Source: Desulfoferula mesophila (GTDB taxonomy: Bacteria > Desulfobacterota > Desulfarculia > Desulfarculales > Desulfarculaceae). From it: a stretch of 64,000 nucleotides of DNA. Shown one piece after another: positions 1 through 64,000 of the stretch; position 1 is the first letter of the stretch, and every line of letters begins with the position of its first letter. The notes beneath the pieces were generated by a model that saw only the letters and a program-made list of their open reading frames with translations, searched no databases and was not told where the DNA came from. The DNA is taken from positions 1,751,501 to 1,815,500 of the forward strand of contig NZ_AP028679.1 in NCBI RefSeq assembly GCF_037076455.1, written 5' to 3'. The translations under genes and the position numbers were made by a program.

Positions 1-411
1 GGAGTGGAATGCACCCTGGAGGTGCCCGCCAACGAGTTGGAGGTGTGGGGAGACTCCTCGCAACTGCAGCAGGTGTTCACCAACCTCATCTTCAACGCCA
101 TGGAGGCCATGCCCCAGGGCGGCAAGCTGCGAATCAGCGGAGGGCTGTTGGAGGAAGAGGCCAAGGTATGGCTGGAGTTCAGCGACACCGGGGAAGGAAT
201 TGCTCCGGAAAACCTGTCGCGTATTTTCGAGCCCTTTTTCTCCACCAAGGGAGACGGCCACGGGGTGGGCCTGGGGCTTAGCATGGTTTACGGCATCGTG
301 CGCGAGCACCGGGGAGAGGTGTCGGTGGACAGCAGGCCGGGTGGGGGCACCACCTTCCGCCTGGTGCTGCCCAAGGCAGGCCAGGGAGAGAGCCTGGGAG
401 AGGACGATTAG
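1..411 (+). CDS. sensor histidine kinase, C-terminal ATPase part (partial at left edge)
   Basis: Only the last 136 or so residues are in the window; the gene begins to the left. They form the HATPase_c domain of a two-component sensor kinase. The N box reads NLIFNAMEAM, the G1 box DTGEGI and the G2 box GVGLGLSMVYGIV, with a C-terminal GGGTTFRLVLP strand, all typical of NtrB-like kinases. The domain binds ATP and phosphorylates a histidine in the missing upstream part. The stop lies 2 bases before the start of the response regulator gene, so the two are co-transcribed and very likely cognate. The signal sensed cannot be read from this fragment. Confidence 0.93.
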   Translation, partial: GVECTLEVPANELEVWGDSSQLQQVFTNLIFNAMEAMPQGGKLRISGGLLEEEAKVWLEFSDTGEGIAPENLSRIFEPFFSTKGDGHGVGLGLSMVYGIVREHRGEVSVDSRPGGGTTFRLVLPKAGQGESLGEDD

Positions 412-413
412 CC

Positions 414-1763
414 ATGAGCAATCCGCTACGGGTTTTGGTGGTGGACGACGAGTTGGCCATGCGCGAGTCCATCGCCGCCTGGCTGGTGCAGGACGGCCAA
501 CAGGTGGCCAAGGCCGCCGGCGGGCGCGAAGCGCTGGATCTCATGGAGGAGCGGGAGTTCGACCTGGCCCTGGTGGACATCAAGATGCCGGGCATGGACG
601 GCCTGGAGTTGCTCAAGCACATCAAGGAAGGCCACCCGGACACCCTGGTCATCATCGTCACCGCCTACGGCTCCATAGAATCGGCGGTGGACGCCATGAA
701 ATCCGGGGCCAGCGACTACCTGCTTAAGCCCTTCGACCCCGAACATTTGATGCTGCTCTTGGAAAAGATGGGCCGCCAGCGGCGCCTGATGCAGGAAAAC
801 AAGATGCTGCGCCTGCGCGTGGCCGAGGGACGGGCCTCCGGCTTCGAGGACATGGTGGGCGGCTCCCCGGCCATGCTCAAGGTCTTCGAGCAGATCGAGG
901 AGGTGGCCGCCACCGACGCGCCGGTGCTCATCGCGGGCGAAACCGGCTCCGGCAAGGAGTTGGTGGCCCGGGCCATCCACAACCGTAGCGCCCGTTCCTT
1001 CGGGCCCTTCGTGGCCATCAACTGCGGGGCCCAGAGCGAGAGCCTGTTGGAAAGCGAACTGTTCGGCCACGAGCGGGGCGCCTTCACCGGCGCGGTCAAG
1101 GCCAGGCGGGGCCGCCTGGAAATGGCCGACGGCGGCACCTTGTTCCTGGACGAGGTGGGCGAGATCTCCCCCAAGATGCAGGTGGCCTTGCTCCGGGTGT
1201 TGGAGGACGGCAGCTTCATGCGGGTGGGAGGCGGCCAGCCGCTGACCAGCGACTTCCGCCTGATCTGCGCCACCCACCGCAACCTGCCCGAGCTAATCGC
1301 GGCCGGCGGTTTCCGCCAGGACTTCTATTACCGCATCAACGTTTTCTCGGTGAACGTGCCCCCCTTGCGCCAGCGCCGCGAAGACGTGATCCCCTTGGCC
1401 GAGCACTTCATTGCCGTTTTCTCCCAGGAAACCGGCAAGGCCGCTCCAGAGTTGGAGGACAAGGCCCGCCGGGCCCTGTTGGGTTACGCCTGGCCGGGCA
1501 ACGTGCGTGAGCTGCGCAACATCATGGAGCGGGCGGTCATCGTCAGCAAAGGCGGCCACATCGGTCTGGAGCAGCTCACCTTCCTGGAAGAAGGGCCCAA
1601 GCCCGGCGCCTCTTCCATGAGCCTGGCGGAAATGGAGGCCGAGCACATCCGCCGCGTCTTGCAGGCCCACGGCAACAACATCACCCAGGCGGCGGCCGCC
1701 CTGGGCATAGACCGCACCACCCTGGCCCGCAAGATCAAGAAGGCTGGGCTGCGTACTTCATGA
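414..1763 (+). CDS. sigma-54-dependent response regulator, NtrC family
   Basis: This 449-residue protein has the full NtrC layout: receiver, AAA+ ATPase and Fis-type helix-turn-helix. In the receiver the acidic pair is D11-D12 and the likely phospho-acceptor is D55 (LVDIKMPG). The AAA+ part shows Walker A GETGSGKE at residues 175-182, the sigma-54 contact loop GAFTGA at 222-227 and Walker B GGTLFLDEV. The C-terminal helix-turn-helix includes ITQAAAALGIDRTTLARKI. It would bind an upstream enhancer and drive sigma-54 RNA polymerase when phosphorylated by the kinase encoded just upstream. No -24/-12 promoter was noticed close by, so its target operon is unknown. Confidence 0.95.
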   Translation: MSNPLRVLVVDDELAMRESIAAWLVQDGQQVAKAAGGREALDLMEEREFDLALVDIKMPGMDGLELLKHIKEGHPDTLVIIVTAYGSIESAVDAMKSGASDYLLKPFDPEHLMLLLEKMGRQRRLMQENKMLRLRVAEGRASGFEDMVGGSPAMLKVFEQIEEVAATDAPVLIAGETGSGKELVARAIHNRSARSFGPFVAINCGAQSESLLESELFGHERGAFTGAVKARRGRLEMADGGTLFLDEVGEISPKMQVALLRVLEDGSFMRVGGGQPLTSDFRLICATHRNLPELIAAGGFRQDFYYRINVFSVNVPPLRQRREDVIPLAEHFIAVFSQETGKAAPELEDKARRALLGYAWPGNVRELRNIMERAVIVSKGGHIGLEQLTFLEEGPKPGASSMSLAEMEAEHIRRVLQAHGNNITQAAAALGIDRTTLARKIKKAGLRTS

Positions 1764-1817
1764 GGCGGGGATATTGCCGCTTGCCGATTTCCCCGGCGGG
1801 TGCCATCAATAAGTTGC

Positions 1818-2411
1818 ATGAGCCCTGATCCACACATGCCCGCCGCGGGGGCCGGCGCGCCCCAGGTGGAGGTGGTGCCCTTGGGCCGGGTGAACCACAC
1901 CGCCGCCCAGGTGGTGGCCGCCAACCTGCAGGCCCTGTTGTCCCTGGACGTTCTGGTGACCGATCCCCGGCCCGAACCGGCCCAGGCCCTGGTGCCCACC
2001 AGGGGGCAATACGACGCGAGCCTCATTCTGCAGGAACTGGCCGGCCCTCCGGAGTCTCCCCTGCGCCTGGGGCTCATGGACCTGGATATCTGCGTGCCTT
2101 TTCTAACCTACGTCCTGGGCGAGTCGCAGCTCGGCGGCCAGGCGGCGGTGATGTCCCTTTTTCGCCTGAAGCAAGGGGAAGGGGGGGTGCCGGCGCCGCG
2201 CCACGTGCTTCTGGAGCGGGCCGCCAAGGTGGGGCTGCACGAGGTGGCCCACGTGCTGGGGCTTGAGCATTGCCGCACCGCCGGTTGCCTGATGCGCTTT
2301 TCCGCCGGGCTGGCCACCCTGGACCGGCTCAATATGGGCTTCTGCCCAGCTTGCGAACGGGAGTTGGCCCGGCTCAGGGCCTATCGCATGAGTCGAGCCC
2401 CGGCCCAGTAA
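1818..2411 (+). CDS. amzA: archaemetzincin-type zinc metalloprotease
   Basis: The protein carries the archaemetzincin signature: HEVAHVLGLEHC begins at about residue 141, then a second Cys and Met (CLM), and a CPAC pair about 16 residues later. The three histidines bind the catalytic zinc, the glutamate is the catalytic base, and the four cysteines form a second, structural zinc site specific to this family. At about 197 residues the length is normal. I chose ATG 1818; an in-frame GTG at 1800 and an ATG at 1836 are alternatives, and no convincing ribosome site separates them. No signal peptide is seen, so it is probably cytoplasmic. The natural substrate of bacterial members is unknown to me. 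Confidence 0.88.
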   Translation: MSPDPHMPAAGAGAPQVEVVPLGRVNHTAAQVVAANLQALLSLDVLVTDPRPEPAQALVPTRGQYDASLILQELAGPPESPLRLGLMDLDICVPFLTYVLGESQLGGQAAVMSLFRLKQGEGGVPAPRHVLLERAAKVGLHEVAHVLGLEHCRTAGCLMRFSAGLATLDRLNMGFCPACERELARLRAYRMSRAPAQ

Positions 2412-2439
2412 GGACCGGGGCCCGCATTTTTCTCAAGTC

Positions 2440-3366
2440 CTACAGGAACTCGTGGACCAGGTGCTTCCAATCAAGGCCGGGCACCGCGCCGTAGATGTCG
2501 GGCACCATGCGGCCACCGGTGGCCGCCAGGCGCTGGCCGGTGTCGGCGGTGATCTGGTCGGACAGGCGCTGGGACTCCTGCTCCATCCAGGCCACGCCCT
2601 CCTCGCCGGTCTGCATGCCCTTGAGGTCGCGTTGCAGGCGGATGGGCTCCACCAACAGCAGCCAGCCTTCGTCGTAAGGCAGCTGGTTGGCCGCGGCCGG
2701 GTTTTGCAACACCTTGGGATTGCGGGCCACGACCACGCCCTCGATGGGGCTGGCCGCGCGGGCCTGGCGTCCGCCGCGCGAGAAGGCCAGCTCCTTGCCG
2801 CCCCCGGTCACCGCCATGCCCAGCTGGGGCAGGCGGAATTCGTCGGCCGGTCCGAACAGGCGGGCGGCCAGATCGTCCAGGCCGATGCGCACCCGGCCGC
2901 CGTATTCCACGCGGGCCCAGGTGTGGCCGGGGTGCAGATAATAGTCGTCAGGCACCACGAATCCCGCGGCGTCGTGCATGTGTACCAGGGTCGTGGGCTC
3001 GGCCAGGCCCTCGTCGTCGAGCATCTGGTCGTAGGCGCATCTGGCGCAGGCGTAGTGATTGGGGCACAGCTTGAAAGCCACCCGCCCGGTGAGCATGTGG
3101 CGGCAATAGCGCTTGTGAGGCGCGGTATTCTGCCAATTCTCGCTGGTCCAATAATTCTCCTGGTTCTGCTCCAAACCATCTTCGTGCCAACCGCGGGCCC
3201 GCTTGCGCTGGATGGCCTTGTCAAAGGAGCAACTCAGGCAGTCAAAGGCGTTGTGACAAAGTCGGTGAGCCACTACCCCGGCCTTGGACCAGATGCACTC
3301 GTTGCTGGTCATGTCGAACACCATGGGAGCCTTGCTCTTGGTCTTGTTTCCAGTTTGGGTAGTCAT
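2440..3366 (-). CDS. GcvH-like protein lacking the lipoyl lysine, with two N-terminal Cys4 repeats
   Basis: This 308-residue protein reads toward the amzA gene. Residues about 138-250 resemble glycine cleavage H protein: HPGHTWARVE, a biotinyl/lipoyl-like fold segment and YDEGWLLLVEP. At the place of the lipoylated lysine (VESVKAAS in true GcvH) the sequence is FSRGGRQA, so lipoylation is not expected. The N-terminal half holds two copies of the same spacing C-x12-C-x5-C-x2-C, at Cys 24/37/43/46 and Cys 88/101/107/110, likely metal or iron-sulfur sites. No other glycine cleavage genes are nearby. Annotation pipelines would probably call it glycine cleavage protein H, but a different, probably redox-linked role is more likely. 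Function unknown. Confidence 0.75.
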   Translation of the reverse strand: MTTQTGNKTKSKAPMVFDMTSNECIWSKAGVVAHRLCHNAFDCLSCSFDKAIQRKRARGWHEDGLEQNQENYWTSENWQNTAPHKRYCRHMLTGRVAFKLCPNHYACARCAYDQMLDDEGLAEPTTLVHMHDAAGFVVPDDYYLHPGHTWARVEYGGRVRIGLDDLAARLFGPADEFRLPQLGMAVTGGGKELAFSRGGRQARAASPIEGVVVARNPKVLQNPAAANQLPYDEGWLLLVEPIRLQRDLKGMQTGEEGVAWMEQESQRLSDQITADTGQRLAATGGRMVPDIYGAVPGLDWKHLVHEFL

Positions 3367-3951
3367 GGCTAACCTTCCCGGCCGTGGGCCTTTTGAAGTT
3401 TGTTTTCTTGCCCTCTAAGTAAGCAGAAGGCGTGCCAAGTCGGGCAAATAGGCATAAGTTCCTTATTTAACAAAAAAAATGGCTAATGTTTTCTGGGGAG
3501 GCGAGACGGGCTTTTGCTGCGTTTTGCTTGCCGCCAAGAACCCGCGATGCCATATATCGGAAATATTTGAACTATATCAATCGCTTACCCTGAGTTGCGG
3601 CAAAAGGCCGCACAGCGGGCATAATGCGGCGCCGAAATTTTGCGACTTTGTGGCGCGGCAAAATGCCTCGCTGGGGACCGTCCATGGTTAGACCAAACAG
3701 GCCGGTGCGTTCTCCTGGATGAATAAGTTTTCTAGTTCGAATGATGAAAAATGGCTTGACCCGTCAGACTCATTTCATATATGTTTCCTTATAAGAAACG
3801 TAGGCCATTCGTACAACACATTATAATTACACAAAAATTAAATAAACATTATTTGTTAGGCATAATAGGTTTCTATTATGGAAATATAGATAACCACTTG
3901 AGTTATCGGTGTAAACGCTGCTAAATCCCTGTGCTTTTCGGGATATATAAG
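3367..3951. other. AT-rich intergenic region between divergent genes
   Basis: This 585-base stretch separates the minus-strand GcvH-like gene from the plus-strand regulator gene. Base composition falls sharply toward AT from about 3720. A 70-codon open frame at 3479-3691 has neither a ribosome site nor the local codon bias and is not accepted. The right half holds two TTTC-N7-GAAA elements, listed separately. Promoters for both flanking genes should lie here. Confidence 0.7.
3784..3884. promoter_or_regulatory. pair of TTTC-N7-GAAA operator-like elements
   Basis: Two inverted repeats with the same architecture occur upstream of the XRE-cupin gene: TTTC cttataa GAAA at 3784-3798 and TTTC tattatg GAAA at 3870-3884. 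The first extends to GTTTC...GAAAC. Their centres are 86 bp apart, close to a whole number of helical turns. Size, symmetry and position suit a dimeric XRE-family regulator controlling its own operon. Short AT-rich repeats can arise by chance here, so this is a candidate only. Confidence 0.4.
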
Positions 3952-4512
3952 ATGCTTCCAGAGAACGAAATCGGAGCCAACATCCGTACAATGCGCACCG
4001 GCCAGGGCCTGTCCCTGGACGCCTTGGCCAACAAGACCGGTTTTACAAAGGGCTACCTGTCCAAAGTGGAAAACTCGGACAAGGCCCCGCCGGTGTCCAC
4101 GCTGCTGATCATCGCCAAGTCTTTGGGGGTGACGATCTCCGAAATCTTCGGGGAAGGGCAGGAAAAGGTTACCGCCGCGCTGGTAACCAAGGAGGAACGC
4201 AAGCCCGTGGCCCGCGACGGCACGGTGTTCGGCTATTCCTACGAAACCCTGGCCCACAAGTATGCCGGGCGGCACATGGAGCCCTACATCCTCACCATCC
4301 CCGCCCACATCACCGAGAGCGCGGTATTCAAGCACCAGGGCGAGGAAATGATGCTGGTGCTGGAGGGCACCATGCGCTTGGTGCACGGCAATGACGAGTT
4401 CATCGTGCGGCAGGGCGATTGCATCTACTTCGATTCCGGCATCGAGCATTACGGCCTGCCCATGGACGGGCAGGACCTCAAGATACTGATGGTCGTCTAC
4501 CTGGCCGAATAG
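3952..4512 (+). CDS. XRE-family transcriptional regulator with C-terminal cupin domain
   Basis: The first 65 or so residues form an XRE helix-turn-helix (IGANIRTMRTGQGLSLDAL, then GFTKGYLSKVENS). The rest is a cupin barrel (HQGEEMMLVLEG and the GIEHYGLP histidine) that probably binds a small effector. ATG 3952 is chosen because homologues start a few residues before the helix-turn-helix; an in-frame GTG at 3931 would add seven residues. It is the first gene of an operon with a dehydrogenase, a Liv importer and a beta-keto acid cleavage enzyme, and is the obvious local regulator. The effector is probably a substrate or intermediate of that pathway. The direction of control cannot be told from sequence. 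Confidence 0.9.
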   Translation: MLPENEIGANIRTMRTGQGLSLDALANKTGFTKGYLSKVENSDKAPPVSTLLIIAKSLGVTISEIFGEGQEKVTAALVTKEERKPVARDGTVFGYSYETLAHKYAGRHMEPYILTIPAHITESAVFKHQGEEMMLVLEGTMRLVHGNDEFIVRQGDCIYFDSGIEHYGLPMDGQDLKILMVVYLAE

Positions 4513-4526
4513 GGAGCCGCTGAGCC

Positions 4527-5471
4527 ATGGGCGAATACGATATACAAAACGTCGGGGTGCTGGGCGCGGGGCTCATGGGCCACGGCATCGCCCAACTGCT
4601 GGCGGTGGGCGGCTGCCGGGTCAAGTTGTTCGACAACGACCCTCAGGTGTTGTCCGATGCGCCGAGGCGCATGCGAGACAACCTGGGCGTGTTCCTGGGC
4701 CTGGGCATGATCACCCGGGAAGCGATCGATGAGGCCCTGGGGCGCGTCAACCTGGCCTCGGACCTGGCCGAGCTGTGCGAGGGCCGGGACCTGGTCATCG
4801 AGGCGGTCAGCGAGAACCTGGAGCTCAAGCGCCGGGTCTTCGCCTCCCTGGAGGAGCTGGCCGCTCCCGATTGCATCCTGGCCAGCAACACTTCGGCCAT
4901 CAGCATCGGCAAGATCGCCCAAGGCCTGGCTCGCCCCGGCCGGGTGGTGGGCGCCCATTTCTGGAACCCGCCCCACGTGGTGCCCTGCGTGGAGGTGATT
5001 CGCGGGCCGCAGACCGAGGATGCGGTGCTGGAGTCGGTGTACGACCTGCTGCGCCGGGTGGGCAAGCGTCCGGTGCGGGTGCAAAAGGACGTGCCCGGCT
5101 TTGTGGGCAACCGCATGCAACACGCCCTGTGGCGCGAGGCCATCTCCCTGGTTGAAGAGGGCATCGCCAGCGCCGAGGACGTGGACGAGGTGGTGCGCTA
5201 CAGCTTCGGCCTGCGCCTGGCCTTCCTGGGCCCCCTGGCCACCGCCGACTTGGCGGGCCTGGATCTCACCTATGACGTGCACAAAGATCTGTTTCCCCAC
5301 CTGGACCGTTCCACCGAGCCTTCACCCCTGCTCATCCGCAAGATAGAGAGGGGCGAGCTGGGGGCCAAGAGCGGCCAGGGTTTCCATAGCTGGACGCCTG
5401 AAAAGCTCAAGCAGGTTATCTCCCGGCGGGACGAGGTTCTGCTCAAGATCGTGCGGGAGGTTTTGTCCTAG
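4527..5471 (+). CDS. 3-hydroxyacyl-CoA dehydrogenase family NAD-dependent enzyme
   Basis: This 314-residue protein has an N-terminal Rossmann fold (VGVLGAGLMGHGIAQLL) and the C-terminal helical 3HCDH domain. The catalytic-site segment GAHFWNPPHVVPCVEVI and DVPGFVGNRMQHALWREA are well conserved. The family oxidises 3-hydroxyacyl-CoA, but also free 3-hydroxy acids such as L-carnitine and L-gulonate. The operon contains no thiolase or acyl-CoA ligase but does contain a BKACE enzyme, which works on free beta-keto acids. I therefore infer oxidation of a free 3-hydroxy acid to a beta-keto acid. A ribosome site (GGGAGCC) precedes ATG 4527. Confidence 0.88.
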   Translation: MGEYDIQNVGVLGAGLMGHGIAQLLAVGGCRVKLFDNDPQVLSDAPRRMRDNLGVFLGLGMITREAIDEALGRVNLASDLAELCEGRDLVIEAVSENLELKRRVFASLEELAAPDCILASNTSAISIGKIAQGLARPGRVVGAHFWNPPHVVPCVEVIRGPQTEDAVLESVYDLLRRVGKRPVRVQKDVPGFVGNRMQHALWREAISLVEEGIASAEDVDEVVRYSFGLRLAFLGPLATADLAGLDLTYDVHKDLFPHLDRSTEPSPLLIRKIERGELGAKSGQGFHSWTPEKLKQVISRRDEVLLKIVREVLS

Positions 5472-5543
5472 CAACCGCGGTCGGGCCGTTAACGGCGCGT
5501 CCGCCAAGGCCCCCTTTGGGTGGGCTGGATCGAGGTTTTGTGC

Positions 5544-6404
5544 ATGGGTGAAGCGGCTGTCTTTTTCTTGCACGGCCTAGCCTACGCCGGGTTGTTGTTC
5601 CTGGTCTCCTCAGGGCTCACCCTGGTCTTCGGCATGATGAACGTGCTGAATTTCGCCCACGCCTCCTTCTATATGCTAGGCGCCTATTTCGCCTACTCCA
5701 TCCTGCACTACACCGGCAACTTCTGGCTGGCCCTGCTCATCAGCCCCATCATCCTGTTGTTCATCGGCGCCTTTGTGGAGCGCTATTTGCTGCGCAAGGT
5801 GCACGTGCATGGCCACGTGCACGAGTTGCTGCTCACCTTCGGTCTGGCCTACATCATCCAGGAGGCGGTGAAGCTCCTGTGGGGCACCACCCCCCAGGCC
5901 ATGCCCCTGACCGGGCTTTTGGCGGATACGGTCAACTTCTTCGGCGTGGTCTACCCGGTGTACCGCCTGTTCATCTTTTGCCTTTCGGCCCTGCTGGGCC
6001 TGGGCATGGCCCTGTTGTTGTTCAAGACCCGCATCGGCATCATCGTGCGAGCGGCGGTGGACGACAACCCCATGGTGGACGCCCTGGGCATCAACGTGCC
6101 CCTGGTTTTCATGGGGGTGTTCGCGGTGGGCGCGGCCCTGTCCGGTTTTGCCGGGGTGGCCGCCGGACCGCTGCTCAGCGTGTTTCCGGGCATGGCCGGG
6201 GCCATCCTGGTGGACGCCTTCGTGGTCATCGTGATGGGGGGCATGGGCAGCCTGGGCGGCGCGGTGTTGGCTTCGTTCATCATCGGAGAGTTGCAGTCCT
6301 TCGGGGTTCTCCTGTTCCCTGATTTTTCCCTGGCTCTCATCTACATGCTCATGGCCCTGGTGCTGGTGCTTAAGCCGGAAGGCCTGTTCGGGGAGAAGCA
6401 ATGA
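5544..6404 (+). CDS. livH: branched-chain-type ABC transporter permease (LivH family)
   Basis: A 286-residue multi-spanning membrane protein of the LivH family, with the characteristic GLTLVFGMMNVLNFAHASFY near the N terminus and a late VVIVMGGMGSLGGAVLASFI. It would form half of the inner-membrane channel of a hydrophobic or hydrophilic organic-acid importer (HAAT family). ATG 5544 is preferred over GTG 5520 because GAGG sits about 10 bases before it. It overlaps the livM gene by 4 bases. The substrate is not set by this subunit; the operon suggests a small hydroxy acid or its derivative. Confidence 0.92.
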   Translation: MGEAAVFFLHGLAYAGLLFLVSSGLTLVFGMMNVLNFAHASFYMLGAYFAYSILHYTGNFWLALLISPIILLFIGAFVERYLLRKVHVHGHVHELLLTFGLAYIIQEAVKLLWGTTPQAMPLTGLLADTVNFFGVVYPVYRLFIFCLSALLGLGMALLLFKTRIGIIVRAAVDDNPMVDALGINVPLVFMGVFAVGAALSGFAGVAAGPLLSVFPGMAGAILVDAFVVIVMGGMGSLGGAVLASFIIGELQSFGVLLFPDFSLALIYMLMALVLVLKPEGLFGEKQ

Positions 6405-7396
6405 TGGCGAGCCGAAATGCCATGCTCCGTCGGGTGGGTTTGGTCTTGGGCCTGGTGATACTGGCCGTCATGCCTTGGCTGCTGGGCTCCTATCAGCTTC
6501 GCCTGTTCACCGAGGCGGTGATCTTTTCCCTGTTCGCGGTGAGCTACAACATGCTCCTGGGCTACGCCGGGCTGCTCTCCTTCGGCCATGCCATGTTTTT
6601 CGGCTGGGGCGCCTTCTCCTTTGCCGTGGCTCTCAACCACATCCCGGGCATCCCCCTGGTGGGCGCGCTGGCCCTGGCCGTGGCCTCCGCCACGGTGATG
6701 GGCCTGGTGGTGGGAGTGCTCTTGCTACGGGTCAAGGGTACCCCCTTCGCCTTGCTGACCCTGGCCTTCAACGCACTGGTGTTCGCCATCGGCATCAAGT
6801 GGCAATCGGTCACCGGCGGTGACGACGGCCTGGGAGTAGTCGCCCCGCCGCTGCACCTGGGCCTGGGCCAGATAAACGTGTCCAGTGGGGCCAACCTGTA
6901 CTACTTCACGCTGCTGATCGTAGGCGCGGCCATAGCCTTTGCCTGGTACTTCACCCGCACGGCCATGGGCCAGTCGGTGCTGTTGATCCGCGAGAACGAG
7001 GAGCGCATGCGCTTCTTGGGCTACAACACCCACGTGTCGCGCCTGATTCTCTTCGTGCTCAGCGGGGCCCTGGCCGGCCTGGCGGGCGCCTTCTACGCTA
7101 TCCTCAACGCCTTCGTGTCCCTGGACGCGGTGAGCATCGACATGACCACCAAGGTGCTCTTGATGACCTTCATCGGAGGCACCGGCCAATTCCTGGGTCC
7201 GGTGGCGGGCGCCTTTTTCTTCACCTACGTGCAGAACTTCCTGAGCGACCTTACCGACAACTGGCCCCTTATCATGGGCGCCCTGTTCATCGCCATGGTG
7301 CTGTGGGTGCCGGGAGGCCTGGCCGGGCTGGCGGCCAAGCTCTCCCGCGGGCGCTCGGATGACGACCAGGACGGCACCTTGGCCGGGATGGAGTAG
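6401..7396 (+). CDS. livM: branched-chain-type ABC transporter permease (LivM family)
   Basis: This 331-residue LivM-type permease shows the family hallmarks YNMLLGYAGLLSFGHAMFFG near the N terminus and a late MTFIGGTGQFLGPVAGAFFF. It has about eight to ten hydrophobic segments and pairs with the preceding LivH to build the membrane channel. The start ATG overlaps the end of livH by 4 bases, indicating translational coupling. The C-terminal tail (RGRSDDDQDGTLAGME) is short, charged and probably cytoplasmic. Confidence 0.92.
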   Translation: MMASRNAMLRRVGLVLGLVILAVMPWLLGSYQLRLFTEAVIFSLFAVSYNMLLGYAGLLSFGHAMFFGWGAFSFAVALNHIPGIPLVGALALAVASATVMGLVVGVLLLRVKGTPFALLTLAFNALVFAIGIKWQSVTGGDDGLGVVAPPLHLGLGQINVSSGANLYYFTLLIVGAAIAFAWYFTRTAMGQSVLLIRENEERMRFLGYNTHVSRLILFVLSGALAGLAGAFYAILNAFVSLDAVSIDMTTKVLLMTFIGGTGQFLGPVAGAFFFTYVQNFLSDLTDNWPLIMGALFIAMVLWVPGGLAGLAAKLSRGRSDDDQDGTLAGME

Positions 7397-7400
7397 GGTC

Positions 7401-8147
7401 ATGGCCATTTTGCAGGTGCAAGGCATTCAAAAGGACTTTTCCGGGCTCAAGGTGCTCACCGGGGTGGACTTTGAGGTGGGCGCCCGGGAGCGTTTCGCGG
7501 TAATCGGCCCCAACGGCGCGGGCAAGACCACCCTGTTCAACATCATCAGCGGCAAGTTTCGCCCCAGCGCCGGGCGGGTGGTGTTCGATGGTCGGGACAT
7601 CTCCAGCCTGCCGCCCTACACCAGGGCCCGCCTGGGCATGGCCCGCTCCTTTCAGATCACCAACATCTTCCAGCGGCTCTCGGCCCTGGACAACATCCTG
7701 GCCGGGGTACGCTCCCGGGCCGGGCTGCGCCACCACCTGTTGCGGCGGCCCCACCACGACCGCGACCTCATGGAGCGCAGCGAAGAGATTCTGGCCCGGG
7801 TGGGGCTGGCCGAACAGCGGCACACCCCTGCCCAGGAGCTGGCTTACGGCCAGCAGCGGGCCTTGGAAATGGGGGTTACCCTGTCGCTGGAGCCCAAGCT
7901 GGTGCTCTTGGACGAACCCACCGCGGGCATGAGCCGCCAGGAGACCGAGGATGCCATCGCCATGATCCAGCGGGTTACCCGGGACACCGCCTGCGTGATC
8001 ATCGAACACGACATGAACGTGGTGTTTTCCCTGGCCGATCGCATCTCGGTTTTGCACTACGGGGTGATGCTGGCCTGCGGCAAGCCGGAGGAGATCCGCG
8101 CCGACCAGAGGGTGAAGGACGCCTACCTGGGGGAGGAAGAAGCATGA
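7401..8147 (+). CDS. livG: branched-chain-type ABC transporter ATPase (LivG family)
   Basis: A 248-residue ATP-binding subunit with Walker A GPNGAGKTT, an ABC signature degenerated to LAYGQQRALEM as is usual for LivG, and Walker B KLVLLDEPTAGMS followed by the switch histidine in IIEHDMNVV. The insertion between Walker A and the signature is long, also typical of LivG. ATG 7401 is chosen: it lies just after the livM stop and begins the usual MAILQVQ strand. It powers import together with LivF as a heterodimer. Confidence 0.93.
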   Translation: MAILQVQGIQKDFSGLKVLTGVDFEVGARERFAVIGPNGAGKTTLFNIISGKFRPSAGRVVFDGRDISSLPPYTRARLGMARSFQITNIFQRLSALDNILAGVRSRAGLRHHLLRRPHHDRDLMERSEEILARVGLAEQRHTPAQELAYGQQRALEMGVTLSLEPKLVLLDEPTAGMSRQETEDAIAMIQRVTRDTACVIIEHDMNVVFSLADRISVLHYGVMLACGKPEEIRADQRVKDAYLGEEEA

Positions 8148-8851
8148 TGCTCCAGGTAAACGACCTGCACACCTATTACGGCAAAAGCCACGTCCTGCAA
8201 GGGGTGGATCTGAGCCTGGAGGCCGGGCAGTTGGCCTGCCTGCTGGGGCGCAACGGGGTGGGCAAGTCCACCACCCTGATGTCCATCATGGGCCTGGTGC
8301 CCCCCCGCAGCGGCAGCGTCAAGTTCAAGGACCGGGAGGTGCTGGGCCGCTCTCCCCACGAGGTCGCCCGTTTGGGCTTGGGCTTCGTGCCCGAGGAGCG
8401 GCGCATCTTCAAAAGCCTTACGGTGCTGGAAAACCTTTTGATCGGTCAAAAGCCGCCCATCCGGGCCGGAGCGGAGCCCTGGACCACCGAGCGCATATTC
8501 GACTCCTTCACCCGCCTGGGCGAGCGCCGCGACAACAAGGGCGGCCATCTCTCCGGCGGCGAGCAGCAGATGCTCACCATCGCCCGTACCCTGATGGGCA
8601 ACCCCGAGCTGATCCTGGTGGACGAGCCCACGGAAGGGCTGGCCCCCCTGGTGGCCGAGGCGGTGCTGGAGATGCTGGCGGCCATCAGCCGCCAGGGGGT
8701 GACCATTCTCATGGTGGAGCAAAATCTCAAGGCCGCGCTCAAGCTGGCCCAGACCTTTTTCATCATGTCCAAGGGACGCATTGTCTTCAGGGGTGACGGC
8801 CAGGAACTGGTCGCCGCGGAGTCGGTGCGCCAAAAGTACCTAGAGGTGTAG
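8144..8851 (+). CDS. livF: branched-chain-type ABC transporter ATPase (LivF family)
   Basis: This 235-residue ATPase is the LivF partner. It has Walker A GRNGVGKSTT, signature LSGGEQQML, Walker B ELILVDEPTEGLAPL, and MVEQNLKAAL with the family's glutamine-rich switch region. Its start overlaps livG by 4 bases. The order H-M-G-F-K places the binding-protein gene last in the transport block, after a 37-base gap with its own ribosome site. Confidence 0.93.
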   Translation: MMLQVNDLHTYYGKSHVLQGVDLSLEAGQLACLLGRNGVGKSTTLMSIMGLVPPRSGSVKFKDREVLGRSPHEVARLGLGFVPEERRIFKSLTVLENLLIGQKPPIRAGAEPWTTERIFDSFTRLGERRDNKGGHLSGGEQQMLTIARTLMGNPELILVDEPTEGLAPLVAEAVLEMLAAISRQGVTILMVEQNLKAALKLAQTFFIMSKGRIVFRGDGQELVAAESVRQKYLEV

Positions 8852-8888
8852 ACGCGAGATTTCATGTCCATTAAGAGGGAGGATTGAA

Positions 8889-10094
8889 ATGCGTAAAGGT
8901 TTCTTGTTGGGGCTGGCCCTGTTGTTGGCGCTCGGTTTGGCGTCATCGGCCTGGGCCGGTGGAACCATCAAACTTGGGGTCATGGAGCCGCTTTCGGGCA
9001 CCTTCAAGGACATCGGCGACCGCTACCTGGAGGGGGTGCAGTACGCCGCCGAGGTGCTCAACGCCAAGGGCGGCATCAACGGCATGAAGGTTGAGGTCAT
9101 TCCGGTGGACAGCGAGCTCAAGCCCGCCATCGCCACCCGCAAGGCCACCAAGCTGCTCATGAAGGACGGGGTCCGCTACTTCTGCGGCGGCACCGGCAGC
9201 TCGGTGGGTGGGGCCATGGTGCAGTTGGCCAATTCCCAAAACGCCCTGTTCTTCACCTACGGCATGGCCGCGGCCAGCCTGACCGGCGACAAGTGCACCC
9301 GCAACTTCTTCCGGGCTTGCGCCAACACCGACAACCAGTCCTATGCCCTGGCGGTGTGGGTGGCCCAGAAGGGCTTCAAGAAGGTGTTCTGCCTGGCCCA
9401 GGATTACTCCTTCGGCAAGGAGGCGGTGGCCGCCTTCACCAAGAAGCTGGCTGAGCTCAATCCCCAGGCCAAGATCGTGGGCACTGCCATGCATCCCATC
9501 GGCACCAAGGACTTCGCCCCCTACGTCAGCCAGATCATCAGCTCCGGCGCCGAGGTGGTGTTCACCTCCAACTGGGGCAGCGACCTTACCCTGCTGCTCA
9601 AGCAGGCCAAACCCCTGGGCCTCAAGGCCAAGTTCGCCTGCTACTACCTGAACGACGACAACGCCATCACCGCCATCGCCAATGACGAGGCGGTCCTCGG
9701 CAGCCAGGCGGTGGAAGAGTACATGCTCACCATTCCCGGCAAGGCCAACGAGGAGTTCATCGCGGGCTTCAAGAAGGCCAAGGGCTACTACCCCACCTGG
9801 CTCCGTGGCAAGGCCTACCTGGCCACCATGTTCTGGGCCGAGGCGGTGAAAAAGGCGGGCTCGGTCAAGGTCGCCGACGTGATCAAGGCCTGGGAAGGCC
9901 TCACCTACGACGGGCCGGCCGGCAAGTGGACCATGCGGGCCTGCGATCACCAGACGCTGATGCCCATGTGGACCGCCACCATGGTTGCCAAGAACCCCTT
10001 CTTCAAGCACGCCTACGTGGGCCCGGCCACCATGGTGCCCGCCGACAAGGTGCAAGTGCCTTGCAAGGACACCGGTTGCAAGGGCTTCAAGTAG
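8889..10094 (+). CDS. livK: branched-chain-type ABC transporter substrate-binding protein
   Basis: The 401-residue product starts with a Sec signal peptide (MRKGFLLGLALLLALGLASS, cleavage near AWA-GG) and continues as a type I periplasmic binding protein: IKLGVMEPLSGTFKDIGD, then GGTGSSVGGAMVQLAN, then VFTSNWGSDLTLLLKQA. The mature protein would capture substrate in the periplasm and deliver it to LivHMGF. Two cysteine-rich spots (CKDTGCKG near the C terminus and CTRNFFRAC inside) could form disulfides. A strong hairpin follows the gene. The ligand is unknown; the family binds amino acids, amides, and aliphatic or aromatic acids. Confidence 0.92.
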   Translation: MRKGFLLGLALLLALGLASSAWAGGTIKLGVMEPLSGTFKDIGDRYLEGVQYAAEVLNAKGGINGMKVEVIPVDSELKPAIATRKATKLLMKDGVRYFCGGTGSSVGGAMVQLANSQNALFFTYGMAAASLTGDKCTRNFFRACANTDNQSYALAVWVAQKGFKKVFCLAQDYSFGKEAVAAFTKKLAELNPQAKIVGTAMHPIGTKDFAPYVSQIISSGAEVVFTSNWGSDLTLLLKQAKPLGLKAKFACYYLNDDNAITAIANDEAVLGSQAVEEYMLTIPGKANEEFIAGFKKAKGYYPTWLRGKAYLATMFWAEAVKKAGSVKVADVIKAWEGLTYDGPAGKWTMRACDHQTLMPMWTATMVAKNPFFKHAYVGPATMVPADKVQVPCKDTGCKGFK

Positions 10095-10123
10095 ACACTC
10101 AACCAGGATAACGCCCAACCCGC

Positions 10124-10149
10124 CGCCGGGCCTTTTCGCGGGCCCGGCG
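10124..10149 (+). terminator. GC-rich hairpin after livK, no U-tract
   Basis: CGCCGGGCC at 10124-10132 pairs perfectly with GGCCCGGCG at 10141-10149 around an 8-base loop. No run of T follows, and the downstream gene reads on in the same direction only 25 bases later. It is therefore better seen as a stabilising or attenuating hairpin inside the operon than as a full terminator. It could keep the livK message more abundant than the genes after it. Confidence 0.6.
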
Positions 10150-10173
10150 ACGGCCCTTAAACGAGGCGGCGGC

Positions 10174-11142
10174 ATGAAGGCGTTAATTACCGGAGGCTCG
10201 GGATTCATCGGCGCGCAACTGGCGCGGCTGTTGGCCAAGGCGGGGCACCGCGCGGCCCTGCTGGACCTGGCGCCGCCCCCGCCGGATTTGGCCAAGGATC
10301 CGCAGACCCATCCTTTCGTGCGGGCCTCGGTCACCAACTTCCCCCTGATGATCGACACCCTGCGCTCCTTGCAGGTGGACACGGTGTTCCATCTGGGGGG
10401 CATGCTCTCCATGCCCTGCGAGCGCGACCCCTGGAGCGCCTTTGAGGTCAACGTGTCCGGCACCTATCACGTGTTGGAGGCGGCGCGCCTGGCCGGGGTG
10501 GGGCGCTTTATTCTCTCCAGCAGCATCGCGGTGTACGGCGAGGATCTGCCTCCGGCCCCCATAAACGACGACAGTTTGCAGCGCCCGTCCTCCATGTACG
10601 GCACCAGCAAGGTCTTCGGCGAGCTGATGGGCCGTTTCTACGCCCGCCGCTTTGGCCTGGATTTTCGCGGCCTGCGCATCCCCTCGGTGGTGGGGCCCGG
10701 CTCCAAGGTGCCCCATATGTCCATCTACAACTGCTGGGCCATCGAGCGACCCCTGCTGGGGGAGCCCTACGATATCTTGGTGGAGCCCGCCACCCGCTGC
10801 CCCACCATCTATTACAAGGACGCGGCCCGCGCCCTCATGGAAATGGCTATGGCCCCGGTGCAGCGGATCAAAACCAAGGTGTATAACATTAACGGGTTCA
10901 ACCCGGCCTATTCGGCCGACGAATTGGTGGAGGCGGTGCGGGGGCTGGTGCCGGAGGCGCGGCTGGGCTTCACGCCCGACCCGGAAATCACCACCCTGAT
11001 CCAGGCCATCGGCAGCCGCCCGCTGGACGATGGCCACGCCCGCCAGGAATGGGGCTGGCGGCCGGGTTACGACCTTCCCGGCATGATCGAGGATTTCAAG
11101 CGCGAGCTGGCCCGTTTGGGCCAGGCCAACGGCACGGCATAG
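10174..11142 (+). CDS. NAD-dependent epimerase/dehydratase, extended SDR (threonine-dehydrogenase-like)
   Basis: A 322-residue extended short-chain dehydrogenase. The NAD-binding motif is ITGGSGFIGAQLARLL, the active site shows SSSIAVYGE and the YGTSK catalytic Tyr/Lys pair, and the segment AATRCPTIYYKDAARALMEM resembles members related to L-threonine 3-dehydrogenase and UDP-hexose epimerases. ATG 10174 follows the ribosome-like GAGGCGGC. Standing between an importer and a beta-keto acid cleavage enzyme, it more likely oxidises or epimerises a small hydroxylated substrate than a nucleotide sugar. That is inference; the fold alone does not fix the substrate. Confidence 0.8.
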   Translation: MKALITGGSGFIGAQLARLLAKAGHRAALLDLAPPPPDLAKDPQTHPFVRASVTNFPLMIDTLRSLQVDTVFHLGGMLSMPCERDPWSAFEVNVSGTYHVLEAARLAGVGRFILSSSIAVYGEDLPPAPINDDSLQRPSSMYGTSKVFGELMGRFYARRFGLDFRGLRIPSVVGPGSKVPHMSIYNCWAIERPLLGEPYDILVEPATRCPTIYYKDAARALMEMAMAPVQRIKTKVYNINGFNPAYSADELVEAVRGLVPEARLGFTPDPEITTLIQAIGSRPLDDGHARQEWGWRPGYDLPGMIEDFKRELARLGQANGTA

Positions 11143-11157
11143 AAAGGCAGCCAAACA

Positions 11158-12093
11158 ATGGGCAAGGGCAAGGCACGCAAGGCAATCATAACCGCGGCGG
11201 TAACCGGCTCCATCCACACCCCCACCATGTCCCCCTATCTGCCGGTAACTCCGGAGCAGCTGATCGCCGACATACTTTCGGTGCACGAGGCCGGGGGGGC
11301 GGTGGCCCATCTGCACGTGCGCGACCCCCAGACCGGCCTGCCCAACGCGGACCAGGACATCTACCGGGAGGTGGCCTCGGAGGTGAAGCGCCGCTGCGAC
11401 ATCGTGCTGTGCACCACCACCGGCGGCAAGCTGGGTGAGTCGGTGGAGAACCGCTCCCAAGTGGTCGCCAACCTGCAGCCCGAGCTGGCCTCGCTGAACG
11501 CCGGGTCCTTGAACTTCGCCCTGTTTCACGTGGCCGGGCAGCACCAGGAGTGGCGGCACGATTGGGAAAAGGCCTACCTGGAGGCCACGGAGGACTATAT
11601 CTTTCCCAACACCTTTTACACCATGCGCCGCTTTCTGGAGATCATGCGCCCCTTTGAGACCAAGCCCGAGTTCGAGATCTACGACGTGGGCATGATCAAC
11701 AATCTGGCCCATCTCATCCAGGCGGGGCACGTCAAGACCCCGGTGTACCTCCAGTTCGTGATGGGCATCCTGGGCGGCATCCCGGCCACGGTGGACAACC
11801 TGGTGTATCTGGTGCAGACCGCCCAACGGCAGATTGGCGACTTCCAGTGGTCGGTGTGCGCGGCCGGGCGCTTTCAGTTCCCCATGACCACCCACGCACT
11901 GTTGATGGGCGGCAACGCCCGGGTGGGCCTGGAGGACAACCTCTACCTGGAGCGAGGCGTGCTGGCCAAGAGCAGCGGGGAGCAAGTGGCCAAGCTGATC
12001 CGCATCGCCCGCGAGTTGGGCATCGAACCCGCCACCCCGGACGAGGCCCGGGAGATCCTGGGGCTCAAGGGGCTGGACAAGGTCAACTACTAG
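11158..12093 (+). CDS. beta-keto acid cleavage enzyme (BKACE, DUF849)
   Basis: This 311-residue TIM-barrel protein matches the BKACE family: AIITAAVTGSIHTPTMSPYL at the start, AHLHVRDPQTG with the zinc-binding HxH, and a late GGNARVGLEDNLYLERG. Characterised members condense a beta-keto acid with acetyl-CoA, releasing a CoA thioester and acetoacetate; one acts on dehydrocarnitine, another on 3-keto-5-aminohexanoate. Together with the 3-hydroxyacyl-CoA-dehydrogenase family gene at 4527 this gives a two-step oxidise-then-cleave route. It ends the operon, followed 21 bases later by a strong terminator. Confidence 0.9.
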   Translation: MGKGKARKAIITAAVTGSIHTPTMSPYLPVTPEQLIADILSVHEAGGAVAHLHVRDPQTGLPNADQDIYREVASEVKRRCDIVLCTTTGGKLGESVENRSQVVANLQPELASLNAGSLNFALFHVAGQHQEWRHDWEKAYLEATEDYIFPNTFYTMRRFLEIMRPFETKPEFEIYDVGMINNLAHLIQAGHVKTPVYLQFVMGILGGIPATVDNLVYLVQTAQRQIGDFQWSVCAAGRFQFPMTTHALLMGGNARVGLEDNLYLERGVLAKSSGEQVAKLIRIARELGIEPATPDEAREILGLKGLDKVNY

Positions 12094-12114
12094 AGGAATC
12101 GACCCCAAGCCGGG

Positions 12115-12167
12115 GCGGTTTGTCCGGAACGCCGATTTTTCGGTGGCCCGGACAAACCGCTTTTTTG
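12115..12167 (+). terminator. rho-independent terminator
   Basis: GCGGTTTGTCCGG at 12115-12127 pairs perfectly over 13 bp with CCGGACAAACCGC at 12148-12160, followed directly by TTTTTT. It closes the XRE-Liv-BKACE operon. Confidence 0.92.
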
Positions 12168-12242
12168 TTGGTCTAGCGCCATAAGCCCGTCTGGAGCGCC
12201 GAGTCCGCCGGTTGGGGCGGCTGAGGGCCCATTCAAAAATCC

Positions 12243-12277
12243 TTGACAAAAGGGTTAACACATGGAAAAGTATTAAC
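12243..12277 (+). promoter_or_regulatory. promoter-like region with GTTAA dyad upstream of iclR-type gene
   Basis: A perfect -35 hexamer TTGACA lies at 12243-12248, but the best -10 match (TATTAA, 12271-12276) is 22 bases away, longer than normal. Within this span, GTTAACAC (12254-12261) and GTATTAAC (12270-12277) form an inverted repeat matching at 7 of 8 positions. The layout suggests a regulator site overlapping the promoter, probably bound by the IclR-type protein encoded 36 bases downstream. Confidence 0.45.
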
Positions 12278-12312
12278 GAAAACGAAACAGCGTATCACAA
12301 TGAGAGACGATA

Positions 12313-13110
12313 ATGGCGGTGAAGGTCGTTGAGTCCCTGCTCAAGGGGTTGAAGGTCATGGAGGCGGTGGCATGCCACCCCCATGGTCAAAGTTTGCCCG
12401 AGATAATCAGGGTAACCGGCCTGCCCAAGGCCACCGCCTACCGCATGTTGCAAACCTTGGTGGCCAGCAATTACCTGCACTATTTCGAAGACACCACCCT
12501 GTACCAACTGGGCCCCAAGGTCATGTCCCTGGGCATGTCCACCCTGGCCGGGCAAGACCTGGCCCCCCTGGCCGAGCCCTATCTGAAAGAGCTTTCCAAG
12601 CGCATCGGCCAGAACGTCAACATGGGCATTCTGGATCATGGCAAGGTCGTCTACATCATCCGCGTCAAGGTGCGCCGCATCCTGGGCATCGACCTGGCGG
12701 TGGGCAGCCGTTTGCCCGCCCACAACAGCGCCATTGGTTGGGCCTTGTTGGCCTTTGCCGAAGCCGGGCGTTTGCAAACCCTCCTGGACGAGATCGCGGC
12801 CGACGAAAAACTGTCCCGGGAGGTGGGGCCCCATGGGGTCAACCTGATGAGACGCCTGGAGCGAATCCGCCAGGAAGGCTACGCCCTGGGCGAAGACGAG
12901 TACGTAACCGGCCTGCGCTCGGTGGCCGTGCCGGTGTTCGACCAATCCGGCCACGCCGAAGCCGCCATCAACGTCCCCGTGTTCAGCCAGCTGTGCGGCA
13001 AGCGAGAGTTGCTGGAGCAATATCTGCCGCTGGTGCGGGAAACCGCCGCGACCATCTCCCAGCTCCGGGGATACCTCCCCGGCGTTCAATCGGAATCAAG
13101 GAGCCAGTGA
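12313..13110 (+). CDS. IclR-family transcriptional regulator
   Basis: The 265-residue protein has the IclR winged helix-turn-helix (LPEIIRVTGLPKATAYRML) and the C-terminal effector domain with the typical GSRLPAHNSAIGWALLAF and EDEYVTGLRSVAVPVFD. IclR proteins bind small carboxylates and act as repressors or activators of adjacent catabolic genes. Its TGA stop overlaps the ATG of the EPSP-synthase-like gene, so both are translated from one message. That ties this regulator to the enolpyruvyl transferase and the TRAP genes that follow. Confidence 0.93.
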   Translation: MAVKVVESLLKGLKVMEAVACHPHGQSLPEIIRVTGLPKATAYRMLQTLVASNYLHYFEDTTLYQLGPKVMSLGMSTLAGQDLAPLAEPYLKELSKRIGQNVNMGILDHGKVVYIIRVKVRRILGIDLAVGSRLPAHNSAIGWALLAFAEAGRLQTLLDEIAADEKLSREVGPHGVNLMRRLERIRQEGYALGEDEYVTGLRSVAVPVFDQSGHAEAAINVPVFSQLCGKRELLEQYLPLVRETAATISQLRGYLPGVQSESRSQ

Positions 13111-14399
13111 TGAAGTTCATCGTAAGCCGGTCCTCCCTCAGGGGGACCACCCGCATTCCGGGCAACAAGTCCGCCACCGCCCGGGCCATCGTCTTGGGCG
13201 GATTGGCCGAGGGCACCTCCAAGGTGGGCAACTGCCTGCCCGGCATCGACAGTTTCTCCATCGTGGAAATGATGCGGGCCCTGGGGGCCAAGATCGACAC
13301 CTCCAACCCCGAGTACTGGGTTTTCGAGGGCGTGGCCAACCGGCCCCAGGTCCCCGCCTGCGTGTTGGACGCGGGCAACTCGGGCACCGGCTACTACCTC
13401 ATCGCGGCCATCGCCGCCCTGATCGACGGCCGCTCGGTGGTCTCCGGCGACTACCAGATTTGCCGCCGTCCGGCCCAGCCGCTCATCGAGGCGCTGGGCG
13501 ATTTGGGGGCGGAGGTCATCTCCACCCGAGGCAACGGCCTGGCCCCCCTGGTGGTCAAGGGCCCCATGCGCGGCGGCCGCACCAAGCTGCCCGGCGTCAA
13601 CTCCCAGTGGCTGAGCCCGCTGTTGATCGCCGGCGGCCTCACCCCCGAGGGCATCGTCGTGGACGAGGACGACCTCATGGAGCGGCCCTACGTGGACATG
13701 ACCATGGGCTGGATCCGCACCGCGGGAGGCCAGGTCTCCCACGACAACTACGACGTGTTCACCGTGCCCGGCGGCCAGCAGTACAAGGCCTTCACCGCCG
13801 ACATCCCCGCCGACTGGGGCAGCTCGGGCTATCCCATGGTGGCCGCGGCCATCACCGACTCCAAGGTAACCTTCACCGGCATGAACCCCGACGACTACGC
13901 CGGAGAAAAGGCCTACCCCCATATCATAAAGGCCATGGGCGGCAAGGTGACCTTCGAGGACGAGGGCCGCACCGTGACCGTGGAGGGCGGCGCCGAGCTG
14001 AAAGGCATCGAGATCGACTGCTCGGGCACCCCGGACGCGGTGCCCGCCCTGGCGGTGCTGGGCTGCAAGGCCCGGGGCAAGACCCGCCTGTTCAACATCG
14101 AGGCCAGCCGCCTCAAGGAGACCGACCGTACCCGCTCCATTATGGAGGAGCTCACCAAGATGGGCGGCAAGTTCGAGGAGACCCCGGACAGCCTGACCAT
14201 CCACCATTCCGAGCTCAAGGGTACCCACATCGACGGCCGCCACGACCACCGCATCGTCATGGCCACCGCGGTGGCGGCCATGATCGCCGAAGGCGAGACC
14301 ATCATCGACGACGCCGAGTACGTGGGGGTGTCCTTCCCCAACTTCTACGAGGTCATGACCGCCCTGGGCGCGGACCTGGGGCGCATGGAGATCGTGTAA
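13110..14399 (+). CDS. EPSP synthase family protein (3-phosphoshikimate 1-carboxyvinyltransferase-like)
   Basis: A 429-residue member of the enolpyruvyl transferase fold. Conserved landmarks are present: IPGNKSATARA (the Lys and, five on, the Arg of the substrate site), GNSGTGYYL, RRPAQPLIEAL, NSQWLSPLLIAG, GTPDAVPALAVLG (catalytic Asp), RLKETDRTRS and DHRIVMATAVAA. It should therefore be active. The ATG at 13110 overlaps the iclR stop. No other shikimate-pathway gene is near; instead it sits between an IclR regulator and a TAXI-TRAP transporter. It may be the genome's only AroA in an odd place, or a paralogue that adds enolpyruvate to another substrate. Confidence 0.82.
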   Translation: MKFIVSRSSLRGTTRIPGNKSATARAIVLGGLAEGTSKVGNCLPGIDSFSIVEMMRALGAKIDTSNPEYWVFEGVANRPQVPACVLDAGNSGTGYYLIAAIAALIDGRSVVSGDYQICRRPAQPLIEALGDLGAEVISTRGNGLAPLVVKGPMRGGRTKLPGVNSQWLSPLLIAGGLTPEGIVVDEDDLMERPYVDMTMGWIRTAGGQVSHDNYDVFTVPGGQQYKAFTADIPADWGSSGYPMVAAAITDSKVTFTGMNPDDYAGEKAYPHIIKAMGGKVTFEDEGRTVTVEGGAELKGIEIDCSGTPDAVPALAVLGCKARGKTRLFNIEASRLKETDRTRSIMEELTKMGGKFEETPDSLTIHHSELKGTHIDGRHDHRIVMATAVAAMIAEGETIIDDAEYVGVSFPNFYEVMTALGADLGRMEIV

Positions 14400-14439
14400 T
14401 CCCGACGGGGCCGCCCCCGCTGGTTGTTTCAATAAAGGT

Positions 14440-14462
14440 CGGGCCGGAGCTGCTTCGGCCCG
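14440..14462 (+). other. strong hairpin before the TAXI binding-protein gene
   Basis: CGGGCCGGAG at 14440-14449 pairs with CTTCGGCCCG at 14453-14462 with one G-U pair and a three-base loop. No T-run follows. It lies between the EPSP-like gene and the binding-protein gene, 24 bases before the start codon. It could limit read-through or protect the 5' end of the downstream message. Confidence 0.5.
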
Positions 14463-14486
14463 CGTATAAACAGGGGAGAGAGTAGC

Positions 14487-15458
14487 ATGAGAAAAGCTCT
14501 GAGCATTTGCCTTACGCTGGCCCTGAGCCTGGCCTTGGCCCTGCCCGCCGCGGCCGCGGAAAAACGCATCAGCATCGGCACCGCCGGCACCGCCGGGGCC
14601 TTGTACCCCATGGGTGTAGCCATGGCCGAGACCATCAACCGCCACGTGCCGAACTTCAAGGCCTCCGCCGAGGCCAGCTCCGCTTCGCTGGAGAACATCC
14701 GCAACCTGGCCCAGGGCAACGTGGACTGGGCCATCAGCCAGAACGAAGTGGCCTTTTTGGCCTACAACGGCAAGGACAAGTACGAGGGCCGCGCGGTCAC
14801 CTCGCTGCGCTCCCTGTTCGGCACCATCTTGTCCTGGGCCCAGATATTCACCAGCGCCGACAGCGGCCTGAACAGCGTGAAGGACTTCAAGGGCAAGCGC
14901 ATCGGCGTGGGCGCCCCGGGCAGCGGCGGAGAGCGCGCGGCCCAGAAGATCCTGAGCTACTACGGCCTGACCTACAAGGACATCAAGCCCGAGTTCATGT
15001 CCAACGCCGAGATGGTGGCCGCCCTCAAGGACGGCACCCTGGACGCCTTCATCATCACCCACCCCCTGAAGTCGGCCGCCCTTTTGGACCTGACCACCAG
15101 CTACAAGGTGAAGATGATCCCCGTGGGCGACGAAGGCTTCTACAAGAAGTACCCCTTCTTCACCAAGATGGACGTGCCGGCCGGCACCTACCGCAACGTG
15201 GACCAGCCGGTGCCCACCCCCACCAGCCGGGTGGTGATGTACACCAGCACCAAGGCCGAGCTGTCGGTCGACCAGGTATTCGCCCTGCTCAAGGGCCTGT
15301 GGGAAAACACCGGCGAGTGGACCAACACCCACCCGGCGGTGAAGAAATACACCACGCTTGCCGATGCGGTTAAGGGCCTGCAAGTGCCCCTGCATCCCGG
15401 CGCGGTGAAGTACTACAAGGAAAAGGGCCTGGACGTTCCGGCTCGTTTGATCAAGTAG
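14487..15458 (+). CDS. TAXI-family TRAP transporter solute-binding protein
   Basis: The 323-residue product has a Sec signal peptide (MRKALSICLTLALSLALALP, cleavage near AAA-EK) followed by the TAXI signature IGTAGTAGALYPMGVAMAE. It continues with GAPGSGGERAAQKIL and a C-terminal YYKEKGLDVPARLIK. It would bind solute in the periplasm for the fused TRAP permease encoded two genes on. The ligands of most TAXI proteins are unknown; glutamate or related acids are reported for a few. A ribosome site (GGGGAGAG) precedes the ATG. Confidence 0.93.
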   Translation: MRKALSICLTLALSLALALPAAAAEKRISIGTAGTAGALYPMGVAMAETINRHVPNFKASAEASSASLENIRNLAQGNVDWAISQNEVAFLAYNGKDKYEGRAVTSLRSLFGTILSWAQIFTSADSGLNSVKDFKGKRIGVGAPGSGGERAAQKILSYYGLTYKDIKPEFMSNAEMVAALKDGTLDAFIITHPLKSAALLDLTTSYKVKMIPVGDEGFYKKYPFFTKMDVPAGTYRNVDQPVPTPTSRVVMYTSTKAELSVDQVFALLKGLWENTGEWTNTHPAVKKYTTLADAVKGLQVPLHPGAVKYYKEKGLDVPARLIK

Positions 15459-15475
15459 GCTAAGGAATCCTCGTC

Positions 15476-15973
15476 ATGTCGGCGCTCTCCCGCCAGGGCC
15501 AATTCATCTTGTTGATGCTCCTGGTGGCCCTTTGTCTTCCCCTGCCCGCGGCGGGGGAGGACGGCGGGAGGGCGCTGTTTATCTTTAACCCTCGAACCGG
15601 CCTGCGGGCCAGCCTGCCTCTGACCAACGTTACCAGCCTGACCCTGAAGTTTTTCCATTCCTACGATTGCGTGTGGATCGAAGAGTCCTTTCGCCCAGTG
15701 GGCGGCAAATTCTATCCTTGCGAGGTCTCCTATGGGGCCGACACTTATGACTACCGCGACCAGCGCTACGCTAGCCGCGCCCGCGTGGGCGCTCATCAGG
15801 TCCATTTGACCGACATCAAACCCCGCCCCTCGGATGTTCTGGCCCAGATCGCCACCCGAGTGGCCTTTACCAAACCCCAACAACTGATCTTGCACACAAC
15901 CAAGGGCAGCCGCGCCTACCTCTTTACTCAGTGGGGCAGGCCGGGAGAGCCCTTGGTCCTAAGCATAAAGTGA
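15476..15973 (+). CDS. DUF1850 domain-containing protein
   Basis: This 165-residue protein has an N-terminal hydrophobic segment resembling a signal peptide (FILLMLLVALCLPLPAAG), then a small beta-rich domain with the DUF1850 pattern LTLKFFHSYDCVWIEESF. DUF1850 genes are often found between a TAXI binding protein and a fused TRAP permease, exactly as here. It is probably exported and helps the transporter, but its role is not known. It starts 17 bases after the binding-protein stop and ends 4 bases before the permease start. Confidence 0.82.
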   Translation: MSALSRQGQFILLMLLVALCLPLPAAGEDGGRALFIFNPRTGLRASLPLTNVTSLTLKFFHSYDCVWIEESFRPVGGKFYPCEVSYGADTYDYRDQRYASRARVGAHQVHLTDIKPRPSDVLAQIATRVAFTKPQQLILHTTKGSRAYLFTQWGRPGEPLVLSIK

Positions 15974-15977
15974 GGCC

Positions 15978-17879
15978 ATGATGCCTGCGTCAGAGGAAAA
16001 TAACATCCCCAAGAGCCGCATGAGCGGCCCGGCCCGCTGGCTGGTGTTCACCGTGGCGGTGGGCCTGACTTGTTTTCATCTCTACACCGCCGCTTTCGGG
16101 GTGATGTCCCCCCTGTACCAGCGTTCGGTCCATTTGATGGGCCTGATGCTTCTGACCTTTTTGATCTACCGGGCCTTTACCGGCCGTGACGGCAGCAACC
16201 CCGGCGTGGTGGATTGGATCGTCAGCCTGGGCATGATCGCCGTGGGGCTGTTTTTCATCAACGCCTTCGCCCCCAACGCGGTGCTGGAGCGGGGCATCAT
16301 GGGCCCCACCGACAACGAGATATGGATGGGCGCCCTGCTCATAGTCCTGATCCTGGAGGGCACCCGGCGCACGGTGGGCCTGCCCATCGTGCTGGTGGCG
16401 GTGGCCTTTTTGGCCTACGGCATGCTGGGCCCCTACATGCCCGACATGCTGGCCCATAAGGGCTACAGCCCCCAGCGCCTGGTCAGCTACCTGGTGTGGA
16501 CCACCGAGGGCGTCTTCGGCATCCCCATCGCCGTGTCGGCCACCTTCGTGGTGGTGTTCATCATCTTCGGCGCCTTTTTGGACAAGCTGGGCGCGGGCAA
16601 TTTCTTCATCCAGCTGGCCCTGGCCCTCACCGGCCGGCGGCGGGGCGGCCCGGCACTCACCTCCGTGGTGGCCTCCGGTCTCATGGGCTCCATCAGTGGA
16701 TCGTCGGTGTCCAACGTGGTCACCACCGGCACTTTCACCATCCCCCTGATGAAGCGCACCGGCTATTCGCCCCTATTCGCCGGGGCGGTGGAAGCGGTGG
16801 CCTCCACCGGCGGGCAGATCATGCCCCCGGTGATGGGCGCGGGCGCCTTTGTCATGGCCGAGCTCTTGGGCACCTCCTATGCCCACATCGCCCTGGCCGC
16901 GGTCATCCCGGCCTTGCTCTACTTCCTCTCGGTGGGCCTGATGGTTTACTTCGAGGCCCAGCGCAAGCAGCTGAAGGTGCTGAGCAAGGAAGAGGTGCCC
17001 AACGCCCTGGATACGCTGCGCAAGGGATATCATTTGCTGATCCCTCTGCTGGTTCTGATCTATCTGCTGGTCGTAGAGCAGCTCTCGCCTATGCTCTCGG
17101 GCTTTTACGCCATCTGCACCCTGGTGGTCACCGCCTCGGCCTACATCGTGGTGCGCGAGAAGCGCTTCCCCTGGCGGGAGATTATCGAGGCCCTGGAAAA
17201 GGGCATCATCACCGCGGCGCCCGTGGCCATGGCCTGCGCCGCCGCGGGAATGGTCATCGGAGTGGTGTCCCTGACCGGCCTGGGGGTGCGCTTCACCCAG
17301 ATGGTGATCCATCTTTCCGGCGGCGTGCTTTGGCTGGGCGGCCTCTTGACCATGGTGGCCTGCATCATCCTGGGCATGGGCCTGCCCACCACGGCGGCCT
17401 ATATCATCACCGCCATCCTGGGGGTGCCCGCGCTCACCGACATGGGAGTCTCGCCGCTGCAGGCCCACATGTTCATCTTCTACTTCGCCATCATCTCCTT
17501 CATCACCCCGCCGGTGGCCATCAGCGCCTACGCGGCCAGCGGCATCGCGGGCACCAACGCCATGAACACCGGCTTCCAGTCCTTCAAGCTGGGCCTGGCC
17601 GGTTTTATCGTGCCCTTCCTGTTCCTCTATAGTCCTTCCATCGTGCTGGAGGGCTCGCTGTGGCACATCGTGCTCAACTCCCTCACCGCCATGCTGGGGG
17701 TGGGCGCGCTGGCCGGCGGCCTGGTCGGCTGGTTTTTCATGCCGTTGAAGCTCTGGCTTCGCCTGATATTCTTGGTTTCGGCCATAGCCCTCATCGTGCC
17801 CAACCTCCTGGCGAGCCTGGTCGGCATCGTGCCTTTGGTAATCGTGGCCATGATGGGGGTGAAGAGCAAAAAAGTTTAA
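15978..17879 (+). CDS. TRAP transporter permease, fused 4TM/12TM type
   Basis: A 633-residue polytopic membrane protein combining the small and large TRAP permease subunits, as is usual for TAXI systems. Signature segments include GLMGSISGSSVSNVVTTGTF, STGGQIMPPVMGAGAFVMAE, MVACIILGMGLPTTAAYI and FITPPVAISAYAASGIA. It would use an ion gradient to import the solute delivered by the TAXI protein. The start may be ATG 15978 or the adjacent ATG 15981. Confidence 0.93.
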   Translation: MMPASEENNIPKSRMSGPARWLVFTVAVGLTCFHLYTAAFGVMSPLYQRSVHLMGLMLLTFLIYRAFTGRDGSNPGVVDWIVSLGMIAVGLFFINAFAPNAVLERGIMGPTDNEIWMGALLIVLILEGTRRTVGLPIVLVAVAFLAYGMLGPYMPDMLAHKGYSPQRLVSYLVWTTEGVFGIPIAVSATFVVVFIIFGAFLDKLGAGNFFIQLALALTGRRRGGPALTSVVASGLMGSISGSSVSNVVTTGTFTIPLMKRTGYSPLFAGAVEAVASTGGQIMPPVMGAGAFVMAELLGTSYAHIALAAVIPALLYFLSVGLMVYFEAQRKQLKVLSKEEVPNALDTLRKGYHLLIPLLVLIYLLVVEQLSPMLSGFYAICTLVVTASAYIVVREKRFPWREIIEALEKGIITAAPVAMACAAAGMVIGVVSLTGLGVRFTQMVIHLSGGVLWLGGLLTMVACIILGMGLPTTAAYIITAILGVPALTDMGVSPLQAHMFIFYFAIISFITPPVAISAYAASGIAGTNAMNTGFQSFKLGLAGFIVPFLFLYSPSIVLEGSLWHIVLNSLTAMLGVGALAGGLVGWFFMPLKLWLRLIFLVSAIALIVPNLLASLVGIVPLVIVAMMGVKSKKV

Positions 17880-17895
17880 ACACCACGGATAGGCC

Positions 17896-19173
17896 ATGTC
17901 TAATCAACAAGTCGTTTGCCGAGCCTCGTCTTACCGCTGGGTGATTCTGGGCATATTGTCGTTTTCCTATTTGCTGGTGTTCGTGCATCGCATGTGCCCG
18001 GCGGTTTTGGCCGAGGACATAATGCACTCCTTCGGGGCCTCCGGGGCGGTCACGGGGTTGCTGGCTTCGGCATACTTCTATCCCTATGCCCTGATGCAGG
18101 GGCCGGGCGGCTTTATCACCGATCGCTTGGGAACCCGCCGCCTGGTCACCCTGTCCATGCTGGTGGCCAGCGTGGGCTCGGTGCTTTTCGCCCTTTCCTC
18201 CGGGGTCACCAGCGCCTTCCTGTCGAGGGTGCTGGTGGGCCTGGGGGTGTCGGTGGTGCTGGTGCCCACCTACAAGGCCCTCACCGCCTGGTTCCCGGTC
18301 AAGGACTACGTGCTGGGCACTTCCCTGGTTATAGCCGTCGCCGGGCTGGGCGCCCTGCTGGCCGGGTCGCCCCTGGCCGGGCTCAGCGAGGCCATCGGTT
18401 GGCGCGGCAGCTTCTGGGTCATCGCCGGTCTCACCATGGCCAATGCGGCCCTGGTGTGGTTTCTGGTGCGCGACAAGCCCCAGGATTTAGGCCTGCCTCC
18501 CGTGGAGACCATCGCGGAAGGAGACCACCACGCGGCTAAATCCGTTCCCCTGCGCCAGGTGTTGCCCATGGTGCTGGGCAACCGGGACTTTTGGCTGCTG
18601 GCTGGGTGGTTCTTCTTTAACGGCGGCGTGCTGTTCAGCTTTGCCGGTCTTTGGGCCGGGCCATATTACATGCAGGCCTACGCCATGAGCAAGACCCAGG
18701 CCGGGCAGGTGATAAACGTCTTTTCCTTCGGCTTGGTGTTCGGCCCCCTCATTTTCGCCTGGATCGCGGCCAAGGTGCCGTCGCGGGGGGCGGTGCTGGG
18801 CGGGAGCATGGTGGCCTGGTCCGCCATTCTGGTATGGATTCTCCTGCGCAACGGCTCCATGAGCCTGACCGAGATCTACGCCTTCAACCTCATCTTCGGC
18901 TTGGTGGGCGCGGGTCCGGCGGGGGTGTGTTTCGCCGCGGTAAAGGAGCGTTTTCCGGTCAGCATCGCGGGCACGGTCACCGGCTTTACTTATGTGCTGC
19001 CCATGATCGGCAGCGCGCTCTACCAGCCCTTGGCCGGAGCCATCCTGGACCGCTCCGGCAATCTTAGCGCCGGTCTGGGGGCGGCGGACTTCACCCCGCT
19101 GTTCTGGTTATACCTGGCCTCCACCGTGATCGGCGCGATCATGGCTTACGCTTACCGCACCCAAAAGCACTAG
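17896..19173 (+). CDS. MFS transporter
   Basis: This 425-residue protein has the 12-helix major facilitator pattern. The loop between helices 2 and 3 reads GGFITDRLGTRRLV, matching the family motif GxxxDrxGrR, and the first helix contains SYLLVFVHRMCPAVLAED, common in organic-anion and sugar-acid carriers. It follows the TRAP permease by 16 bases and is probably in the same operon, acting either as a second importer or as an exporter for the pathway's product. The substrate is unknown. Confidence 0.88.
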   Translation: MSNQQVVCRASSYRWVILGILSFSYLLVFVHRMCPAVLAEDIMHSFGASGAVTGLLASAYFYPYALMQGPGGFITDRLGTRRLVTLSMLVASVGSVLFALSSGVTSAFLSRVLVGLGVSVVLVPTYKALTAWFPVKDYVLGTSLVIAVAGLGALLAGSPLAGLSEAIGWRGSFWVIAGLTMANAALVWFLVRDKPQDLGLPPVETIAEGDHHAAKSVPLRQVLPMVLGNRDFWLLAGWFFFNGGVLFSFAGLWAGPYYMQAYAMSKTQAGQVINVFSFGLVFGPLIFAWIAAKVPSRGAVLGGSMVAWSAILVWILLRNGSMSLTEIYAFNLIFGLVGAGPAGVCFAAVKERFPVSIAGTVTGFTYVLPMIGSALYQPLAGAILDRSGNLSAGLGAADFTPLFWLYLASTVIGAIMAYAYRTQKH

Positions 19174-19190
19174 CAGCCTATCCAAAGACG

Positions 19191-19220
19191 CCCGGGCCGA
19201 CTGACCTTCGGCCCGGGTTG
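19191..19220 (+). terminator. terminator-like hairpin after MFS gene
   Basis: CCCGGGCCGA at 19191-19200 pairs perfectly with TCGGCCCGGG at 19208-19217, loop CTGACCT, followed by TTGTCTT. The T-run is interrupted, but the position 17 bases after the stop fits the end of the IclR-TRAP operon. Confidence 0.75.
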
Positions 19221-19280
19221 TCTTCACCTCCCTCGCCGTTTGGCGCCTCGGGCGCGGCGCCCCCCCGATGTAACCCAAAG

Positions 19281-19310
19281 TTAACAAATTACCGCCACGG
19301 CGGTTGTTAA
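19281..19310. promoter_or_regulatory. 30-bp dyad upstream of the GAK-type operon
   Basis: TTAACAA (19281-19287) and TTGTTAA (19304-19310) are perfect inverted arms, and inside them ACCGCC (91-96) and GGCGGT (99-104) form a second perfect pair around AC. The nested symmetry about 104 bases before the first GAK gene suggests an operator or a 5' leader hairpin. An AT-rich TAAGAT (about 19308-19313) could be a -10 element. No regulator gene is adjacent that would obviously own this site. Confidence 0.4.
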
Positions 19311-19413
19311 GATAAGAGGCCAAACTGCTGATGCGCGGGCCCGGCTCGGTCCGGGCCTAAACCGGCGGGCCGCGGGCCTAAGGGCCTGTTGCGCGCCAAC
19401 AGAAGAGAGTTTT

Positions 19414-20595
19414 ATGAGCAACAAAGGGCAGACCCAGGCAGCACCCTCCGGCGCCCCGCCTATTCCACCAGATTACGATCTGGAGCGGGCGGCGGGCGAT
19501 ATCGACTCCTGGGACCAGGCGCAGTACGAAGGCATCATTTCCACCGAGCTCACTTCCGACCAGCGCGTCCGGGTGGCCGAGCCCGATGGCGCCCATCCCC
19601 GGCAACGCGAGATTCTGGCCATCCACTGGCACCCGGAATGGGTTCCCATGGATTTGACCGCCCGGCGGGTGGATGCCCTTTATCCCAACGCGGACAAAAG
19701 CCTGATCATCCCCACCCAACACAACCAGATTCTCGACTGGAACGGCTACAGCGGGGTGGAGGTGGATTGTTATTCCTCCGGCTTCAACCGAAAGGTGCAG
19801 CTCTTGCTGCATTTCAAAACCGAGGCCCTGGGCGAGGCCCATATCCTGCGCTCCATGCTGGAGCACACCTTCAAATACCGTTCGGGACAGATGTTCGAGT
19901 TCATTGACACCATCATCAATCCCGCTCTGTCGGCGCGCCTGGAGCAGGCGGCCAACGACACCGGCTCCAGCGAAGAGGTGGTGGCCTTCACACGCTTTTA
20001 CACCGCCCGGCTGCGCCGTTTGGTGGAGATGAACCTGGCCGATACCCCCGCGTTCATGATCAAGAACAAGCTGTTGACCGAATACATCGACGCCCAGCGC
20101 GGGCGCCATACCGAGGTCATGGTCAACCGGGCCCAGCTCTTGCTCAAGGCGGTGAAGGCCATCGTCAAGGCGCATTTTTCCCTTAGCTATTTTTTCCGGG
20201 CCAGCGAGGTCATCGAAGAAGCCCGTTCCTTGGGCGGCGGGGTGGTGATTCCCCACCCCGAGCAGTTCTGGCCCATCCTGCTGGCCGAATATGACGTGGA
20301 CGGGGTGGAGGTCTGGAACCCCCAGTCGCGCGAGTACACCGAGTTTTTGATCCGGGCCCTGACCAACCAGAACAAGAGCCTGCCCTCCGGGCGTCGGCCC
20401 ATGCTGATCTTCATGGGAGACGACACTCACATGTCGGTCAAGCTCAAGGAGCCGGGCCGAGTGGAGCCTTCCAAGTACGAGCGGGAAGTGGGCTTGCAAC
20501 CCGCCTGGGACGACGTGGCGGTGCGCAAGAGCCTCAGTCTGGCCGGGGCCAGCCGCTCGCAGGTAATCGATGAATACCGGTCTCGCCTCAATTAA
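19414..20595 (+). CDS. PHP-type metal-dependent hydrolase, first gene of GAK cluster
   Basis: This 393-residue protein carries dispersed metal-ligand motifs like those of PHP phosphoesterases. H71-x-H73 is followed by P and E (HWHPEW), then H103, E116 and H133, VVIPHPEQFW with H281, DGVEVWN at 296-302, and a DDTH motif at 336-339 matching the final PHP DxH. The middle third (about 140-265) is helical and longer than in simple PHP proteins. It begins the seven-gene block and is 13 bases from the next gene. I infer a cytoplasmic phosphatase or hydrolase acting with the kinases downstream. The substrate is unknown; overall similarity to characterised PHP enzymes looks weak. Confidence 0.7.
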   Translation: MSNKGQTQAAPSGAPPIPPDYDLERAAGDIDSWDQAQYEGIISTELTSDQRVRVAEPDGAHPRQREILAIHWHPEWVPMDLTARRVDALYPNADKSLIIPTQHNQILDWNGYSGVEVDCYSSGFNRKVQLLLHFKTEALGEAHILRSMLEHTFKYRSGQMFEFIDTIINPALSARLEQAANDTGSSEEVVAFTRFYTARLRRLVEMNLADTPAFMIKNKLLTEYIDAQRGRHTEVMVNRAQLLLKAVKAIVKAHFSLSYFFRASEVIEEARSLGGGVVIPHPEQFWPILLAEYDVDGVEVWNPQSREYTEFLIRALTNQNKSLPSGRRPMLIFMGDDTHMSVKLKEPGRVEPSKYEREVGLQPAWDDVAVRKSLSLAGASRSQVIDEYRSRLN

Positions 20596-20608
20596 AGGAT
20601 AGGGAGCA

Positions 20609-20896
20609 ATGAGTTCCTCCGCCAACAGGTTCAGGCATGAGTCTCTCCAGGACTGCCAAAGCATCATCAATTATTTGATCGCCCTCAAGGACGGCTTCGA
20701 AAGCGGGGCCCTGCTGTTTTCCACCGACGGCCGCAACCTGGTGCTCAAGCCCGATGGCTTGATCAACCTGAACGTGGAAGCCAAGCGCAAGGGGGAGGAG
20801 ATCAAGCTTTCCCTGAAGATGCGCTGGAGCGAAAACGAGGGCGGCGGCAACCCCGAGGACCAGCCCCTTTTGATAGAGCCCATCAAGGCAAGTTAA
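20609..20896 (+). CDS. amphi-Trp domain protein
   Basis: A 95-residue protein matching the amphi-Trp pattern: LKDGFESGALLFS, then alternating strands LVLKPDGLINLNVEAKRKGE and IKLSLKMRWSENE ending in the conserved Trp. These small proteins recur in GAK gene clusters. The ribosome site AGGGAGCA precedes ATG 20609. The N-terminal part of the XXXCH protein at 25773 looks like a second, diverged copy, which suggests a shared binding role for the fold. The biochemical function is unknown. Confidence 0.85.
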   Translation: MSSSANRFRHESLQDCQSIINYLIALKDGFESGALLFSTDGRNLVLKPDGLINLNVEAKRKGEEIKLSLKMRWSENEGGGNPEDQPLLIEPIKAS

Positions 20897-20905
20897 GCGT
20901 CAGCC

Positions 20906-22558
20906 ATGCCAGCCACGCATCGCCTGGAAGAGGTGCGGGAGAATTTCCGCTTCATCGTCAGCGAAGTCACCGCCCAGGTAGAGCTCACCCGCCGCTTTTA
21001 CCAGCAGCCCCGCCGGGAGCTGATGGAGAAGATCAGCTCCCGCGACGACTACGTGGACAACCTCAAGAGCGTTATCCAGGAGCAGAGCTTCGACCGCCTC
21101 ATGGACCCCAGGGGCATCGAGCGGGCCAAGGTGGTGGAGCTAAGGGCGCTCAACACCATAACCGCCAACCTGGAGCGCATCGCCGATTTCGCGGTGAACC
21201 TGGTGGGCCAGATGGGCCATCTGGCGCAGTTGGAAAACCGGCGCCTGGTAGACTTTGCCCCCTTTTTCGACGAGGTGCTGGTGGGGCTGAACAACGTGGT
21301 GGACGCCCTGGATCGGCGCAACTCCAACAAGGCCTTTCGCATCTGCCAGTGCGAGTTCAACCTGGACGAGCTGCACCGCCACACCTTTGGCAAGGTGTTG
21401 GAGGAGCTGGAGGCCAGTTCCCATCGCGGCGACCTGGTGACCATCATTTTTTTCAGCCACTACCTGGAGCGCATGGGCGACTGCCTGCTCAACATCGGCG
21501 AGGCCCTTATCTTCGTCCTGGTGGGCGAGAAGATGAAGATCCGCCAGTACCAGGCCCTGAACGACACCCTGGCCGCCTCCGGCCTGTCGTCTTCGGTGGG
21601 GCAGGTGGAGTTCGAATCCATCTGGGGCACCAGGGGCGGCTGCCGCATCGCGGCGGTGCAGGATCCGCGGCCCGAGTCCACCAGCCCGGTGCTGTTCAAG
21701 CAGGGCCTGGCCAAGAAGCTGGGCAAGGAAAAAGAAAACCTGGAGCTGTGGGAAAAGCTGGCCCCCGGCCTACCCCCCAAGGTGTGGGCCTTCCAGGAGG
21801 ACGAGGACGGCGAAGGCTCCATTCTCCTGGAATACCTGCCCGGCTGCACCATGCAGGACTTGCTTGTCAACGGCGACGAGACAAACCTGGCCCGGTCCGA
21901 GAACCTGCTGGAAGAGACCCTGGGCAAGGTGTGGTGGAGAACCAAGCAGGCTAGAGAGCTGCGTTCCGATTTCGTGGGCCAGATTCGCGCCCGTCAGGAG
22001 GCGGTGTACCGCATCCATCCCGAGCTTGAGAGCAAACCCGTGGTCATCGGCAACCTGCGGCTGCCTTCCTTCGAGGGCCTGCTGGATACCTTGGAGGAAC
22101 TGGAGCCCGAGCTGGCCGCCCCCTACGCGGTGCGCACCCACGGAGACCTCAACCTGAACAACGTGATTTACGACCCCCTCGGCCAGCGCCTGCATTTCAT
22201 CGATCTGCACCGCTCGGCCATGGCCGACTGCGCCCAGGACATCTCGGTGTTTTTGGTCTCCAACTTCCGCTTGCCGGTTTTCGAACCCGAGGTGCGCCGG
22301 CGCATCAACACGGTCATCGCGCGCTTTCTGAACTTCGCCCTGGATTTCGCCCGCAACCTGGGCGACGAGGCCTTTCAGGCCCGTCTGGCCCTGGGGTTGG
22401 GGCGCTCCATGTTTTCCTCCACCCGCTTTGAAATGAACGGCCACTTCGCCCGGGAGATGCATCTCAGGGCCGTGTACTTGTTGGAGCGGGTGGTGGCCCA
22501 CCGGGGCCGGGATTGGTCACGCTTCAAGCTGCCCCGGCAACCCCTCATCTTTCCCTGA
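20906..22558 (+). CDS. PhoU-like domain fused to APH-type kinase domain
   Basis: A 550-residue two-part protein. Residues about 1-205 are helical and PhoU-like, with NTITANLERIADFAVNLVGQ and SHYLERMGDCLLNIGEALIF, matching the E-R-i-x-D repeats of PhoU. Residues about 230-550 are an aminoglycoside-phosphotransferase-type kinase fold: the catalytic loop HGDLNLNN has H412 and D414, and a metal-binding D433 sits in HFIDLHRSAMAD. The intact catalytic residues suggest a real small-molecule or protein kinase, here wired to a phosphate-signalling type domain. The fusion belongs to the GAK cluster. It is unlikely to be an antibiotic-resistance enzyme. The substrate is unknown. Confidence 0.82.
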   Translation: MPATHRLEEVRENFRFIVSEVTAQVELTRRFYQQPRRELMEKISSRDDYVDNLKSVIQEQSFDRLMDPRGIERAKVVELRALNTITANLERIADFAVNLVGQMGHLAQLENRRLVDFAPFFDEVLVGLNNVVDALDRRNSNKAFRICQCEFNLDELHRHTFGKVLEELEASSHRGDLVTIIFFSHYLERMGDCLLNIGEALIFVLVGEKMKIRQYQALNDTLAASGLSSSVGQVEFESIWGTRGGCRIAAVQDPRPESTSPVLFKQGLAKKLGKEKENLELWEKLAPGLPPKVWAFQEDEDGEGSILLEYLPGCTMQDLLVNGDETNLARSENLLEETLGKVWWRTKQARELRSDFVGQIRARQEAVYRIHPELESKPVVIGNLRLPSFEGLLDTLEELEPELAAPYAVRTHGDLNLNNVIYDPLGQRLHFIDLHRSAMADCAQDISVFLVSNFRLPVFEPEVRRRINTVIARFLNFALDFARNLGDEAFQARLALGLGRSMFSSTRFEMNGHFAREMHLRAVYLLERVVAHRGRDWSRFKLPRQPLIFP

Positions 22559-22569
22559 GCCGGTATGAA

Positions 22570-23463
22570 ATGACGACAAAGAGTAAACTCAAAGTAGCCG
22601 TGGTCGGCATCGCGGGCGGTTGGTCCAGCCAACGCCTGCTGGATGCCCTGGAACAACGCACCGGATTCCGTTGCTTGGTGGACATGTCCCAGGTGCGCTC
22701 GGACCTGCACACCGGCCGGGCCTATTATGACGACGTGGACCTGACCGCCCTGGACGGCTTGGTAATCAAAAAGGTGGGGGCCGAGTATTCCCCGGATCTG
22801 TTGGACCGCCTGGAGCTGCTGCGCTTCATCGCCTCCCGGGGGCCGCGCGTCTTTTCGCCGCCCGCCTCCATCATCGCCATGCTGGACCGCCTGAGCTGCA
22901 CCACCACCCTGGTGGCCGGGGGCATCCCCATGCCGCCCACCGTGGTCACCGAAAGCGTGGACCAGGCGGCCCGGGCGGTTGAGCGCATGGGCCGCTCGGT
23001 GCTCAAGCCCCTGTACTCCACCAAGGCCCGGGGCATGCTGGTGGTGGAGCCCGGACCCGGCCTGCGCGAGAAAATCGCCGCATACCGCGACGCGGGTCAC
23101 CCCATGATCTACTTGCAGCAAATGCTGGCCTTGCCCGGCCAGGACCTGGGCGTGGTGTTCTTGGGTGGTGAGTATCTGGCCACCTACGCCCGCGTGGCCA
23201 ACGGCGACTCCTGGAACACCACCCGCCGGGCGGGGGGCCGCTACCAGGAGTACGAGCCCAGCCGGGAGATCAAGGAGCTGGCCCAGCGGGCCCAGGCCTT
23301 GTTCAATCTGGATTTCACCTGCGTGGGCGTGGCCGAGACCGAACAAGGTCCGGTGGTGTTCGAGGTGAGCGCCTTTGGCGGCTTCCGGGGGCTGCAGGAA
23401 GGATGCGCCATGGACGCGGCCAGCTATTACGCCGAATACGTTTGCCGGGAGTTGGCCTCATGA
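22570..23463 (+). CDS. ATP-grasp enzyme, GAK system type
   Basis: This 297-residue protein has the ATP-grasp fold of the RimK group: an N-terminal alpha/beta part (VAVVGIAGGWSSQRLL), then SVLKPLYSTKARGM as the ATP-binding lysine and loop, LQQMLALPGQDLGVVFLGGE, and the metal-binding VVFEVSAFGGFRGLQEG near the C terminus. RimK relatives join an amino acid, often glutamate, to a carboxylate. True RimK ends its metal site with E-x-N; here the segment is EVSAFGG, so the asparagine is not in the usual place. ATG 22570 is chosen because the stop of the previous gene lies 11 bases before it. Its TGA overlaps the next start. Confidence 0.88.
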   Translation: MTTKSKLKVAVVGIAGGWSSQRLLDALEQRTGFRCLVDMSQVRSDLHTGRAYYDDVDLTALDGLVIKKVGAEYSPDLLDRLELLRFIASRGPRVFSPPASIIAMLDRLSCTTTLVAGGIPMPPTVVTESVDQAARAVERMGRSVLKPLYSTKARGMLVVEPGPGLREKIAAYRDAGHPMIYLQQMLALPGQDLGVVFLGGEYLATYARVANGDSWNTTRRAGGRYQEYEPSREIKELAQRAQALFNLDFTCVGVAETEQGPVVFEVSAFGGFRGLQEGCAMDAASYYAEYVCRELAS

Positions 23464-24527
23464 ACCTGCCTCGCGTAAGCGAGTTGGCCGAAGAGCTGCT
23501 GGGGCGCCAGACGGCCGATATCCGCCTGAACCTTGGGCTCAACGAACTGAACTTCGAGATCCGCACCAACCGCCCCGAGCTGGCCGAGGAACTGGAGCGC
23601 TATTACCGGCCTTTCCAGCAGGCCGGCGGCGACGGGCCCCTGATCACGGTGTACGCCCTGGAGACCCCGGCCTGGGATTGCGCTCTGCCGCTCAGGCTCA
23701 AGGACCCGGAGCCGGGCAAGAGCAAAATCAAGGAAGAGTACGTGGACCTTGCGGACGGGCGCCTGGTGCGCAAGCGCCTCACGGGCATGGTCTTCGTCTT
23801 CGGCGGCGATACCAACCTGGCCCTGGGGCCCTGCCTGGCCAATCCCAACCAAGTGGTCAACTTCATCAACAACCGTCAGATACAATGGGAATTGGAGCGG
23901 GGAGCCTTGCTGGCCCACGCCGCCGGGGTATGCGGCCCGCGCCTGGGCCTGGCCATGGCCGGGCGGGCGGGGCAGGGCAAGTCCACCCTGGCCCTGCACC
24001 TGATGAGCCGGGGAGTTACCTTCGTCTCCAATGACCGCCTCATGGTGACCCAAGGCGAACAGGGCCCCTTGATGAGCGGGCTGGCCAAGCTGCCGCGCAT
24101 CAACCCCGGCACGGCGCTTAACAACCCGGACCTGAGCAAGGTGATGAGCCCGACCGATCAAAAGCGTTTCGCCGCCCTGCCGCCGGCGCAGCTGTGGTCC
24201 CTGGAGCACAAGTACGACGTGGACATCGACGCCTGCTTCGGACCGGGGCGTATCAAGATGGGCGGGAGCCTCGACCTGCTGGCCCTGCTGGATTGGGAGC
24301 GCGACGCCGGGGAATGCCGCCTGCGGCAAGTGGATTTGGCCGAGCACCCGGACCTGTTGGCCGCCTTTATGAAGGAGCCGGGCCTGTTCTATCTGCCGCC
24401 CGTGGGCCAGGCCGCGCCCGGCCAAGCGGACTATCTCCGGGTGCTGGCCGGGGCCAAGGTCTTGGTCCTGGAGGGTGGGGTTGATTTCGAAAGGGCCGCG
24501 GATTTGCTGGCCCAGGAGCTGCGCTAG
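23460..24527 (+). CDS. HprK-related kinase B
   Basis: The 355-residue protein resembles the kinase domain of HPr(Ser) kinase. The P-loop reads AGRAGQGKSTLALHLMSRG at about residue 165, and the downstream VTFVSNDRLMV corresponds to the HprK segment with an Asp next to the active site. The N-terminal 150 residues are unlike HprK of Firmicutes. A PTS-type HPr gene is not present here. The start ATG overlaps the ATP-grasp stop (ATGA), so the two enzymes are translationally coupled, the pairing behind the name grasp-and-kinase. The target of phosphorylation is unknown; proteins of the same cluster are candidates. Confidence 0.88.
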   Translation: MNLPRVSELAEELLGRQTADIRLNLGLNELNFEIRTNRPELAEELERYYRPFQQAGGDGPLITVYALETPAWDCALPLRLKDPEPGKSKIKEEYVDLADGRLVRKRLTGMVFVFGGDTNLALGPCLANPNQVVNFINNRQIQWELERGALLAHAAGVCGPRLGLAMAGRAGQGKSTLALHLMSRGVTFVSNDRLMVTQGEQGPLMSGLAKLPRINPGTALNNPDLSKVMSPTDQKRFAALPPAQLWSLEHKYDVDIDACFGPGRIKMGGSLDLLALLDWERDAGECRLRQVDLAEHPDLLAAFMKEPGLFYLPPVGQAAPGQADYLRVLAGAKVLVLEGGVDFERAADLLAQELR

Positions 24528-24529
24528 AC

Positions 24530-25732
24530 TTGAGCGACCAAGGTGGCCTGACCATAAGCCGACCCCTGCGCGTGCCCGATCCGGTGCGACTGGCCCGCTA
24601 CGGCCGAGCGCCGGAGCTGGGGCCAACCATCCTGTTTTTCAGTGGCGGCACCGGACCCGGCCCCCTGTGCCGGGAGCTGATCCAATACACCCACAACTCC
24701 ATCCACCTCATCACCCCCTTTGACTCCGGCGGCTCGTCGGCGGTTTTGCGCCGGGCCTTTGCCATGCCCGCGGTGGGCGACCTGCGCAACCGCATGATGG
24801 CCCTGGCCGACATGAGCGTGCGGGGCAACGCCGAGGTGCGCCGCCTTTTCTCCTATCGCCTGCCCCCGGAGGCCGACGCCCGGGAGCTGCGGCAGCGCCT
24901 GGAGGACATGGTGGAGGGCGACGACCCCTTGGTGGCCGCGGTTCCCGACCCCCTGCGCAAGATCATCCGCAACCACCTGGGCTATTTCCTGGCCGAGATG
25001 CCGGATCACTTCGACCTGGCCGGGGCCAGCATCGGCAACCTGGTCTTGGTGGGGGGCTATCTCAACAACGGCCGCCATCTGGACCCGGTGGTTTTTCTGT
25101 TCACCAAGCTGGCCGAGGTGCGCGGGGTGGTGCGCCCGGTGGTCAACCAGGATCTGCACCTGTCCGCCCGCCTGGCCGACGGCCGCCTGATCCTGGGGCA
25201 GCACCGCCTGACCGGCAAGAACGAGCCGCCCTTGTCCTCGCCCATCGTAAAGCTGGGCCTGAATCAGGGCCTGGACCAGGAGCGCCCGGCATCGGCGGCG
25301 ATCAGGCCCAAGGTGGCCCGCCTCGTCGCCACGGCGGAGCTGATCTGCTATCCGGTGGGCAGCTTTTACAGCAGCCTGTTGGCCAGCCTGTTGCCCTCGG
25401 GAATAGGGGAGGCGGTGGCCGCCAATCCCTGTCCCAAGGTGTTCGTGCCCAATACCGCGCCGGATAGCGAGGCGCTCACGGGGGGGGTGGCCCAGCGCGT
25501 GGCCGAGCTGCTTGGCGCTCTGGGCGCCCAGGAGGGGGCCCGGCGCGACGGGGGACGAGTCTTGGATTACGTGCTTTTGGACCGGCAGTGGCAAGGCTAT
25601 CCCGGAGGATGGGATCGCCGGTCCCTGGAAGATATGGGCCTGGGGGTCATCGAGACCGAACTAGTCACGCCAGACAGCGCCCCCCTGACCGATGGGCGCC
25701 TTTTGGCCGAAGCCCTGCTCTCTTTGGTTTGA
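24530..25732 (+). CDS. CofD-like protein, GAK system type
   Basis: A 400-residue protein of the CofD/YvcK superfamily. The N-terminal nucleotide or phosphate site FFSGGTGPGPLCREL and the following PFDSGGSSAVLRRAF and VGDLRNRMMALAD are close to the family's GGGTG, DDGGSSG and GDLRN motifs; GNLVLVGGYLNNG is also typical. CofD is a 2-phospho-lactate transferase of coenzyme F420 synthesis, while YvcK binds UDP-GlcNAc. Neither role is supported here, since no F420 genes are present. Translation probably starts at TTG 24530, two bases after the previous stop, with CAGGAG as ribosome site; no ATG fits the conserved N terminus. Confidence 0.85.
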   Translation: MSDQGGLTISRPLRVPDPVRLARYGRAPELGPTILFFSGGTGPGPLCRELIQYTHNSIHLITPFDSGGSSAVLRRAFAMPAVGDLRNRMMALADMSVRGNAEVRRLFSYRLPPEADARELRQRLEDMVEGDDPLVAAVPDPLRKIIRNHLGYFLAEMPDHFDLAGASIGNLVLVGGYLNNGRHLDPVVFLFTKLAEVRGVVRPVVNQDLHLSARLADGRLILGQHRLTGKNEPPLSSPIVKLGLNQGLDQERPASAAIRPKVARLVATAELICYPVGSFYSSLLASLLPSGIGEAVAANPCPKVFVPNTAPDSEALTGGVAQRVAELLGALGAQEGARRDGGRVLDYVLLDRQWQGYPGGWDRRSLEDMGLGVIETELVTPDSAPLTDGRLLAEALLSLV

Positions 25733-25772
25733 GGCCAGGGAGGCGACGGTAGTCTATTACCTGGAGAAACGT

Positions 25773-26393
25773 ATGAACACTCCCAAGAAGGATAAAGTGA
25801 AGCACCGCTTTTCGCCCGCCGAGGCGGCGGACTATCTGCGCCAACTGGCCGACGCCTTGGAGCAGGGGCACATCGCCCTGCGCTCCGACGAGCTGGACCT
25901 GGAGGGCGAGGTAAAGGTCAAAGAGGAGCTCAAGACCAAGTCCGACAAGACCACCTTGAAGATAAACCTCAAGCTGGTTTCTCCCATACCCATTCCCTCG
26001 CCGGAAGAGGCCGCGGCCGGGGAGGCCGGCGAGCCGGAGCAGGACGGGGGGTTCGTGGAGATAACTGCCGGTGAGGAGGAGCCCGCCGAGAGCGAGGGCA
26101 AGGCTTCCTACAAAAAGGTGAAAAAGGCCCTGGGCAAAAGCTTCAGCGCGGTGCGGGAGGCCCGCAAGCAGGGGGGCATGCCCGAGGCTGAGCAAGTCGC
26201 GGCCTTTCTGGCCGATGCCCGGGCCCTGTGCACCTTTGACAAGGCCAAGTACGGCAGCGAGAACTACCCCCGCTTTTTGGCCGCCCTGGAGCGCCTGGAA
26301 GCGGCCATGGCCGCCGGCGAGGCCCAGGCCCTGGACGAGGCTCTGGCCGAAGTGGCTCAGTGCAAAAGCGACTGTCACGGCAAGTTCAAATAG
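25773..26393 (+). CDS. XXXCH domain protein, last gene of GAK cluster
   Basis: This 206-residue protein ends in CKSDCHGKFK, the short C-terminal CH motif that names the XXXCH family. Residues about 12-65 resemble an amphi-Trp domain (YLRQLADALEQGHIALRS, then strands ending in KINLKLV). A Glu/Gly/Pro-rich linker separates this from the helical C-terminal part. A small protein with a conserved C-terminal Cys-His next to a ligase and two kinases looks more like a substrate or carrier than an enzyme; that is inference. ATG 25773 follows the ribosome site CTGGAGAAAC. A strong terminator 26 bases after the stop ends the operon. Confidence 0.82.
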   Translation: MNTPKKDKVKHRFSPAEAADYLRQLADALEQGHIALRSDELDLEGEVKVKEELKTKSDKTTLKINLKLVSPIPIPSPEEAAAGEAGEPEQDGGFVEITAGEEEPAESEGKASYKKVKKALGKSFSAVREARKQGGMPEAEQVAAFLADARALCTFDKAKYGSENYPRFLAALERLEAAMAAGEAQALDEALAEVAQCKSDCHGKFK

Positions 26394-26418
26394 ATACGCA
26401 TCCAGCCAAATCGCCCCT

Positions 26419-26445
26419 GGCCGCCCTCTGGGGCGGCCTTTTTTT
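26419..26445 (+). terminator. rho-independent terminator of the GAK operon
   Basis: GGCCGCCC at 26419-26426 pairs perfectly with GGGCGGCC at 26431-26438, loop TCTG, followed by seven T. It separates the GAK genes from the GntR regulator gene. Confidence 0.93.
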
Positions 26446-26576
26446 GCGCTCCGGCGGCCACTTTAATCTAACTGGCCAGGATAAAACCGATATCGCTGAA
26501 TTTTTATTGGGTGGGGTTTTTAAAATCATTGAGGATTTTGCTTGAAATGGCTGCCTTGAAGTGATAATCATGCTGC

Positions 26577-27296
26577 ATGGAAAGCATGTTGTCAGACAAA
26601 TATGAGTTGAAGCAGCCTTTGCGTCTTCCCGACCAGGTGGCCGCCATACTCGTGGGGGAGTTGGAAAACGGCACGCTCAAGCCGGGCGAGATGCTGCCTC
26701 CCGAGATGGAACTGGCCGCCCGCTTCGGCGTGAGCCGGGCGGTGATCCGCGAGGCGCTTTCCCAGCTCAAGGCCGAAGGGCTTTTGGAATCTCAACAGGG
26801 GCGCGGGGTCATGGTGGTGGGACGCGCCGGACGCCGTTACTTCCGCCTGGAGGATCCCGAGAAATCCAACGCTGAATCCCTGACCCACCTGTATGAGCTT
26901 CGGGCCATCCTGGAAGCCGAGGCCGCGGCCTTGGCCGCCGCTCGGGCCCATACGCGCGATATCGCCCGCTTGGGTGAGTGCGTGGTGGCCATGGCCCACG
27001 CGGTGGAAGGCGACGCCATAGGGGCCGTGCCCGACCTGGACTTTCATCGCGGCATCGCCGAGGCCAGCGGCAATCAGCACCTGTGCGAACTGATGCAGTT
27101 CTTGAACGACAAGCTGCTGGTGCTCATCCAAGGGGCCAGGGAGCATTCGCGGCAAAACCCCGGCCTGCCCCGGCAGGTGCAAAAGGAACACGAGAGCATC
27201 TACCGGGCCATAGAGGCGCGCGACCCCCAGAAGGCCAGGGAAGAGACCCTGGCCCATCTGCGGATGGCGGCCAAACGCTTGGGGCTGGATATCTAG
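26577..27296 (+). CDS. GntR-family (FadR-type) transcriptional regulator
   Basis: The 239-residue protein has the GntR winged helix (MLPPEMELAARFGVSRAVIR) and a FadR/FCD-type helical effector domain with the metal-binding pattern DLDFHRGIAEASGN, H in KEHESIYRAIEARD and a final AHLRMAAKRLG. FCD proteins respond to small organic acids and usually repress neighbouring genes. It lies 186 bases upstream of the 2-oxoacid oxidoreductase operon and is the likely regulator. Start ATG 26577 or ATG 26586 are both possible. CATGC and GCATG form an inverted repeat (26569-26588) around the start codon. Confidence 0.9.
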   Translation: MESMLSDKYELKQPLRLPDQVAAILVGELENGTLKPGEMLPPEMELAARFGVSRAVIREALSQLKAEGLLESQQGRGVMVVGRAGRRYFRLEDPEKSNAESLTHLYELRAILEAEAAALAAARAHTRDIARLGECVVAMAHAVEGDAIGAVPDLDFHRGIAEASGNQHLCELMQFLNDKLLVLIQGAREHSRQNPGLPRQVQKEHESIYRAIEARDPQKAREETLAHLRMAAKRLGLDI

Positions 27297-27482
27297 GGTG
27301 GACGAGGTCTTCGCCGGCCGCGCGGCCGCCAAGCGGGCTTTAGTCGGGCAGGGGAGCTTTGAGGTTTTTTTGGTCAAGGGGCGCCGGCTGCCCGTCAAGA
27401 CGGTCTAAAATGTTGAGTGGCCGAGGAAAGGCGCGGAGGGCGCCTTTTGATACTTAATCGGATCAAGCACTGGAGTAGTGAC

Positions 27483-27848
27483 ATGATCGCCAACCAGGCG
27501 ACCACGAAACGGGACAAGCCGAAAGGTAAACACAGCTTTTATCCTGCCTGGTGTAAGCGTTGCGGCAATTGCGTGTCCTTTTGTCCCCTGGGCATCCTGG
27601 TCGCGGATGAATGGGGCTATCCCCGTCTGGTGGACCAGGATCGCTGCACGGGATGCGGGCTATGCGAAATGCTTTGCCCCGACTTCGCCATAACCGTGGG
27701 CTATGAAAAACCCGGGGCAATGGACTTGGCCCATCCGGTCGGCGCGGTAAGGCCGCGTGAGGTGAAAAAGGAACAATCCGAGTCCGCCAAGAACACCGGC
27801 ACGATCAGCCCGGAACGTTTGGCCCCGGTGCCGCGGGAGGAAAAATAG
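27483..27848 (+). CDS. korD: 4Fe-4S ferredoxin subunit of 2-oxoacid:ferredoxin oxidoreductase (delta)
   Basis: A 121-residue protein with two classic [4Fe-4S] motifs, CKRCGNCVSFCP and CTGCGLCEMLCP. It passes electrons from the TPP-containing catalytic subunit to soluble ferredoxin. ATG 27483 is preferred because GGAG precedes it and because the alternative upstream frame adds only unconserved residues. The stop lies 2 bases before the alpha subunit gene. The 40-residue tail after the second cluster is charged and poorly conserved. Confidence 0.9.
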   Translation: MIANQATTKRDKPKGKHSFYPAWCKRCGNCVSFCPLGILVADEWGYPRLVDQDRCTGCGLCEMLCPDFAITVGYEKPGAMDLAHPVGAVRPREVKKEQSESAKNTGTISPERLAPVPREEK

Positions 27849-27850
27849 TC

Positions 27851-29032
27851 ATGGCCGCAGAAACCACCAAGCCGTCGCGCAGGCCGGCCAAGTCGGCGCG
27901 CAAGGGTCAATCCCGGCTGCTGCAGGGCAACGAGGCCGCTTCCTTGGGCGCCTTGGCCGCCGGCTGCAACTTTTTCGCGGGCTATCCCATCACCCCGGCC
28001 AGCGAGATCACCGAGTACATGAGCCGGGAGATGCCGGTACGGGGAAATCCCTTCATCCAGATGGAGGACGAGATCGCCTCCATAGGGGCCTGCGTGGGCG
28101 CCTCTCTGGCCGGCCGCAAGGCCATGACCGCCACCAGCGGGCCGGGCTTCTCCCTGATGCAGGAGAACCTGGGCTACGCCATGATCGCCGAAATCCCCTT
28201 GGTGGTGGTCAACGTGATGCGCGGCGGGCCCAGCACCGGCCTGCCCACCAACGTGGCCCAGGGCGACGTGCAGCAGGCCCGCTGGGGCACCCACGGCGAC
28301 CACCCGGCCGTCGTGTTCTGCCCCAGTTCGGTTAGCGAGTGCTTCGAGCTGATGGTAATGGCCTTTAACACGGCCGAGCGCTTCCGCACCCCGGTCATTT
28401 TCCTGGCCGACGAGACGGTGGCCCACTTGCGCGAGAAGGTGGTGCTGCCGGCCGAGGGCGATCTGGAGGTCATCGACCGCCGCCGCCCGGCCGTGCCTCC
28501 GGACTGGTACGTGCCTTATAAAACCGACGGCAGCCTGATTCCGCGCCTGGCCGATCTGGGCGAGGGCTACCGCTACCACGTGACCGGCCTGGTGCATGAC
28601 GAGCGGGGCTTCCCCACCCGCCGGGCCGACGAGGTGGAGCCTTTCTACGCCCGACTCTTCGGCAAGATCAGCCGCCACTTCGACGACCTGATGCTCACCA
28701 AGCAGTATTCCCTGGACGACGCCGAGATCGTGCTGATCTCCTATGGCTGCACGGCCCGCTCCTGCCGGGCGGCGGTGCGCCTGGGCCGGGAACGGGGCAT
28801 CAAGCTGGGCCTGCTGCAGCTGTTGACCCTGTGGCCGTTCCCCCGCCAGGCGGTGGAGGCGGCGCTCACCGGGCGCAAGGCGGCCCTGGTGCCCGAACTC
28901 AACATGGGCCAGATCAGCCGCGAGGTAAAAAGGGTCAACGACGGACGAACCCAGGTGATTCGTCACAGCAAAATGGACGGCACCATGATCACCCCCGAGG
29001 AGATCCTGGGCCGCATGCGGGAGGTGGCCTGA
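27851..29032 (+). CDS. korA: 2-oxoacid:ferredoxin oxidoreductase, alpha subunit
   Basis: This 393-residue protein is the alpha chain of a four-subunit 2-oxoacid:ferredoxin oxidoreductase: LQGNEAASLGALAAGCNFFA, YPITPASEITEYMSRE, MEDEIASIGACVGASLAG and ATSGPGFSLMQENLGYA. The enzyme oxidatively decarboxylates a 2-oxoacid with CoA to acyl-CoA, CO2 and reduced ferredoxin in anaerobes. The gene order D-A-B-C and absence of a fused gamma domain fit the 2-oxoglutarate (Kor) type, but the substrate cannot be fixed from sequence. Its stop overlaps the beta start by one base. Confidence 0.92.
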   Translation: MAAETTKPSRRPAKSARKGQSRLLQGNEAASLGALAAGCNFFAGYPITPASEITEYMSREMPVRGNPFIQMEDEIASIGACVGASLAGRKAMTATSGPGFSLMQENLGYAMIAEIPLVVVNVMRGGPSTGLPTNVAQGDVQQARWGTHGDHPAVVFCPSSVSECFELMVMAFNTAERFRTPVIFLADETVAHLREKVVLPAEGDLEVIDRRRPAVPPDWYVPYKTDGSLIPRLADLGEGYRYHVTGLVHDERGFPTRRADEVEPFYARLFGKISRHFDDLMLTKQYSLDDAEIVLISYGCTARSCRAAVRLGRERGIKLGLLQLLTLWPFPRQAVEAALTGRKAALVPELNMGQISREVKRVNDGRTQVIRHSKMDGTMITPEEILGRMREVA

Positions 29033-29874
29033 TGACGGCGGTGCATCGAAGCGTGGTCTACGATTGGCTGCGTCACGATAAGAAGTTCCCCCACGTATGG
29101 TGCCCCGGCTGCGGGCTGGGCATCCTGTTGGGATCGCTGGTGCGCTCCCTGGCCCAGGGCGGCTACGACAAGAACCAGGTGGTGCTGGTAAGCGGCATCG
29201 GCTGTTCCGGCCGCCTGCCGGTGTACGTGGACGTGGGCAGCGTGCACACCACCCACGGCCGGGCCCTTACCTTTGCCACGGGCATCAAGCTGGCCAAGCC
29301 GGAGCTCAAGGTCATCGTGGTAATGGGCGACGGCGATGCCACGGCCATCGGCGGCAACCATCTTATACACGCGGCGCGGCGCAACCTGGACCTCACGGCC
29401 ATTATCGTCAACAACCTGAACTACGGCATGACCGGCGGCCAATACAGCCCCACCACCCCCCTGGGCGCCAAGGCCACCACCGCCCCTTACGGGCATTCCG
29501 AGCCCAGCTTTGACATCAGCGCCCTCACGGTGACCGCGGGGGCCTCCTTCGTGGCCCGCTCCACGGTGTACCACGTGACCCAGCTGGACCAGATGCTGGG
29601 CCAGGCCATAGCCAAGAAGGGCTTCGGCGTGGTGGAGGTGCTCAGCCCCTGCCACACCAACTACGGGCGGCAAAACCGGCTGGGCAGCCAGGTGGAGATG
29701 ATGAAGGGCTTCAAGAAACAGGCGGTGCGCGCGGACCGCTGGGACAAGGTGAGCCCGGCCGAGCGCGAGGGCCGTTTCCCCATCGGCGTCTTGGCCGACC
29801 ACGGGCGCCCCACTTTCTGGGAGACTTACGAGGGCGCCATCGAACGGGCCCAGGCCATCCGGAAGGAGGGCTAG
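29032..29874 (+). CDS. korB: 2-oxoacid:ferredoxin oxidoreductase, beta subunit (TPP-binding)
   Basis: The 280-residue beta chain holds the thiamine diphosphate site: VMGDGDATAIGGNHLIH with the NN partner in IIVNNLNYGMTGGQ. A CPGCG pair near the N terminus (VWCPGCGLGI) and a later Cys (SPCHTNYG) are the usual cysteine ligands of the single cluster in this subunit. ATG 29032 shares a base with the alpha stop (TGATG), giving tight coupling. Confidence 0.92.
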   Translation: MTAVHRSVVYDWLRHDKKFPHVWCPGCGLGILLGSLVRSLAQGGYDKNQVVLVSGIGCSGRLPVYVDVGSVHTTHGRALTFATGIKLAKPELKVIVVMGDGDATAIGGNHLIHAARRNLDLTAIIVNNLNYGMTGGQYSPTTPLGAKATTAPYGHSEPSFDISALTVTAGASFVARSTVYHVTQLDQMLGQAIAKKGFGVVEVLSPCHTNYGRQNRLGSQVEMMKGFKKQAVRADRWDKVSPAEREGRFPIGVLADHGRPTFWETYEGAIERAQAIRKEG

Positions 29875-29876
29875 CC

Positions 29877-30512
29877 ATGGCGGTAAGCAAGAAGAAAGAC
29901 ACCGGCAAGACCAAGACTCCAGCCCCGGCCATGGAGCGCATGGAGGTGCGTCTGGCGGGCAGCGGCGGGCAGGGGCTCATCCTGGCCGGACTGGTTTTGG
30001 CCGAGGCGGCCGGGCTGCACGATGGCCGTTCCGTGGCCATGGGCCAGAGCTATGGACCGGAGGCCCGGGGAGGAGCGTCCAAGGCCGAGGTCATCGTGGC
30101 CGACCAGGATATCGACTATCCCCTGGCCACCAGGGTGGACATCTTCCTGGCCCTGACCCAGGAAGCGGCGGACACCTACTCTTGGGATCTGGAGCCCGGC
30201 GGCTGGATCGTGGTGGACAGCGATCTGGTGAGCCATCCGCCCTCCAGCCGGGCGGTGGCCCTGCCTTTCACGGCCACGGCCCGCGACAAGCTGGGCAAGC
30301 CCATGGTGGCCAACGTGGTGGCTCTGGGCGCCCTTACCGAGCTCACCGGGGTGGTCAGCCGCAAGGCCCTGGAAAAGGCCCTCTTGGCTAGGGTGCCCAA
30401 GGGCACCGAGGCCCTGAATAAAAAGGCCCTGGCCGCCGGGACCAAAATGGCCAAGGATTGGCAGGCCAAAACCCAGGAGGTTAGCCAGGAGCCCACTTCC
30501 GAGGACGTTTAG
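29877..30512 (+). CDS. korC: 2-oxoacid:ferredoxin oxidoreductase, gamma subunit
   Basis: A 211-residue gamma chain with LAGSGGQGLILAGLVLAEAA at residues about 25-45, then SYGPEARGGASKAEVIV, both typical of the family. It completes the alpha-beta-gamma-delta complex. The first 20 residues (SKKKDTGKTKTPAPA) are a lysine-rich extension not needed for the fold; a later internal ATG would remove it. It is the last gene of the operon. Confidence 0.92.
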   Translation: MAVSKKKDTGKTKTPAPAMERMEVRLAGSGGQGLILAGLVLAEAAGLHDGRSVAMGQSYGPEARGGASKAEVIVADQDIDYPLATRVDIFLALTQEAADTYSWDLEPGGWIVVDSDLVSHPPSSRAVALPFTATARDKLGKPMVANVVALGALTELTGVVSRKALEKALLARVPKGTEALNKKALAAGTKMAKDWQAKTQEVSQEPTSEDV

Positions 30513-30524
30513 GCGCATTCGGGA

Positions 30525-30548
30525 GACTCGCGCGCCGGCGCGCGAGTC
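30525..30548. repeat. perfect 24-bp palindrome
   Basis: GACTCGCGCGCC at 30525-30536 is followed without a gap by its exact inverse complement to 30548. As RNA it would form a very stable hairpin 12 bases after the korC stop. It has no T-run, so it may act with the terminator 19 bases downstream. Confidence 0.85.
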
Positions 30549-30566
30549 AGGTGAATTAGACTCAAG

Positions 30567-30600
30567 CGATGGGAGTCCTATGGGGCTCCCATCGTTGTTT
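30567..30600 (+). terminator. rho-independent terminator after kor operon
   Basis: CGATGGGAG at 30567-30575 pairs perfectly with CTCCCATCG at 30586-30594, followed by TTGTTT. Confidence 0.85.
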
Positions 30601-30753
30601 GCCTTCCCGCGATGGGCGGCTCCAGCCAGGGGCCCGGAAGGGTGGGGTGCCAGCCAGTATTTCCCTTCCTGCGGGTAAAATAAAAAACATAATAATTTCA
30701 GATTATTTTGGCCGCAGATCCCCCGCGTTGACGATTATCGATACATGTCATGC

Positions 30754-30797
30754 TTGACACTGATTTCATTCCCATTTACTATCGATTTAACGCTAAA
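30754..30797 (+). promoter_or_regulatory. sigma-70 promoter with LacI-type operator over the start site
   Basis: TTGACA at 30754-30759, a 17-base spacer and TACTAT at 30777-30782 form a good housekeeping promoter. TTTAACGCTAAA at 30786-30797 covers the predicted transcription start. It is an imperfect palindrome centred on CG, the usual shape of LacI-family operators. A similar element occurs at the next operon (32114-32125). Autorepression of the lacI-type gene is the natural reading. Confidence 0.6.
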
Positions 30798-30888
30798 CTT
30801 GAAGTGGCTGGCAGCTTCCTTGGCATGAAGCCTGGGGGCGTATCGGGGGGATCATGTTAACTTGTAGATTTTACGCCAAAAATAATTA

Positions 30889-31965
30889 ATGAGAAAACAG
30901 GCTACAGTCAAGGATATCGCCAAGGCGGCGGGAGTCTCCGTGACCACGGTTTCCCTGGCCCTGCGGGACAAACAGACCAACCGCATTAGCGCCGCCACTC
31001 GCCAGAAGGTGATGTCTATCGCCAACGAAATGAATTATCACCCAAATTTGGCCGCCCGCGCCCTGGTGAACAAGCAAAGCAACATCCTGGGCCTATTGAT
31101 CAAGACCTTGCTGAACCCCTTTTACTCCGAGCTGGCCCAAGACATCATCGACCGGGCCCAGGAGAGCGGCTACCGGGTCATCACTTGCTCGGTGGAAGAC
31201 GGGGTGGATAAACACCAGGCCGACGTGAGGGAACTGGTTTCTCATGGGGTGGACGGTCTGATTATTTGCGCCGCGCTCCTGGACGACAAGTTCGTCTTTG
31301 AGTTGGTGGAAGGCGGCCTGCCGGTGGCCTTGGCCCTGCGTTACGTAAACGAGGAGCTGGGCTCCCCGTCGGCCGATTTCGTGGGCATCGACAACCCCAG
31401 GGGCGCCTACCTGGCGGTGGAGCATCTGGTCCGGATGGGACACCGCAAGATCGCCCTGCTCATGGGCCCCAAGAACACCTCCACCGGCCAGGATCGTCTG
31501 CAGGGGTCTTTGGTGTGCCTGGAAAACTACGGCATCGAACTTGATCCCCGGCTGGTGGTGGATGGCGATTTCACCCGGCGTTCCGGCTATGAGACCACGC
31601 GGGATCTGCTTGGGCAAGAGGTGGAATTTACGGCCGTTTTCGCCTGCAACGACCACATGGCCCTGGGGGTGCTGGACGCCTTGGGAGAGGCGGGATTAAC
31701 AGTGCCCCAAGACGTGGCCGTGGTGGGCTTCGACGACATCGAAATGGCTGGTTTGCCGGGGGTGGGACTCACTACCGTATCCCAGAAAAAGACGGTCATG
31801 GGCAGGGTGGCGGTCGATATCCTGCTCAGCCGGATCAAGATGGAGTCGATGGAAACCGTGCGGCGGGTGGTCCTGGAGCCCAAGCTCATCATCCGCGACA
31901 CCTGCGGATTCCGGGCCCGGGGAAGCCGTTATGACGCCACCGTATCCTCGCAGGCCAAGACCTGA
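30889..31965 (+). CDS. LacI-family transcriptional regulator
   Basis: The 358-residue protein has the LacI helix-turn-helix (TVKDIAKAAGVSVTTVSLAL), the hinge YHPNLAARALVNKQS, and a periplasmic-binding-protein-like effector domain (ILGLLIKTLLNPFYSELAQD, then FACNDHMALGVLDALGEAG, then VVGFDDIEMAGLPGVGLTTV). It would bind a sugar or related polyol or acid and release the operator. It stands before the SDR-ADH-Liv-AOR block and probably controls it. No clear ribosome site precedes ATG 30889; ATAATTA lies there instead. Confidence 0.93.
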   Translation: MRKQATVKDIAKAAGVSVTTVSLALRDKQTNRISAATRQKVMSIANEMNYHPNLAARALVNKQSNILGLLIKTLLNPFYSELAQDIIDRAQESGYRVITCSVEDGVDKHQADVRELVSHGVDGLIICAALLDDKFVFELVEGGLPVALALRYVNEELGSPSADFVGIDNPRGAYLAVEHLVRMGHRKIALLMGPKNTSTGQDRLQGSLVCLENYGIELDPRLVVDGDFTRRSGYETTRDLLGQEVEFTAVFACNDHMALGVLDALGEAGLTVPQDVAVVGFDDIEMAGLPGVGLTTVSQKKTVMGRVAVDILLSRIKMESMETVRRVVLEPKLIIRDTCGFRARGSRYDATVSSQAKT

Positions 31966-32103
31966 TCTGCCTGCCCCCCAGCTTTGCCATCCGTGTCCGT
32001 AAGGTCGTGACCAGGTTGGGTCCGGTCTGAGTCCCGGCGCGGTGCCGGATCGCCATAAAAGCCTTGGTCAGGCTTTTATGGTTGACAAATACACCATAAA
32101 TTT

Positions 32104-32132
32104 GCGACAAGAGTAAAACGTTAAACTATACA
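32104..32132 (+). promoter_or_regulatory. promoter with second LacI-type operator, upstream of SDR operon
   Basis: GCGACA (32104-32109) and TATACA (32127-32132) are spaced by 17 bases. Between them TAAAACGTTAAA (32114-32125) resembles the element on the lacI promoter: aligned in the right orientation, AGTTTAGCGTTAAA and AGTAAAACGTTAAA agree at 11 of 14 positions. An isolated TTGACA at 32082 has no matching -10. The site would let the LacI-type protein block this operon. Confidence 0.5.
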
Positions 32133-32254
32133 AGGCTACAGCTGTGGTGGTTGCCGGCCGGATAATCCGGCCGATCCGCGGCACCGGTAACCATCCATGC
32201 AGCTACCTTAGACTCGACCTGATGCGACCGGATAGGGGACTGGATCTTTATAAA

Positions 32255-33028
32255 ATGCCATACCAGAGCAACGCCTTTTCCCTCGAAAATAAAGTCAGCT
32301 TGGTTACCGGCGGTGGCCGGGGTATTGGCCTGGGCATAGCCGAAGTGCTGGCCGGGGCCGGCTCCGACCTGGTGCTGGTGGCCCGCAGCGAGAGCCAGTT
32401 GCAATCCTCCGCCGAGATGCTCCGGGAGCGCTACGGCCGCGAGGTGGAGACCATCAGCGCCGACCTGAGCCAGGTGGGTGACTATGGCGACATAGTCCGG
32501 CAGACCGTGGACCGCTTCGGCCGCCTGGACGTGCTCATCAACAACGCCGGCTCCAACATCCGCAAGCCGTTTTTGGAGTTCGAGCCGGAAGATTTCGACA
32601 GGGTCATGGCCATCCAGCTGCGCGGCGCCTATTTCATGGCCCAGGCGGCGGCCCGGCAAATGGCCCAGGCCGGCGGCGGCAAGATCATCAACCTGGCCTC
32701 ACTGACCAGCAAGATCGCGGTGCCCAATATTTCGGCCTACGGCGCGGCCAAGGGGGGCATCCTTTCCTTGACCAAATCCATGGCCGTGGAATTGGCGGCC
32801 AACGGCATCAACGTTAACGCGGTGGCTCCCGGTTACGTGCGCACCAGCATGACCGAGGCCGCCTTCACCAACTCCGACACCCAGGACTGGATGCTCTCTC
32901 GCATCCCTCTAAAAAGGTTCGGGGCTCCCGAGGACATCGGATATGCGGCCCTGTTCCTGGCTTGCCCGGCCTCCGATTACATAACCGGCGAAGTCATCTT
33001 CATCGATGGGGGTTGGATGGCCGCTTGA
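32255..33028 (+). CDS. short-chain dehydrogenase/reductase
   Basis: A 257-residue classical SDR with NAD(P) motif VTGGGRGIGLGIAEVL, NNAG structural motif, catalytic Ser in NLASLTSK and YGAAKG Tyr/Lys pair, ending with ITGEVIFIDGGWMAA. The sequence style is that of gluconate 5-dehydrogenase and 2-deoxy-D-gluconate 3-dehydrogenase (KduD) relatives. ATG 32255 is chosen; an in-frame ATG at 32222 would add 11 residues outside the fold. As the first structural gene after the LacI-type site, it probably oxidises a hydroxyl of the imported compound. The exact substrate is unknown. Confidence 0.88.
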   Translation: MPYQSNAFSLENKVSLVTGGGRGIGLGIAEVLAGAGSDLVLVARSESQLQSSAEMLRERYGREVETISADLSQVGDYGDIVRQTVDRFGRLDVLINNAGSNIRKPFLEFEPEDFDRVMAIQLRGAYFMAQAAARQMAQAGGGKIINLASLTSKIAVPNISAYGAAKGGILSLTKSMAVELAANGINVNAVAPGYVRTSMTEAAFTNSDTQDWMLSRIPLKRFGAPEDIGYAALFLACPASDYITGEVIFIDGGWMAA

Positions 33029-33077
33029 GGCAGGCCGAATATCTTAATCCAAATTGTTAAATAAGGAACACAAAGTT

Positions 33078-34271
33078 ATGATATCATTTAGTAAGCCAAA
33101 CGTATACGGATGCATCGGTCCGCGCCAGCTCATGCTGGGCGACGGCTCTGCCGGCCAGTTGCAGCAACTGCTCAAGGGCTGGAACATCAGTGGGGGCGAC
33201 CTGCTCCTGGTGGCTGACAAGGAAGTGGTCAAGCTGGGTTTGGACCGCAAGGCGGCCGAGCCCCTGGAGGCGGCCGGCTATGGCGTGGCGGTGTTCGACG
33301 GCATCGTGGGCGAGCCCACCCTGGAGATCGCCGAGGCATTGATCGATTTCGCCCGCAGCAAGCCCTTCCAGGCGGTTATCGGCATGGGGGGCGGCAGTTC
33401 CCTGGACATGTCCAAGCTGGCCGCCGCCATGGCCACCAACCCCGAGAAACTTACCGACCACCTGGGCGCCACCAGCTTTGCCCGGGCCCCGTTGCCCTTA
33501 ATAAACATACCCACCACCGCGGGAACCGGGGCCGAGGCCACCGCCGTGTCCATGCTCTCGGTGCAGGGGCGCAAGGCCGTGGTGGTCAGCCCTCAGTTGG
33601 TGCCCTCGGCGGCCGTGTTGGACGCCGAGCTGACCAAGACCTTGCCCGCCAAGATCACCGCGGCCACGGGCATGGACGCGCTCAGCCACGCCCTGGAAGC
33701 CTTCATGTCCATCAACGCCAACCCCTATAGCGACACTCAGGCCACTACCTGCATGTCCATCGTGGCCCGTTGGCTCAAGACCGCCTGTGAGGACGGCTCC
33801 AACATGGAGGCGAGGCGGGCTATGATCTACGGGGCTTACGTGGGCGGCTTAGCCCTGAACGCGGGGGTGGTCCTGGGCCATTCGGTGGCCTATACCATTG
33901 CCAACCGCAGCCATCTGCCCCACGGCGTGTCCTGCGCCATGGCCTTGCCCTTTACCATCGCCTACAACCTGACCGCCATCCCCGAGCGTATCGCCCAGGC
34001 GGCGGAGTTGGTGCTGGACAAGCCGGGGGCCAAGCCCGAGGAGTTGGCGATCTGGGTGGACGAGCTGAACCTGGCCCTGGGGCTGCCCCGCTCCCTGCAG
34101 GAGGTGAACATCAGCGCCGAGGACGTGCCGGCCATGATCACCGAGTGCGTGGAACGCTACCCCCGGCCCACCAGCCCGGCTACCATAGACGCCGGTCGGT
34201 TGCAAGTGTTATACAAAACTATGGTCACCGGCGATGTCGCCAAGGCCATCGAGTATTACCAAGGGGGTTGA
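33078..34271 (+). CDS. iron-containing alcohol dehydrogenase
   Basis: This 397-residue protein is a group III, metal-dependent alcohol dehydrogenase: GMGGGSSLDMSKLAA as the NAD-binding glycine motif, IPTTAGTGAEATAVS, and metal ligands in AAVLDAELT, GMDALSHALEAF, GVVLGHSVAYTI and SHLPHGVSCAM. Members oxidise primary alcohols, 1,2-diols, lactaldehyde or hydroxy acids. ATG 33078 has AAGGA about ten bases before it. The operon also carries a zinc alcohol dehydrogenase and an aldehyde oxidoreductase, consistent with stepwise alcohol-aldehyde-acid oxidation. Confidence 0.92.
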   Translation: MISFSKPNVYGCIGPRQLMLGDGSAGQLQQLLKGWNISGGDLLLVADKEVVKLGLDRKAAEPLEAAGYGVAVFDGIVGEPTLEIAEALIDFARSKPFQAVIGMGGGSSLDMSKLAAAMATNPEKLTDHLGATSFARAPLPLINIPTTAGTGAEATAVSMLSVQGRKAVVVSPQLVPSAAVLDAELTKTLPAKITAATGMDALSHALEAFMSINANPYSDTQATTCMSIVARWLKTACEDGSNMEARRAMIYGAYVGGLALNAGVVLGHSVAYTIANRSHLPHGVSCAMALPFTIAYNLTAIPERIAQAAELVLDKPGAKPEELAIWVDELNLALGLPRSLQEVNISAEDVPAMITECVERYPRPTSPATIDAGRLQVLYKTMVTGDVAKAIEYYQGG

Positions 34272-34323
34272 TGGCAACCCCTTAATGTTTTGTTTCTAAT
34301 TCGAGGTAGGGAGGGAAGTTAGC

Positions 34324-35532
34324 ATGAAAAAGCTTTTACTGGTTACCTTGGCGCTGGCGCTCATGATGTCTCTGGCGCCCCTGTCATTTGCCGCCGACAA
34401 GGAGATAACTATCGGCGCCCTTTATCCCCGTTCCGGGCCCCTAGCCCTGCTGGGCGAGGAAAGCTGGCGTGGGGCCGAGATAGCCCGCATGGTCCGCAAC
34501 CAGAACGGTGGCATCAATGGCAAGCAAATCGTGTTCGCCAATGGCGACTGCTCCGACGTGGCCGCCGCCCGCTCAGAAGCGGAGAGGCTTATCGAAAAGG
34601 ATAAAGTCGGGCTGATCATTGGCTCTTATTCCAGCTCCCGCAGCATGGCTGCCACCGAGGTGGCCGCGCGAAAGGGAATCCCCTACTTTGAGTTGGGGGC
34701 CATCGCCAACGCCATCACCGAGCGCGGCTACAAAACGGTGTATCGCACCAACAGCACCGCGGCCATGTTCAGCAAGAGCCAGGTGGACTTCATCGTCGAC
34801 TATCTCGCTCCGGCTATTGGCAAGAAGCCCAAGGACGTCAAGGTTTCCGTGGCTCACGAGGACTCCGATTACGGCACCTCCGTGGCCGCCAGCTTCAATA
34901 AATTGGCCGAAAAGGCCGGTTTGAATGTGGTTTCCATCGAGCCCTACGCCTCCAGCTCCAGCGACTTGTCGCCGGTCATCTTCCGCCTGAAGAAGGCCGA
35001 TCCCGACGTGATCGTGCTTGTGTCCTACGCCAACGACGCTATCCTGCTGGGTCGTCAGGCTGCTGAGTATAAGCTCAACAAGCCCTTCATCGCCACCGGT
35101 GGAGGCCACAGCCTGCAAAGCTTTGCCAAGGCTCTAGGGAAAAATGCCAACGGTATACTTAACGTCGACTTCACCCAGTACGATGTAAACACCAAATTTA
35201 CTCCGGGTCTTAAGAAGTTCCTGGATCTCTACCGCAAGACCTATAAAGAGGAGCCCCGCTCCGGTCACAGCCTGACCAACTTCATGGGCGCCAATGTGGT
35301 CTTTGATATTATCGAAAAGGCCGGAAGTCTTGACGCGGATAAGATTCGCAAAGCCGCCATGGCCGTGGATATCCCCCTTGGCAAGACTGCCAACGGTTGG
35401 GGCGTCAAGTTCGACGAGAACGGCCAGAACATACGTGCAGCAGCGTTTGTTTCCCAGTGGCGCGACGGCAAGCTGCTCACTGTGTACCCCTTGGGTGCCG
35501 CTGTAACCAAGCCCGTACTTCCCAAGAAGTAG
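34324..35532 (+). CDS. livK: branched-chain-type ABC transporter substrate-binding protein
   Basis: A 402-residue type I binding protein with signal peptide MKKLLLVTLALALMMSLAPL, cleavage near SFA-AD, and the Leu/Ile/Val-binding pattern ITIGALYPRSGPLALLGEES, QNGGINGKQIVFANGDC and VAHEDSDYGTSVAASFNKL. It leads the second Liv cluster. Codon use here is somewhat less GC-rich than in the first Liv operon. A strong hairpin without T-run follows, and the permease genes begin only 450 bases later. The ligand is probably the compound sensed by the LacI protein. Confidence 0.92.
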   Translation: MKKLLLVTLALALMMSLAPLSFAADKEITIGALYPRSGPLALLGEESWRGAEIARMVRNQNGGINGKQIVFANGDCSDVAAARSEAERLIEKDKVGLIIGSYSSSRSMAATEVAARKGIPYFELGAIANAITERGYKTVYRTNSTAAMFSKSQVDFIVDYLAPAIGKKPKDVKVSVAHEDSDYGTSVAASFNKLAEKAGLNVVSIEPYASSSSDLSPVIFRLKKADPDVIVLVSYANDAILLGRQAAEYKLNKPFIATGGGHSLQSFAKALGKNANGILNVDFTQYDVNTKFTPGLKKFLDLYRKTYKEEPRSGHSLTNFMGANVVFDIIEKAGSLDADKIRKAAMAVDIPLGKTANGWGVKFDENGQNIRAAAFVSQWRDGKLLTVYPLGAAVTKPVLPKK

Positions 35533-35545
35533 CCAAACTGATTCG

Positions 35546-35581
35546 TATCGGCGCTCCCTCCTTGGTGGGGGAGCGCCGATA
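35546..35581. terminator. strong hairpin after second livK
   Basis: TCGGCGCTCCC at 35548-35558 pairs perfectly with GGGAGCGCCGA at 35569-35579, and two further A-T pairs extend the stem to 35546-35581. A-rich sequence, not T, follows on the plus strand. It may act as a processing or stabilising element that separates livK expression from the permease genes. Confidence 0.65.
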
Positions 35582-35984
35582 AACAAAAATTCGCCCAGGG
35601 CGATAGCCAAAAAGTTTTTCCGGCGGGTGACCCGGCCACTATATTAGGCATGGAAGCATCATCCCCGGTCAGGCGGAGATCAAGACGTCCCTCTGCTGGC
35701 GGCGCTAAAAACCGCTCAAGAGGATTCCGCGCCTTTTACGGAGGCGGCCCGGCAAAAAGCGCGCAGAGTTTGCGCGCCGCTGGACCTTCTGGCAACGGGT
35801 TGAACCCGGCCTCGGATTCAAGTCAGGCGCCTGAATTCTGGTGTAGCTGCGACAATCGCGGCGGCCGGCATGGGGCCAACGCACAAGCCGAAACCGATTG
35901 ACGACGCATTTACCGCAAGCCTGGCTCAGGGTTGGTTGCCTTCCACAAAGACCATCTAAAACCAGAGATGGAAGTAGAGTACCT
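35582..35984. other. noncoding gap between livK and livH with short palindromes
   Basis: About 400 bases without an accepted gene. Open frames here lack ribosome sites and the local codon bias. The stretch holds a hairpin GCGCGCA-GAGTT-TGCGCGC (35759-35777) and a 12-bp palindrome TCAGGCGCCTGA (35823-35834). An internal promoter for livHMGF may be present, but I cannot point to a convincing one. Such a long gap within a Liv operon is unusual. Confidence 0.6.
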
Positions 35985-36872
35985 ATGGAGTTGATTGTCC
36001 AAGTCTGCGTATCGGGTCTCCTTCTCGGTGGGATCTACGCACTTATAAGCATCGGGTTGAACCTGATCTTCGGCGTGGTCCGCATCATCAACTTCGCTCA
36101 CGGCGAGATGGTCATGGTGGCTATGTACCTGACCTTCTGGCTCAACTATTTTTTCGGCATGGATCCCTACGTGTCGGCGATCATAGTTTTGCCGGTGATG
36201 TTCCTGTTCGGCGTCGTGATCCAGCGGATCATTGTTCAGCCGATTCAAAGTTCCTCGGCAAACATGAAGATTTTCGCCACGGTGGCCCTATCTTTGATTT
36301 TGCAGAACGTGGCCCTGATCGTTTGCACGGGCAACTTCCGCACGGTGCAGGTTTCCTACGGAATGGGCACCTTCGAGCTGGCCGGCATATTCATCAGCAT
36401 CCCCAGGCTGGTGGCCTTCTTCGCCGCTCTTGGTTCCATTACACTGCTCTACTATTTCTTGAAAAGCACCTACACGGGCAAGGCCCTTAGGGCCATCGTG
36501 GAGGACCCGATCATCGCCCGCCTTATGGGCGTCAAGGTTCAAAAGCTTTACATGTTGGCGTTCGGCATCGGTTGCGCGTTCACGGCCCTGGGCGGCGTGC
36601 TGCTCATGCCCTTTAGCTCTGTGTACCCCACGGTGGGCATCCCCTTCACCCTTATCGCCTTTATCGTGGTGGTGCTGGGTGGTTTGGGTAGCATGACCGG
36701 GACCTTCCTGGCGGGACTTTTCATCGGCGTGGTCGAAGCGGTGGGCGGCACTTACGTTTCCCCGGCCCTGAAGGAAGCGATTTACTTCGGCATTTTCATC
36801 ATCGCAATCCTCATCCGGCCCCAGGGAATCTTCGGTAAGGGCGCGGGCTCCGAGGAGGTTGGTTTAAAGTGA
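35985..36872 (+). CDS. livH: branched-chain-type ABC transporter permease (LivH family)
   Basis: The 295-residue permease shows the LivH hallmark GLNLIFGVVRIINFAHGEMV and the late VVLGGLGSMTGTFLAGLFIG. ATG 35985 is chosen since it begins the first membrane helix (MELIVQVCVSGLLLGGIYAL); the open frame extends upstream to 35898 but that part is not membrane-like. The TGA stop overlaps the livM start. It pairs with LivM to form the import channel of the second Liv system. Confidence 0.92.
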   Translation: MELIVQVCVSGLLLGGIYALISIGLNLIFGVVRIINFAHGEMVMVAMYLTFWLNYFFGMDPYVSAIIVLPVMFLFGVVIQRIIVQPIQSSSANMKIFATVALSLILQNVALIVCTGNFRTVQVSYGMGTFELAGIFISIPRLVAFFAALGSITLLYYFLKSTYTGKALRAIVEDPIIARLMGVKVQKLYMLAFGIGCAFTALGGVLLMPFSSVYPTVGIPFTLIAFIVVVLGGLGSMTGTFLAGLFIGVVEAVGGTYVSPALKEAIYFGIFIIAILIRPQGIFGKGAGSEEVGLK

Positions 36873-37852
36873 GAACTAGCAAGTTTAAAACAGCCGCAAT
36901 CATCCTTTTGCTGGCTTTGTTGGTGGTGCCCCTGTTCTTCACTTCCACCTTCGTCCTGCACATGTTCACCCTGGTGTTCTTCTACATAGCCTTGACCGCC
37001 GCCTGGAACATCCCGGCCTTTGGCGGCAAGTTCTCCCTGGGACACGCCGCATTCTTCGGCCTTGGGGCCTACACCGCCTCCATCCTCTACGTCAAGCTGG
37101 GTATATCGCCATTCATCGGCATAGTGGCTGGAACCTTTGTGGCCATGCTGGGCGGCGTGATCTTGACCTTCCCTTTGATCCGGCTCAAGGGCCCCTTCTT
37201 CACCCTGGCCTCCATCGCCTTTGCCGAGGTATTGCGTATGGTGGCCGTGGACTGGCGCGCCTTGACCAATGGCTCGGTGGGCATCAATATTCCCTTCAAA
37301 CCCAGTTGGCTTAACCTGACCTTCACCAGCGGAGCGCCCTTTTACTATATCGCCTTGGGCATGGCCATCCTGGTCATTCTTCTGGCTTGGTGGATTCGCT
37401 CCTCTGCCTTGGGTTATCATCTTCGGGCGGCGGCGGCCGACGAAGACGCCGCCCGCGCCCTAGGTATCAACACCGCCAGGGCCCACTTCCTGGGCCTGAT
37501 GTGGAGCTCGGGGCTCACTGGCATGATCGCCGTGTTCTACGTGTTCTACAACTACGTGCTGGAGCCGGGTACCGCCTTCTCCCTGCCCCTGTTCTCACTG
37601 CAGCCGGCCATGAACGGCATCATAGGTGGTATGGGCACGGTCTGGGGGCCGGTGATCGGCGCCATCATCATGACCCCGCTCGGTGAGTTCCTGCGCTTCT
37701 ATCTGGGTACCATCCAGCAAGGCCTGAACTTCGTGGTTTACGGCCTCATGCTCATCGCGGTGGTCAACTTCGTGCCGGGCGGCATCATCAGCTTGCTGGA
37801 GCCCTGGTTCAAGAAGAAGAAAACCGATGAACCCTCTTCCGCGGACAACTAG
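36869..37852 (+). CDS. livM: branched-chain-type ABC transporter permease (LivM family)
   Basis: A 327-residue LivM permease with AAWNIPAFGGKFSLGHAAFF and late MNGIIGGMGTVWGPVIGAII. Translation starts at GTG 36869, which overlaps the livH stop by 4 bases. The C-terminal tail is lysine-rich and cytoplasmic. It belongs to the LacI-associated Liv importer. Confidence 0.92.
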   Translation: MRTSKFKTAAIILLLALLVVPLFFTSTFVLHMFTLVFFYIALTAAWNIPAFGGKFSLGHAAFFGLGAYTASILYVKLGISPFIGIVAGTFVAMLGGVILTFPLIRLKGPFFTLASIAFAEVLRMVAVDWRALTNGSVGINIPFKPSWLNLTFTSGAPFYYIALGMAILVILLAWWIRSSALGYHLRAAAADEDAARALGINTARAHFLGLMWSSGLTGMIAVFYVFYNYVLEPGTAFSLPLFSLQPAMNGIIGGMGTVWGPVIGAIIMTPLGEFLRFYLGTIQQGLNFVVYGLMLIAVVNFVPGGIISLLEPWFKKKKTDEPSSADN

Positions 37853-37872
37853 CCGGCAGTAATGGTGGAAAT

Positions 37873-38598
37873 ATGGACAACCTGCTAGTCGTAAAAGACC
37901 TGACCAAAAACTTCGGCGGCCTGGCCGCGGTGAGCGAGGTCAGCTTTGAGGTGCGCCGCGGTGAGATATTGGGCCTTATCGGCCCCAACGGCGCCGGCAA
38001 AACCACTCTGTTCAATCTTATATCCGGCCTTTTGGCCAGCGACCGGGGCAGCATAACCCTGGAGGGCGAGGAGCTGAGCAAAAAGCCGCCCTACAAGCGC
38101 AGCGCCATGGGCGTCGGCCGCACCTTTCAGGTGGTGCGCCCCTTTGACATGACCGTTCTGGAAAACGTCATGGTGCCCATCTTCGCCCATTACAAGACCG
38201 CCAAGGAGGCCCGACAAAAGGCCCACGAAATCTTGGAAATGGTGAAGATATCCCACCTGGCCGAGAAGATGCCCGCCAATCTGACCCTGGCCCAGCGCAA
38301 GCGCATCGAAGTGGCCCGGGCCTTGGCCACCAAACCCAAGCTTTTGCTCCTGGACGAGGTTCTGGCCGGGCTCAACCCCTCCGAGGTTGCGGAAAACCTG
38401 CCCCTGATCCGCCAGGTCCGCGACAGCGGGGTTACAATTCTTTTCATCGAGCACCTGATGGACGCCATGATGGCCATTTCCGAGCGGGTCTTGGTCATGG
38501 ACCAGGGCGCGCTCATCGCGTGCGGCACGCCTGATGAAGTGACCAGTGACCAGTGCGTCATTACGGCGTATCTGGGCGAGGAGGCGCCAGAGTGTTAA
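37873..38598 (+). CDS. livG: branched-chain-type ABC transporter ATPase (LivG family)
   Basis: The 241-residue ATPase has Walker A GPNGAGKTT, degenerate signature LTLAQRKRIEVARAL as in many LivG proteins, and Walker B LLLLDEVLAGLNPSE with switch His in FIEHLMDAM. The Walker B site reads DEVLAG instead of the commoner DEPxAG. It partners the LivF protein encoded next. Confidence 0.92.
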   Translation: MDNLLVVKDLTKNFGGLAAVSEVSFEVRRGEILGLIGPNGAGKTTLFNLISGLLASDRGSITLEGEELSKKPPYKRSAMGVGRTFQVVRPFDMTVLENVMVPIFAHYKTAKEARQKAHEILEMVKISHLAEKMPANLTLAQRKRIEVARALATKPKLLLLDEVLAGLNPSEVAENLPLIRQVRDSGVTILFIEHLMDAMMAISERVLVMDQGALIACGTPDEVTSDQCVITAYLGEEAPEC

Positions 38599-39296
38599 GC
38601 ATCGAAAAGGTTGATTCCTACTACGGTGATTTCCAGGCGCTAAGGGACGTGAACCTGGAAGTCAACGAAGGGAAGATCGTGGCCCTATTGGGGCCCAATG
38701 CGGCCGGTAAGACCACTTTGCTTTCCACCATCAGCGGCATGGTGCCCTACCGCAAAGGCAGCATTACCTTCCAGGGGCAGGACATCAACGCCATGAACCC
38801 CGAGGACATCGTGTCCATGGGTGTCGCACTGGTTCCCGAGGGGCGCAGGCTTTTCGGCACCCTGACTGTCCTGGAAAACCTGGAGATGGGTGCCTATGCC
38901 AAGCACGCCCGCAAGGATCTTCAAAAAAATCTGGACAGGGTTTACGATCTGTTTCCCATCCTCAAGGAACGCTCCTCCCAGCAGGCGGGGTCGCTTTCCG
39001 GCGGGGAGCAGCAAATGTGCGCCATCGCTCGGGGCCTGATGACCGAACCGCGCCTGTTGATGATCGACGAAATGTCCCTGGGCTTGTCGCCAGTGCTGGT
39101 CCAGGAGATGTTCCGCATGGTCAGCGAAATCGCCAAAACCGGGGTGACCATCTTCCTGGTGGAGCAGCAGGTGAACCACGCCCTCAAGATAGCCGACGAG
39201 GCCTACATCATGGAAAAGGGCACCGTGGTCCTGCACGGACCCAGCTCCGAGATCGCCAACGACGATTACGTCAAGACCGTTTACCTGGGAAAATAG
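38592..39296 (+). CDS. livF: branched-chain-type ABC transporter ATPase (LivF family)
   Basis: A 234-residue ATPase with Walker A GPNAAGKTT (Ala replacing the more usual Gly in the loop), signature LSGGEQQMC, Walker B LLMIDEMSLGLSPV and LVEQQVNHALK. GTG 38592, overlapping the livG stop, is the likely start, because the conserved LSIEKVDSYYG strand follows at once. It completes the second Liv importer. Confidence 0.91.
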   Translation: MLSIEKVDSYYGDFQALRDVNLEVNEGKIVALLGPNAAGKTTLLSTISGMVPYRKGSITFQGQDINAMNPEDIVSMGVALVPEGRRLFGTLTVLENLEMGAYAKHARKDLQKNLDRVYDLFPILKERSSQQAGSLSGGEQQMCAIARGLMTEPRLLMIDEMSLGLSPVLVQEMFRMVSEIAKTGVTIFLVEQQVNHALKIADEAYIMEKGTVVLHGPSSEIANDDYVKTVYLGK

Positions 39297-39303
39297 GCGC
39301 ATC

Positions 39304-40329
39304 ATGAAAGCGTTCGTCAAGCATGGCACCCAGCCGGGGCAAGTGGCGGTAACCGAAGTGTCGCGCCCGGCCCCCGGGCCTGGGGAGGTGCTCATCAAGG
39401 TGAGCGGTTGCGGCATCTGCGGCAGCGATCTGCACGCCTTCAACAACGACCCCGGCTACGAGTTCGTCACCCCGCCGGTGATCCTGGGGCACGAGTTCTC
39501 CGGCGTGGTGGTGGAAACCGGCCCGGGGGTGGACCCGGGCAAGGTCGGCGACCACGTCACCGCCGTGGCCATCCAAGGCTGTCTGAAATGCCCCACCTGC
39601 TTGGCGGGCGGCAGCCACCTTTGCCCGGACCGCCAGGTCATCGGCCTGCATTTCGATGGGGCCATGGCCGGATTCGTGGTGACCAAGGCGGACCAGCTTT
39701 TGTCGCTGCCCAGCAACCTCGACCTCAACCTGGCCCCTTTGGTGGAGCCGGTTTCCGTGGCCCTGCACGCCCTCAGGCGCACCGTGATCCGCCCCGGCGA
39801 CAAGGTGGTGGTCAGCGGGCCCGGTCCCATAGGCCTGCTCTGCGCCGGCCTGGCCAAGCTGCACGGGGCCAGGGTGCTGCTGTTGGGCATGAACCGCGAC
39901 GCCAAGGTTCGCCTGCCCGCGGCCCAGCGCCTGGGCCTGGAAACGGCCATCGTGGAAGGCGAGTCGCCCGAGGAGTTGGTGCGCTCCACCTTCGGCGAAG
40001 GCATGGCCGACCTTTTCATAGAGGCTTCGGGGGCGGCCCCCGCCTTGAAGTCCGGCTTCAACCTGGTGCGCCGGGGCGGGACCATTTTGATCGTGGCCCT
40101 GTACAACAGCGAACTGACCTGGTTCCCCAGCCCATCGGTGCGCAACGAACTGAGCATTTTGCTCAGCTATGCCAGCACTCGGCCCGACTATGAGCAGGCC
40201 ATCAACCTTATGGCCAACCAGGCCATGGATTTTTCGGTTTTGGCGCAGCATTTCCCCTTGGAAAAGGCCGAAGAGGCCTTCCGAGAGGCTCTGGGCGGCC
40301 AGTTGCTCAAGCCGGTTCTGGTGGTTTGA
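39304..40329 (+). CDS. zinc-dependent alcohol dehydrogenase (MDR family)
   Basis: This 341-residue medium-chain dehydrogenase has the catalytic zinc region CGICGSDLHAF and GHEFSGVVVE, four structural-zinc cysteines in GCLKCPTCLAGGSHLC, and the NAD-binding VVSGPGPIGLLCAGLAK. Relatives include threonine 3-dehydrogenase, sorbitol dehydrogenase and galactitol dehydrogenase. Lying 7 bases after livF and before the tungsten enzyme genes, it probably oxidises a polyol or hydroxy acid taken up by the same operon. Confidence 0.9.
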   Translation: MKAFVKHGTQPGQVAVTEVSRPAPGPGEVLIKVSGCGICGSDLHAFNNDPGYEFVTPPVILGHEFSGVVVETGPGVDPGKVGDHVTAVAIQGCLKCPTCLAGGSHLCPDRQVIGLHFDGAMAGFVVTKADQLLSLPSNLDLNLAPLVEPVSVALHALRRTVIRPGDKVVVSGPGPIGLLCAGLAKLHGARVLLLGMNRDAKVRLPAAQRLGLETAIVEGESPEELVRSTFGEGMADLFIEASGAAPALKSGFNLVRRGGTILIVALYNSELTWFPSPSVRNELSILLSYASTRPDYEQAINLMANQAMDFSVLAQHFPLEKAEEAFREALGGQLLKPVLVV

Positions 40330-40382
40330 TGCCAGCCGGGTCGGCCGTTTGAAGCTCTGGCTTCCCCTCGGGCGAATGAACC

Positions 40383-40649
40383 ATGCGAGTAGAGCTTTCC
40401 CAGGCCTTTGAAAAAGCGGCCGGCGTCCCGTGCCTGGATATAAGCCTGCCGGGCCCCGTCTCCCTGCGCGAGCTTCTGGAGCTTTTGGCCCGGGAGCGCG
40501 CCTTTTTTGCCAAGTACCTTTCCTACCAAGACGACGCCCTGTTGGGCGCCCACCTCAGCGTTTTTTGCGCGGGCAGATTACTTAAACTCGACGACGCCGT
40601 GGACGACGGCGACACCGTGAAACTGTTTTTGCCGGTTACCGGCGGATAA
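40383..40649 (+). CDS. MoaD/ThiS-like sulfur carrier protein
   Basis: An 88-residue ubiquitin-like protein ending in the required Gly-Gly (LFLPVTGG), with the central DDAVDDGDTVKLF typical of MoaD. As a thiocarboxylate at the C terminus it would donate sulfur to the dithiolene of the pterin cofactor. It starts 53 bases after the zinc dehydrogenase and ends 13 bases before the aldehyde oxidoreductase, a common pairing in which a dedicated MoaD serves tungsten enzymes. Confidence 0.85.
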   Translation: MRVELSQAFEKAAGVPCLDISLPGPVSLRELLELLARERAFFAKYLSYQDDALLGAHLSVFCAGRLLKLDDAVDDGDTVKLFLPVTGG

Positions 40650-40662
40650 CTAGGAGCCTGCC

Positions 40663-42498
40663 ATGTCTGGATACCATCACAAGCTTCTCAGGGTCGATTT
40701 GAACAACCGCCAAGTAAAGGCGCAGGACCTGGACCCGGAGTTGACCGATAAATTCGTGGGCGGCGCGGGAGTGGCGGCCAAGATCCTTTACGAGGAGACC
40801 AAGGCCGACACCGAGCCGCTGAGCCCGGAAAACGTCTTCATCGCCATGACCGGGCCCTTCACAGGCACCAAGGTGCCTTCCTCGGGCCGCCACCACATCG
40901 TGGCCCGCTCGCCCCTTACCGGTATTTTCGGCGAGGCCAACGTGGGCGGCTCCTGGGGGGTGATGCTCAAGAAGGCGGGCTACGACGGTGTGGTGGTCAC
41001 GGGCAAGGCCGACAAGCCGGTGTACGTGGCCATCAGCGAGGACAAGGCCGAGATTCGCGACGCCGCTGAGATCTGGGGCCAGGACGCCGAGGAGTCGGCC
41101 AAGTGGCTCAAGGCCCAGACTTCCAAAAAGGCGGCGGCGGCGGTGATCGGCCAGGCGGGCGAGCGCCTGGCGCCCATCGCCGGGGTGCCCCACATCGGCA
41201 CCCTGACCCGGGCGGCGGCGCGCACCGGCCTGGGGGCGGTTATGGGCTCCAAGAATCTCAAGGCCCTGGTGGCCGTGGGGGACGGCGCCGCGCCGGTGGC
41301 CGATCCCGAGGGCCTGGCTGAGAGCGTCAAAAAACTGCTCAAGCACATCACCACCGCCACCGAGACCTTCGGCAAGTACGGCACCGGCGGCGGCGCGGAG
41401 AACTACGAGAAGCTGGGCAACTTCCCTTTGAAGAACTGGAAGCAGGGGCGCTGGCCCGGTGTGTCCAAGATCAACGGGGTGGTGCTGCACGACACGGTGC
41501 TCACCGGGCGCAAGGGCTGTTGGGGCTGCCCCATCGCCTGCGGCCGGCACATCAAGATCACCGAAGGCCCCTACGCGGGCCTGGAGGGCGCGGGGCCGGA
41601 ATACGAGACCATGGGCACCATGGGCGGCGAGTGCCTGGTGGAAGACCTGGAGGCCATCTGCAAGGCCAACGACCTGTGCAACCGCTACGGCCTGGACACC
41701 ATATCCGCCGGGGCTACCATCGCCTTTGCCATGGAGGCCTTTGAAAGGGGTCTGATCACCACCGAGGACACCGGCGGGGTGGAGCTGACCTGGGGCAGCG
41801 GCGAGGCCCTGGTGGCCATGGTGGAAAAGATGGGCAAGCGCGAAGGCATCGGCGAGCTGATGAGCCAAGGCTCCAAGGCCATGGCCGAGGCCCTGGGCCG
41901 CAACGCCATCGAGTTCGCGGTGCACGTCAAGGGCCTGGAGCCCTCGGCCCACGATCCCCGGCGCTTTTTCAGCCAGGCCTTGTCCTACGGCACCAGCGGC
42001 CGGGGGGCCTGCCACAACGCCAGTTGGAGCCATCCCTACGAACTGGCCATGAACATGCCCGAGATCGGCATAGCGGAGCCTCAGGACGCCTATCAGGTGG
42101 AGGGCAAGGCGGCCTTTACCGCCACCTTCCAGAACCTGATGTGCGTGCAGGACTGCGCGGTGCTGTGCCGCTTCACCCAGATCGGCAAGGCGGTGACGGT
42201 CAACGACGTGGTGGAGTGGATGTCCCTGGTCACCGGCAAAAACTGGGACGTGGACTCGCTCATGAAGGTGGGCGAGCGCACCTTCAACCTCAAACGCCTG
42301 TACAACACCCGGGTGGGCGTAAGCCGCAAGGACGACTTCCTGCCGCCGCGCTTCATGACCCTCAACCGCGAGGGCGAGGAACTGACCAACCAACTGCCGC
42401 CCATGGGTCGCCTGCTCAGCGACTATTACAAGCATCGCGGCTGGAGCGAGGAGGGGATTCCCACCCCGCAGACCATCAGTGATTTGGGTATCGCCTAG
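40663..42498 (+). CDS. aor: aldehyde:ferredoxin oxidoreductase family tungsten enzyme
   Basis: The 611-residue protein matches the AOR family from end to end. The N-terminal pterin domain shows LTDKFVGGAGVAAKILYEET and FTGTKVPSSGRHHIVARSPL. The [4Fe-4S] cluster cysteines are C286, C289 and C293 in GCWGCPIACGR, with the fourth in MCVQDCAVLCRF. The family uses a tungsten bis-pterin cofactor to oxidise aldehydes to acids with ferredoxin. It would complete the alcohol-to-acid route encoded by the upstream dehydrogenases. The Mo/W assembly genes a few kilobases downstream can supply its cofactor. Confidence 0.93.
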   Translation: MSGYHHKLLRVDLNNRQVKAQDLDPELTDKFVGGAGVAAKILYEETKADTEPLSPENVFIAMTGPFTGTKVPSSGRHHIVARSPLTGIFGEANVGGSWGVMLKKAGYDGVVVTGKADKPVYVAISEDKAEIRDAAEIWGQDAEESAKWLKAQTSKKAAAAVIGQAGERLAPIAGVPHIGTLTRAAARTGLGAVMGSKNLKALVAVGDGAAPVADPEGLAESVKKLLKHITTATETFGKYGTGGGAENYEKLGNFPLKNWKQGRWPGVSKINGVVLHDTVLTGRKGCWGCPIACGRHIKITEGPYAGLEGAGPEYETMGTMGGECLVEDLEAICKANDLCNRYGLDTISAGATIAFAMEAFERGLITTEDTGGVELTWGSGEALVAMVEKMGKREGIGELMSQGSKAMAEALGRNAIEFAVHVKGLEPSAHDPRRFFSQALSYGTSGRGACHNASWSHPYELAMNMPEIGIAEPQDAYQVEGKAAFTATFQNLMCVQDCAVLCRFTQIGKAVTVNDVVEWMSLVTGKNWDVDSLMKVGERTFNLKRLYNTRVGVSRKDDFLPPRFMTLNREGEELTNQLPPMGRLLSDYYKHRGWSEEGIPTPQTISDLGIA

Positions 42499-42540
42499 AC
42501 TTAATTTTTACCCGGTGGCGAGCGGGTCTATACTGTAACC

Positions 42541-42556
42541 GGCGGTTGAAACCGCC
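42541..42556. other. short hairpin upstream of larA-like gene
   Basis: GGCGGT and ACCGCC flank a TGAA loop at 42541-42556, 44 bases before the larA-like start. It could be a leader hairpin. The gap of 101 bases before it also allows an internal promoter (TATACT lies near 42530). Confidence 0.4.
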
Positions 42557-42599
42557 CGTGAAATACAACCTGAACGGTGGGCTTGGCAAGGTCTGAACA

Positions 42600-43865
42600 A
42601 TGGATTTCCCCAAGATAGCGATGGTTAAAAACCATATCCCGGCCCCCGAGGCCGTGGATGTGCCCTTTGAGGTCCGTCGGGGCCTGGATGCCCTCAACCT
42701 CACGAACAAGGTAAAGCCCGGTGCGCGGGTGGCCATCACCGCGGGCAGCCGGGGTGTCACCGACATGCGGGCGGCCATCGCGACGGTGGTGGACTACCTC
42801 AAGGGCCTGGGGGCCGAGCCCTTCGTGGCCCCGGCCATGGGCAGCCACGGCGGGGCCACCGACCAGGGCCAGGCCGACATGCTCACGCACCTGGGCATCA
42901 CCCAGGAAACGGTGGGCGCTCCCATAAAGTCTTCCATGGCCACCGAGGTCATCGGAGAAACCAGCTACGGTCAGCCGGTGGTCATCGGCCGCGATTTTGT
43001 CAAGGCCGACCACGTGGTGGTGGTCAACCGGGTCAAGCCCCACACCAGCTTCCGGGGCGTGGTGGAAAGCGGCCTGTGCAAGATGCTCACCATCGGCATG
43101 GGCAAGCACGCCGGGGCCAAGCTGGCCCACTCCCAGTTTTACGCCCACGGTTTCGAGCAGGTGGTGCGCGAGATCGCCGGCGTGGTGATGGACAAAGTTG
43201 CGGTACTCTGCGGGGTGGCCCTGGTGGAGGACTACCGCGAGCAGACCGCCCACCTGGCGGTGTGCGGCCCCCGTGAATTCATGAAGACCGATTCGGAAAT
43301 GTTGCAAAAGGCCCGCCGGCTCATGGGCATGGTGCCGTTTAAAAACGTGGACCTGCTCATCGTGGACGAGATGGGCAAAAACATCAGCGGCAGCGGCATG
43401 GATTCCAACGTGACCGGCCGGGTGATGAACCAGGCGACCCCCGAACCCACCGAGCGCCAGTTCAAGCGCATCTTCGTGCGTGACCTGACGCCGGAGAGCG
43501 AGGGCAACGCCCTGGGGGTGGGCACCGCCGAATTCACCACCCGCCGCTTGGTGGAAAAGATCGACCTGCACAAGACGCGGGTGAACTGCCTGACCGCTTC
43601 GGTGCCGGAAAAGGGGCGCATCCCCTTTGCCTACGATCACGACCGCGAGGCCATCAGCGACGCCCTGAGCACCGTGGGCATCGAGGACGGCAGCCAGTCC
43701 AGGGTGGTGTGGATCAAGAACACTCTGGAGTTGGGCCAGATGCTGGTGTCCCAGGCCCTACTGGCGGAAGCCGCGGACATGGAAAACGTCGAGGTGGTGG
43801 GAGAGGTCCAGGACATGCCCTTTGACGAGCAGGGCGACCTGCCGGTGGGACTGTTCACCCGCTAG
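42600..43865 (+). CDS. LarA-like nickel-pincer racemase/epimerase family protein (DUF2088)
   Basis: A 421-residue protein of the LarA family. Residues matching the LarA active site are present: H83 in MGSHGGAT, H148 in KPHTS, K161 in LCKML (the lysine that anchors the nickel-pincer nucleotide) and H170 in GKHAGAK. LarA interconverts D- and L-lactate; relatives epimerise other 2-hydroxy acids. Its placement after alcohol, aldehyde and sugar-acid type oxidoreductases suggests it corrects the stereochemistry of a hydroxy acid made or imported by the operon. LarB/C/E cofactor genes are not in the window. Confidence 0.85.
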   Translation: MDFPKIAMVKNHIPAPEAVDVPFEVRRGLDALNLTNKVKPGARVAITAGSRGVTDMRAAIATVVDYLKGLGAEPFVAPAMGSHGGATDQGQADMLTHLGITQETVGAPIKSSMATEVIGETSYGQPVVIGRDFVKADHVVVVNRVKPHTSFRGVVESGLCKMLTIGMGKHAGAKLAHSQFYAHGFEQVVREIAGVVMDKVAVLCGVALVEDYREQTAHLAVCGPREFMKTDSEMLQKARRLMGMVPFKNVDLLIVDEMGKNISGSGMDSNVTGRVMNQATPEPTERQFKRIFVRDLTPESEGNALGVGTAEFTTRRLVEKIDLHKTRVNCLTASVPEKGRIPFAYDHDREAISDALSTVGIEDGSQSRVVWIKNTLELGQMLVSQALLAEAADMENVEVVGEVQDMPFDEQGDLPVGLFTR

Positions 43866-43892
43866 GCCGGCGATTAAAGAGTGTGGGCTCGC

Positions 43893-43925
43893 GGGCCGGG
43901 GCTTGTCCCCGGCCCGATTCATTTT
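43893..43925 (+). terminator. terminator after the LacI-controlled block
   Basis: GGGCCGGGG at 43893-43901 pairs perfectly with CCCCGGCCC at 43907-43915, loop CTTGT, then GATTCATTTT. It lies 28 bases after the larA-like stop. Confidence 0.88.
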
Positions 43926-43991
43926 GCGGGCGGCGTCTTGAGAGCCTATGTGTTTAATGTCGTACAACTATATAAATTTACAATAAAATTG

Positions 43992-44280
43992 ATGGGCCGT
44001 GAGGTGGAGTGCACACGGGCGGAGCGATACTCTCTCGCGCCCACAAACGGGCCCTGATCACTTGGCCGTAACAAAACGATGCCTATTTTTAAAATTAGAA
44101 ATATTTAAAAATTTTCATTTAAAACCCGGCGCCAAGGTCTCACAATAATAGAGCAGGCCATTACCCCCAGGCCGAAACCGCAGGGCCCTATACGGCGGTG
44201 CCTGGGGATTTCCTTGCAGAGCCGAGGTCGGACCGCGCCAGTCGGTATCGTTGCTTCGGCTAAATAATTGAGGTTTTAAG
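43992..44280 (+). ncRNA. structured leader or noncoding RNA candidate
   Basis: Between the terminator and the small Cys-rich gene lie three regions of RNA-like structure. First, at about 43992-44056, GGGCG and CGCCC with inner CGA and TCG form a bulged stem, flanked by complementary GGGCC sequences that could close a multi-branch junction. Second, CCCCAGGC (44165-44172) pairs perfectly with GCCTGGGG (44200-44207), and inside it ACCGC (44177-44181) pairs with GCGGT (44195-44199), leaving a CGAA bulge. Third, AGCCGA (44220-44225) pairs with TCGGCT (44256-44261). The spacer between the first and second is extremely AT-rich. I do not recognise a known riboswitch. It may be the 5' leader of the gene at 44294 or a separate small RNA. 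Confidence 0.45.
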
Positions 44281-44293
44281 GACCGTGCAACGT

Positions 44294-44587
44294 ATGTCTA
44301 TCAAAAGAAATTTCGCCTGTCCAAAATATGACTTCTGCCTCAGCGAGGCGGTGAGTCAAAAAGAAAGCGATTTCGATTGTCAGGGCTGCCCTTGGCAAAA
44401 AAAGGTGCGCCCCGATTGGTCCGAAATCCAGGAGAGGGATTCGCACCGCGTCATGTCCTTGTTCGCGGCCATTTGCCGCAACCGCATTCGGCCCAGCTCC
44501 GAGCCCTTGACGGAAAAGGAATTGGCTTTTTTATGGGAAGAAGCCGACGGGTCGGATCAGGCCAGCGCCGGCGGAGAAAGGGAATAG
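44294..44587 (+). CDS. small cysteine-containing protein of unknown function
   Basis: A 97-residue protein with Cys residues in CPKYDFC followed by CQGCPW, a four-cysteine set suited to binding zinc or an iron-sulfur cluster, and a Trp/Arg-rich helical C-terminal part. ATG 44294 is preferred over GTG 44285 because AAGGA lies 11 bases before it. Codon use matches the neighbourhood, so it is likely a real gene. I do not recognise the family. It is monocistronic, with structured sequence before it and a terminator after it. Confidence 0.65.
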   Translation: MSIKRNFACPKYDFCLSEAVSQKESDFDCQGCPWQKKVRPDWSEIQERDSHRVMSLFAAICRNRIRPSSEPLTEKELAFLWEEADGSDQASAGGERE

Positions 44588-44899
44588 CCTTGCCGCTCAG
44601 CCGGCCGCGGCCGGCATCTCTGGCGTTTGCCGCCACCAAAAGCTAAAAATCATCGCCCATTGATTACCGCGGGATTGGCGCCCGGCGCGCCGCGTTGCGG
44701 GGCTGCGCCGTTTTTTTACGGATAATCCTTTGCCGTGGGAGGGGCCTGGTGCGCCTTGCGGCAAAGCCCGGATAACTGGGGGTGAAAATCAAGGGCAAAG
44801 GGTGTTAAGCTAACGACAGCCAAAAAATCAGACCAACAGTCAGCAGGGAGGCGGCGCAAGCTATGCAGGGCGGTTTTGCGTTCAAAGCGGGTGGCCGAC
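44588..44899. other. intergenic gap with palindrome and terminator
   Basis: This 312-base gap contains a perfect 16-bp palindrome GCCGGCCGCGGCCGGC (44600-44615) and a terminator (44683-44717). The rest, up to the LigD-type gene, holds no feature I can support beyond a possible promoter. Confidence 0.65.
44683..44717 (+). terminator. rho-independent terminator
   Basis: CGGCGC at 44683-44688 pairs with GCGCCG at 44705-44710, with partial pairing of the GC-rich inner part, followed by seven T. It ends the transcript of the small Cys-containing protein. Confidence 0.8.
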
Positions 44900-45811
44900 A
44901 TGTCCGGTAAAAGTGTCCCCCAAAATTTGGCGCTATCCAACCCAGGCAAAATACTATTTCCCAAGTCGGGATTTACCAAGGCGAATCTGGCGGATTACTA
45001 CCAACAGGCCTCGCCGATCATTCTGCCCCATCTCAAAGACCGCCCCTTGATGATCCAGCGCTTTCCCGAGGGCATCAACTCAGAGGGGTTTTATCAAAAA
45101 GAAGTTGTCGGTCACTTTCCCGCCTGGATTTCCAGGGTACGTCTCAAGAAAAAAGAGGGCGGCTACATTGAGCAGGCCATGGCCAACAACCGTTCCACCT
45201 TGCTTTATATAGCCGACCTGGCCGGCATCACCCTGCATCCCTGGTTGAGCCGGGCCGATCGCCCCGACCTGCCGGATCGGGTGCTTTTTGATCTGGACCC
45301 CGCCGGGGACCGGGGAGACTTTCCCCTGGTTATCCGCACCGCGGGCATGTTGCGCACTCTGCTGGGGCGCATAGGTTTGCGGCCCTATGTCATGACCACC
45401 GGCTCGCGGGGGTTGCATGTGGCGGCCCCGCTTTTGCGCAAGGAAAGCTTCGAGCAGGTTCGCGCCTTTGCCCTGGAGGTGGCCCAGCGCCTGGTTGGGG
45501 AACACCCTGACGTCTTGACCACCGAGCAGCGCATCGCCAAGCGGGGAGGCAGGCTGTATTTGGACGTGACCCGCAACGGCTACGGCCAAACTTCGGTGGC
45601 GCCCTACGCGGTGCGGGCCCTTCCCGGCGCGCCGGTGGCCACTCCCTTGGAGTGGAGCGAGCTTACCGCCTCCGGCCTGGGGCCCCAGAGCTTCAACCTG
45701 GGCAACATTCTCACTCGCTTGGATCAACAACCCGACCCCTGGCAGGGCATGGGGCGCCACGGCCGTTCCCTAGCCCAGGCCCGCCGCAACCTGCAAAACC
45801 TCGCTGATTAA
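44900..45811 (+). CDS. ligD: stand-alone LigD-type polymerase (AEP primase-like) domain
   Basis: A 303-residue protein corresponding to the polymerase domain of bacterial DNA ligase D. It has the catalytic metal motif VLFDLDPAGD, the TTGSRGLHVAAPL motif and YLDVTRNGYGQTSVAPYAVR, all essential parts of archaeo-eukaryotic primase-like polymerases used in end joining and gap repair. Ligase and nuclease domains are absent, and neither Ku nor a ligase gene is in the window. ATG 44900 is chosen; in-frame TTG 44876 and GTG 44891 are alternatives. It may extend ends for a ligase encoded elsewhere. Confidence 0.92.
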   Translation: MSGKSVPQNLALSNPGKILFPKSGFTKANLADYYQQASPIILPHLKDRPLMIQRFPEGINSEGFYQKEVVGHFPAWISRVRLKKKEGGYIEQAMANNRSTLLYIADLAGITLHPWLSRADRPDLPDRVLFDLDPAGDRGDFPLVIRTAGMLRTLLGRIGLRPYVMTTGSRGLHVAAPLLRKESFEQVRAFALEVAQRLVGEHPDVLTTEQRIAKRGGRLYLDVTRNGYGQTSVAPYAVRALPGAPVATPLEWSELTASGLGPQSFNLGNILTRLDQQPDPWQGMGRHGRSLAQARRNLQNLAD

Positions 45812-46007
45812 GCCGAGCCCCGTCCCCTTGATCACGCCCTTACCATGGGCCGTGACCCCGGCGGTTTGATCCCAGCCGCCACATAGGCTACATTTTCAGG
45901 TGCGGCATGGGGGACCGCCGAGGGATGACGCGGCGGGATTTACCGGAGCCTTCAATCGTGCAGAAGCGTCGGTGGTGCGCAGCGCCCGTCGCCAGGAAAG
46001 GTACAGC
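45812..46007 (+). promoter_or_regulatory. possible structured leader of fdhD
   Basis: The 196 bases before fdhD contain CCGCCG (about 45917-45922) and CGGCGG pairing around a ten-base loop, followed by ACCG and CGGT segments that could close a longer stem. The open frame continues upstream to 45900, but a ribosome site at 45993-46000 marks the true start, so this stretch is probably an untranslated leader. Mo-cofactor-related genes are often preceded by a cofactor riboswitch; I could not match the known consensus from memory. Confidence 0.3.
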
Positions 46008-46859
46008 TTGTCAAAACAGTCTGAGCAGCCCAGCGTGGTGAGCCGCCAACCCAGCCTGCGGGTGGAGGAAAACCGGGCCCGCGTGGACGGCGACGAGTTG
46101 GCCGTGGAGGCCCCCTGCGAGATCCGTCTGGGAGGCCGTTCCTACGTGCTGCTCATGGCCACCCCCGCCGATCTGCGCCACCTGGCCCTGGGCTTTTGCC
46201 TCACCGAGGGCCTCGTGGCCTCCACCCGGGAAGTGCTGGACATCAGCCTGGGCGGCGACGAGCTGCCCGGAGTGGGGCCCGTGTATTGGGCCGACGTGTC
46301 CCTGCCGCCGGAGCTGGCCCGCCGGGCCCGCGCCAGGCGCGCCGCCCCGGCGGCCACCTCCTGCGGGCTGTGCGGCCTGGAGTCTTTCCGCGACCTGGGC
46401 GGGGGCATCGTCCCGGTTCGCTCGGCCCTGACCGTGGAGTTGGAGAACATCCAAAAGCTGTTCAAGGCCATGGAGGAAGGGCAGGGCATCTACCGCCGCA
46501 CCGGCGCGGCCCATGCCGTGGCCCTGGGTAACGCCCAGGGAGAGCTCTTGCACCTGGCCGAGGACGTGGGCCGCCACAACGCCATGGACAAGGTCTTGGG
46601 CATGGCCATGAGCGAGGGCCGCGATTTGAGCGAGTGCGTGTGCGCCGTGTCCGGGCGCATCAGCCTGGAGATGGCCCTCAAGGCGGCCCGGGCCGGGCTG
46701 CCCATGGTTAGCTCGGTTTCCGCCGCCACCTCCCTGGGCCGCAAGATATGCGAGCAGTCCGGGGTCACCCTGCTGGGCTTCGTGCGCCAGGGGAGGGCCA
46801 CGATTTACTGCCACCCCCAGCGGGTGCTAAACCAGGGAGAGCCCTTGCCCGGCCTCTAG
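46008..46859 (+). CDS. fdhD: formate dehydrogenase accessory sulfurtransferase FdhD
   Basis: A 283-residue FdhD: the active-site loop TSCGLCGLES carries the two cysteines that relay sulfur from IscS to the bis-MGD cofactor. TGAAHAVALGNAQGELLHLA, AEDVGRHNAMDKVLG, VSGRISLEMALKA and VSAATSLGRKICEQSGVTL are all conserved. TTG 46008 is chosen because AGGAAAGG sits 7 bases upstream and the extension to 45900 is unconserved. It is needed for active formate dehydrogenase; no such enzyme is in this window. It opens the molybdenum/tungsten block. Confidence 0.92.
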   Translation: MSKQSEQPSVVSRQPSLRVEENRARVDGDELAVEAPCEIRLGGRSYVLLMATPADLRHLALGFCLTEGLVASTREVLDISLGGDELPGVGPVYWADVSLPPELARRARARRAAPAATSCGLCGLESFRDLGGGIVPVRSALTVELENIQKLFKAMEEGQGIYRRTGAAHAVALGNAQGELLHLAEDVGRHNAMDKVLGMAMSEGRDLSECVCAVSGRISLEMALKAARAGLPMVSSVSAATSLGRKICEQSGVTLLGFVRQGRATIYCHPQRVLNQGEPLPGL

Positions 46860-46860
46860 G

Positions 46861-46887
46861 CTCGGTTCCGGGCGGGAACCGCGCCGA
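46861..46887 (+). other. hairpin between fdhD and fmdE
   Basis: GGTTCC (46864-46869) pairs with GGAACC (46875-46880) and flanking CTC and GAG extend it. No T-run. It lies just after the fdhD stop and may be an attenuator. Confidence 0.5.
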
Positions 46888-46926
46888 GTTAACTTACCTG
46901 TGCGCCTAAAAGATGGGAACGAATGC

Positions 46927-47502
46927 ATGAGCGTATTGCCTGAGCAGATTTGCGGCATGCCCCGGGAAGACTATTTAATAAGGCTGGAGGAGTTCCACGG
47001 CCACATCTCGCCCGGCACGGTGATGGGCGGCTTTTTGGTGGACGCGGCCTGGAAGACCCTGGGCGACACCCCCTACATGAACGTGGTGGTGGAGACGGTG
47101 GTTTGCCTGCCCGACGCAGTGCAGGCCCTGACTCCCTGCACTCTGGGCAACGGTTTCTTGCAGGTGTTGGATTGGGGCAAGTTCGCCCTGACCATCTATG
47201 ACCGCGTGACCCTGCAAGGGGCCAGGGCCTGGGTCAGCGCCGAGGGCATCGAGGAGTTCCCCCTGGTGGCCGACTGGTACCTGCGCCGCGCCGAGGGCAA
47301 AAAGGTGGAAAAGATCGAGGTGGTCAAACAGATCATGGCCGGCGGCCACGGCCTGGTGCGTTCCCAGGTGGTGACCATGAAGGCGCCGCTCAAGGAAACG
47401 GAGCACGTGCCCACCACGGCTTGCCCCTCGTGCGGGGAATACCACCCCAGTCGCCAGGGCGGTGTGTGTCCGGCCTGCGCGGGCCAGGCCTATTACTCTT
47501 AG
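46927..47502 (+). CDS. fmdE: FmdE-family protein with C-terminal zinc ribbon
   Basis: This 191-residue protein has the FmdE fold: FHGHISPGTVMGGFLVDAAW at the start, TLGNGFLQVLDWGKFALTIYDR in the middle, and a C-terminal zinc ribbon with CPSCGEYH and CPAC. FmdE copurifies with molybdenum/tungsten formylmethanofuran dehydrogenase in methanogens; bacterial relatives lie near molybdenum genes and may handle the metal or cofactor. ATG 46927 is preceded by GGGAA. It converges with the MoeA-fusion gene with no base between their stop codons. Confidence 0.85.
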   Translation: MSVLPEQICGMPREDYLIRLEEFHGHISPGTVMGGFLVDAAWKTLGDTPYMNVVVETVVCLPDAVQALTPCTLGNGFLQVLDWGKFALTIYDRVTLQGARAWVSAEGIEEFPLVADWYLRRAEGKKVEKIEVVKQIMAGGHGLVRSQVVTMKAPLKETEHVPTTACPSCGEYHPSRQGGVCPACAGQAYYS

Positions 47503-49431
47503 TTAGCCTTCCCAGGCGATGGTGCCCATGGGGCTTACGTCATAGCCTCCCAGGGCGTCGACCTGCCGGCGGAATTCGGGGCTGGCCAACACCTGGCGCA
47601 GGGCAACCACCCGGTGGTCGTCCCAGTACTCCTGGGGAATGCACAGGTCGTAGCGTTCTTCCATCACTGGGATGAACTCCAGCCCCAGGGCCTTGGCCGC
47701 AGCCAGGATGCCCAGGCCTACGTCGGCCCCTCCGGCCAGCACCTGCACGGCCACGGCCATGTGGGTGTATTCCTCCTGGTCGTAGCCGCGGATATTGGCC
47801 GGGTCCAGGCCCATCTTTTTCAGCTCATAGTCCAGCAATACCCTGGTGCCGCTGCCCGCCTGGCGGTTGACCAGCACCACGTCCTCGCGGCCCAGGTCGG
47901 CCAGGGCGGTGATGCCCTTGGGGTTGCCCGGCTTGACCAGCAACCCTTGCTGACGCATGGCCAGGGTGACCAGACGCACCGGCACGCCCTTTAAGTAGCG
48001 CTGAAGATAACTGACGTTGTACTCGCCGGTCTCCGGGTCCAGCAGGTGGGTTCCCCCCAAATGGCAACGGCCGCCCTTGATGGCCATGATGCCGGCCAGC
48101 GAGCCCAGGTGCGATGAACTGAGGTGCAGCCTGGGGTCCAGGCGCTTGAGGTGGTCGCCCAACAGGTCCAGGGTCACGTCGTGGCTGCCCACCACCACCA
48201 GGGTGTTTTCCAAGCGGTCGCGGGGTCCCAAAAGCTCGGCCTCGGCGGGTACGCCTTCCTCCAGGCCCTCGCTGTCCGCCGGGATGCGCAGCAGGCCGTC
48301 GGCCCGGGTCAGGGAGGTGATGGCTCCGGCCCCGCGCTTGAGCGGCGTGGCCACCACCTGCTCGCCCACCCGGCCCAGGTGCACCCGCAAAAACTCCTCG
48401 CGCCCCAGCTTGCTGGGCAGGCGCCGGGCGGGCACCGCCTGCACGGTTTCGCGTTGCGGCGCGGCCTGGCCCTGCATGGCCGCCAGGGCCGGGGCGATGA
48501 ACTGGTCGAAACACACCCAGGACGACACCGGATAACCGGGGCTGCCCACCACCGCCTTGCCCTGGGCCCGCCCCAGGATGGAGGGCTTGCCGGGAATCAC
48601 CGTGATGCCGTGCACCAGCACCTCGCCCAGATCGGCAATGACGTGAGCGCTGTAATCCTTGCTGCCCGCCGAGGCCCCGGCGTTGAGCATCACCATGTGG
48701 GCGTCCGTGGCCAGGGCCCCCTCCACCGCCGCCTTGATGGCCTCAAAATCGTCGGTGACCTTGTCCAGGACCACGGGCTCGCCGCCGGCCTGGGCCACCA
48801 GGCTCGCCAAGAACAGGCTGTTGGTCTCCATGATGGCCCCGGGGCCGGGCTGTTTTTCCCGGGCTTCGCGCCAGTCCACCAACTCGAAGCCGGTGGGAAT
48901 GATGGCTACCTTGGGCCGCCGCAGCACTTCCACCTCGAAGACCCCGCTGGTGAGCAGGGCGGCCACGTCGGCCGGGCCCAGGCGGTGGTGGTGACCGAAC
49001 ATCAGCTCCTGACTGACGATGTCCTCGCCCACCCGGCGCACATGCTGCCAGGGAAAGGCGGCGGCGCGTATCTCGGCCAGGCCCTCGCCGGGTTGGTGCA
49101 CCTGCTCCACCATGATCACCGCGTTGCATCCGGCGGGCAGGGGGTTGCCGGTGTTGACCCAAAAGGCCTGGCGCTCCAGCTCCAGGGTCAGGGGGTGCTC
49201 CTGGGTGGCCCCGTAGGTGTCCTGGGCGTTTACCGCTATGCCGTCCATGGCCGCCGCGTGGTAGGAGGGCGAGGAGTAGCGGGCCAGCACCACCTTGGCG
49301 GTGACCCGGCCCAAGGCCTCGCTGGTGGGGATGGTTTCGCTTCCCGCCAAGGCGATCCAGTCCAAGCAGGACAGGAACTTTTCGCGCGCTTGGTCCAGGG
49401 GCATCATTTTTAGATAGACGTTGCGCTTCAT
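47503..49431 (-). CDS. moeA: MoeA molybdotransferase fused to binding-protein-like domain
   Basis: A 642-residue fusion. Residues 1 to about 405 are MoeA: SPSYHAAAMDGIAVNAQDTY, NTGNPLPAGCNAVIMVEQVH, NAGASAGSKDYS and GSPGYPVSSWVCFDQFI. MoeA inserts molybdate or tungstate into adenylylated molybdopterin. The remainder is a PBP-like domain (HLGGTHLLDPETGEYNVSYL, VLVNRQAGSGTRVLLDYEL, GGADVGLGILAAAKALG) related to periplasmic binding proteins but without a signal peptide, so it presumably binds an oxyanion or cofactor in the cytoplasm. It follows the other MoeA gene by 10 bases on the minus strand. Confidence 0.92.
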   Translation of the reverse strand: MKRNVYLKMMPLDQAREKFLSCLDWIALAGSETIPTSEALGRVTAKVVLARYSSPSYHAAAMDGIAVNAQDTYGATQEHPLTLELERQAFWVNTGNPLPAGCNAVIMVEQVHQPGEGLAEIRAAAFPWQHVRRVGEDIVSQELMFGHHHRLGPADVAALLTSGVFEVEVLRRPKVAIIPTGFELVDWREAREKQPGPGAIMETNSLFLASLVAQAGGEPVVLDKVTDDFEAIKAAVEGALATDAHMVMLNAGASAGSKDYSAHVIADLGEVLVHGITVIPGKPSILGRAQGKAVVGSPGYPVSSWVCFDQFIAPALAAMQGQAAPQRETVQAVPARRLPSKLGREEFLRVHLGRVGEQVVATPLKRGAGAITSLTRADGLLRIPADSEGLEEGVPAEAELLGPRDRLENTLVVVGSHDVTLDLLGDHLKRLDPRLHLSSSHLGSLAGIMAIKGGRCHLGGTHLLDPETGEYNVSYLQRYLKGVPVRLVTLAMRQQGLLVKPGNPKGITALADLGREDVVLVNRQAGSGTRVLLDYELKKMGLDPANIRGYDQEEYTHMAVAVQVLAGGADVGLGILAAAKALGLEFIPVMEERYDLCIPQEYWDDHRVVALRQVLASPEFRRQVDALGGYDVSPMGTIAWEG

Positions 49432-49441
49432 TTTGCTTCCG

Positions 49442-50680
49442 CTAATTGGGGAAAAGCAGGACTTCCACCTCTTCGGAGGCGTCCAGTCCCTCGCAGTCCT
49501 TGGGAACCCGCACCAGGCCCTGGCCCTGGATCAAGGTGGTCAACAGGCCCGACTTGCCGAACAGGGGCGAGGCCAGCCAGTGGCCGTTCTCCTGGCGCAG
49601 GGCCACCCGCAGATATTCCTCCCGGCCCGGCGCCGAGGGGATGTTGCGCACAAGCACCGCGGGCACCCGGGCGAAGCGGGCAAAGGGCAGGGCGGGGCGG
49701 CCTTGCAAGCGCTCCAGGATGGGCTCCACCAAGAGGTAAAAGGCCACCAGGCACGAGGCCACCTGGCCGGGCAGCCCCAACAGGTGGCCCGAGGGGGTGC
49801 GCACCCAGAGAAAGGGCTTGCCCGGGCTCACCGCCACGCCGTGCACCAAAAGCTCGGCACCGGGGAAGGAGAGGAACACCTCGCTGGTGAAGTCGCGCAC
49901 CCCCACCGAGGAGCCGCCCGAGAGCAGGGTGAGGTCGCAGCCATCCAGGGAACGGGCCGTGGCCTCCCGCAGGGCCCCTGCGTTGTCCGGCACCAGGCCC
50001 AGGGGCAGGGGCTCGCCCCCGGCCCGCGCGACCACCGCGGCCAGGGAATGGGTGTTCACGTCGCGCACCTGGCCCGGCGTTGGGGAGGAGCCCACCGGCA
50101 CCACCTCGTCGCCGGTGGAGATGATGCCCACCTTGGGGCGGCGCGACACCATTATTTTTTCCTGCCCCAAGGCGGCCAACAGGCCCACGTCCTGGGGGCG
50201 CAGGCGCTGCCCCAGAGGCAAGAGTTCCTGGCCCTGGGCCGCGTCGTCGGTGGGCCCCAGGGTGTTGCCTCCCGGCGCCACCGAGGCGGCCACCTCCACG
50301 GTAGTTTCGTCCAACAGGCGGGTGTGCTCCACCATGACCACCGCGTCGGCTCCGGCGGGCAGCATGCCTCCGGTGCCGATACGGGCGCACTGGCCGGGGC
50401 CCAGGCTGAAATCCGGGGCCCGCCCCATGCGCACCTCGCCGACGATGTCCAGAAAGCCCGGCGCGGTCTCTCCCGCGCCAAAGGTGTCCCTGGCTCGCAC
50501 CGCGTAGCCGTCCATGGTGGCCCTGGTGAAGCCGGGCAGATCAGCGGGCGCGGTCAGGGGGCGGGCCAATACCCGGCCCAAGGCCTGCTCCAGGGGCACC
50601 TCCTCGGCGGGCAGGGGGGGCAGCTCCTGGGCCAAGGCGTGTACCGCGTCCACGTCCTGCACTTGAAAAAAGGCTTTCAT
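49442..50680 (-). CDS. moeA: molybdopterin molybdotransferase MoeA
   Basis: A 412-residue stand-alone MoeA: DLPGFTRATMDGYAVRARDT, GTGGMLPAGADAVVMVEHTR, LLSGGSSVGVRDFTSEV and GLPGQVASCLVAFYLLVEPI. The start is the ATG at 50680; the open frame runs on to 50818 but the upstream part overlaps the ModE promoter and is not conserved. Two MoeA paralogues side by side are common in organisms that use both molybdenum and tungsten, and the pair may discriminate between the metals. It is divergent from the ModE-like gene. Confidence 0.93.
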   Translation of the reverse strand: MKAFFQVQDVDAVHALAQELPPLPAEEVPLEQALGRVLARPLTAPADLPGFTRATMDGYAVRARDTFGAGETAPGFLDIVGEVRMGRAPDFSLGPGQCARIGTGGMLPAGADAVVMVEHTRLLDETTVEVAASVAPGGNTLGPTDDAAQGQELLPLGQRLRPQDVGLLAALGQEKIMVSRRPKVGIISTGDEVVPVGSSPTPGQVRDVNTHSLAAVVARAGGEPLPLGLVPDNAGALREATARSLDGCDLTLLSGGSSVGVRDFTSEVFLSFPGAELLVHGVAVSPGKPFLWVRTPSGHLLGLPGQVASCLVAFYLLVEPILERLQGRPALPFARFARVPAVLVRNIPSAPGREEYLRVALRQENGHWLASPLFGKSGLLTTLIQGQGLVRVPKDCEGLDASEEVEVLLFPN

Positions 50681-50718
50681 CCGGGGCGACCTCGTGGGTA
50701 AAAAGGTGTAGGTAATAT

Positions 50719-50736
50719 ATGTAAGGTCTGATACAT
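50719..50736. promoter_or_regulatory. ATGTA-N8-TACAT dyad in the moeA/modE intergenic region
   Basis: ATGTA (50719-50723) and TACAT (50732-50736) form an inverted repeat in the 136-base space between the divergent moeA and modE-like genes, within the most AT-rich part. It is placed to control both directions and is the best candidate for the ModE-like protein's binding site. The half-sites are short. Confidence 0.35.
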
Positions 50737-50816
50737 GCCAATAATGACCTAACTCCGCCCAGGGGACAACCCCGGACGCAAAAAGCGCCAGACGGAGGAA
50801 ACGCGAAGGGGAGGCC

Positions 50817-51173
50817 ATGGCAGAAGTTCAGTTCAAGCTGTGGATAGAGGAAAACGACAGGGTGCTCTTTGGGGGCGGTCGCTTGGAGTTGCTCAAGGCG
50901 GTGATGAACCAAGGCTCCCTGGCCGGGGCGGCGCGCGAGCTGAACATGAGCTACCGCGCCGCTTGGGGCAGGCTTAGGGCTTCGGAAAAGCGCCTGGGCT
51001 TCCCCCTGGTGGAGCGCAGCGATACTGGACGCCGGGAGGTGCAGCTCACCCCCGAGGGGCTCAAGATGTTGCAGCAGTTCGAAGTGTTTGAAAACCAAGC
51101 TCAGGCTTTCGCTGAACAGGCCCAGAATAATTGGACCAAATTGGTCAGCGAGTTGCGCGGAGAGAAGAAGTAA
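50817..51173 (+). CDS. modE: ModE-like transcriptional regulator (N-terminal domain only)
   Basis: A 118-residue winged helix-turn-helix protein of the ModE/LysR N-terminal type: GGRLELLKAVMNQGSLAGAA, NMSYRAAWGRLRASEKRLGF and LTPEGLKMLQQFEVFE. Full ModE carries two C-terminal molybdate-binding Mop domains; here they are absent, so metal sensing must come from elsewhere, possibly another protein of the block. It starts the modE-mobB-tupBC run, with 3 bases to the next gene. Confidence 0.9.
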   Translation: MAEVQFKLWIEENDRVLFGGGRLELLKAVMNQGSLAGAARELNMSYRAAWGRLRASEKRLGFPLVERSDTGRREVQLTPEGLKMLQQFEVFENQAQAFAEQAQNNWTKLVSELRGEKK

Positions 51174-51176
51174 GCC

Positions 51177-51782
51177 ATGCCCCCCATGCTGGTTCACCTG
51201 GTGGGCCCAGGCAGTGCGGCCCAGGAAGAGTTTGTCGGCGAGTTTTGCCGGGAGTGTCAGACCCTGGGCCTCGGGGTGGCCCTGGTCCGGCCAGAGGAGG
51301 CCCCATCCCTCGCCCCCTCCTGCGGCGCGGTCGAGTTGCGCCTGGGCCGGGACAGCCTCACCCTGCTGCAACCCGGCGGAGCGCCTTCACTGGAAGAGGC
51401 GTTGCGCCTGTTGGCCGGGGCGGATCTGGTGCTCAGTCTGTTGCCCCCGGCCGAGGGCGCGGCCATGGTGGAGTTCTGCCCCCAGGGAGCGGCTCCACAA
51501 ATGTTGGGCCGGGCCGGGTTGCTGGCCCTGGCCGGCCCGGGCGAGCCGCCCTCCGAGGCGGGAGTGCCGGGGTTCGGCGGGGCGGCGGCCCTGGCCGGGT
51601 TTTTGGCCGCGCGGGTACAGGGACGCGCCGCGCGGCGCTCCCTCACCATCCTGGCCGACGGCAAGCCTCTGCCGGCCAAGGCCTTTGTCCGGGACATCAT
51701 CGCCAACAGCCTGCACGGCCTGCTGGCTCCCCTCCGGGGGACCGAAGGCGCCCGCCGGCTGGAAATCGTAATAGAAGAGTAG
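51177..51782 (+). CDS. MobB-like protein with degenerate P-loop
   Basis: This 201-residue protein begins MLVHLVGPGSAAQEEFVGEF, the place where MobB has GxxGxGKT; the lysine and threonine are missing, so GTP binding is doubtful. The following LGLGVALVRPEE resembles the MobB strand. The last 45 residues (SLTILADGKPLPAKAFVRDI, then LHGLLAPLRG) form a separate conserved-looking module. MobB helps attach GMP to molybdopterin. Given its place between modE and tupB it is most likely a cofactor-assembly helper. The family call is tentative. Confidence 0.45.
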   Translation: MPPMLVHLVGPGSAAQEEFVGEFCRECQTLGLGVALVRPEEAPSLAPSCGAVELRLGRDSLTLLQPGGAPSLEEALRLLAGADLVLSLLPPAEGAAMVEFCPQGAAPQMLGRAGLLALAGPGEPPSEAGVPGFGGAAALAGFLAARVQGRAARRSLTILADGKPLPAKAFVRDIIANSLHGLLAPLRGTEGARRLEIVIEE

Positions 51783-51786
51783 GGCC

Positions 51787-52479
51787 TTGGATTTCTTCCT
51801 GGGCGGCTTGTCGCGGGGCCTGGGCCTGCTGGTCAATTTGGACCCCGAGGTATACGGCATCGCCTGGCTTTCCCTCCGGGTGTCGTTCAGCGCGGTTATT
51901 CTGGCCGCCCTGGCGGCCGTGCCCCTGGGGCTGCTCATCGGGCAGAAGGAGTTCTTGGGCAAGCGCCTGCTGGTGGTGGTGTTCAACACCCTGTTGGCCC
52001 TGCCCACGGTGGTGGTGGGCCTGGTGGTCTACGGCCTGCTCTCCTACCACGGCCCCTTGGGCGGGCTGGGGATGCTCTACACCCCGGCGGCCATGGTGGC
52101 GGCCCAGGCGGTGCTGGCCTTTCCCCTGATAACCGCCCTGGTCATCGCGGCGGTTACCACCTTGGACAGCCGAGTGGGGCCAACCGCCCTTACCCTGGGG
52201 GCGACACCCTGGCAAGCCGCCTGGGCGGTGCTCAAGGAGGCCCGCTTCGCGGTGCTGGCCGCCTTGGCCGCCGGGTTCGGCCGAGTGGTCACCGAGGTGG
52301 GCGCGGCCATCATGGTGGGCGGCAACATCCGCCACTACACCCGCACCTTCACCACGGCCATCGCCCTGGAGACCAGCAAGGGCGAGTTCGCCCAGGGCAT
52401 GGCCCTGGGTTTCTTTTTGCTGGTGGTGGCCCTGGCCGTGAACCTGGCCAGCCACCAGCTCCAGGCCCGCTGGAAATAG
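51787..52479 (+). CDS. tupB: tungstate ABC transporter permease
   Basis: A 230-residue permease of the TupB/ModB class, with the cytoplasmic coupling loop EVGAAIMVGGNIRHYTRTFT late in the sequence and VGPTALTLGATPWQAAWAVL in the middle. About five or six helices are visible. Translation starts at TTG 51787, 4 bases after the mobB-like stop. Tup-type identity comes from the neighbouring binding protein, which lacks the ModA pattern. Confidence 0.9.
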   Translation: MDFFLGGLSRGLGLLVNLDPEVYGIAWLSLRVSFSAVILAALAAVPLGLLIGQKEFLGKRLLVVVFNTLLALPTVVVGLVVYGLLSYHGPLGGLGMLYTPAAMVAAQAVLAFPLITALVIAAVTTLDSRVGPTALTLGATPWQAAWAVLKEARFAVLAALAAGFGRVVTEVGAAIMVGGNIRHYTRTFTTAIALETSKGEFAQGMALGFFLLVVALAVNLASHQLQARWK

Positions 52480-52488
52480 GGGGGCGGG

Positions 52489-53169
52489 ATGAGCGAGGCC
52501 CTGTTCAGCCTGCGGGGGGTGGTCAAGCGCTTTGAAGGGCGCGAGGTGCTCAGCCTGGAGCGCCTGGATCTGCCGGAGGGCATCATCACCGTGGTGGAGG
52601 GCCCCAACGGCGCGGGCAAGACCACCCTGCTGTCCATCCTGGCCCTGATCACTCCCCCGGACCGGGGCAGCCTGCGTTTCGACGGCCACGAGCTACCCAA
52701 CTCGGGCGCGCAGCTTACTCCCTGGCGGCGGCAAATCACCCTGGTGGCCCAACAGGCCTATTTGTTCGATACCAGCGTGGCCAAGAACCTGGCCTATGGC
52801 CTGCGCCTCAGGGGCCTGGAGCGAGCCGAGCGCGACCAGCGGGTGGCCCAGGCCCTGGAGCAGGTGGGACTGGCCGGATTCGGGCCCCGTCCCGCCCGGC
52901 GGCTTTCCGGGGGGGAGATGCAGCGGGTGGCCTTGGCCCGGGCCCTGGTGCTGCGGCCCCGGGCCCTGTTGCTGGACGAGCCCTTCGCCAACCTGGACCC
53001 GGACAGCTCCCAGGTGTTCGAGCGGGTGCTGGGCGCTCTGCCCACTCAGGGCTGCACCGTGGTGCTGGTGAGTCACGCCCTGGAGCAGGCCCACCGCCTG
53101 GCCCAAGAGGTGGTCTATCTGCGCGGCGGCCGCCTGGCCCCGCCGCCACCGCAGGCGCCCGGAGCTTGA
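52489..53169 (+). CDS. tupC: tungstate ABC transporter ATPase
   Basis: The 226-residue ATPase has Walker A GPNGAGKTT, signature LSGGEMQRV, Walker B ALLLDEPFANLDPDS and switch His in LVSHALEQA. It energises TupB. Unlike ModC it has no C-terminal Mop (TOBE) domain, so tungstate does not regulate it by that route. It is followed by an 81-base gap before tupA. Confidence 0.92.
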   Translation: MSEALFSLRGVVKRFEGREVLSLERLDLPEGIITVVEGPNGAGKTTLLSILALITPPDRGSLRFDGHELPNSGAQLTPWRRQITLVAQQAYLFDTSVAKNLAYGLRLRGLERAERDQRVAQALEQVGLAGFGPRPARRLSGGEMQRVALARALVLRPRALLLDEPFANLDPDSSQVFERVLGALPTQGCTVVLVSHALEQAHRLAQEVVYLRGGRLAPPPPQAPGA

Positions 53170-53250
53170 ATGCCGCTTTGCGCCGCGCATACTCCTTGCT
53201 AAGATGACAGTTATCAACCCAGCGCCTGCCCTTATAGAGAGGTTATAGCC

Positions 53251-54063
53251 ATGCGCGCTCGCGTACTGCTGATTGCCCTGGCGGCCCTGCTGTTGGCCGC
53301 CCCTTCGCTGGCCGCCGACCGCCTGGTCTTGGCCACCACCACCAGCACCGCCAACACCGGGCTCTTGGACGTGCTTCTGCCCGCCTTTACCAAGCAAAGC
53401 GGCATCACCGTGCACTATCTGCCCATGGGCACGGGCAAGGCCCTGGCCACCGCCCGGCGCTGCGACGCCGACGTGGTGATCGTGCACGCCCCGGCCCTGG
53501 AAGAGCGCTTCGTGGCCGAGGGCTATGGAGTGGATCGCCAGGCGCTGATGCACAACTACTTCGTATTGGTGGGCCCCCGCAGTGATCCGGCCAAGGTCAA
53601 GGGGGCCAAAACCGTGGAGCAGGCCCTGGAGCGCATCGCCCGGGCCAAGGCCCCCTTCCTGTCTCGGGGCGACAACTCGGGCACCCAGGTGAAGGAACTG
53701 GCCCTGTGGAAGGCGGCGGGCATCAAGCCCGACTGGCCGGCCTACCGCGAGGCGGGCCGGGGCATGGGCCCCACCCTGACCATGGCCGACGAGCTGGGCG
53801 CCTATACCCTCAGCGACATAGCCACCTATCGCAAGTATCTGAGCACCGGCCGTATAAGCCTGGTGATCATGATCGACAACCAAGACCTGCTCAGAAACCC
53901 CTATTCGGTGATTTTGGTCAACCCGGCCAAGTGCCCCAAGGCCAAGTATGCCCAAGCCAAAAAGTTCGCCGAGTTCTTGCTCTCGCCCCAGGGGCAGAAA
54001 ATCATCGCCGACTATAAGGCTGACGGCAAAAAGCTCTTTTGGCCGGCGCACCCGCCCAAGTAG
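53251..54063 (+). CDS. tupA: tungstate-binding periplasmic protein
   Basis: A 270-residue binding protein with signal peptide MRARVLLIALAALLLAAPSL, cleavage near LAA-DR, and the TupA signature LVLATTTSTANTGLLD, whose TTTS run contacts the oxyanion. LSRGDNSGTQVKELALWKAA and MADELGAYTLSDIATYRKYL are also typical. It delivers tungstate to TupBC with high selectivity over molybdate. The gene order B-C-A, with A last and having its own leader, differs from the usual A-B-C. Confidence 0.92.
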   Translation: MRARVLLIALAALLLAAPSLAADRLVLATTTSTANTGLLDVLLPAFTKQSGITVHYLPMGTGKALATARRCDADVVIVHAPALEERFVAEGYGVDRQALMHNYFVLVGPRSDPAKVKGAKTVEQALERIARAKAPFLSRGDNSGTQVKELALWKAAGIKPDWPAYREAGRGMGPTLTMADELGAYTLSDIATYRKYLSTGRISLVIMIDNQDLLRNPYSVILVNPAKCPKAKYAQAKKFAEFLLSPQGQKIIADYKADGKKLFWPAHPPK

Positions 54064-54208
54064 CCGGCGCGCCGCTAAATTAGGGTTTGGTCGAACCGGA
54101 AGGCCACCCCTAGACTGAGAAAGAGTTGTGATTCTCCGCTCCCGCCGCCGGGGCGGAGCCTGCGGTAACTTGTGCCAATGAGACCAGCGGCGGTTTACGG
54201 AGATAGGC

Positions 54209-54919
54209 ATGAACTCGCGCATGATCAAACGCCTGGCCGTGGTGGCCCTGGTGATAGCGGCCATCCTGGCTTTTTGGCTGTTGGACTTGGGACAATATTT
54301 TTCCCTGAGCTACGTCAAGGAATCCCAGGCACGTTTCCAGGCCTATTACGCCCAGCATCCGGCGCTCATGCTGGGCGGCTACTTCTTGCTCTACATCCTG
54401 GTGACCGCCTTTTCCCTGCCCGGCGCGGCGGTGATGACCCTGTTGGGCGGGGCCTTGTTCGGCTTTTGGTGGACCCTGTTGGTGGTCTCCTTTGCCAGCA
54501 GCATCGGCGCCACCCTGGCCTGCTTTTTCGCCCGCTTCGTGCTGGGCAATTGGGTGCAGCACCGGTTCGGCGACAAGCTGGAGCCCATCAACCGGGGCGT
54601 GGACAGGGAAGGGCCCTTCTATTTGTTCACCCTGCGCCTGGTGCCCCTGTTTCCCTTCTTTGTCATCAACCTGGTGATGGGCCTGACCAAGATGCCGCTC
54701 AGGACCTTCTATTGGGTAAGTCAGTTGGGCATGCTGCCGGGCACCGCGGTGTTCACCAACGCGGGCAAACAGCTGGGGCAGATCGATTCCCTGGGAGGCA
54801 TCCTGTCCCCCGGTCTGATCGCCAGCTTCGTGATCCTGGGCCTGTTTCCCCTGGTGGTCAAAAAGGCCCTGGCCTGGTATCGCCGCCGCACCGGCCGCCA
54901 GGCCATCATCGAACCATAG
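54209..54919 (+). CDS. TVP38/TMEM64 family membrane protein
   Basis: A 236-residue integral membrane protein with the family core GAAVMTLLGGALFGFWWTLL, ASSIGATLACFFARFVLG and the re-entrant RLVPLFPFFVINLVMGLT. It belongs to the DedA/VTT superfamily, whose members move lipids or maintain membrane homeostasis. It is encoded 8 bases before a MerA/Lpd-like flavoprotein, a recurrent pairing of unknown purpose. Confidence 0.9.
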   Translation: MNSRMIKRLAVVALVIAAILAFWLLDLGQYFSLSYVKESQARFQAYYAQHPALMLGGYFLLYILVTAFSLPGAAVMTLLGGALFGFWWTLLVVSFASSIGATLACFFARFVLGNWVQHRFGDKLEPINRGVDREGPFYLFTLRLVPLFPFFVINLVMGLTKMPLRTFYWVSQLGMLPGTAVFTNAGKQLGQIDSLGGILSPGLIASFVILGLFPLVVKKALAWYRRRTGRQAIIEP

Positions 54920-54927
54920 GAGGCGCC

Positions 54928-56394
54928 ATGGCGGGCTTTGATTACGACGTGGGCATCTTGGGAGGCGGGTCGGCGGGGCTGACCCTGGCCTCGGGCGCGG
55001 CCCAGCTGGGGGCCAAGGTGCTGCTCATCGAAAAGGAGCCCCACCTGGGCGGCGACTGCCTGCACTACGGCTGCGTGCCCAGCAAGACCCTCATCCACAG
55101 CGCCGCGGTTTACCATCTGCTCAACACCTCGGCCCGCTTCGGCCTGCCCCAGATACCGCCACCGCCGGTGGACTACGCCCAGGTGGCGGCGCGCATCAAG
55201 GGGGTGATCGCGGCCATCCAAAAGCACGACAGCGCCGAGCGTTTCTGTGAGCTGGGGGCCCGGGTGCGCTTTGGAGCGGCCCGCTTCGTGGACGAGCACA
55301 GCGTGGACCTGGACGGCGAGCGCGTCTCGGCCAAAGCCTGGCTCATCGCCACCGGCTCGTCTCCCGCCCTGCCGCCGGTGCCGGGCCTGACCGAAGTTCC
55401 CCACCTGACCAACAAGGACATTTTTTATCTGGAGAAGCTTCCCCAGAGCATGATCATCCTGGGCGGGGGGCCCATCGCCCTGGAGATGGCCCAGGCCTTC
55501 CAGCGCCTGGGCTGCCAGGTGAGCGTGGTGCAGCGCAGCGGCCAGGTGCTCAGCAAGGAAGACCAGGACCTGGCCGACTTGCTCATGTCCGCCCTGCAAG
55601 GCGAAGGCGTGGAGTTCTATCTGAACACCAAGGTCAGCGCGGCGCGCCAGGTGGGTGGCCGCCCGGTGGTGGTTTTCACCGATGGCGAGGGGCAGCCCCG
55701 GGAGCTCGGCGCCGAGGCCCTGCTGGTGGCCCTGGGCCGCCGGGCCAATCTGGAGGGCCTGGGCCTGGAGGACATCGGGGTGGCTTACAGCGCCAAGGGC
55801 CTGGAGCTGGACCGACGCCTGCGCACATCGCACAAGCACATCTACGGCGCGGGCGACGTCACCGGCGAGCGGCAGTTCACCCACGCCGCGAGCTATGAGG
55901 CCGGGGTGGTGTTGGCCAACGCCCTGTTGCGCCTGCCCCGCAAGGTTGATTACACCTGGCTGCCCTGGTGCACCTTCACCGAGCCGGAGCTGGCTTCGGT
56001 GGGTCTGAATGAAAAGGCGGCCGCGGCGGCGGGTCTGGACTACACCGTGTGGAGCGAGGAGTTCGCGGCCAATGACCGGGCCTTGGCCGAGGGAGCCGGG
56101 CTGGGCCGCGTAAAGCTGATTCTGGATAAGAGCGAGAAACCCCTGGGAGTGCAAATTCTGGGCCCCCACGCCGGGGAGCTGATAAACGAATGGGTGGCCG
56201 TTTTGGGCGGCAATGTGAAGCTCTCCACCCTGGCCGGGGCCATGCATCCCTATCCCACCCTGGGGGAGATCAACAAGAAGGTGGCCGCCGACGTGCTGGC
56301 TCCCAAGCTTTTCTCGGACCTGGTCAAGAAGGGGCTCAAGATTTTCTTCAACACCAAGGGCCGCGCCTGCAATCCTCCCGAGGGGGGGCGATGA
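54928..56394 (+). CDS. FAD-dependent pyridine nucleotide-disulfide oxidoreductase (MerA/Lpd-like)
   Basis: This 488-residue flavoprotein has the FAD motif GILGGGSAGLTLASGAAQLG, redox-active disulfide GGDCLHYGCVPSK, NAD-binding IILGGGPIALEMAQAFQRLG, second FAD contact HIYGAGDVTGE and C-terminal HPYPTLGEINKK. It lacks the mercury-binding HMA domain and C-terminal Cys pair of true MerA, and no lipoyl complex is encoded here. ATG 54928 follows the ribosome site AGGAGG. The disulfide substrate is unknown. Confidence 0.9.
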   Translation: MAGFDYDVGILGGGSAGLTLASGAAQLGAKVLLIEKEPHLGGDCLHYGCVPSKTLIHSAAVYHLLNTSARFGLPQIPPPPVDYAQVAARIKGVIAAIQKHDSAERFCELGARVRFGAARFVDEHSVDLDGERVSAKAWLIATGSSPALPPVPGLTEVPHLTNKDIFYLEKLPQSMIILGGGPIALEMAQAFQRLGCQVSVVQRSGQVLSKEDQDLADLLMSALQGEGVEFYLNTKVSAARQVGGRPVVVFTDGEGQPRELGAEALLVALGRRANLEGLGLEDIGVAYSAKGLELDRRLRTSHKHIYGAGDVTGERQFTHAASYEAGVVLANALLRLPRKVDYTWLPWCTFTEPELASVGLNEKAAAAAGLDYTVWSEEFAANDRALAEGAGLGRVKLILDKSEKPLGVQILGPHAGELINEWVAVLGGNVKLSTLAGAMHPYPTLGEINKKVAADVLAPKLFSDLVKKGLKIFFNTKGRACNPPEGGR

Positions 56395-57350
56395 TGACCG
56401 CCATCCTGTCCGCCGACATTGGGGCCACCAACAGCCGCTTCGCCTTTTTCCAAGGCAGCGAGACGGCCGAACTGAAGCTGCGGCAGGACGTGTGGCTGGC
56501 CACCAAGGAGGCTGGATCGTTTCAGGAGTTGTTGGATCGCCTGCCTTCCAGCGATCTGGGCCTTGACCATCATCAGGCCGACCTGATCTGTCTGGCCGCG
56601 GCCGGGCCGGTGCAGCGGGAGTCCTATTGCCAGCCGCCCCACATCGCCTGGGACATCGACCTGGAGCGCGACCTGGGCCATGGGGTGCCCAGCCTGCTTA
56701 TCAATGATTTCGTGGCCCAGGCCTGGGCCTGCTTGTCGCCGGTGGCGGACCAGGCCCGCCCGGTGCTGCCAGGCCAGGCCGATCCCCACGCGGCCAAGGC
56801 GGTGATCGGGGCGGGCAGCAACCTGGGCCACGCGGCCCTGGTGCCAGACGGCAGGGGAGCCTGGACGCCGGTAGCCTCGGAAGGAGGCCACGCCGCCTTT
56901 GCCTTTCATGGCGAAAGGGAAGGCGCTTATCAGGCTTTCCTGGGCGCGGAGCAGGGCGACCCCTATCCCATAGCCGACACGGTGGTCTCGGGCAAGGGCC
57001 TCAGCTACCTACACCAGTTTCTGACCGGTCAAAAGTTGAGCCCGGAAGAGGTGGGCGCGGTTTTGGATCAGCATCCCGACACCCTGGCCTGGATGGCCCG
57101 CTTCTATGGCCGGGCCTGCCGCCAATGGGCCATGCAGGTGACCGCCTTGGGCGGGGTGTACATCGCCGGGGGGGTGGCCGCCAAGCTGCCGGCCCTGGTG
57201 GAGCATGAGCAGTTCGCCCGCGAGTTTCGCCTGGCCGACCCCAGCAACCGTATCTTGCGAGACATCCCGGTGTGGCTGATCGCCGACGAAAACAGCGGCC
57301 TGTGGGGCGCGGCCACCGCCGCCCTGGAACGCCTGGGGCCCCGCCGTTAG
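56391..57350 (+). CDS. glk: glucokinase
   Basis: A 319-residue hexokinase-fold protein of the bacterial Glk family: LSADIGATNSRFAFF (phosphate 1 motif), LLINDFVAQAWACLS with catalytic Asp, VIGAGSNLGHAALVPDG, VASEGGHAAFAFHGEREGAY and IAGGVAAKLP. It phosphorylates glucose at C6 with ATP. Its ATG overlaps the flavoprotein stop by 4 bases, an unexpected partnership for which I see no pathway reason. The phosphate-2 region reads GAGSNLG rather than the usual GPGTGLG, so activity or specificity may differ. Confidence 0.85.
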   Translation: MMTAILSADIGATNSRFAFFQGSETAELKLRQDVWLATKEAGSFQELLDRLPSSDLGLDHHQADLICLAAAGPVQRESYCQPPHIAWDIDLERDLGHGVPSLLINDFVAQAWACLSPVADQARPVLPGQADPHAAKAVIGAGSNLGHAALVPDGRGAWTPVASEGGHAAFAFHGEREGAYQAFLGAEQGDPYPIADTVVSGKGLSYLHQFLTGQKLSPEEVGAVLDQHPDTLAWMARFYGRACRQWAMQVTALGGVYIAGGVAAKLPALVEHEQFAREFRLADPSNRILRDIPVWLIADENSGLWGAATAALERLGPRR

Positions 57351-57428
57351 ACTAGTAATATTATATGAAATGGCTCGGGGCAAGGGAGGAGCCCGGGCCC
57401 AAGCAGGGGGTGGGAAAGAAGGCGAATC

Positions 57429-58085
57429 ATGAACAAACGCCGCGCCTTTTTCATCCAGGGGCTGCGGCTGTTGGGAGCGGCTTCCCTGGCCCTGTCCTGG
57501 CCCGGCCGCCTGTGGGCCCAAGGCAAGCGCCGCATCCTGCCCAGCCATATCAAGGCCACCGATCTGGCCCAATACAATCCTCGCAGCATCGACAACCGCA
57601 ATCTGTCCCTAACCCCCATAGACCAGTTCGGCACCATGGGCCAAAGCGACCTGGACGTGGATCCGGTCCGGTGGCGCCTGCTGGTGGATGGGGAGGTGGA
57701 GCGGCCCCTCAGCCTGAGCCTGGAGCAACTCAAGGCCCGGCCCGTGCTGGAGAGCAAGGTGCTCTTGATCTGCCCCGGCGTGTTTTCCTTCAACGCCCTT
57801 TACAAGGGCCTGAGCCTGGGGGCATTGCTCCAGGAGGCCAAGCCGCGCGCCCGGGCCGACCGGGTGACCATACGCGGCGTGGGGGGAGCCGGGGCCAAGG
57901 TGGAGCACTTTTCCCTGCGCGAGGTGCTGAGCGACGAGGTGTTCCTGGCCTACCAGGTCAATGGGCGCGATCTGCCCCGCAAGCACGGTTTTCCCCTCAG
58001 GGTGGTGGCCGGCAGCCACTACGGCGACGACTGGGTGAAATACGTGGCCCGAGTCAGCCTGTCGGCCAGCGGCAAAAAGGGGTAG
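57429..58085 (+). CDS. Tat-exported molybdopterin (sulfite-oxidase-fold) protein
   Basis: The 218-residue protein starts with a twin-arginine-like signal (NKRRAFFIQGLRLLGAASLA), then a sulfite-oxidase-type pterin domain: WRLLVDGEVERPLSLSLEQL, LLICPGVF with the cysteine that ligates molybdenum, and LPRKHGFPLRVVAGSHYGDD. Relatives include YedY/MsrP, which repairs methionine sulfoxide in the periplasm. The length is shorter than MsrP and no membrane haem partner is adjacent. The Mo/W block upstream could supply its cofactor. Confidence 0.85.
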   Translation: MNKRRAFFIQGLRLLGAASLALSWPGRLWAQGKRRILPSHIKATDLAQYNPRSIDNRNLSLTPIDQFGTMGQSDLDVDPVRWRLLVDGEVERPLSLSLEQLKARPVLESKVLLICPGVFSFNALYKGLSLGALLQEAKPRARADRVTIRGVGGAGAKVEHFSLREVLSDEVFLAYQVNGRDLPRKHGFPLRVVAGSHYGDDWVKYVARVSLSASGKKG

Positions 58086-58196
58086 GATAGCCTAGTTGCA
58101 GAGACCGTCCCCACCGTATGCGGCTCGATCTTAACGAGGGTGTTGCCGGGTGGCGAGGCGGTGGTTCATGGGCACGGCGCGCAAGAGAGATAGGAT

Positions 58197-59948
58197 ATGG
58201 CCGCTCGATCCACATCTGAGTTGACTCCCATCACTTCGCATTTCGACGCCTCCCCCGCCGGGGTGCTGGTCATCGATGCCAAGGGCATTGTGGCCTACGC
58301 CAACCCGGCCTGCGGCCGCATTTTCGAGCAGACGCCGGTGGAGATAGTGGGCACGCCCGCCGAGATTCTGGAGCCCGACGCCTGGCACGCGGCCCGCTCC
58401 ACCATCAACAGCGGCGCTCCCCAGTTGGGCCACCGGCTGCGCCTGGATCAGTGCAACGTGTTGGTCAACTATCTGCCCGTGTACGCCGACGGCAAGGTGC
58501 GCTGGGTGCTGGTGATGATGGGCGATCCCTGGGACCCGGAGCAGGGTTCGCTGTATCCCGAGCCCTACAAACAGGTGGCCTCGCAGCTGGAGGCCATCAT
58601 GGAATCATCCTTTGACGGACTGTGGATTGCCAACCACCAGGGGGTGGTGGTCAAGGTCAACCGGGCCGCCCTGCGTCTTACCGGCATGCCCCGGGAAAAG
58701 GTGGAGGGCCGCTTTGTGGGGGACCTGCTCAACGAAGGCAACTTCAACGATTCGGTAACCCTGGAGGTGCTCCGGCGCAAGACCACGGTGACCATGGTGC
58801 AGAGCCTCAAGTCGGGCAAGAAAATCTTGGCCACCGGCAGCCCCATCTTCGACGCCGAGGGCGAGGTGGCCTTTGTAGTCATCAACGATCGCGACATCAC
58901 CCTGTTGGACCGTATGCGCCGCCAGCTGGAAGAGAGCGAGGCGCAGCTGGAGCAGTTCCGCAGCACTTTGCTGGAAAAGCAGCTGGAGGAGATGTCCGAT
59001 GACCATTTCATGTGCCGCAGCCGGGCCATGCGCGAGGTCTACGAAAAGGCCCTCCGGGTGGCTCCCACCAACTCCACGGTGCTGATCACCGGGGAATCGG
59101 GGGTGGGTAAAAGCATGCTGGCCAAGCTGATCCACGCCAAGTCGCCCCGGGCCCAGGGGCCCTTCGTGCGGGTGGACTGCGCGGCCATACCCAGCTCTCT
59201 GTTCGAGTCGGAGTTGTTCGGCTATGAGCGGGGCGCTTTTACCGGGGCCAGCAGCCGGGGCAAGCCGGGCCTGGTGGAACTGGCCCACCAGGGGACCCTG
59301 TTCCTGGATGAAATCGGCGAACTGCCCCCGGAGCACCAGGTAAAGCTGCTGCGCTTTTTGGAGGCGCGGCGCATGATCAGAGTGGGCGGCTCGGTGGAAA
59401 AGGAAGTGGACACCAGGGTGATCGCGGCCACCAACAAGGACTTGGCCGCCGAGGTGGAGGCCAAGCGTTTCCGCCACGACCTGTTTTACCGCTTCAACGT
59501 GGTGCCGTTGTTCGTTCCCCCTTTGCGCGAGCGCCCCAGCGACATCCTTTATTTACTGGGGTTTTTCCTAAAACGCCTGGGCGAGGAAAACCAGATACAC
59601 AAGCAGCTCAGCCCCGAGGCCCGCACCCTGATGCTCAACTACAGCTATCCCGGCAACGTGCGGGAGCTGGAGAACATCGTGGAGCGGGTGCTGATTCTCA
59701 GCCCCGGCGAGGAGGTGCGGCCCGAGGATCTGCCCGGCGAGGTGCGCAAGCTCCAGGACCACGACCAAAACCTGGACTGGGAGCAAGGGTTCGACCTGCG
59801 CCAGCGGTTGCGCGATCTCGAGTTGGAGTGGATTCGCGAAGCCCTGCGGCGTTTGGGCACGCAGCGCAAGGTGGCCGAGCATCTGCGGGTGAGCCAATCG
59901 ACCATCGCCCGGCGCCTGCAAGAGGAAGAAGAAGCTTTGATTCAATAA
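58197..59948 (+). CDS. sigma-54-dependent activator with two PAS domains
   Basis: A 583-residue regulator. PAS-like sensors occupy residues about 15-110 ([20 protein letters not shown]) and 130-245 ([20 protein letters not shown]). The AAA+ ATPase has Walker [10 protein letters not shown] near residue 299, GAFTGA and [19 protein letters not shown] Fis-type helix-turn-helix ends it ([15 protein letters not shown]). There is no phosphorylated receiver domain, so small-molecule or redox sensing through PAS is likely. A candidate -24/-12 promoter and an upstream dyad lie in the gap after this gene, making the next operon its probable target. Confidence 0.93.
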
Positions 59949-60053
59949 CGGCGATTTGATTCAAATATGCATATTGTAAGCGTGACCAATAAACCAGCGT
60001 TTAATATTATCGTAAATGATTACCTACCGTGTGGTCTGAGGGTTTAGGCCTGA

Positions 60054-60070
60054 TATAACAACCTGTTATA
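60054..60070. promoter_or_regulatory. perfect TATAACA-ACC-TGTTATA dyad, enhancer-like
   Basis: TATAACA at 60054-60060 and TGTTATA at 60064-60070 are exact inverted copies separated by ACC. The site lies about 225 bp before the sigma-54 type promoter, the distance expected for an activator binding site. The PAS-AAA-Fis protein encoded immediately upstream is the natural ligand. Confidence 0.6.
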
Positions 60071-60280
60071 CATTTTTGTCGTGTCCGGTAGCGCTTCTCA
60101 TGGGCTGACGATGCTTTCCCTGTTGGGGCCGCCTTTGATGCAAGACCGCAACGTAATGCCGGGATAGGGTCTAATCGCCCCTCCGCCGCTCCTTAGCGTT
60201 TCATAGCTCCTTGGCCGGTAACTACTAAAAGATTAAATAAAACAGTCTGTTAGTTTTATGCGGTCACTATGTGTCTCTGG

Positions 60281-60297
60281 TTGGCACGGTTATCGCT
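60281..60297 (+). promoter_or_regulatory. sigma-54 (-24/-12) promoter
   Basis: TTGGCACGGTTATCGCT matches the consensus YTGGCACGRNNNTTGCW at every fixed position but one (TCGC for TTGC). With the GC at -12, transcription would start near 60308, just before ATG 60310. It faces the small-protein gene and the TorT-like/ABC operon. The adjacent activator gene supports a real promoter. Confidence 0.65.
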
Positions 60298-60309
60298 ATC
60301 AAACGGGGC

Positions 60310-60633
60310 ATGGAACCGCTGATTCCAAAGGAGATCGAGAAGTACCTGGACAGACGTCTGTCTCATCTTATCTCTCGCCTGGACCGTCCCGGGCTGCAAA
60401 GGCGCATCAAGGATCACCTCACCCAGTTGGAGGTGGACATCACCCAGGAAAGCATCATTTACGATGCGCTGGGGGTGCGCTGGTCGATTTTTTCCCTGCG
60501 AACCGAAAGCGCTCGCCCCTTGGTGGTGGAGCTGATCGAGCATGGATTTCCCCCGGATATCCGCGGCATAGACGCACAACCCCAGCGGGACAAGGAAAAA
60601 CCGGCGCCTTCAGCGCCATGGAGAGGCCGATGA
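60310..60633 (+). CDS. small helical protein of unknown function
   Basis: A 107-residue protein, highly charged (LIPKEIEKYLDRRLSHLISR), with no signal peptide or recognisable domain. Third-position GC is high, like neighbouring genes, which supports coding. The frame is open back to GTG 60271, but that start would lie upstream of the predicted sigma-54 start site; ATG 60310 would give a nearly leaderless message. It ends 129 bases before the TorT-like gene. I do not recognise the family. Confidence 0.5.
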   Translation: MEPLIPKEIEKYLDRRLSHLISRLDRPGLQRRIKDHLTQLEVDITQESIIYDALGVRWSIFSLRTESARPLVVELIEHGFPPDIRGIDAQPQRDKEKPAPSAPWRGR

Positions 60634-60762
60634 GGCCGGGAGCGAAGCCGGGTAGCCGCTTGGTTGGGCGGCCGCGGTGTTTGCCCGGCCAAGGGAAAAA
60701 TTCTGGGCTTGCCGATTGGGTGGGCCTGAATGGTTACTTAATCCACAGGGAGGTACAAGGAT

Positions 60763-61914
60763 ATGAAAATGCATAAATTTGGAACCCGCGCGTTGGTGGT
60801 CATGTTGGCCACGGCCGCTTTGCTGGTGGGCGGCACCATGGCCCTGGCCAAGGACGCCGGGCAGTGGTGGCCGGTAAAGGTCAACGCCTATTACGGTAAA
60901 TACGACGTCAAGATGAAAAAGCCCGGCCGCCCCTGCGGCAGCCTGGAAGGCCCCAAGGTGCAGGACTGGGTTCCCCCCATGAAGGCCAAAAAGCCCTACA
61001 CCATCGGCGTGTCCTTCCCCCACCTCAAGGATCCCTATTGGCTGGCCGTCAACTACGGCATCGTCAGCGAGGCCAAGCGCCTGGGCGTGGGCATCAACCT
61101 GGTGGCCGCCGGCGGCTATACCGAGTTGGCCAAGCAGGTTAACCAGGTGGAAAACCTTTCCCAGCAGGGCGTGGACGGCATCATCATCGGTTCCATCTCC
61201 TACACCGCCCTGGACCCCATGGTTAAGCAGATCACCGCCAAGGGCATTCCCGTGGTGGAGGTCATCAACGACATCCAGGCTCCCACCATCACCGCCAAGG
61301 CCATGGTTTCCTTCTATGACATGGGCTTCCACGCCGGCGAGTTCGTGATGGGCGACGCCAAGGACAAGAAGGAAGTCAACGTGGTCTTCCTGCCCGGTCC
61401 GGCGGGCAGCGGCTGGGCTCCGGACACCCTGGACGGCTTCAAGGAAGCCATCAAGAAGTTCCCCGGCAAGATCAACATCCTGGCCGTCAAGTGGGGCGAC
61501 ACCGGCAAGGCCGTGCAGCTCAAGCTCATCGAGAACGCCCTGCAGACCTTCCCCAAGATCGACTACCTGATCGGTAACGCCGTGGCCGCCGACGCCGCGG
61601 TGGGCCCGGTGGCCGAGCAGTCGCGCAAGGACGTCAAGATCGTGTCCACCTACATCATTCCCCCGCTCTACGACAAGATCAAAAAGGGCCAGGTGGCCGC
61701 GGCTCCTTCCGACCTGACCGTGACCCAGGGCCAGATGGCCGTGGACATGATGGTGCGTATCCTCAACGGCGAAAAGGCGGGCAAGGACTTCCCCTTCCGC
61801 GCCGGTCCCATCATCCCCACCATCACCAAGCAGACCATCGACAAGTACCCCTACGACCTGCTCTTCGGGCCGCGCTCCTTCCGGCCCGAGTTCAAGGTGG
61901 CGCCCAAGAAGTAG
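60763..61914 (+). CDS. TorT-like periplasmic substrate-binding protein
   Basis: This 383-residue protein has a Sec signal peptide (LVVMLATAALLVGGTMALA) and a type I sugar-binding-protein fold: YTIGVSFPHLKDPYWLAVNY, QVENLSQQGVDGIIIGS and GIPVVEVINDI. The N-terminal WWPVKVNAYYGKYDVK and the overall plan resemble TorT, the periplasmic partner of the TMAO sensor TorS. No TorS or TMAO reductase is here; instead, sugar-type ABC ATPase and permease genes follow. It is therefore probably the binding component of an importer. A strong hairpin follows the gene. Confidence 0.85.
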   Translation: MKMHKFGTRALVVMLATAALLVGGTMALAKDAGQWWPVKVNAYYGKYDVKMKKPGRPCGSLEGPKVQDWVPPMKAKKPYTIGVSFPHLKDPYWLAVNYGIVSEAKRLGVGINLVAAGGYTELAKQVNQVENLSQQGVDGIIIGSISYTALDPMVKQITAKGIPVVEVINDIQAPTITAKAMVSFYDMGFHAGEFVMGDAKDKKEVNVVFLPGPAGSGWAPDTLDGFKEAIKKFPGKINILAVKWGDTGKAVQLKLIENALQTFPKIDYLIGNAVAADAAVGPVAEQSRKDVKIVSTYIIPPLYDKIKKGQVAAAPSDLTVTQGQMAVDMMVRILNGEKAGKDFPFRAGPIIPTITKQTIDKYPYDLLFGPRSFRPEFKVAPKK

Positions 61915-61934
61915 TGAAGCGCTCCTAACACCCC

Positions 61935-61974
61935 ACCGTGCCCGGCGGGCGGCGACGTACCCGCCGGGCGCGGT
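61935..61974 (+). terminator. very strong hairpin after the TorT-like gene
   Basis: GCCCGGCGGG (61940-61949) pairs perfectly with CCCGCCGGGC (61960-61969), and ACCG with CGGT extends the stem to 15 bp including one G-U pair. Only TT follows. It sits between the binding protein and the ATPase gene, where it could lower downstream expression or stabilise the upstream message. Confidence 0.7.
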
Positions 61975-61993
61975 TTCCCAAAAGTGGTGCAAC

Positions 61994-63550
61994 ATGTCCG
62001 AGCTTTTGCTTAAGGCCGAAAACATCACCAAGACCTTTCCCGGCGTGAAGGCCCTGGATAAAGTCAACTTTGATCTGCGCCCCGGCGAGGTGCATGTGTT
62101 GTTCGGGGAAAACGGCGCGGGCAAGTCCACCCTCACCAAGGTGCTGGCCGGCTCCTATCTGCCCGAAGAAGGCGCCATCTATTTGCGCGGCCAAAAGATG
62201 GATTTCAAAAACCCCTATGACGCGCGCAGCCGGGGGGTGTCGGCGGTGTACCAGGAATTCAGCCTGGTGCCCAAGCTCACGGTGCTGGAAAACCTTTTCC
62301 TGGGCCGCGAGATGACCAAGCGGGGCCTGTTGAACAAGGAGGCCATGCTCAGGCAGGCTCAGGCCTCCCTCGAGGATCTGGGATTTGACCTGGACCCCAT
62401 GGCCAAGGTGGGCGGGCTCAAGCGGGCCGAACGGCAGATGGTGGAGATCACCAAGGCCTTTCAGGGAAAGATGTCGGTGTTGATCCTGGACGAGCCTACC
62501 GCGTCCCTGAGCGACAAGGAGGTTATTCGCCTTTTTGAGCTCATCGATCGCCTAAAGGGCGAGGGGGTGGGAATCATCTACATCTCCCACCGCATCGATG
62601 AATTGAAAAAGGTGGGCGACCGCATCAGCGTGCTGCGCGACGGCCGCAACGTGGCCACCCTGGACATGGCCGATGCCGACGAGGAGAAGCTAATCTCCCT
62701 CATGACCGGCCGCGATTACGAAGAGATCTTCCCGGAAATCAACACCACGCCGGGCAAGGTGGTGTTGGAGGTGCAGAACCTGGCCACCATCTCGGGACTG
62801 CACGACATCAGCTTCCAGGTGCATGAAGGCGAAATCCTGGGCATCGCCGGACTGGTGGGCGCGGGCAAGTCCCGGGTGGGGCGGGCCCTATACGGCCTGG
62901 AGAAGATCACCGGCGGCACGGTGATCATGGAAGGCTACGCCGTGGAAGATCCCTCGCCCATCAAGTCCCTCAAGAGCGGGGTGATGTATTTCCCGGCCGA
63001 CCGCCACAAGGAAGGCCTGGTGCTGTGCCGCAACGTGCGCGAGAACCAGACACTGGCCTCCATCCCCCTGTTCGAGAAGAAGGGCTTCATCGACATGCGG
63101 CGCGAGGAGGGCGCGGTGCGCGGCATCGTCAAGAAGATGAACGTGCGTCCCGGCCGCATCCACAACCAGATAAACAACCTGAGCGGCGGCAATCAACAGA
63201 AGGTCATGCTGAGCCGCGGCCTGACCCGCGACGTCAAGCTGTTCGTCTTCGACGAGGCCTCCTGCGGCATCGACGTGGGGGCCAAGCACGACGTTTACAT
63301 GTTCCTCAAGGAGCAGGCCGAGCGCGGCGCGGCGGTTATCTTCATCTCCTCGGAGCTGCCCGAGGTGCTGCACCTGAGCCACAACATCCTGGTCATGCAC
63401 GCCGGCACCGTGGCTAAAACCATGCCCGGCAAGGGGGCCAGCGAGGAAGACGTGCTCAGCGCCTGTTTCGGCTATGAGTACGATGAAATCTGCCACAACG
63501 GTCACGGCGCCCCTGCTCACGGCTCCGGGCCCAACGCCATCGAGAGGTAA
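61994..63550 (+). CDS. sugar-type ABC transporter ATPase, two ABC domains
   Basis: The 518-residue protein has two ATP-binding cassettes, as in RbsA/MglA. The first shows GENGAGKSTLTKVL, GGLKRAERQMVEI as a degenerate signature and SVLILDEPTASLSDKE. The second shows GLVGAGKSRVGRAL, LSGGNQQKVMLSRG and LFVFDEASCGIDVGAKHD. Such ATPases energise importers for monosaccharides, autoinducer-2 and similar polyols. It lies between the TorT-like binding protein and a permease gene in one operon. Confidence 0.93.
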   Translation: MSELLLKAENITKTFPGVKALDKVNFDLRPGEVHVLFGENGAGKSTLTKVLAGSYLPEEGAIYLRGQKMDFKNPYDARSRGVSAVYQEFSLVPKLTVLENLFLGREMTKRGLLNKEAMLRQAQASLEDLGFDLDPMAKVGGLKRAERQMVEITKAFQGKMSVLILDEPTASLSDKEVIRLFELIDRLKGEGVGIIYISHRIDELKKVGDRISVLRDGRNVATLDMADADEEKLISLMTGRDYEEIFPEINTTPGKVVLEVQNLATISGLHDISFQVHEGEILGIAGLVGAGKSRVGRALYGLEKITGGTVIMEGYAVEDPSPIKSLKSGVMYFPADRHKEGLVLCRNVRENQTLASIPLFEKKGFIDMRREEGAVRGIVKKMNVRPGRIHNQINNLSGGNQQKVMLSRGLTRDVKLFVFDEASCGIDVGAKHDVYMFLKEQAERGAAVIFISSELPEVLHLSHNILVMHAGTVAKTMPGKGASEEDVLSACFGYEYDEICHNGHGAPAHGSGPNAIER

Positions 63551-63554
63551 TGTC

Positions 63555-64000
63555 TTGGACTGGCTAAAACGCATATTCATCAAGGTGGGGGTGCTCCCCT
63601 TCCTTCTGGTGGCTTTGGTCATCTTGTTCAGTTTGGCCGAGCATCGCTTCATGTCCCTGTCCAACCTGCTCAACGTGGGCCGCCAGACCACCTATCTGGC
63701 CATCGTCACGGCCGGTCAGATGCTGACCATCCTGTGCGCGGGCTTCGACCTCTCGGTGGGCTCGTCGGTGGCGCTCACCAGCATCATCACCGCCATGGTC
63801 GTGGTGTCGGTGGCCGACCCCACCACCGCCCTGATCCTGGGCATCCTGGCCGGCGTGGGCACCGCCACCCTGGTGGGCCTGGCCAACGGCATCACCATCG
63901 CCGTGTTCAGGGTCTCGCCTTTCGTGGTGACTCTGGGTATGCTTTCGGTGGCCCACGGCCTGGCCCTGCTGATCAGCAGCGGCGTGCCCATCTTCAACCT
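63555..64000 (+). CDS. sugar-type ABC transporter permease (partial at right edge)
   Basis: About 148 residues are present before the window ends. Translation probably starts at TTG 63555, with GAGAGG seven bases upstream and no fitting ATG. The RbsC-type pattern LNVGRQTTYLAIVTAGQMLT, LCAGFDLSVGSSVALTSII and VSPFVVTLGMLSVAHGLALL is clear. It forms the membrane channel for the preceding ATPase and binding protein. Confidence 0.92.
   Translation, partial: MDWLKRIFIKVGVLPFLLVALVILFSLAEHRFMSLSNLLNVGRQTTYLAIVTAGQMLTILCAGFDLSVGSSVALTSIITAMVVVSVADPTTALILGILAGVGTATLVGLANGITIAVFRVSPFVVTLGMLSVAHGLALLISSGVPIFN

Follow-up and report, generated by a model that had tools for sequence, protein, structure and literature searches.

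The window analysed here, a stretch of 64,000 nucleotides from Desulfoferula mesophila, was found to contain a complete copy of the GAK (grasp-and-kinase) gene set, preceded by a gene for a predicted PHP phosphoesterase. By its protein sequences, the operon is a further copy of a set that is already catalogued and whose function is unexplained in the literature searched. The reading that we place first, though tentatively, is that the GAK set is a cytosolic module for phosphoryl transfer which acts together with the phosphate-starvation (Pho) regulon and the Mg2+ supply. Three elements are newly added, namely a missing core enzyme (the PHP protein), a swap of phosphatases between lineages and a phosphate/Mg2+ context, and together they turn an unexplained list of families into a testable hypothesis.

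Gene organization and identity of the GAK operon

Seven open reading frames, all on the forward strand within 19414-26393, are spaced in order by 13, 9, 11, -4, 2 and 40 bases and are followed by a strong terminator (Table 1), as the sequence-only reading had described. Five of the proteins scored above the NCBIfam cut-offs, which are 31 bits for TIGR04354 (amphi-Trp), 300 for TIGR04356 (grasp_GAK), 200 for TIGR04355 (HprK_rel_B), 340 for TIGR04357 (CofD_rel_GAK) and 40 for TIGR04358 (XXXCH). Together with the PhoU and APH domains recovered in Pfam, these matches upheld the earlier identification of the genes as GAK. When the seven genes were compared with those of two sister genomes, dN/dS values of 0.07-0.26 indicated purifying selection on all of them, which argues that the cluster is not due to chance. 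None of the seven proteins matched the PADLOC defence models, no relatives were found in viral contigs, and a literature search on GAK, XXXCH and amphi-Trp returned nothing relevant and no published function.

Table 1. Features of the GAK operon and its flanks (positions in the window)
Feature	Position	Strand	Support or remark
Pho-box-like element TGTAAC-N5-GTTAAC (11-bp direct repeat)	19269..19285	+	conserved in sister genomes L052, L053
Possible -10 (TAAGAT)	19308-19313	+	downstream of Pho-box-like element
Predicted PHP-fold phosphoesterase, 393 aa	19414..20595	+	AlphaFold model
Amphi-Trp protein, 95 aa	20609..20896	+	TIGR04354 69.8 bits
PhoU-APH fusion kinase, 550 aa	20906..22558	+	Pfam PF01895 + PF01636
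GAK ATP-grasp enzyme, 297 aa	22570..23463	+	TIGR04356 436 bits
HprK-related kinase B, 355 aa	23460..24527	+	TIGR04355 459 bits
GAK CofD-like (GlmR/YvcK-related) protein, TTG start	24530..25732	+	TIGR04357 509 bits; TIGR01826 (YvcK) 98 bits
Two-domain protein, N-terminal amphi-Trp + C-terminal XXXCH	25773..26393	+	TIGR04354 40 bits; TIGR04358 72 bits
Strong intrinsic terminator	26419..26445	+	stem of 8 G-C pairs, 4-nt loop, T7

The comparison set consisted of about 100 related GAK copies, and components were counted in 51 well-flanked loci. In the PhoU-APH protein, the PhoU motifs (E90xxxD94 and E188xxxD192) and the kinase residues (K265, E275, HGDxNxxN at 412-419, and D433) were conserved among 94 homologues; as a PhoU-fused kinase, the protein would add to the few PhoU partners that are known. 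The P-loop (G171-T176) and D192 of HprK-related kinase B were also conserved. HPr is encoded elsewhere, outside the GAK operon, and no protein passed the HPr kinase cut-off; HprK_B may thus be the HPr kinase, but nothing was found that links the two. Position 253 of the ATP-grasp enzyme is G in the window copy and D in all 98 others, and this D aligns by motif with a Mg2+ ligand of RimK. The D253G change, whether a real loss or a sequence error, may disable the enzyme in this genome.

The aligned Trp of the amphi-Trp domain (W73) was kept in 96% of 144 domains, and the only two such domains of the window's own genome both lie in the operon. The last protein, for which the start at 25773 is supported by sister genes, passes the amphi-Trp cut-off with its N-terminus; its description as an XXXCH protein is corrected here to a protein of two domains. 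For the XXXCH domain, Foldseek ranks 1-33 were all heme bundle proteins, nearly all of them cytochromes c', and with VIA most of the top matches were cytochromes c' at Z 11, a value below the level that is safe for bundles taken alone. C201-H202 is invariant in 30 sequences, and in the superposition the C-H pair falls on the pair that binds heme in cytochrome c'. The protein has no signal peptide and no standard CXXCH, since the first Cys is absent (CKSDCH in the window). It combines an amphi-Trp domain with a predicted cytochrome c'-like four-helix bundle.

The first gene encodes a predicted PHP phosphoesterase

The product of gene 1 had been called a PHP-type hydrolase from the sequence, an assignment that cannot be made in that way: the gene gave no match in Pfam, NCBIfam or the PDB sequence search. 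It was the fold that bore the assignment out. The AlphaFold model (pLDDT 91) matched 3e0f with Z 16.1 (240 residues aligned), RNase AM 9etk with Z 15.6 and 2yb1 with Z 14.8, and it contains a long helical insertion at residues about 143-254. H71, H73, H103, E116, D118, H133, H281, D337 and H339 were invariant in 51 homologues; eight of the nine expected PHP metal ligands were invariant and in the right order in the 51 sequences, as read from the alignment and not from spatial positions. The product of gene 1 is confirmed by modelled fold as a predicted PHP phosphoesterase. The PhoU part has a known regulatory fold and is not a phosphatase, a role for which the PHP protein is the candidate.

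Across 297 genomes, PHP and grasp_GAK occurred together in 16, grasp_GAK alone in three and PHP alone in five (Fisher p 1.6e-19), in agreement with the co-occurrence that the sequence-only reading had proposed for checking. The same reading had framed the PHP gene as added at the front, which was wrong. The gene is present in 16 of the 19 genomes carrying the ATP-grasp gene and in most clusters, and it is a regular component in six phyla (Desulfobacterota, Zixibacteria, Nitrospinota, Nitrospirota, Atribacterota and Planctomycetota). Where the cluster is split, as in two genomes, the PHP half was retained elsewhere.

Replacement of the PHP protein and distribution of the components

The place of PHP is taken by an unrelated metallophosphatase in Proteobacteria and in two myxococcal MAGs. 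The two enzymes occurred together in none of the 51 loci, and the metallophosphatase loci form one group. In this clade, a SixA-like phosphohistidine phosphatase has been added to the system and a NUDIX protein is present.

GAK genes were found in 19 of the 297 genomes, so the expected co-conservation in other Desulfobacterota was observed, though patchily. The genome collection contains at least 500 stretches with relatives of the ATP-grasp gene, and GAK clusters occur in several phyla. The amphi-Trp protein was found in 47/51 loci and XXXCH in 19/51, and CofD was absent from 18/51. XXXCH is thus missing from most loci and is not a universal substrate; the amphi-Trp protein could be one. PHP, amphi-Trp and PhoU-APH stand without the remaining GAK genes at L135, and CofD stands alone in G076 and other genomes. 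Such independent loss of parts is more in keeping with a regulatory module than with a pathway.

Phosphate and Mg2+ genes near the GAK clusters

The pst-phoU genes lay beside GAK at five loci (L049, L056, L064, L081 and L087), where 0.23 would be expected, given 26 PstB in 96 Mb; about 70 of the 75 loci were not beside pst, and no phosphate or Mg2+ gene adjoined the window locus. Mg2+ transporters adjoined the cluster in several relatives (MgtA at L073, L088 and L113, CorA at L048, MgtE at L087), an association that, like that with phosphoglucomutase, was noticed after the fact; among 103 distal control genes, no such family had two or more members. The gene order at L150 is pstCAB-phoU, CofD_GAK, mgtE, and a PhoB-like gene adjoins L063. 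A divergent partner at L109, considered as a polyphosphate kinase, was rejected, the gene being RecQ. The phosphate/Mg2+ context was not among the expectations of the sequence-only reading.

The Pho-box-like element upstream of the operon has the type of motif that is also seen in the family's pst promoters. The window site scored 10.6 bits, a weak to moderate value that 11% of background regions reach, and strong sites were found at L054, L036 and L060/L061. The 13 GAK operons scored higher than 91 other upstream regions (p 1.6e-5, which is optimistic because the operons are related). When the E. coli consensus was used on all loci, or the metallophosphatase clade was analyzed (p 0.23), some good sites were observed and the group tests were not significant; an operator pattern of 31 nt, proposed from inspection by eye, gave no match. 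A putative control of GAK by a PhoB-type activator, acting through Pho-box-like sites, is supported, with strong sites in some relatives and a weak one in the window.

Proposed function and alternatives

In the module that we favor, the PhoU domain of PhoU-APH would use its metal-binding motifs to sense the phosphate/Mg2+ status and would gate the fused APH-type kinase. A small molecule or the amphi-Trp protein would be the target of phosphorylation by this kinase and by the HprK-like kinase, and the phosphate would be taken off again by the PHP enzyme or, in its stead, by the metallophosphatase together with the histidine phosphatases. The ATP-grasp and GlmR/CofD-like proteins may make or sense the ligand, with the amphi-Trp proteins as carrier or read-out, and the net effect would be a tuning of phosphate and Mg2+ assimilation. 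A bolder form of this proposal is distinctly less probable: GAK would be an unrecognised phosphate-/Mg2+-responsive system built around a new phosphorylated compound, a signal or a store, that the amphi-Trp proteins carry. The PhoU-gated kinase would form this compound, and a phosphoesterase that is interchangeable between PHP and the metallophosphatase would break it down.

Unlikely, though the strongest of the rivals, is a protein modification or phosphorelay system, in which the kinases and the ATP-grasp enzyme phosphorylate the amphi-Trp or XXXCH proteins or ligate something onto them and the PHP or phosphohistidine-type phosphatases reverse this. The RimK and HprK folds are known from protein modification, and the wide occurrence of amphi-Trp, its confinement to the operon in the window's genome and the SixA-like phosphatase agree with it. 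However, APH, MptN and CofD act on small molecules, XXXCH is found in a minority of loci and gave no sign of being ligated or phosphorylated, and the amphi-Trp domain yielded no conserved Ser/His acceptor.

Control of carbon or nucleotide-sugar flow, with the GlmR/YvcK-like CofD and the HprK-like kinase regulating sugar phosphates like HprK-Crh-GlmR of Bacillus, is less probable still. CofD_GAK comes closest to YvcK/GlmR (TIGR01826), and GlmR has been reported to act as an accessory uridyltransferase (PMC10128056). Four loci are flanked by phosphoglucomutase/phosphomannomutase genes, and glycogen phosphorylase lies near another. Yet the loci with phosphoglucomutase belong mainly to Nitrospina and planctomycetes, CofD is often absent, and the PhoU and pst links are left unexplained. 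Biosynthesis of a small cofactor or secondary metabolite by an F420- or tetrahydromethanopterin-like logic (CofD, glutamate ligase and kinases) appears slightly weaker again: MptN is the second-best family for the window ATP-grasp (7e-36) and CofD is of the phospholactate transferase family, but the CofD-like protein has more in common with GlmR/YvcK, the clusters share no conserved enzyme dedicated to forming a scaffold and the parts are lost independently. That heme or redox sensing is central, with XXXCH as the sensor, is very improbable despite the cytochrome c'-like domain and its superposed C-H pair, given that XXXCH is dispensable, lacks the first Cys of CXXCH and has no signal peptide for c-type maturation.

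Comparison with known systems

The operon agrees with the catalogued GAK set (TIGR04354-TIGR04358) in all five models and in a gene order common to relatives, and it differs in the PHP gene, which has no NCBIfam match, and in the PhoU-APH gene, which has none at cut-off. The PHP protein has the fold (Z about 15-16) and the order of invariant His/Asp/Glu ligands of the PHP phosphoesterases with an inserted domain (3e0f/3o0f, 2yb1 and RNase AM 9etk), whereas it lacks detectable sequence similarity to them, carries the long helical insertion and has an activity that is only predicted. The XXXCH domain resembles cytochrome c'/b562 in its predicted four-helix bundle with a C-terminal CH(xx)[YF][KR], but is fused to an amphi-Trp domain and lacks the standard CXXCH and the signal peptide. 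The HprK-Crh/HPr-GlmR(YvcK) set of Bacillus is matched in the HprK-like kinase, the GlmR-like protein and, in the metallophosphatase clade, NUDIX, while the GAK operon is without HPr and the sequences are distant. With the Pho regulon (PhoB/PhoR, PstSCAB and PhoU), GAK shares the PhoU domain and, among relatives, neighbouring pst-phoU genes and Pho-box-like promoters; unlike that regulon, GAK has its PhoU domain in a fusion with an APH kinase, and it has kinases, a ligase and a predicted phosphoesterase of its own.

Gene composition of the cluster and identity of its first product

The genes of the cluster, seven in one direction, are separated by -4 to 40 bases and end at a strong terminator, as the sequence-only reading had described, and all seven are under purifying selection relative to the sister genomes L052 and L053 (dN/dS 0.07-0.26). 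The proposed assignment to the GAK (grasp-and-kinase) set was confirmed by the curated NCBIfam models, whose cut-offs were passed by five of the gene products (amphi-Trp, grasp_GAK, HprK_rel_B, CofD_rel_GAK and XXXCH). Gene 3 encodes a PhoU-APH fusion, and the seventh protein, XXXCH, carries an additional amphi-Trp domain at its N-terminus. The genes 3' of the terminator are probably unrelated to the cluster.

Coordinates of the gene cluster and of the compared loci
Location	Positions	Content
Window	19414-26393	GAK cluster
Window	22570-23463	ATP-grasp gene
Window	26577-30512	GntR/FCD regulator, then ferredoxin-like protein, 2-oxoacid:ferredoxin oxidoreductase-like subunits
L126	12021-15098	Proteobacterial GAK form
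L044	13840-16858	Acetate kinase adjoining CofD_GAK (also in L045)
L132	5789-6988	Acetate kinase near PHP/PhoU-APH
L150 (genome G161)	3524-9877	pstCAB-phoU-CofD_GAK-mgtE

The first gene product had no sequence match in Pfam, NCBIfam or PDB. An alignment of 51 homologues showed H71, H73, H103, E116, D118, H133, H281, D337 and H339 to be invariant, and its AlphaFold model (pLDDT 91) is that of a PHP phosphoesterase fold, with Z scores of 16.1 to 3e0f, 15.6 to RNase AM and 14.8 to AMP-bound 2yb1, far ahead of non-PHP folds (at most about 6).

When 297 genomes of the phylum were sampled, grasp_GAK was above its cut-off in 19 and PHP was found in 21, with both in 16 (Fisher p 1.6e-19); PHP is thus not an addition at the front of the cluster, as had been supposed. 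In the three genomes with grasp_GAK but without PHP, the cluster lies at contig ends (L013, L034 and L037). In two other genomes (G213 and G277), it is divided between two places, and the XXXCH-PHP-amphi-Trp-PhoU-APH half is retained. In the sister family f2, PHP is kept without the ATP-grasp gene, adjoining PhoU-APH in L132 and accompanied in L135 by both PhoU-APH and amphi-Trp, an arrangement suggestive of a sub-module within GAK.

Two forms of the GAK system

Mapping covered 80 named loci and the loci of the phylum sample, and components were counted in the 51 loci with sufficient flank. Besides ATP-grasp (51/51 by construction), PhoU-APH was found in 48, amphi-Trp in 47, HprK_B in 45, PHP in 34 (35/51 with L067, overlooked in gene calling but detected in mapping), CofD in 33 and XXXCH in 19. 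Eleven of the 51 lacked PHP and carried a calcineurin-type metallophosphatase and a histidine phosphatase, often with a SixA-NUDIX protein; no locus had both PHP and the metallophosphatase. In the proteobacterial form (L126 and similar loci), a SixA-NUDIX fusion, histidine phosphatase and metallophosphatase occupy the place of PHP, CofD and XXXCH. Because the metallophosphatase loci form a single group on the ATP-grasp tree (support 90/95), the exchange of one phosphoesterase for the other seems to have happened a single time. The mutual exclusion and the swap indicate that a phosphoesterase is probably a functional requirement of GAK, although three loci (L073, L075 and L088) have neither.

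In one genus (f41/g71), seven genomes (loci L143-L149) carry CofD_GAK without further GAK genes in its vicinity. The L038 cluster (genome G046) has in-frame stops in PHP, PhoU-APH and CofD, which may reflect decay of this copy, recoding of the stops or errors in the sequence.

Phosphate and Mg2+ neighbourhood

The flanks of GAK clusters were enriched for Mg2+ transporters (three families) and phosphoglucomutase/phosphomannomutase, neither of which had two or more members among 103 control genes at least 3.5 kb from the same clusters. Whole or partial pstCAB-phoU adjoins GAK in five loci (L049, L056, L064, L081 and L087; PstB identity checked). At the density of PstB in related genomes (26 true PstB in 96 Mb), the 842 kb of examined flanks should contain 0.23, so that adjacency in five loci is unlikely to be due to chance (Poisson about 3e-6 by our own arithmetic, the background being drawn from relatives only). 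L087 reads phoU-XXXCH-PHP-amphi-Trp-PhoU-APH-ATP-grasp-HprK-CofD-mgtE, and in L063 a PhoB-like regulator gene precedes PHP. In G161, where CofD_GAK lies between phoU and mgtE, no ATP-grasp_GAK was among the matches listed in the phylum search.

The pst promoters of the window's family contain TGTMAC-N5-TGTMAC. With a Pho-box-like matrix built from 10 sites of this type, GAK upstream regions outscored 91 other upstream regions (p 1.6e-5, the tested sequences being related), reaching 24.2 bits in L054, 19.7 in L036 and 16.7 in L060/L061. The site upstream of the window's operon, conserved in both sisters, scored 10.6-10.7 bits in the three genomes and is only suggestive of Pho-box-like control.

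The link of GAK to phosphate and Mg2+ is supported by genomics. Our leading, still tentative, reading is that this GAK system, of which PHP is a regular component, acts as a phosphate/Mg2+-linked phosphoryl-transfer module; its sensor, substrate and output are parts of the proposal that we infer. For Salmonella, the response to phosphate starvation is reported to follow a phosphorus signal in the cytoplasm, whose identity was unknown in that study (PMC11389368).

Conserved residues of XXXCH, the kinases and ATP-grasp

Among 30 XXXCH homologues, only M1, K117, F145, C201 and H202 were invariant, and no N-terminal signal was seen by inspection of these sequences. The best structural matches of the modelled C-terminal domain were almost exclusively cytochromes c' (Z about 11, on its own not decisive for a helical bundle). 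The C-H pair superposed on the heme-binding position; model residue 206, the last aligned, pairs with residue 124 of the Alcaligenes protein, and H202 falls at what we take to be its heme-ligating His. Since a weak Pfam match to b562 points the same way as the fold and the motif, the domain is likely related to cytochrome c', with heme binding only putative.

In 94 PhoU-APH homologues, the PhoU metal motifs (E90xxxD94 and E188xxxD192) and the kinase residues (K265, E275, HGDxNxxN and D433) were conserved, and the P-loop glycines, Lys, Ser and Thr of HprK_B were invariant across homologues. Residue 253 of the window's ATP-grasp protein is Gly, in place of the Asp of all 98 other sequences, both sisters included; the substitution may mark a true loss of activity, possibly of Mg2+ binding, or an error in the sequence. 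The GAK ATP-grasp family also differs from RimK enzymes in its motif, which is E-V-S where RimK has E-V-N.

Follow-up and report, generated by a model that had tools for sequence, protein, structure and literature searches.

A PhoU-fold/APH-fold kinase fusion and its amphi-Trp neighbor in a bacterial GAK gene cluster

Residues of the PhoU signature bind metal in other PhoU proteins, and HPr is the small substrate of HPr kinase. Both domains of the fusion protein described here, a PhoU half and an APH-fold kinase half, are already known, and the type of gene cluster that encodes it has been named in NCBIfam as the GAK system, with the families TIGR04355, TIGR04356, TIGR04357, TIGR04358, and TIGR04354. 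Our literature search among CC-licensed PMC papers returned, in the portions of text that it covered, none that we recognized as dealing with the GAK system or with a PhoU–kinase fusion.

The window analyzed here is a 64,000-nucleotide stretch of the Desulfoferula mesophila genome (contig NZ_AP028679.1, positions 1,751,501 to 1,815,500, forward strand). With PhoU proteins (PF01895, TIGR02135; structures 4q25 and 1t72), its fusion protein shares the two-repeat helical fold and the doubled E-R-x-x-D signature, but it carries a kinase, lies outside the pst operon, scores under the PhoU equivalog cut-off, and has lost the signatures in some clades. With the APH-fold small-molecule kinases PsiK (8zic), 5-methylthioribose (MTR) kinase (2pyw/2olc), FN3K (9cxo), LxmK (9dk3), and APH(3')-Ia (4ej7), it shares the fold (Z 17.8–20.5) and the HGD-x-N-x-x-N/Asp catalytic set, but it is only 10–18% identical to them and is joined to PhoU. 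The surrounding cluster has all five NCBIfam GAK families, yet in our data the fusion steadily accompanies them and can also be found apart from them. Like HPr kinase and HPr, the cluster pairs an HprK-related kinase B with a protein of ~95 aa, a likeness that we offer as an analogy only and that implies neither kinship of the amphi-Trp protein to HPr nor a substrate role for it. What the present analysis adds is the linkage of the fusion to amphi-Trp, its persistence without other GAK genes, its Rhodobacterales plasmid contexts, and the loss of the PhoU signature in two clades.

The fusion and its gene cluster

Seven co-directional genes occupy positions 19414–26393, with the fusion third (Table 1). 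In order, they encode a 393-aa PHP-fold protein, an amphi-Trp protein, the fusion, the GAK ATP-grasp enzyme, HprK-related kinase B (HprK-B), the GAK CofD-like protein, and an amphi-Trp/XXXCH protein. Five of the six genes other than the fusion pass NCBIfam cut-offs, the ATP-grasp, HprK-B, CofD-like, amphi-Trp, and XXXCH models all matching in adjacent genes and three of the models being named 'GAK system'. The fusion and the PHP-fold gene have zero NCBIfam models above cut-off; both are steady GAK members missing from the NCBI family models. The start of the ATP-grasp gene was picked by profile and translation, and the HprK-B start overlaps its stop. Downstream of the seventh gene, a hairpin that matches the terminator consensus would terminate the seven-gene unit. 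An Rfam search of positions 17800–27500 and a PADLOC search with the seven cluster proteins each gave zero matches.

Table 1. Coordinates of the cluster genes and of the principal features of the fusion, numbered within the window
Feature	Position	Strand	Evidence or remark
PHP-fold phosphoesterase-like protein, 393 aa	19414..20595	+	alignment, model, fold match
amphi-Trp protein, 95 aa, directly 5' of the fusion	20609..20896	+	TIGR04354 69.8 bits, cut-off 31
PhoU–APH fusion gene, 550 aa	20906..22558	+	ORF, Pfam/NCBIfam, AlphaFold2 model and fold match
PhoU half, residues 1–212, two three-helix repeats	20906..21541	+	PF01895, 4q25
First PhoU signature, E90-R-x-x-D94-x-x-x-N98	21173..21199	+	(nearly) invariant in delta/myxobacterial copies
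Second PhoU signature, E188-R-x-x-D192-x-x-x-N196-x-x-E199	21467..21502	+	alignments
APH-fold kinase half, about residues 239–550	21620..22555	+	PF01636, fold matches
K265, presumed N-lobe ATP lysine; E275 in next helix	21698..21700	+	invariant
Catalytic loop HGDLNLNN, residues 412–419	22139..22162	+	H412, G413, D414, N416, N419 invariant
D433, presumed second Mg ligand	22202..22204	+	invariant
GAK ATP-grasp enzyme	22570..23463	+	TIGR04356 435.9 bits, cut-off 300
HprK-related kinase B	23460..24527	+	TIGR04355 459.1 bits, cut-off 200
GAK CofD-like protein	24530..25732	+	TIGR04357 508.6 bits, cut-off 340
amphi-Trp + XXXCH-domain protein, 206 aa from the start used	25773..26393	+	TIGR04358 72.3 bits, cut-off 40; TIGR04354 40 bits, cut-off 31
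Terminator-like hairpin, 8 G-C pairs, T-run	26419..26438	+	consensus match only

The fusion reading frame runs from ATG to TGA over 550 codons with zero internal stops. Pfam places PF01895 in two stretches of it (68 bits, cut-off 23.5) and PF01636 at residues 290–456 (31.2 bits, cut-off 23.2). The full-chain AlphaFold2 model, built from a 16-row alignment (mean pLDDT 84.3, pTM 0.65), bears out the original prediction of a PhoU-like N-terminal half on a kinase of aminoglycoside-phosphotransferase type: residues 1–208 match the PhoU structure 4q25 (Z 25.5, rmsd 1.8, 206 aligned), whereas residues 211–547 match PsiK (8zic, Z 20.5) and residues 209–550 match MTR kinase (2pyw, Z 20.5), with further kinase-half matches to 3csv (Z 20.2) and APH(3')-Ia (4ej7, Z 17.8). 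The predicted E-R-x-x-D motif occurs twice in the PhoU half, at E90–D94 and E188–D192. A missing PhoU fold or a pocket devoid of ATP ligands would have spoken against that prediction; the model has the fold, and the kinase half has the ATP/Mg residues. Together, sequence and model confirm the junction of a PhoU-type fold with a kinase whose active site is intact. The pTM leaves the orientation of the two halves uncertain, and residues 232–257, likely the nucleotide-binding hairpin, are poorly modeled, with 232–247 and 249–257 at pLDDT < 50.

The first gene of the cluster was recognized by structure. Pfam matched a PHP family in 0 of 23 members, and Pfam and PDB sequence searches gave nothing beyond chance. 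Its model (mean pLDDT 83.5) matches the PHP proteins 3o0f (BAD_1165, Z 14.8), RNase AM 9etk (Z 13.8), and 2yb1 (Z 13.6), followed by PHP-bearing DNA polymerases (12.2 and 10.0) and a next match at 5.8; the Foldseek E-value is only 0.0018. Compared with the PHP phosphoesterases (3o0f, RNase AM 9etk/7ug9, and 2yb1), it has the same fold (Z 13.2–14.8) and keeps the conserved His/Asp/Glu motifs, but it lacks a sequence-level match beyond chance and has extra helices. Highly conserved and without a Pfam family, this PHP-fold protein is a candidate new family.

At the other end of the cluster, the XXXCH protein has an amphi-Trp N-terminus, and its C-terminal end, CKSDCH, is a CxxxCH sequence; weak Pfam matches to cytochrome b562 and c' were also seen (E 0.0013 and 0.069).

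Conserved residues, gene contexts, and the amphi-Trp pair

We compared the fusion across three alignments with overlapping rows, of 16 (A1), 27 (A4), and 19 (A5) sequences; A4 was made without L043 and L057 (large insert), L049, and most of L003–L016 (those in A1), and A5 holds 19 of the fusions collected. K265, E275, H412, G413, D414, N416, N419, and D433 are invariant in all of them (16/16, 27/27, and 19/19). The catalytic loop reads HGDLNLNN, in agreement with the original prediction, which called it and the metal-binding Asp intact. The fusion thereby holds the catalytic Asp, Asn, Mg-binding Asp, and N-lobe Lys/Glu of the APH fold, roles that we assigned by position: K265 is presumed to be the ATP lysine from its place in the predicted fold, and D433 is taken to be the second Mg ligand by the role of its counterpart in the APH family.

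The PhoU signature follows another course. E90, D94, E150, D154, E188, D192, N196, and E199 are all kept in the 13 delta/myxobacterial rows of A5. In all three alphaproteobacterial plasmid copies, D94 and N98 are replaced by Arg and most other signature residues are gone, E199 being retained. Among 11 copies of family f4, D47/D48 are gone, and Glu replaces D94 in 5 and N196 in all 11, with E188, D192, and E199 retained. The PhoU match survives this loss, at 18.8 to 39.3 bits in five alpha/f4 copies, one of which falls under the PF01895 cut-off of 23.5. In our maximum-likelihood tree, in which two short Myxococcota clusters form long branches, the alpha and f4 fusions are separate clades, each fully supported. 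The PhoU signature has thus degenerated in two separate clades, and since it is lost in one and partly in the other while the kinase residues are unchanged, the signature is expendable and the kinase is not. The fusion is available in forms that have the PhoU signature and forms that have lost it, all with intact kinase residues, which lets one ask what a PhoU fold does away from Pst. Several f4 fusions (L043 and L057) also have a large insert between the two halves, in open frames of 635–706 aa.

The fusion does not arise by chance: a scan of genome contigs recovered 16 relatives, of which 15 are full-length fusions at 40–86% identity and the sixteenth is interrupted by its contig end. At E ≤ 1e-40, the fusion is present in 46 of 60 related genomes, namely 30 of 34 in f4 and 16 in f1/f6, a count made by eye from the listing in which the f1/f6 figure includes partial matches at contig ends. 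More broadly, it was found in 23 of 297 genomes sampled from the phylum and, in the phylum that includes Enhygromyxa, in 3 of 140 genomes. Counted by eye from listings, 17 of the 297 have the fusion with GAK CofD, 6 the fusion only, and 11 CofD only, the fusion being absent from 11 of the 28 CofD genomes. Phage records yielded PhoU-like stretches in four Listeria phages only, all of them stand-alone.

The fusion occurs in six gene contexts, most of which include phosphatase-type genes. Most Thermodesulfobacteriota loci carry the full GAK cluster with the PHP gene. Four myxobacterial genomes of Enhygromyxa/Plesiocystis type have GAK without it, the PHP gene being found in 0/4 genome-wide and a replacement phosphatase not being identified. 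Rhodobacterales plasmids combine the fusion, annotated there only as a phosphotransferase, with ATP-grasp, HprK-B, a histidine phosphatase, a metallophosphoesterase, and amphi-Trp, without a PHP gene; CofD-like is divergent in two of the three and NUDIX is present in one (Pfam scores in L088: His_Phos_1 55.3 bits, Metallophos 28.5, and NUDIX 51.9 bits). Family f4 has the fusion and amphi-Trp, mostly with PHP, and GAK CofD or ATP-grasp in 0/34 genomes (counted from listings). Two Myxococcota loci (L091 and L092) have amphi-Trp and the fusion only, other cluster genes, including the phosphatases sought, being absent from their flanks (~8–9 kb upstream and 3–8 kb downstream). Finally, G306 and G249 have PHP, amphi-Trp, the fusion, and HprK-B in one place and ATP-grasp, HprK-B, and CofD in a second. 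The fusion thus outlives the other GAK genes, in 30 of the 34 f4 genomes and in two Myxococcota.

Across these contexts, a regular feature is the amphi-Trp gene: in 42 of 42 loci, it sits directly upstream of the fusion and on its strand. These are the loci left once L018 and L070, which are cut by contig ends, the decayed L056, L059 (a duplicate of locus L010), and the short L019–L038 had been set aside; L091/L092, L093–L100, and the three plasmid loci, collected later, are likewise outside this count. The upstream arrangement also holds in the two further Myxococcota (L091 and L092), and in the three Rhodobacterales plasmid clusters amphi-Trp is present, but downstream. By this comparison of contexts, CofD marks the fusion poorly, and the steady pair is amphi-Trp plus the fusion. 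The amphi-Trp/kinase pair is a minimal unit found even where the remaining cluster genes are missing, which puts its function within reach of a two-gene test.

Possible function and a possible link to phosphate

We favor an explanation for which belief and doubt stand level: the APH-fold kinase would be active, the PhoU half at its N-terminus would serve in regulation or docking, and the functional unit would comprise this kinase and the product of the adjacent amphi-Trp gene. Together they would phosphorylate a target, be it a metabolite of the cluster or the amphi-Trp protein, and a separate cluster phosphoesterase would probably remove or process the phosphate, a role that could fall to the PHP-type enzyme in most Thermodesulfobacteriota and to the histidine phosphatase and metallophosphoesterase in Rhodobacterales. 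These phosphoesterases may share the substrate of the kinase; the pairing of kinase and phosphatase is not universal, as the four Enhygromyxa/Plesiocystis-type genomes have no PHP gene and L091 and L092 carry no gene of the phosphatase types sought. A second layer, which the contexts above show to be separable, would be formed by the ATP-grasp, HprK-B, and CofD-like genes. Conserved gene order by itself is no proof that the amphi-Trp protein and the fusion are physical partners.

The original prediction went further, proposing that phosphate supply could control phosphorylation of a small molecule or protein of the GAK cluster. Its premise stands, namely that a gene of the cluster joins a PhoU fold to a kinase that has its ATP/Mg residues; control by phosphate is only partly supported, with evidence from pst location and PhoU signatures pointing both ways. 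Under such control, the PhoU half would sense phosphate, as metal-bound phosphate or through a partner, and gate the kinase, so that Pi supply sets phosphorylation of a GAK molecule. The PhoU fold, the E-R-x-x-D signatures, and their retention in all 13 delta/myxobacterial rows of A5 are consistent with this. According to PMC12301784, E. coli PhoU contains Mn, and Pi binding is proposed for the alpha-6 motif RxxERxxD(R/H); an E(D)XXXD motif is given in PMC5686610. Against this, the signatures are lost in the alpha copies and partly in f4, and position 193, the closing basic site of the alpha-6 motif, is occupied by C, S, A, M, or L in 26 of the 27 A4 rows and by K in the remaining one, though the pst-linked PhoU of the same genome likewise lacks a basic residue there, having E. 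That PhoU passes TIGR02135 with 195.7 bits, whereas the fusion reaches 80.1 bits against a cut-off of 130.25.

Genomic location is similarly divided. The seven cluster genes include no Pst gene, a separate pstC-pstA-pstB-phoU operon lies ~1.33 Mb from the cluster in the same genome, and where PstC and the fusion share a contig they lie >500 kb from each other in five genomes (this one, G000, and also G006, G009, G010, and G041), the distance in G306 being 75 kb. A search of the window for the Pho box TGTCAN6TGTCA with ≤1 mismatch gave 0 matches against 1.66 expected. We had read the separate operon as making phosphate irrelevant, a view softened by pst genes lying ≤10 kb from a GAK gene in four other lineages: L015, G177, genus g7 (G013 and G016), and G205, where the neighbor is a solo CofD. 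With one operon placed at random per 4 Mb, 0.33 would be expected for the 67 loci (1.32 Mb; Poisson P(≥4) 0.0004), in a test that is post hoc and has uneven flank lengths. G013 and G016 were chosen because PhoU was seen nearby, genus g7 being counted once, and G016 and G177 were scored by PstB only, their remaining pst genes lying on another contig. Setting the distant operon against this proximity, we regard phosphate gating as rather unlikely.

An alternative that we judge unlikely is that the PhoU half is a mere structural or dimerization scaffold and the protein a constitutive metabolite kinase of a GAK cofactor or natural-product pathway, comparable to other metabolite kinases of the APH fold. 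The nearest folds of the kinase half are indeed small-molecule kinases (PsiK, MTR kinase, and FN3K), its neighbors are transferase/ligase-type enzymes, and the PhoU signatures are dispensable in two clades; they are strongly conserved elsewhere, however, and f4 and two Myxococcota retain the fusion while lacking the ATP-grasp and CofD that would build the remaining molecule. Names in database records, 'aminoglycoside phosphotransferase family protein' among them, might suggest instead a resistance enzyme fused to its upstream domain by chance, in line with the fold match to APH(3')-Ia and weak APH(3') model matches. This we hold to be extremely improbable, as the APH_3p score of 31.9 bits compares with an NCBIfam equivalog cut-off of 205 bits and the fusion is old and conserved in a fixed operon.

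Our preferred explanation, an active kinase paired with amphi-Trp, has a more specific form, one that we also judge unlikely. Here, the amphi-Trp protein itself would be phosphorylated by a PhoU-gated atypical kinase and reset by unrelated phosphatases, with HprK-B, ATP-grasp, and CofD further modifying amphi-Trp-type proteins. If so, the amphi-Trp/PhoU–APH pair would be the core of an unrecognized bacterial small-protein phosphorylation system. A hint in this direction, at the level of sequence, is that an amphi-Trp Ser tracks HprK-B: 25 of 26 loci with HprK-B have the Ser of the [HYF]xSxQD motif, against 1 of 16 without detected HprK-B. Of these 16, 14 belong to f4 and two (L007 and L016) are cut by their contig ends before the expected HprK-B place, and because 14 of 16 are f4 loci, shared ancestry explains the association equally well.

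Reduced, decayed, and duplicated loci

Several individual loci depart from the contexts described above. One locus of the same genus (L052, G004:C74:65000-84500) keeps CofD, XXXCH, GntR, and the downstream Kor genes, with PHP, amphi-Trp, the fusion, ATP-grasp, and HprK-B missing at that place, a natural block loss. G100 (L068, 4309–7441) has in-frame TAA and TAG in the fusion, TGA in the PHP gene, and a fragmented CofD, its ATP-grasp and HprK-B frames being open, and is either a decaying cluster or affected by assembly errors. Selenocysteine or recoding was considered for the in-frame stops of L068, L010, and L069 and set aside, as TAA, TAG, and TGA fall at unrelated positions; decay or assembly error is likelier.

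Eight genomes of genus g83 in family f42 (L072–L077, L084, and L085) have a GAK CofD-like gene without other cluster genes nearby. In G205 (L078, 5533–10500), a genome with no fusion, the solo GAK CofD-like gene comes at most about 0.5 kb after pstC-pstA-pstB-phoU. The Desulfocurvus genome G325 (L060 and L010) carries two GAK-type clusters, one with CofD and one without.
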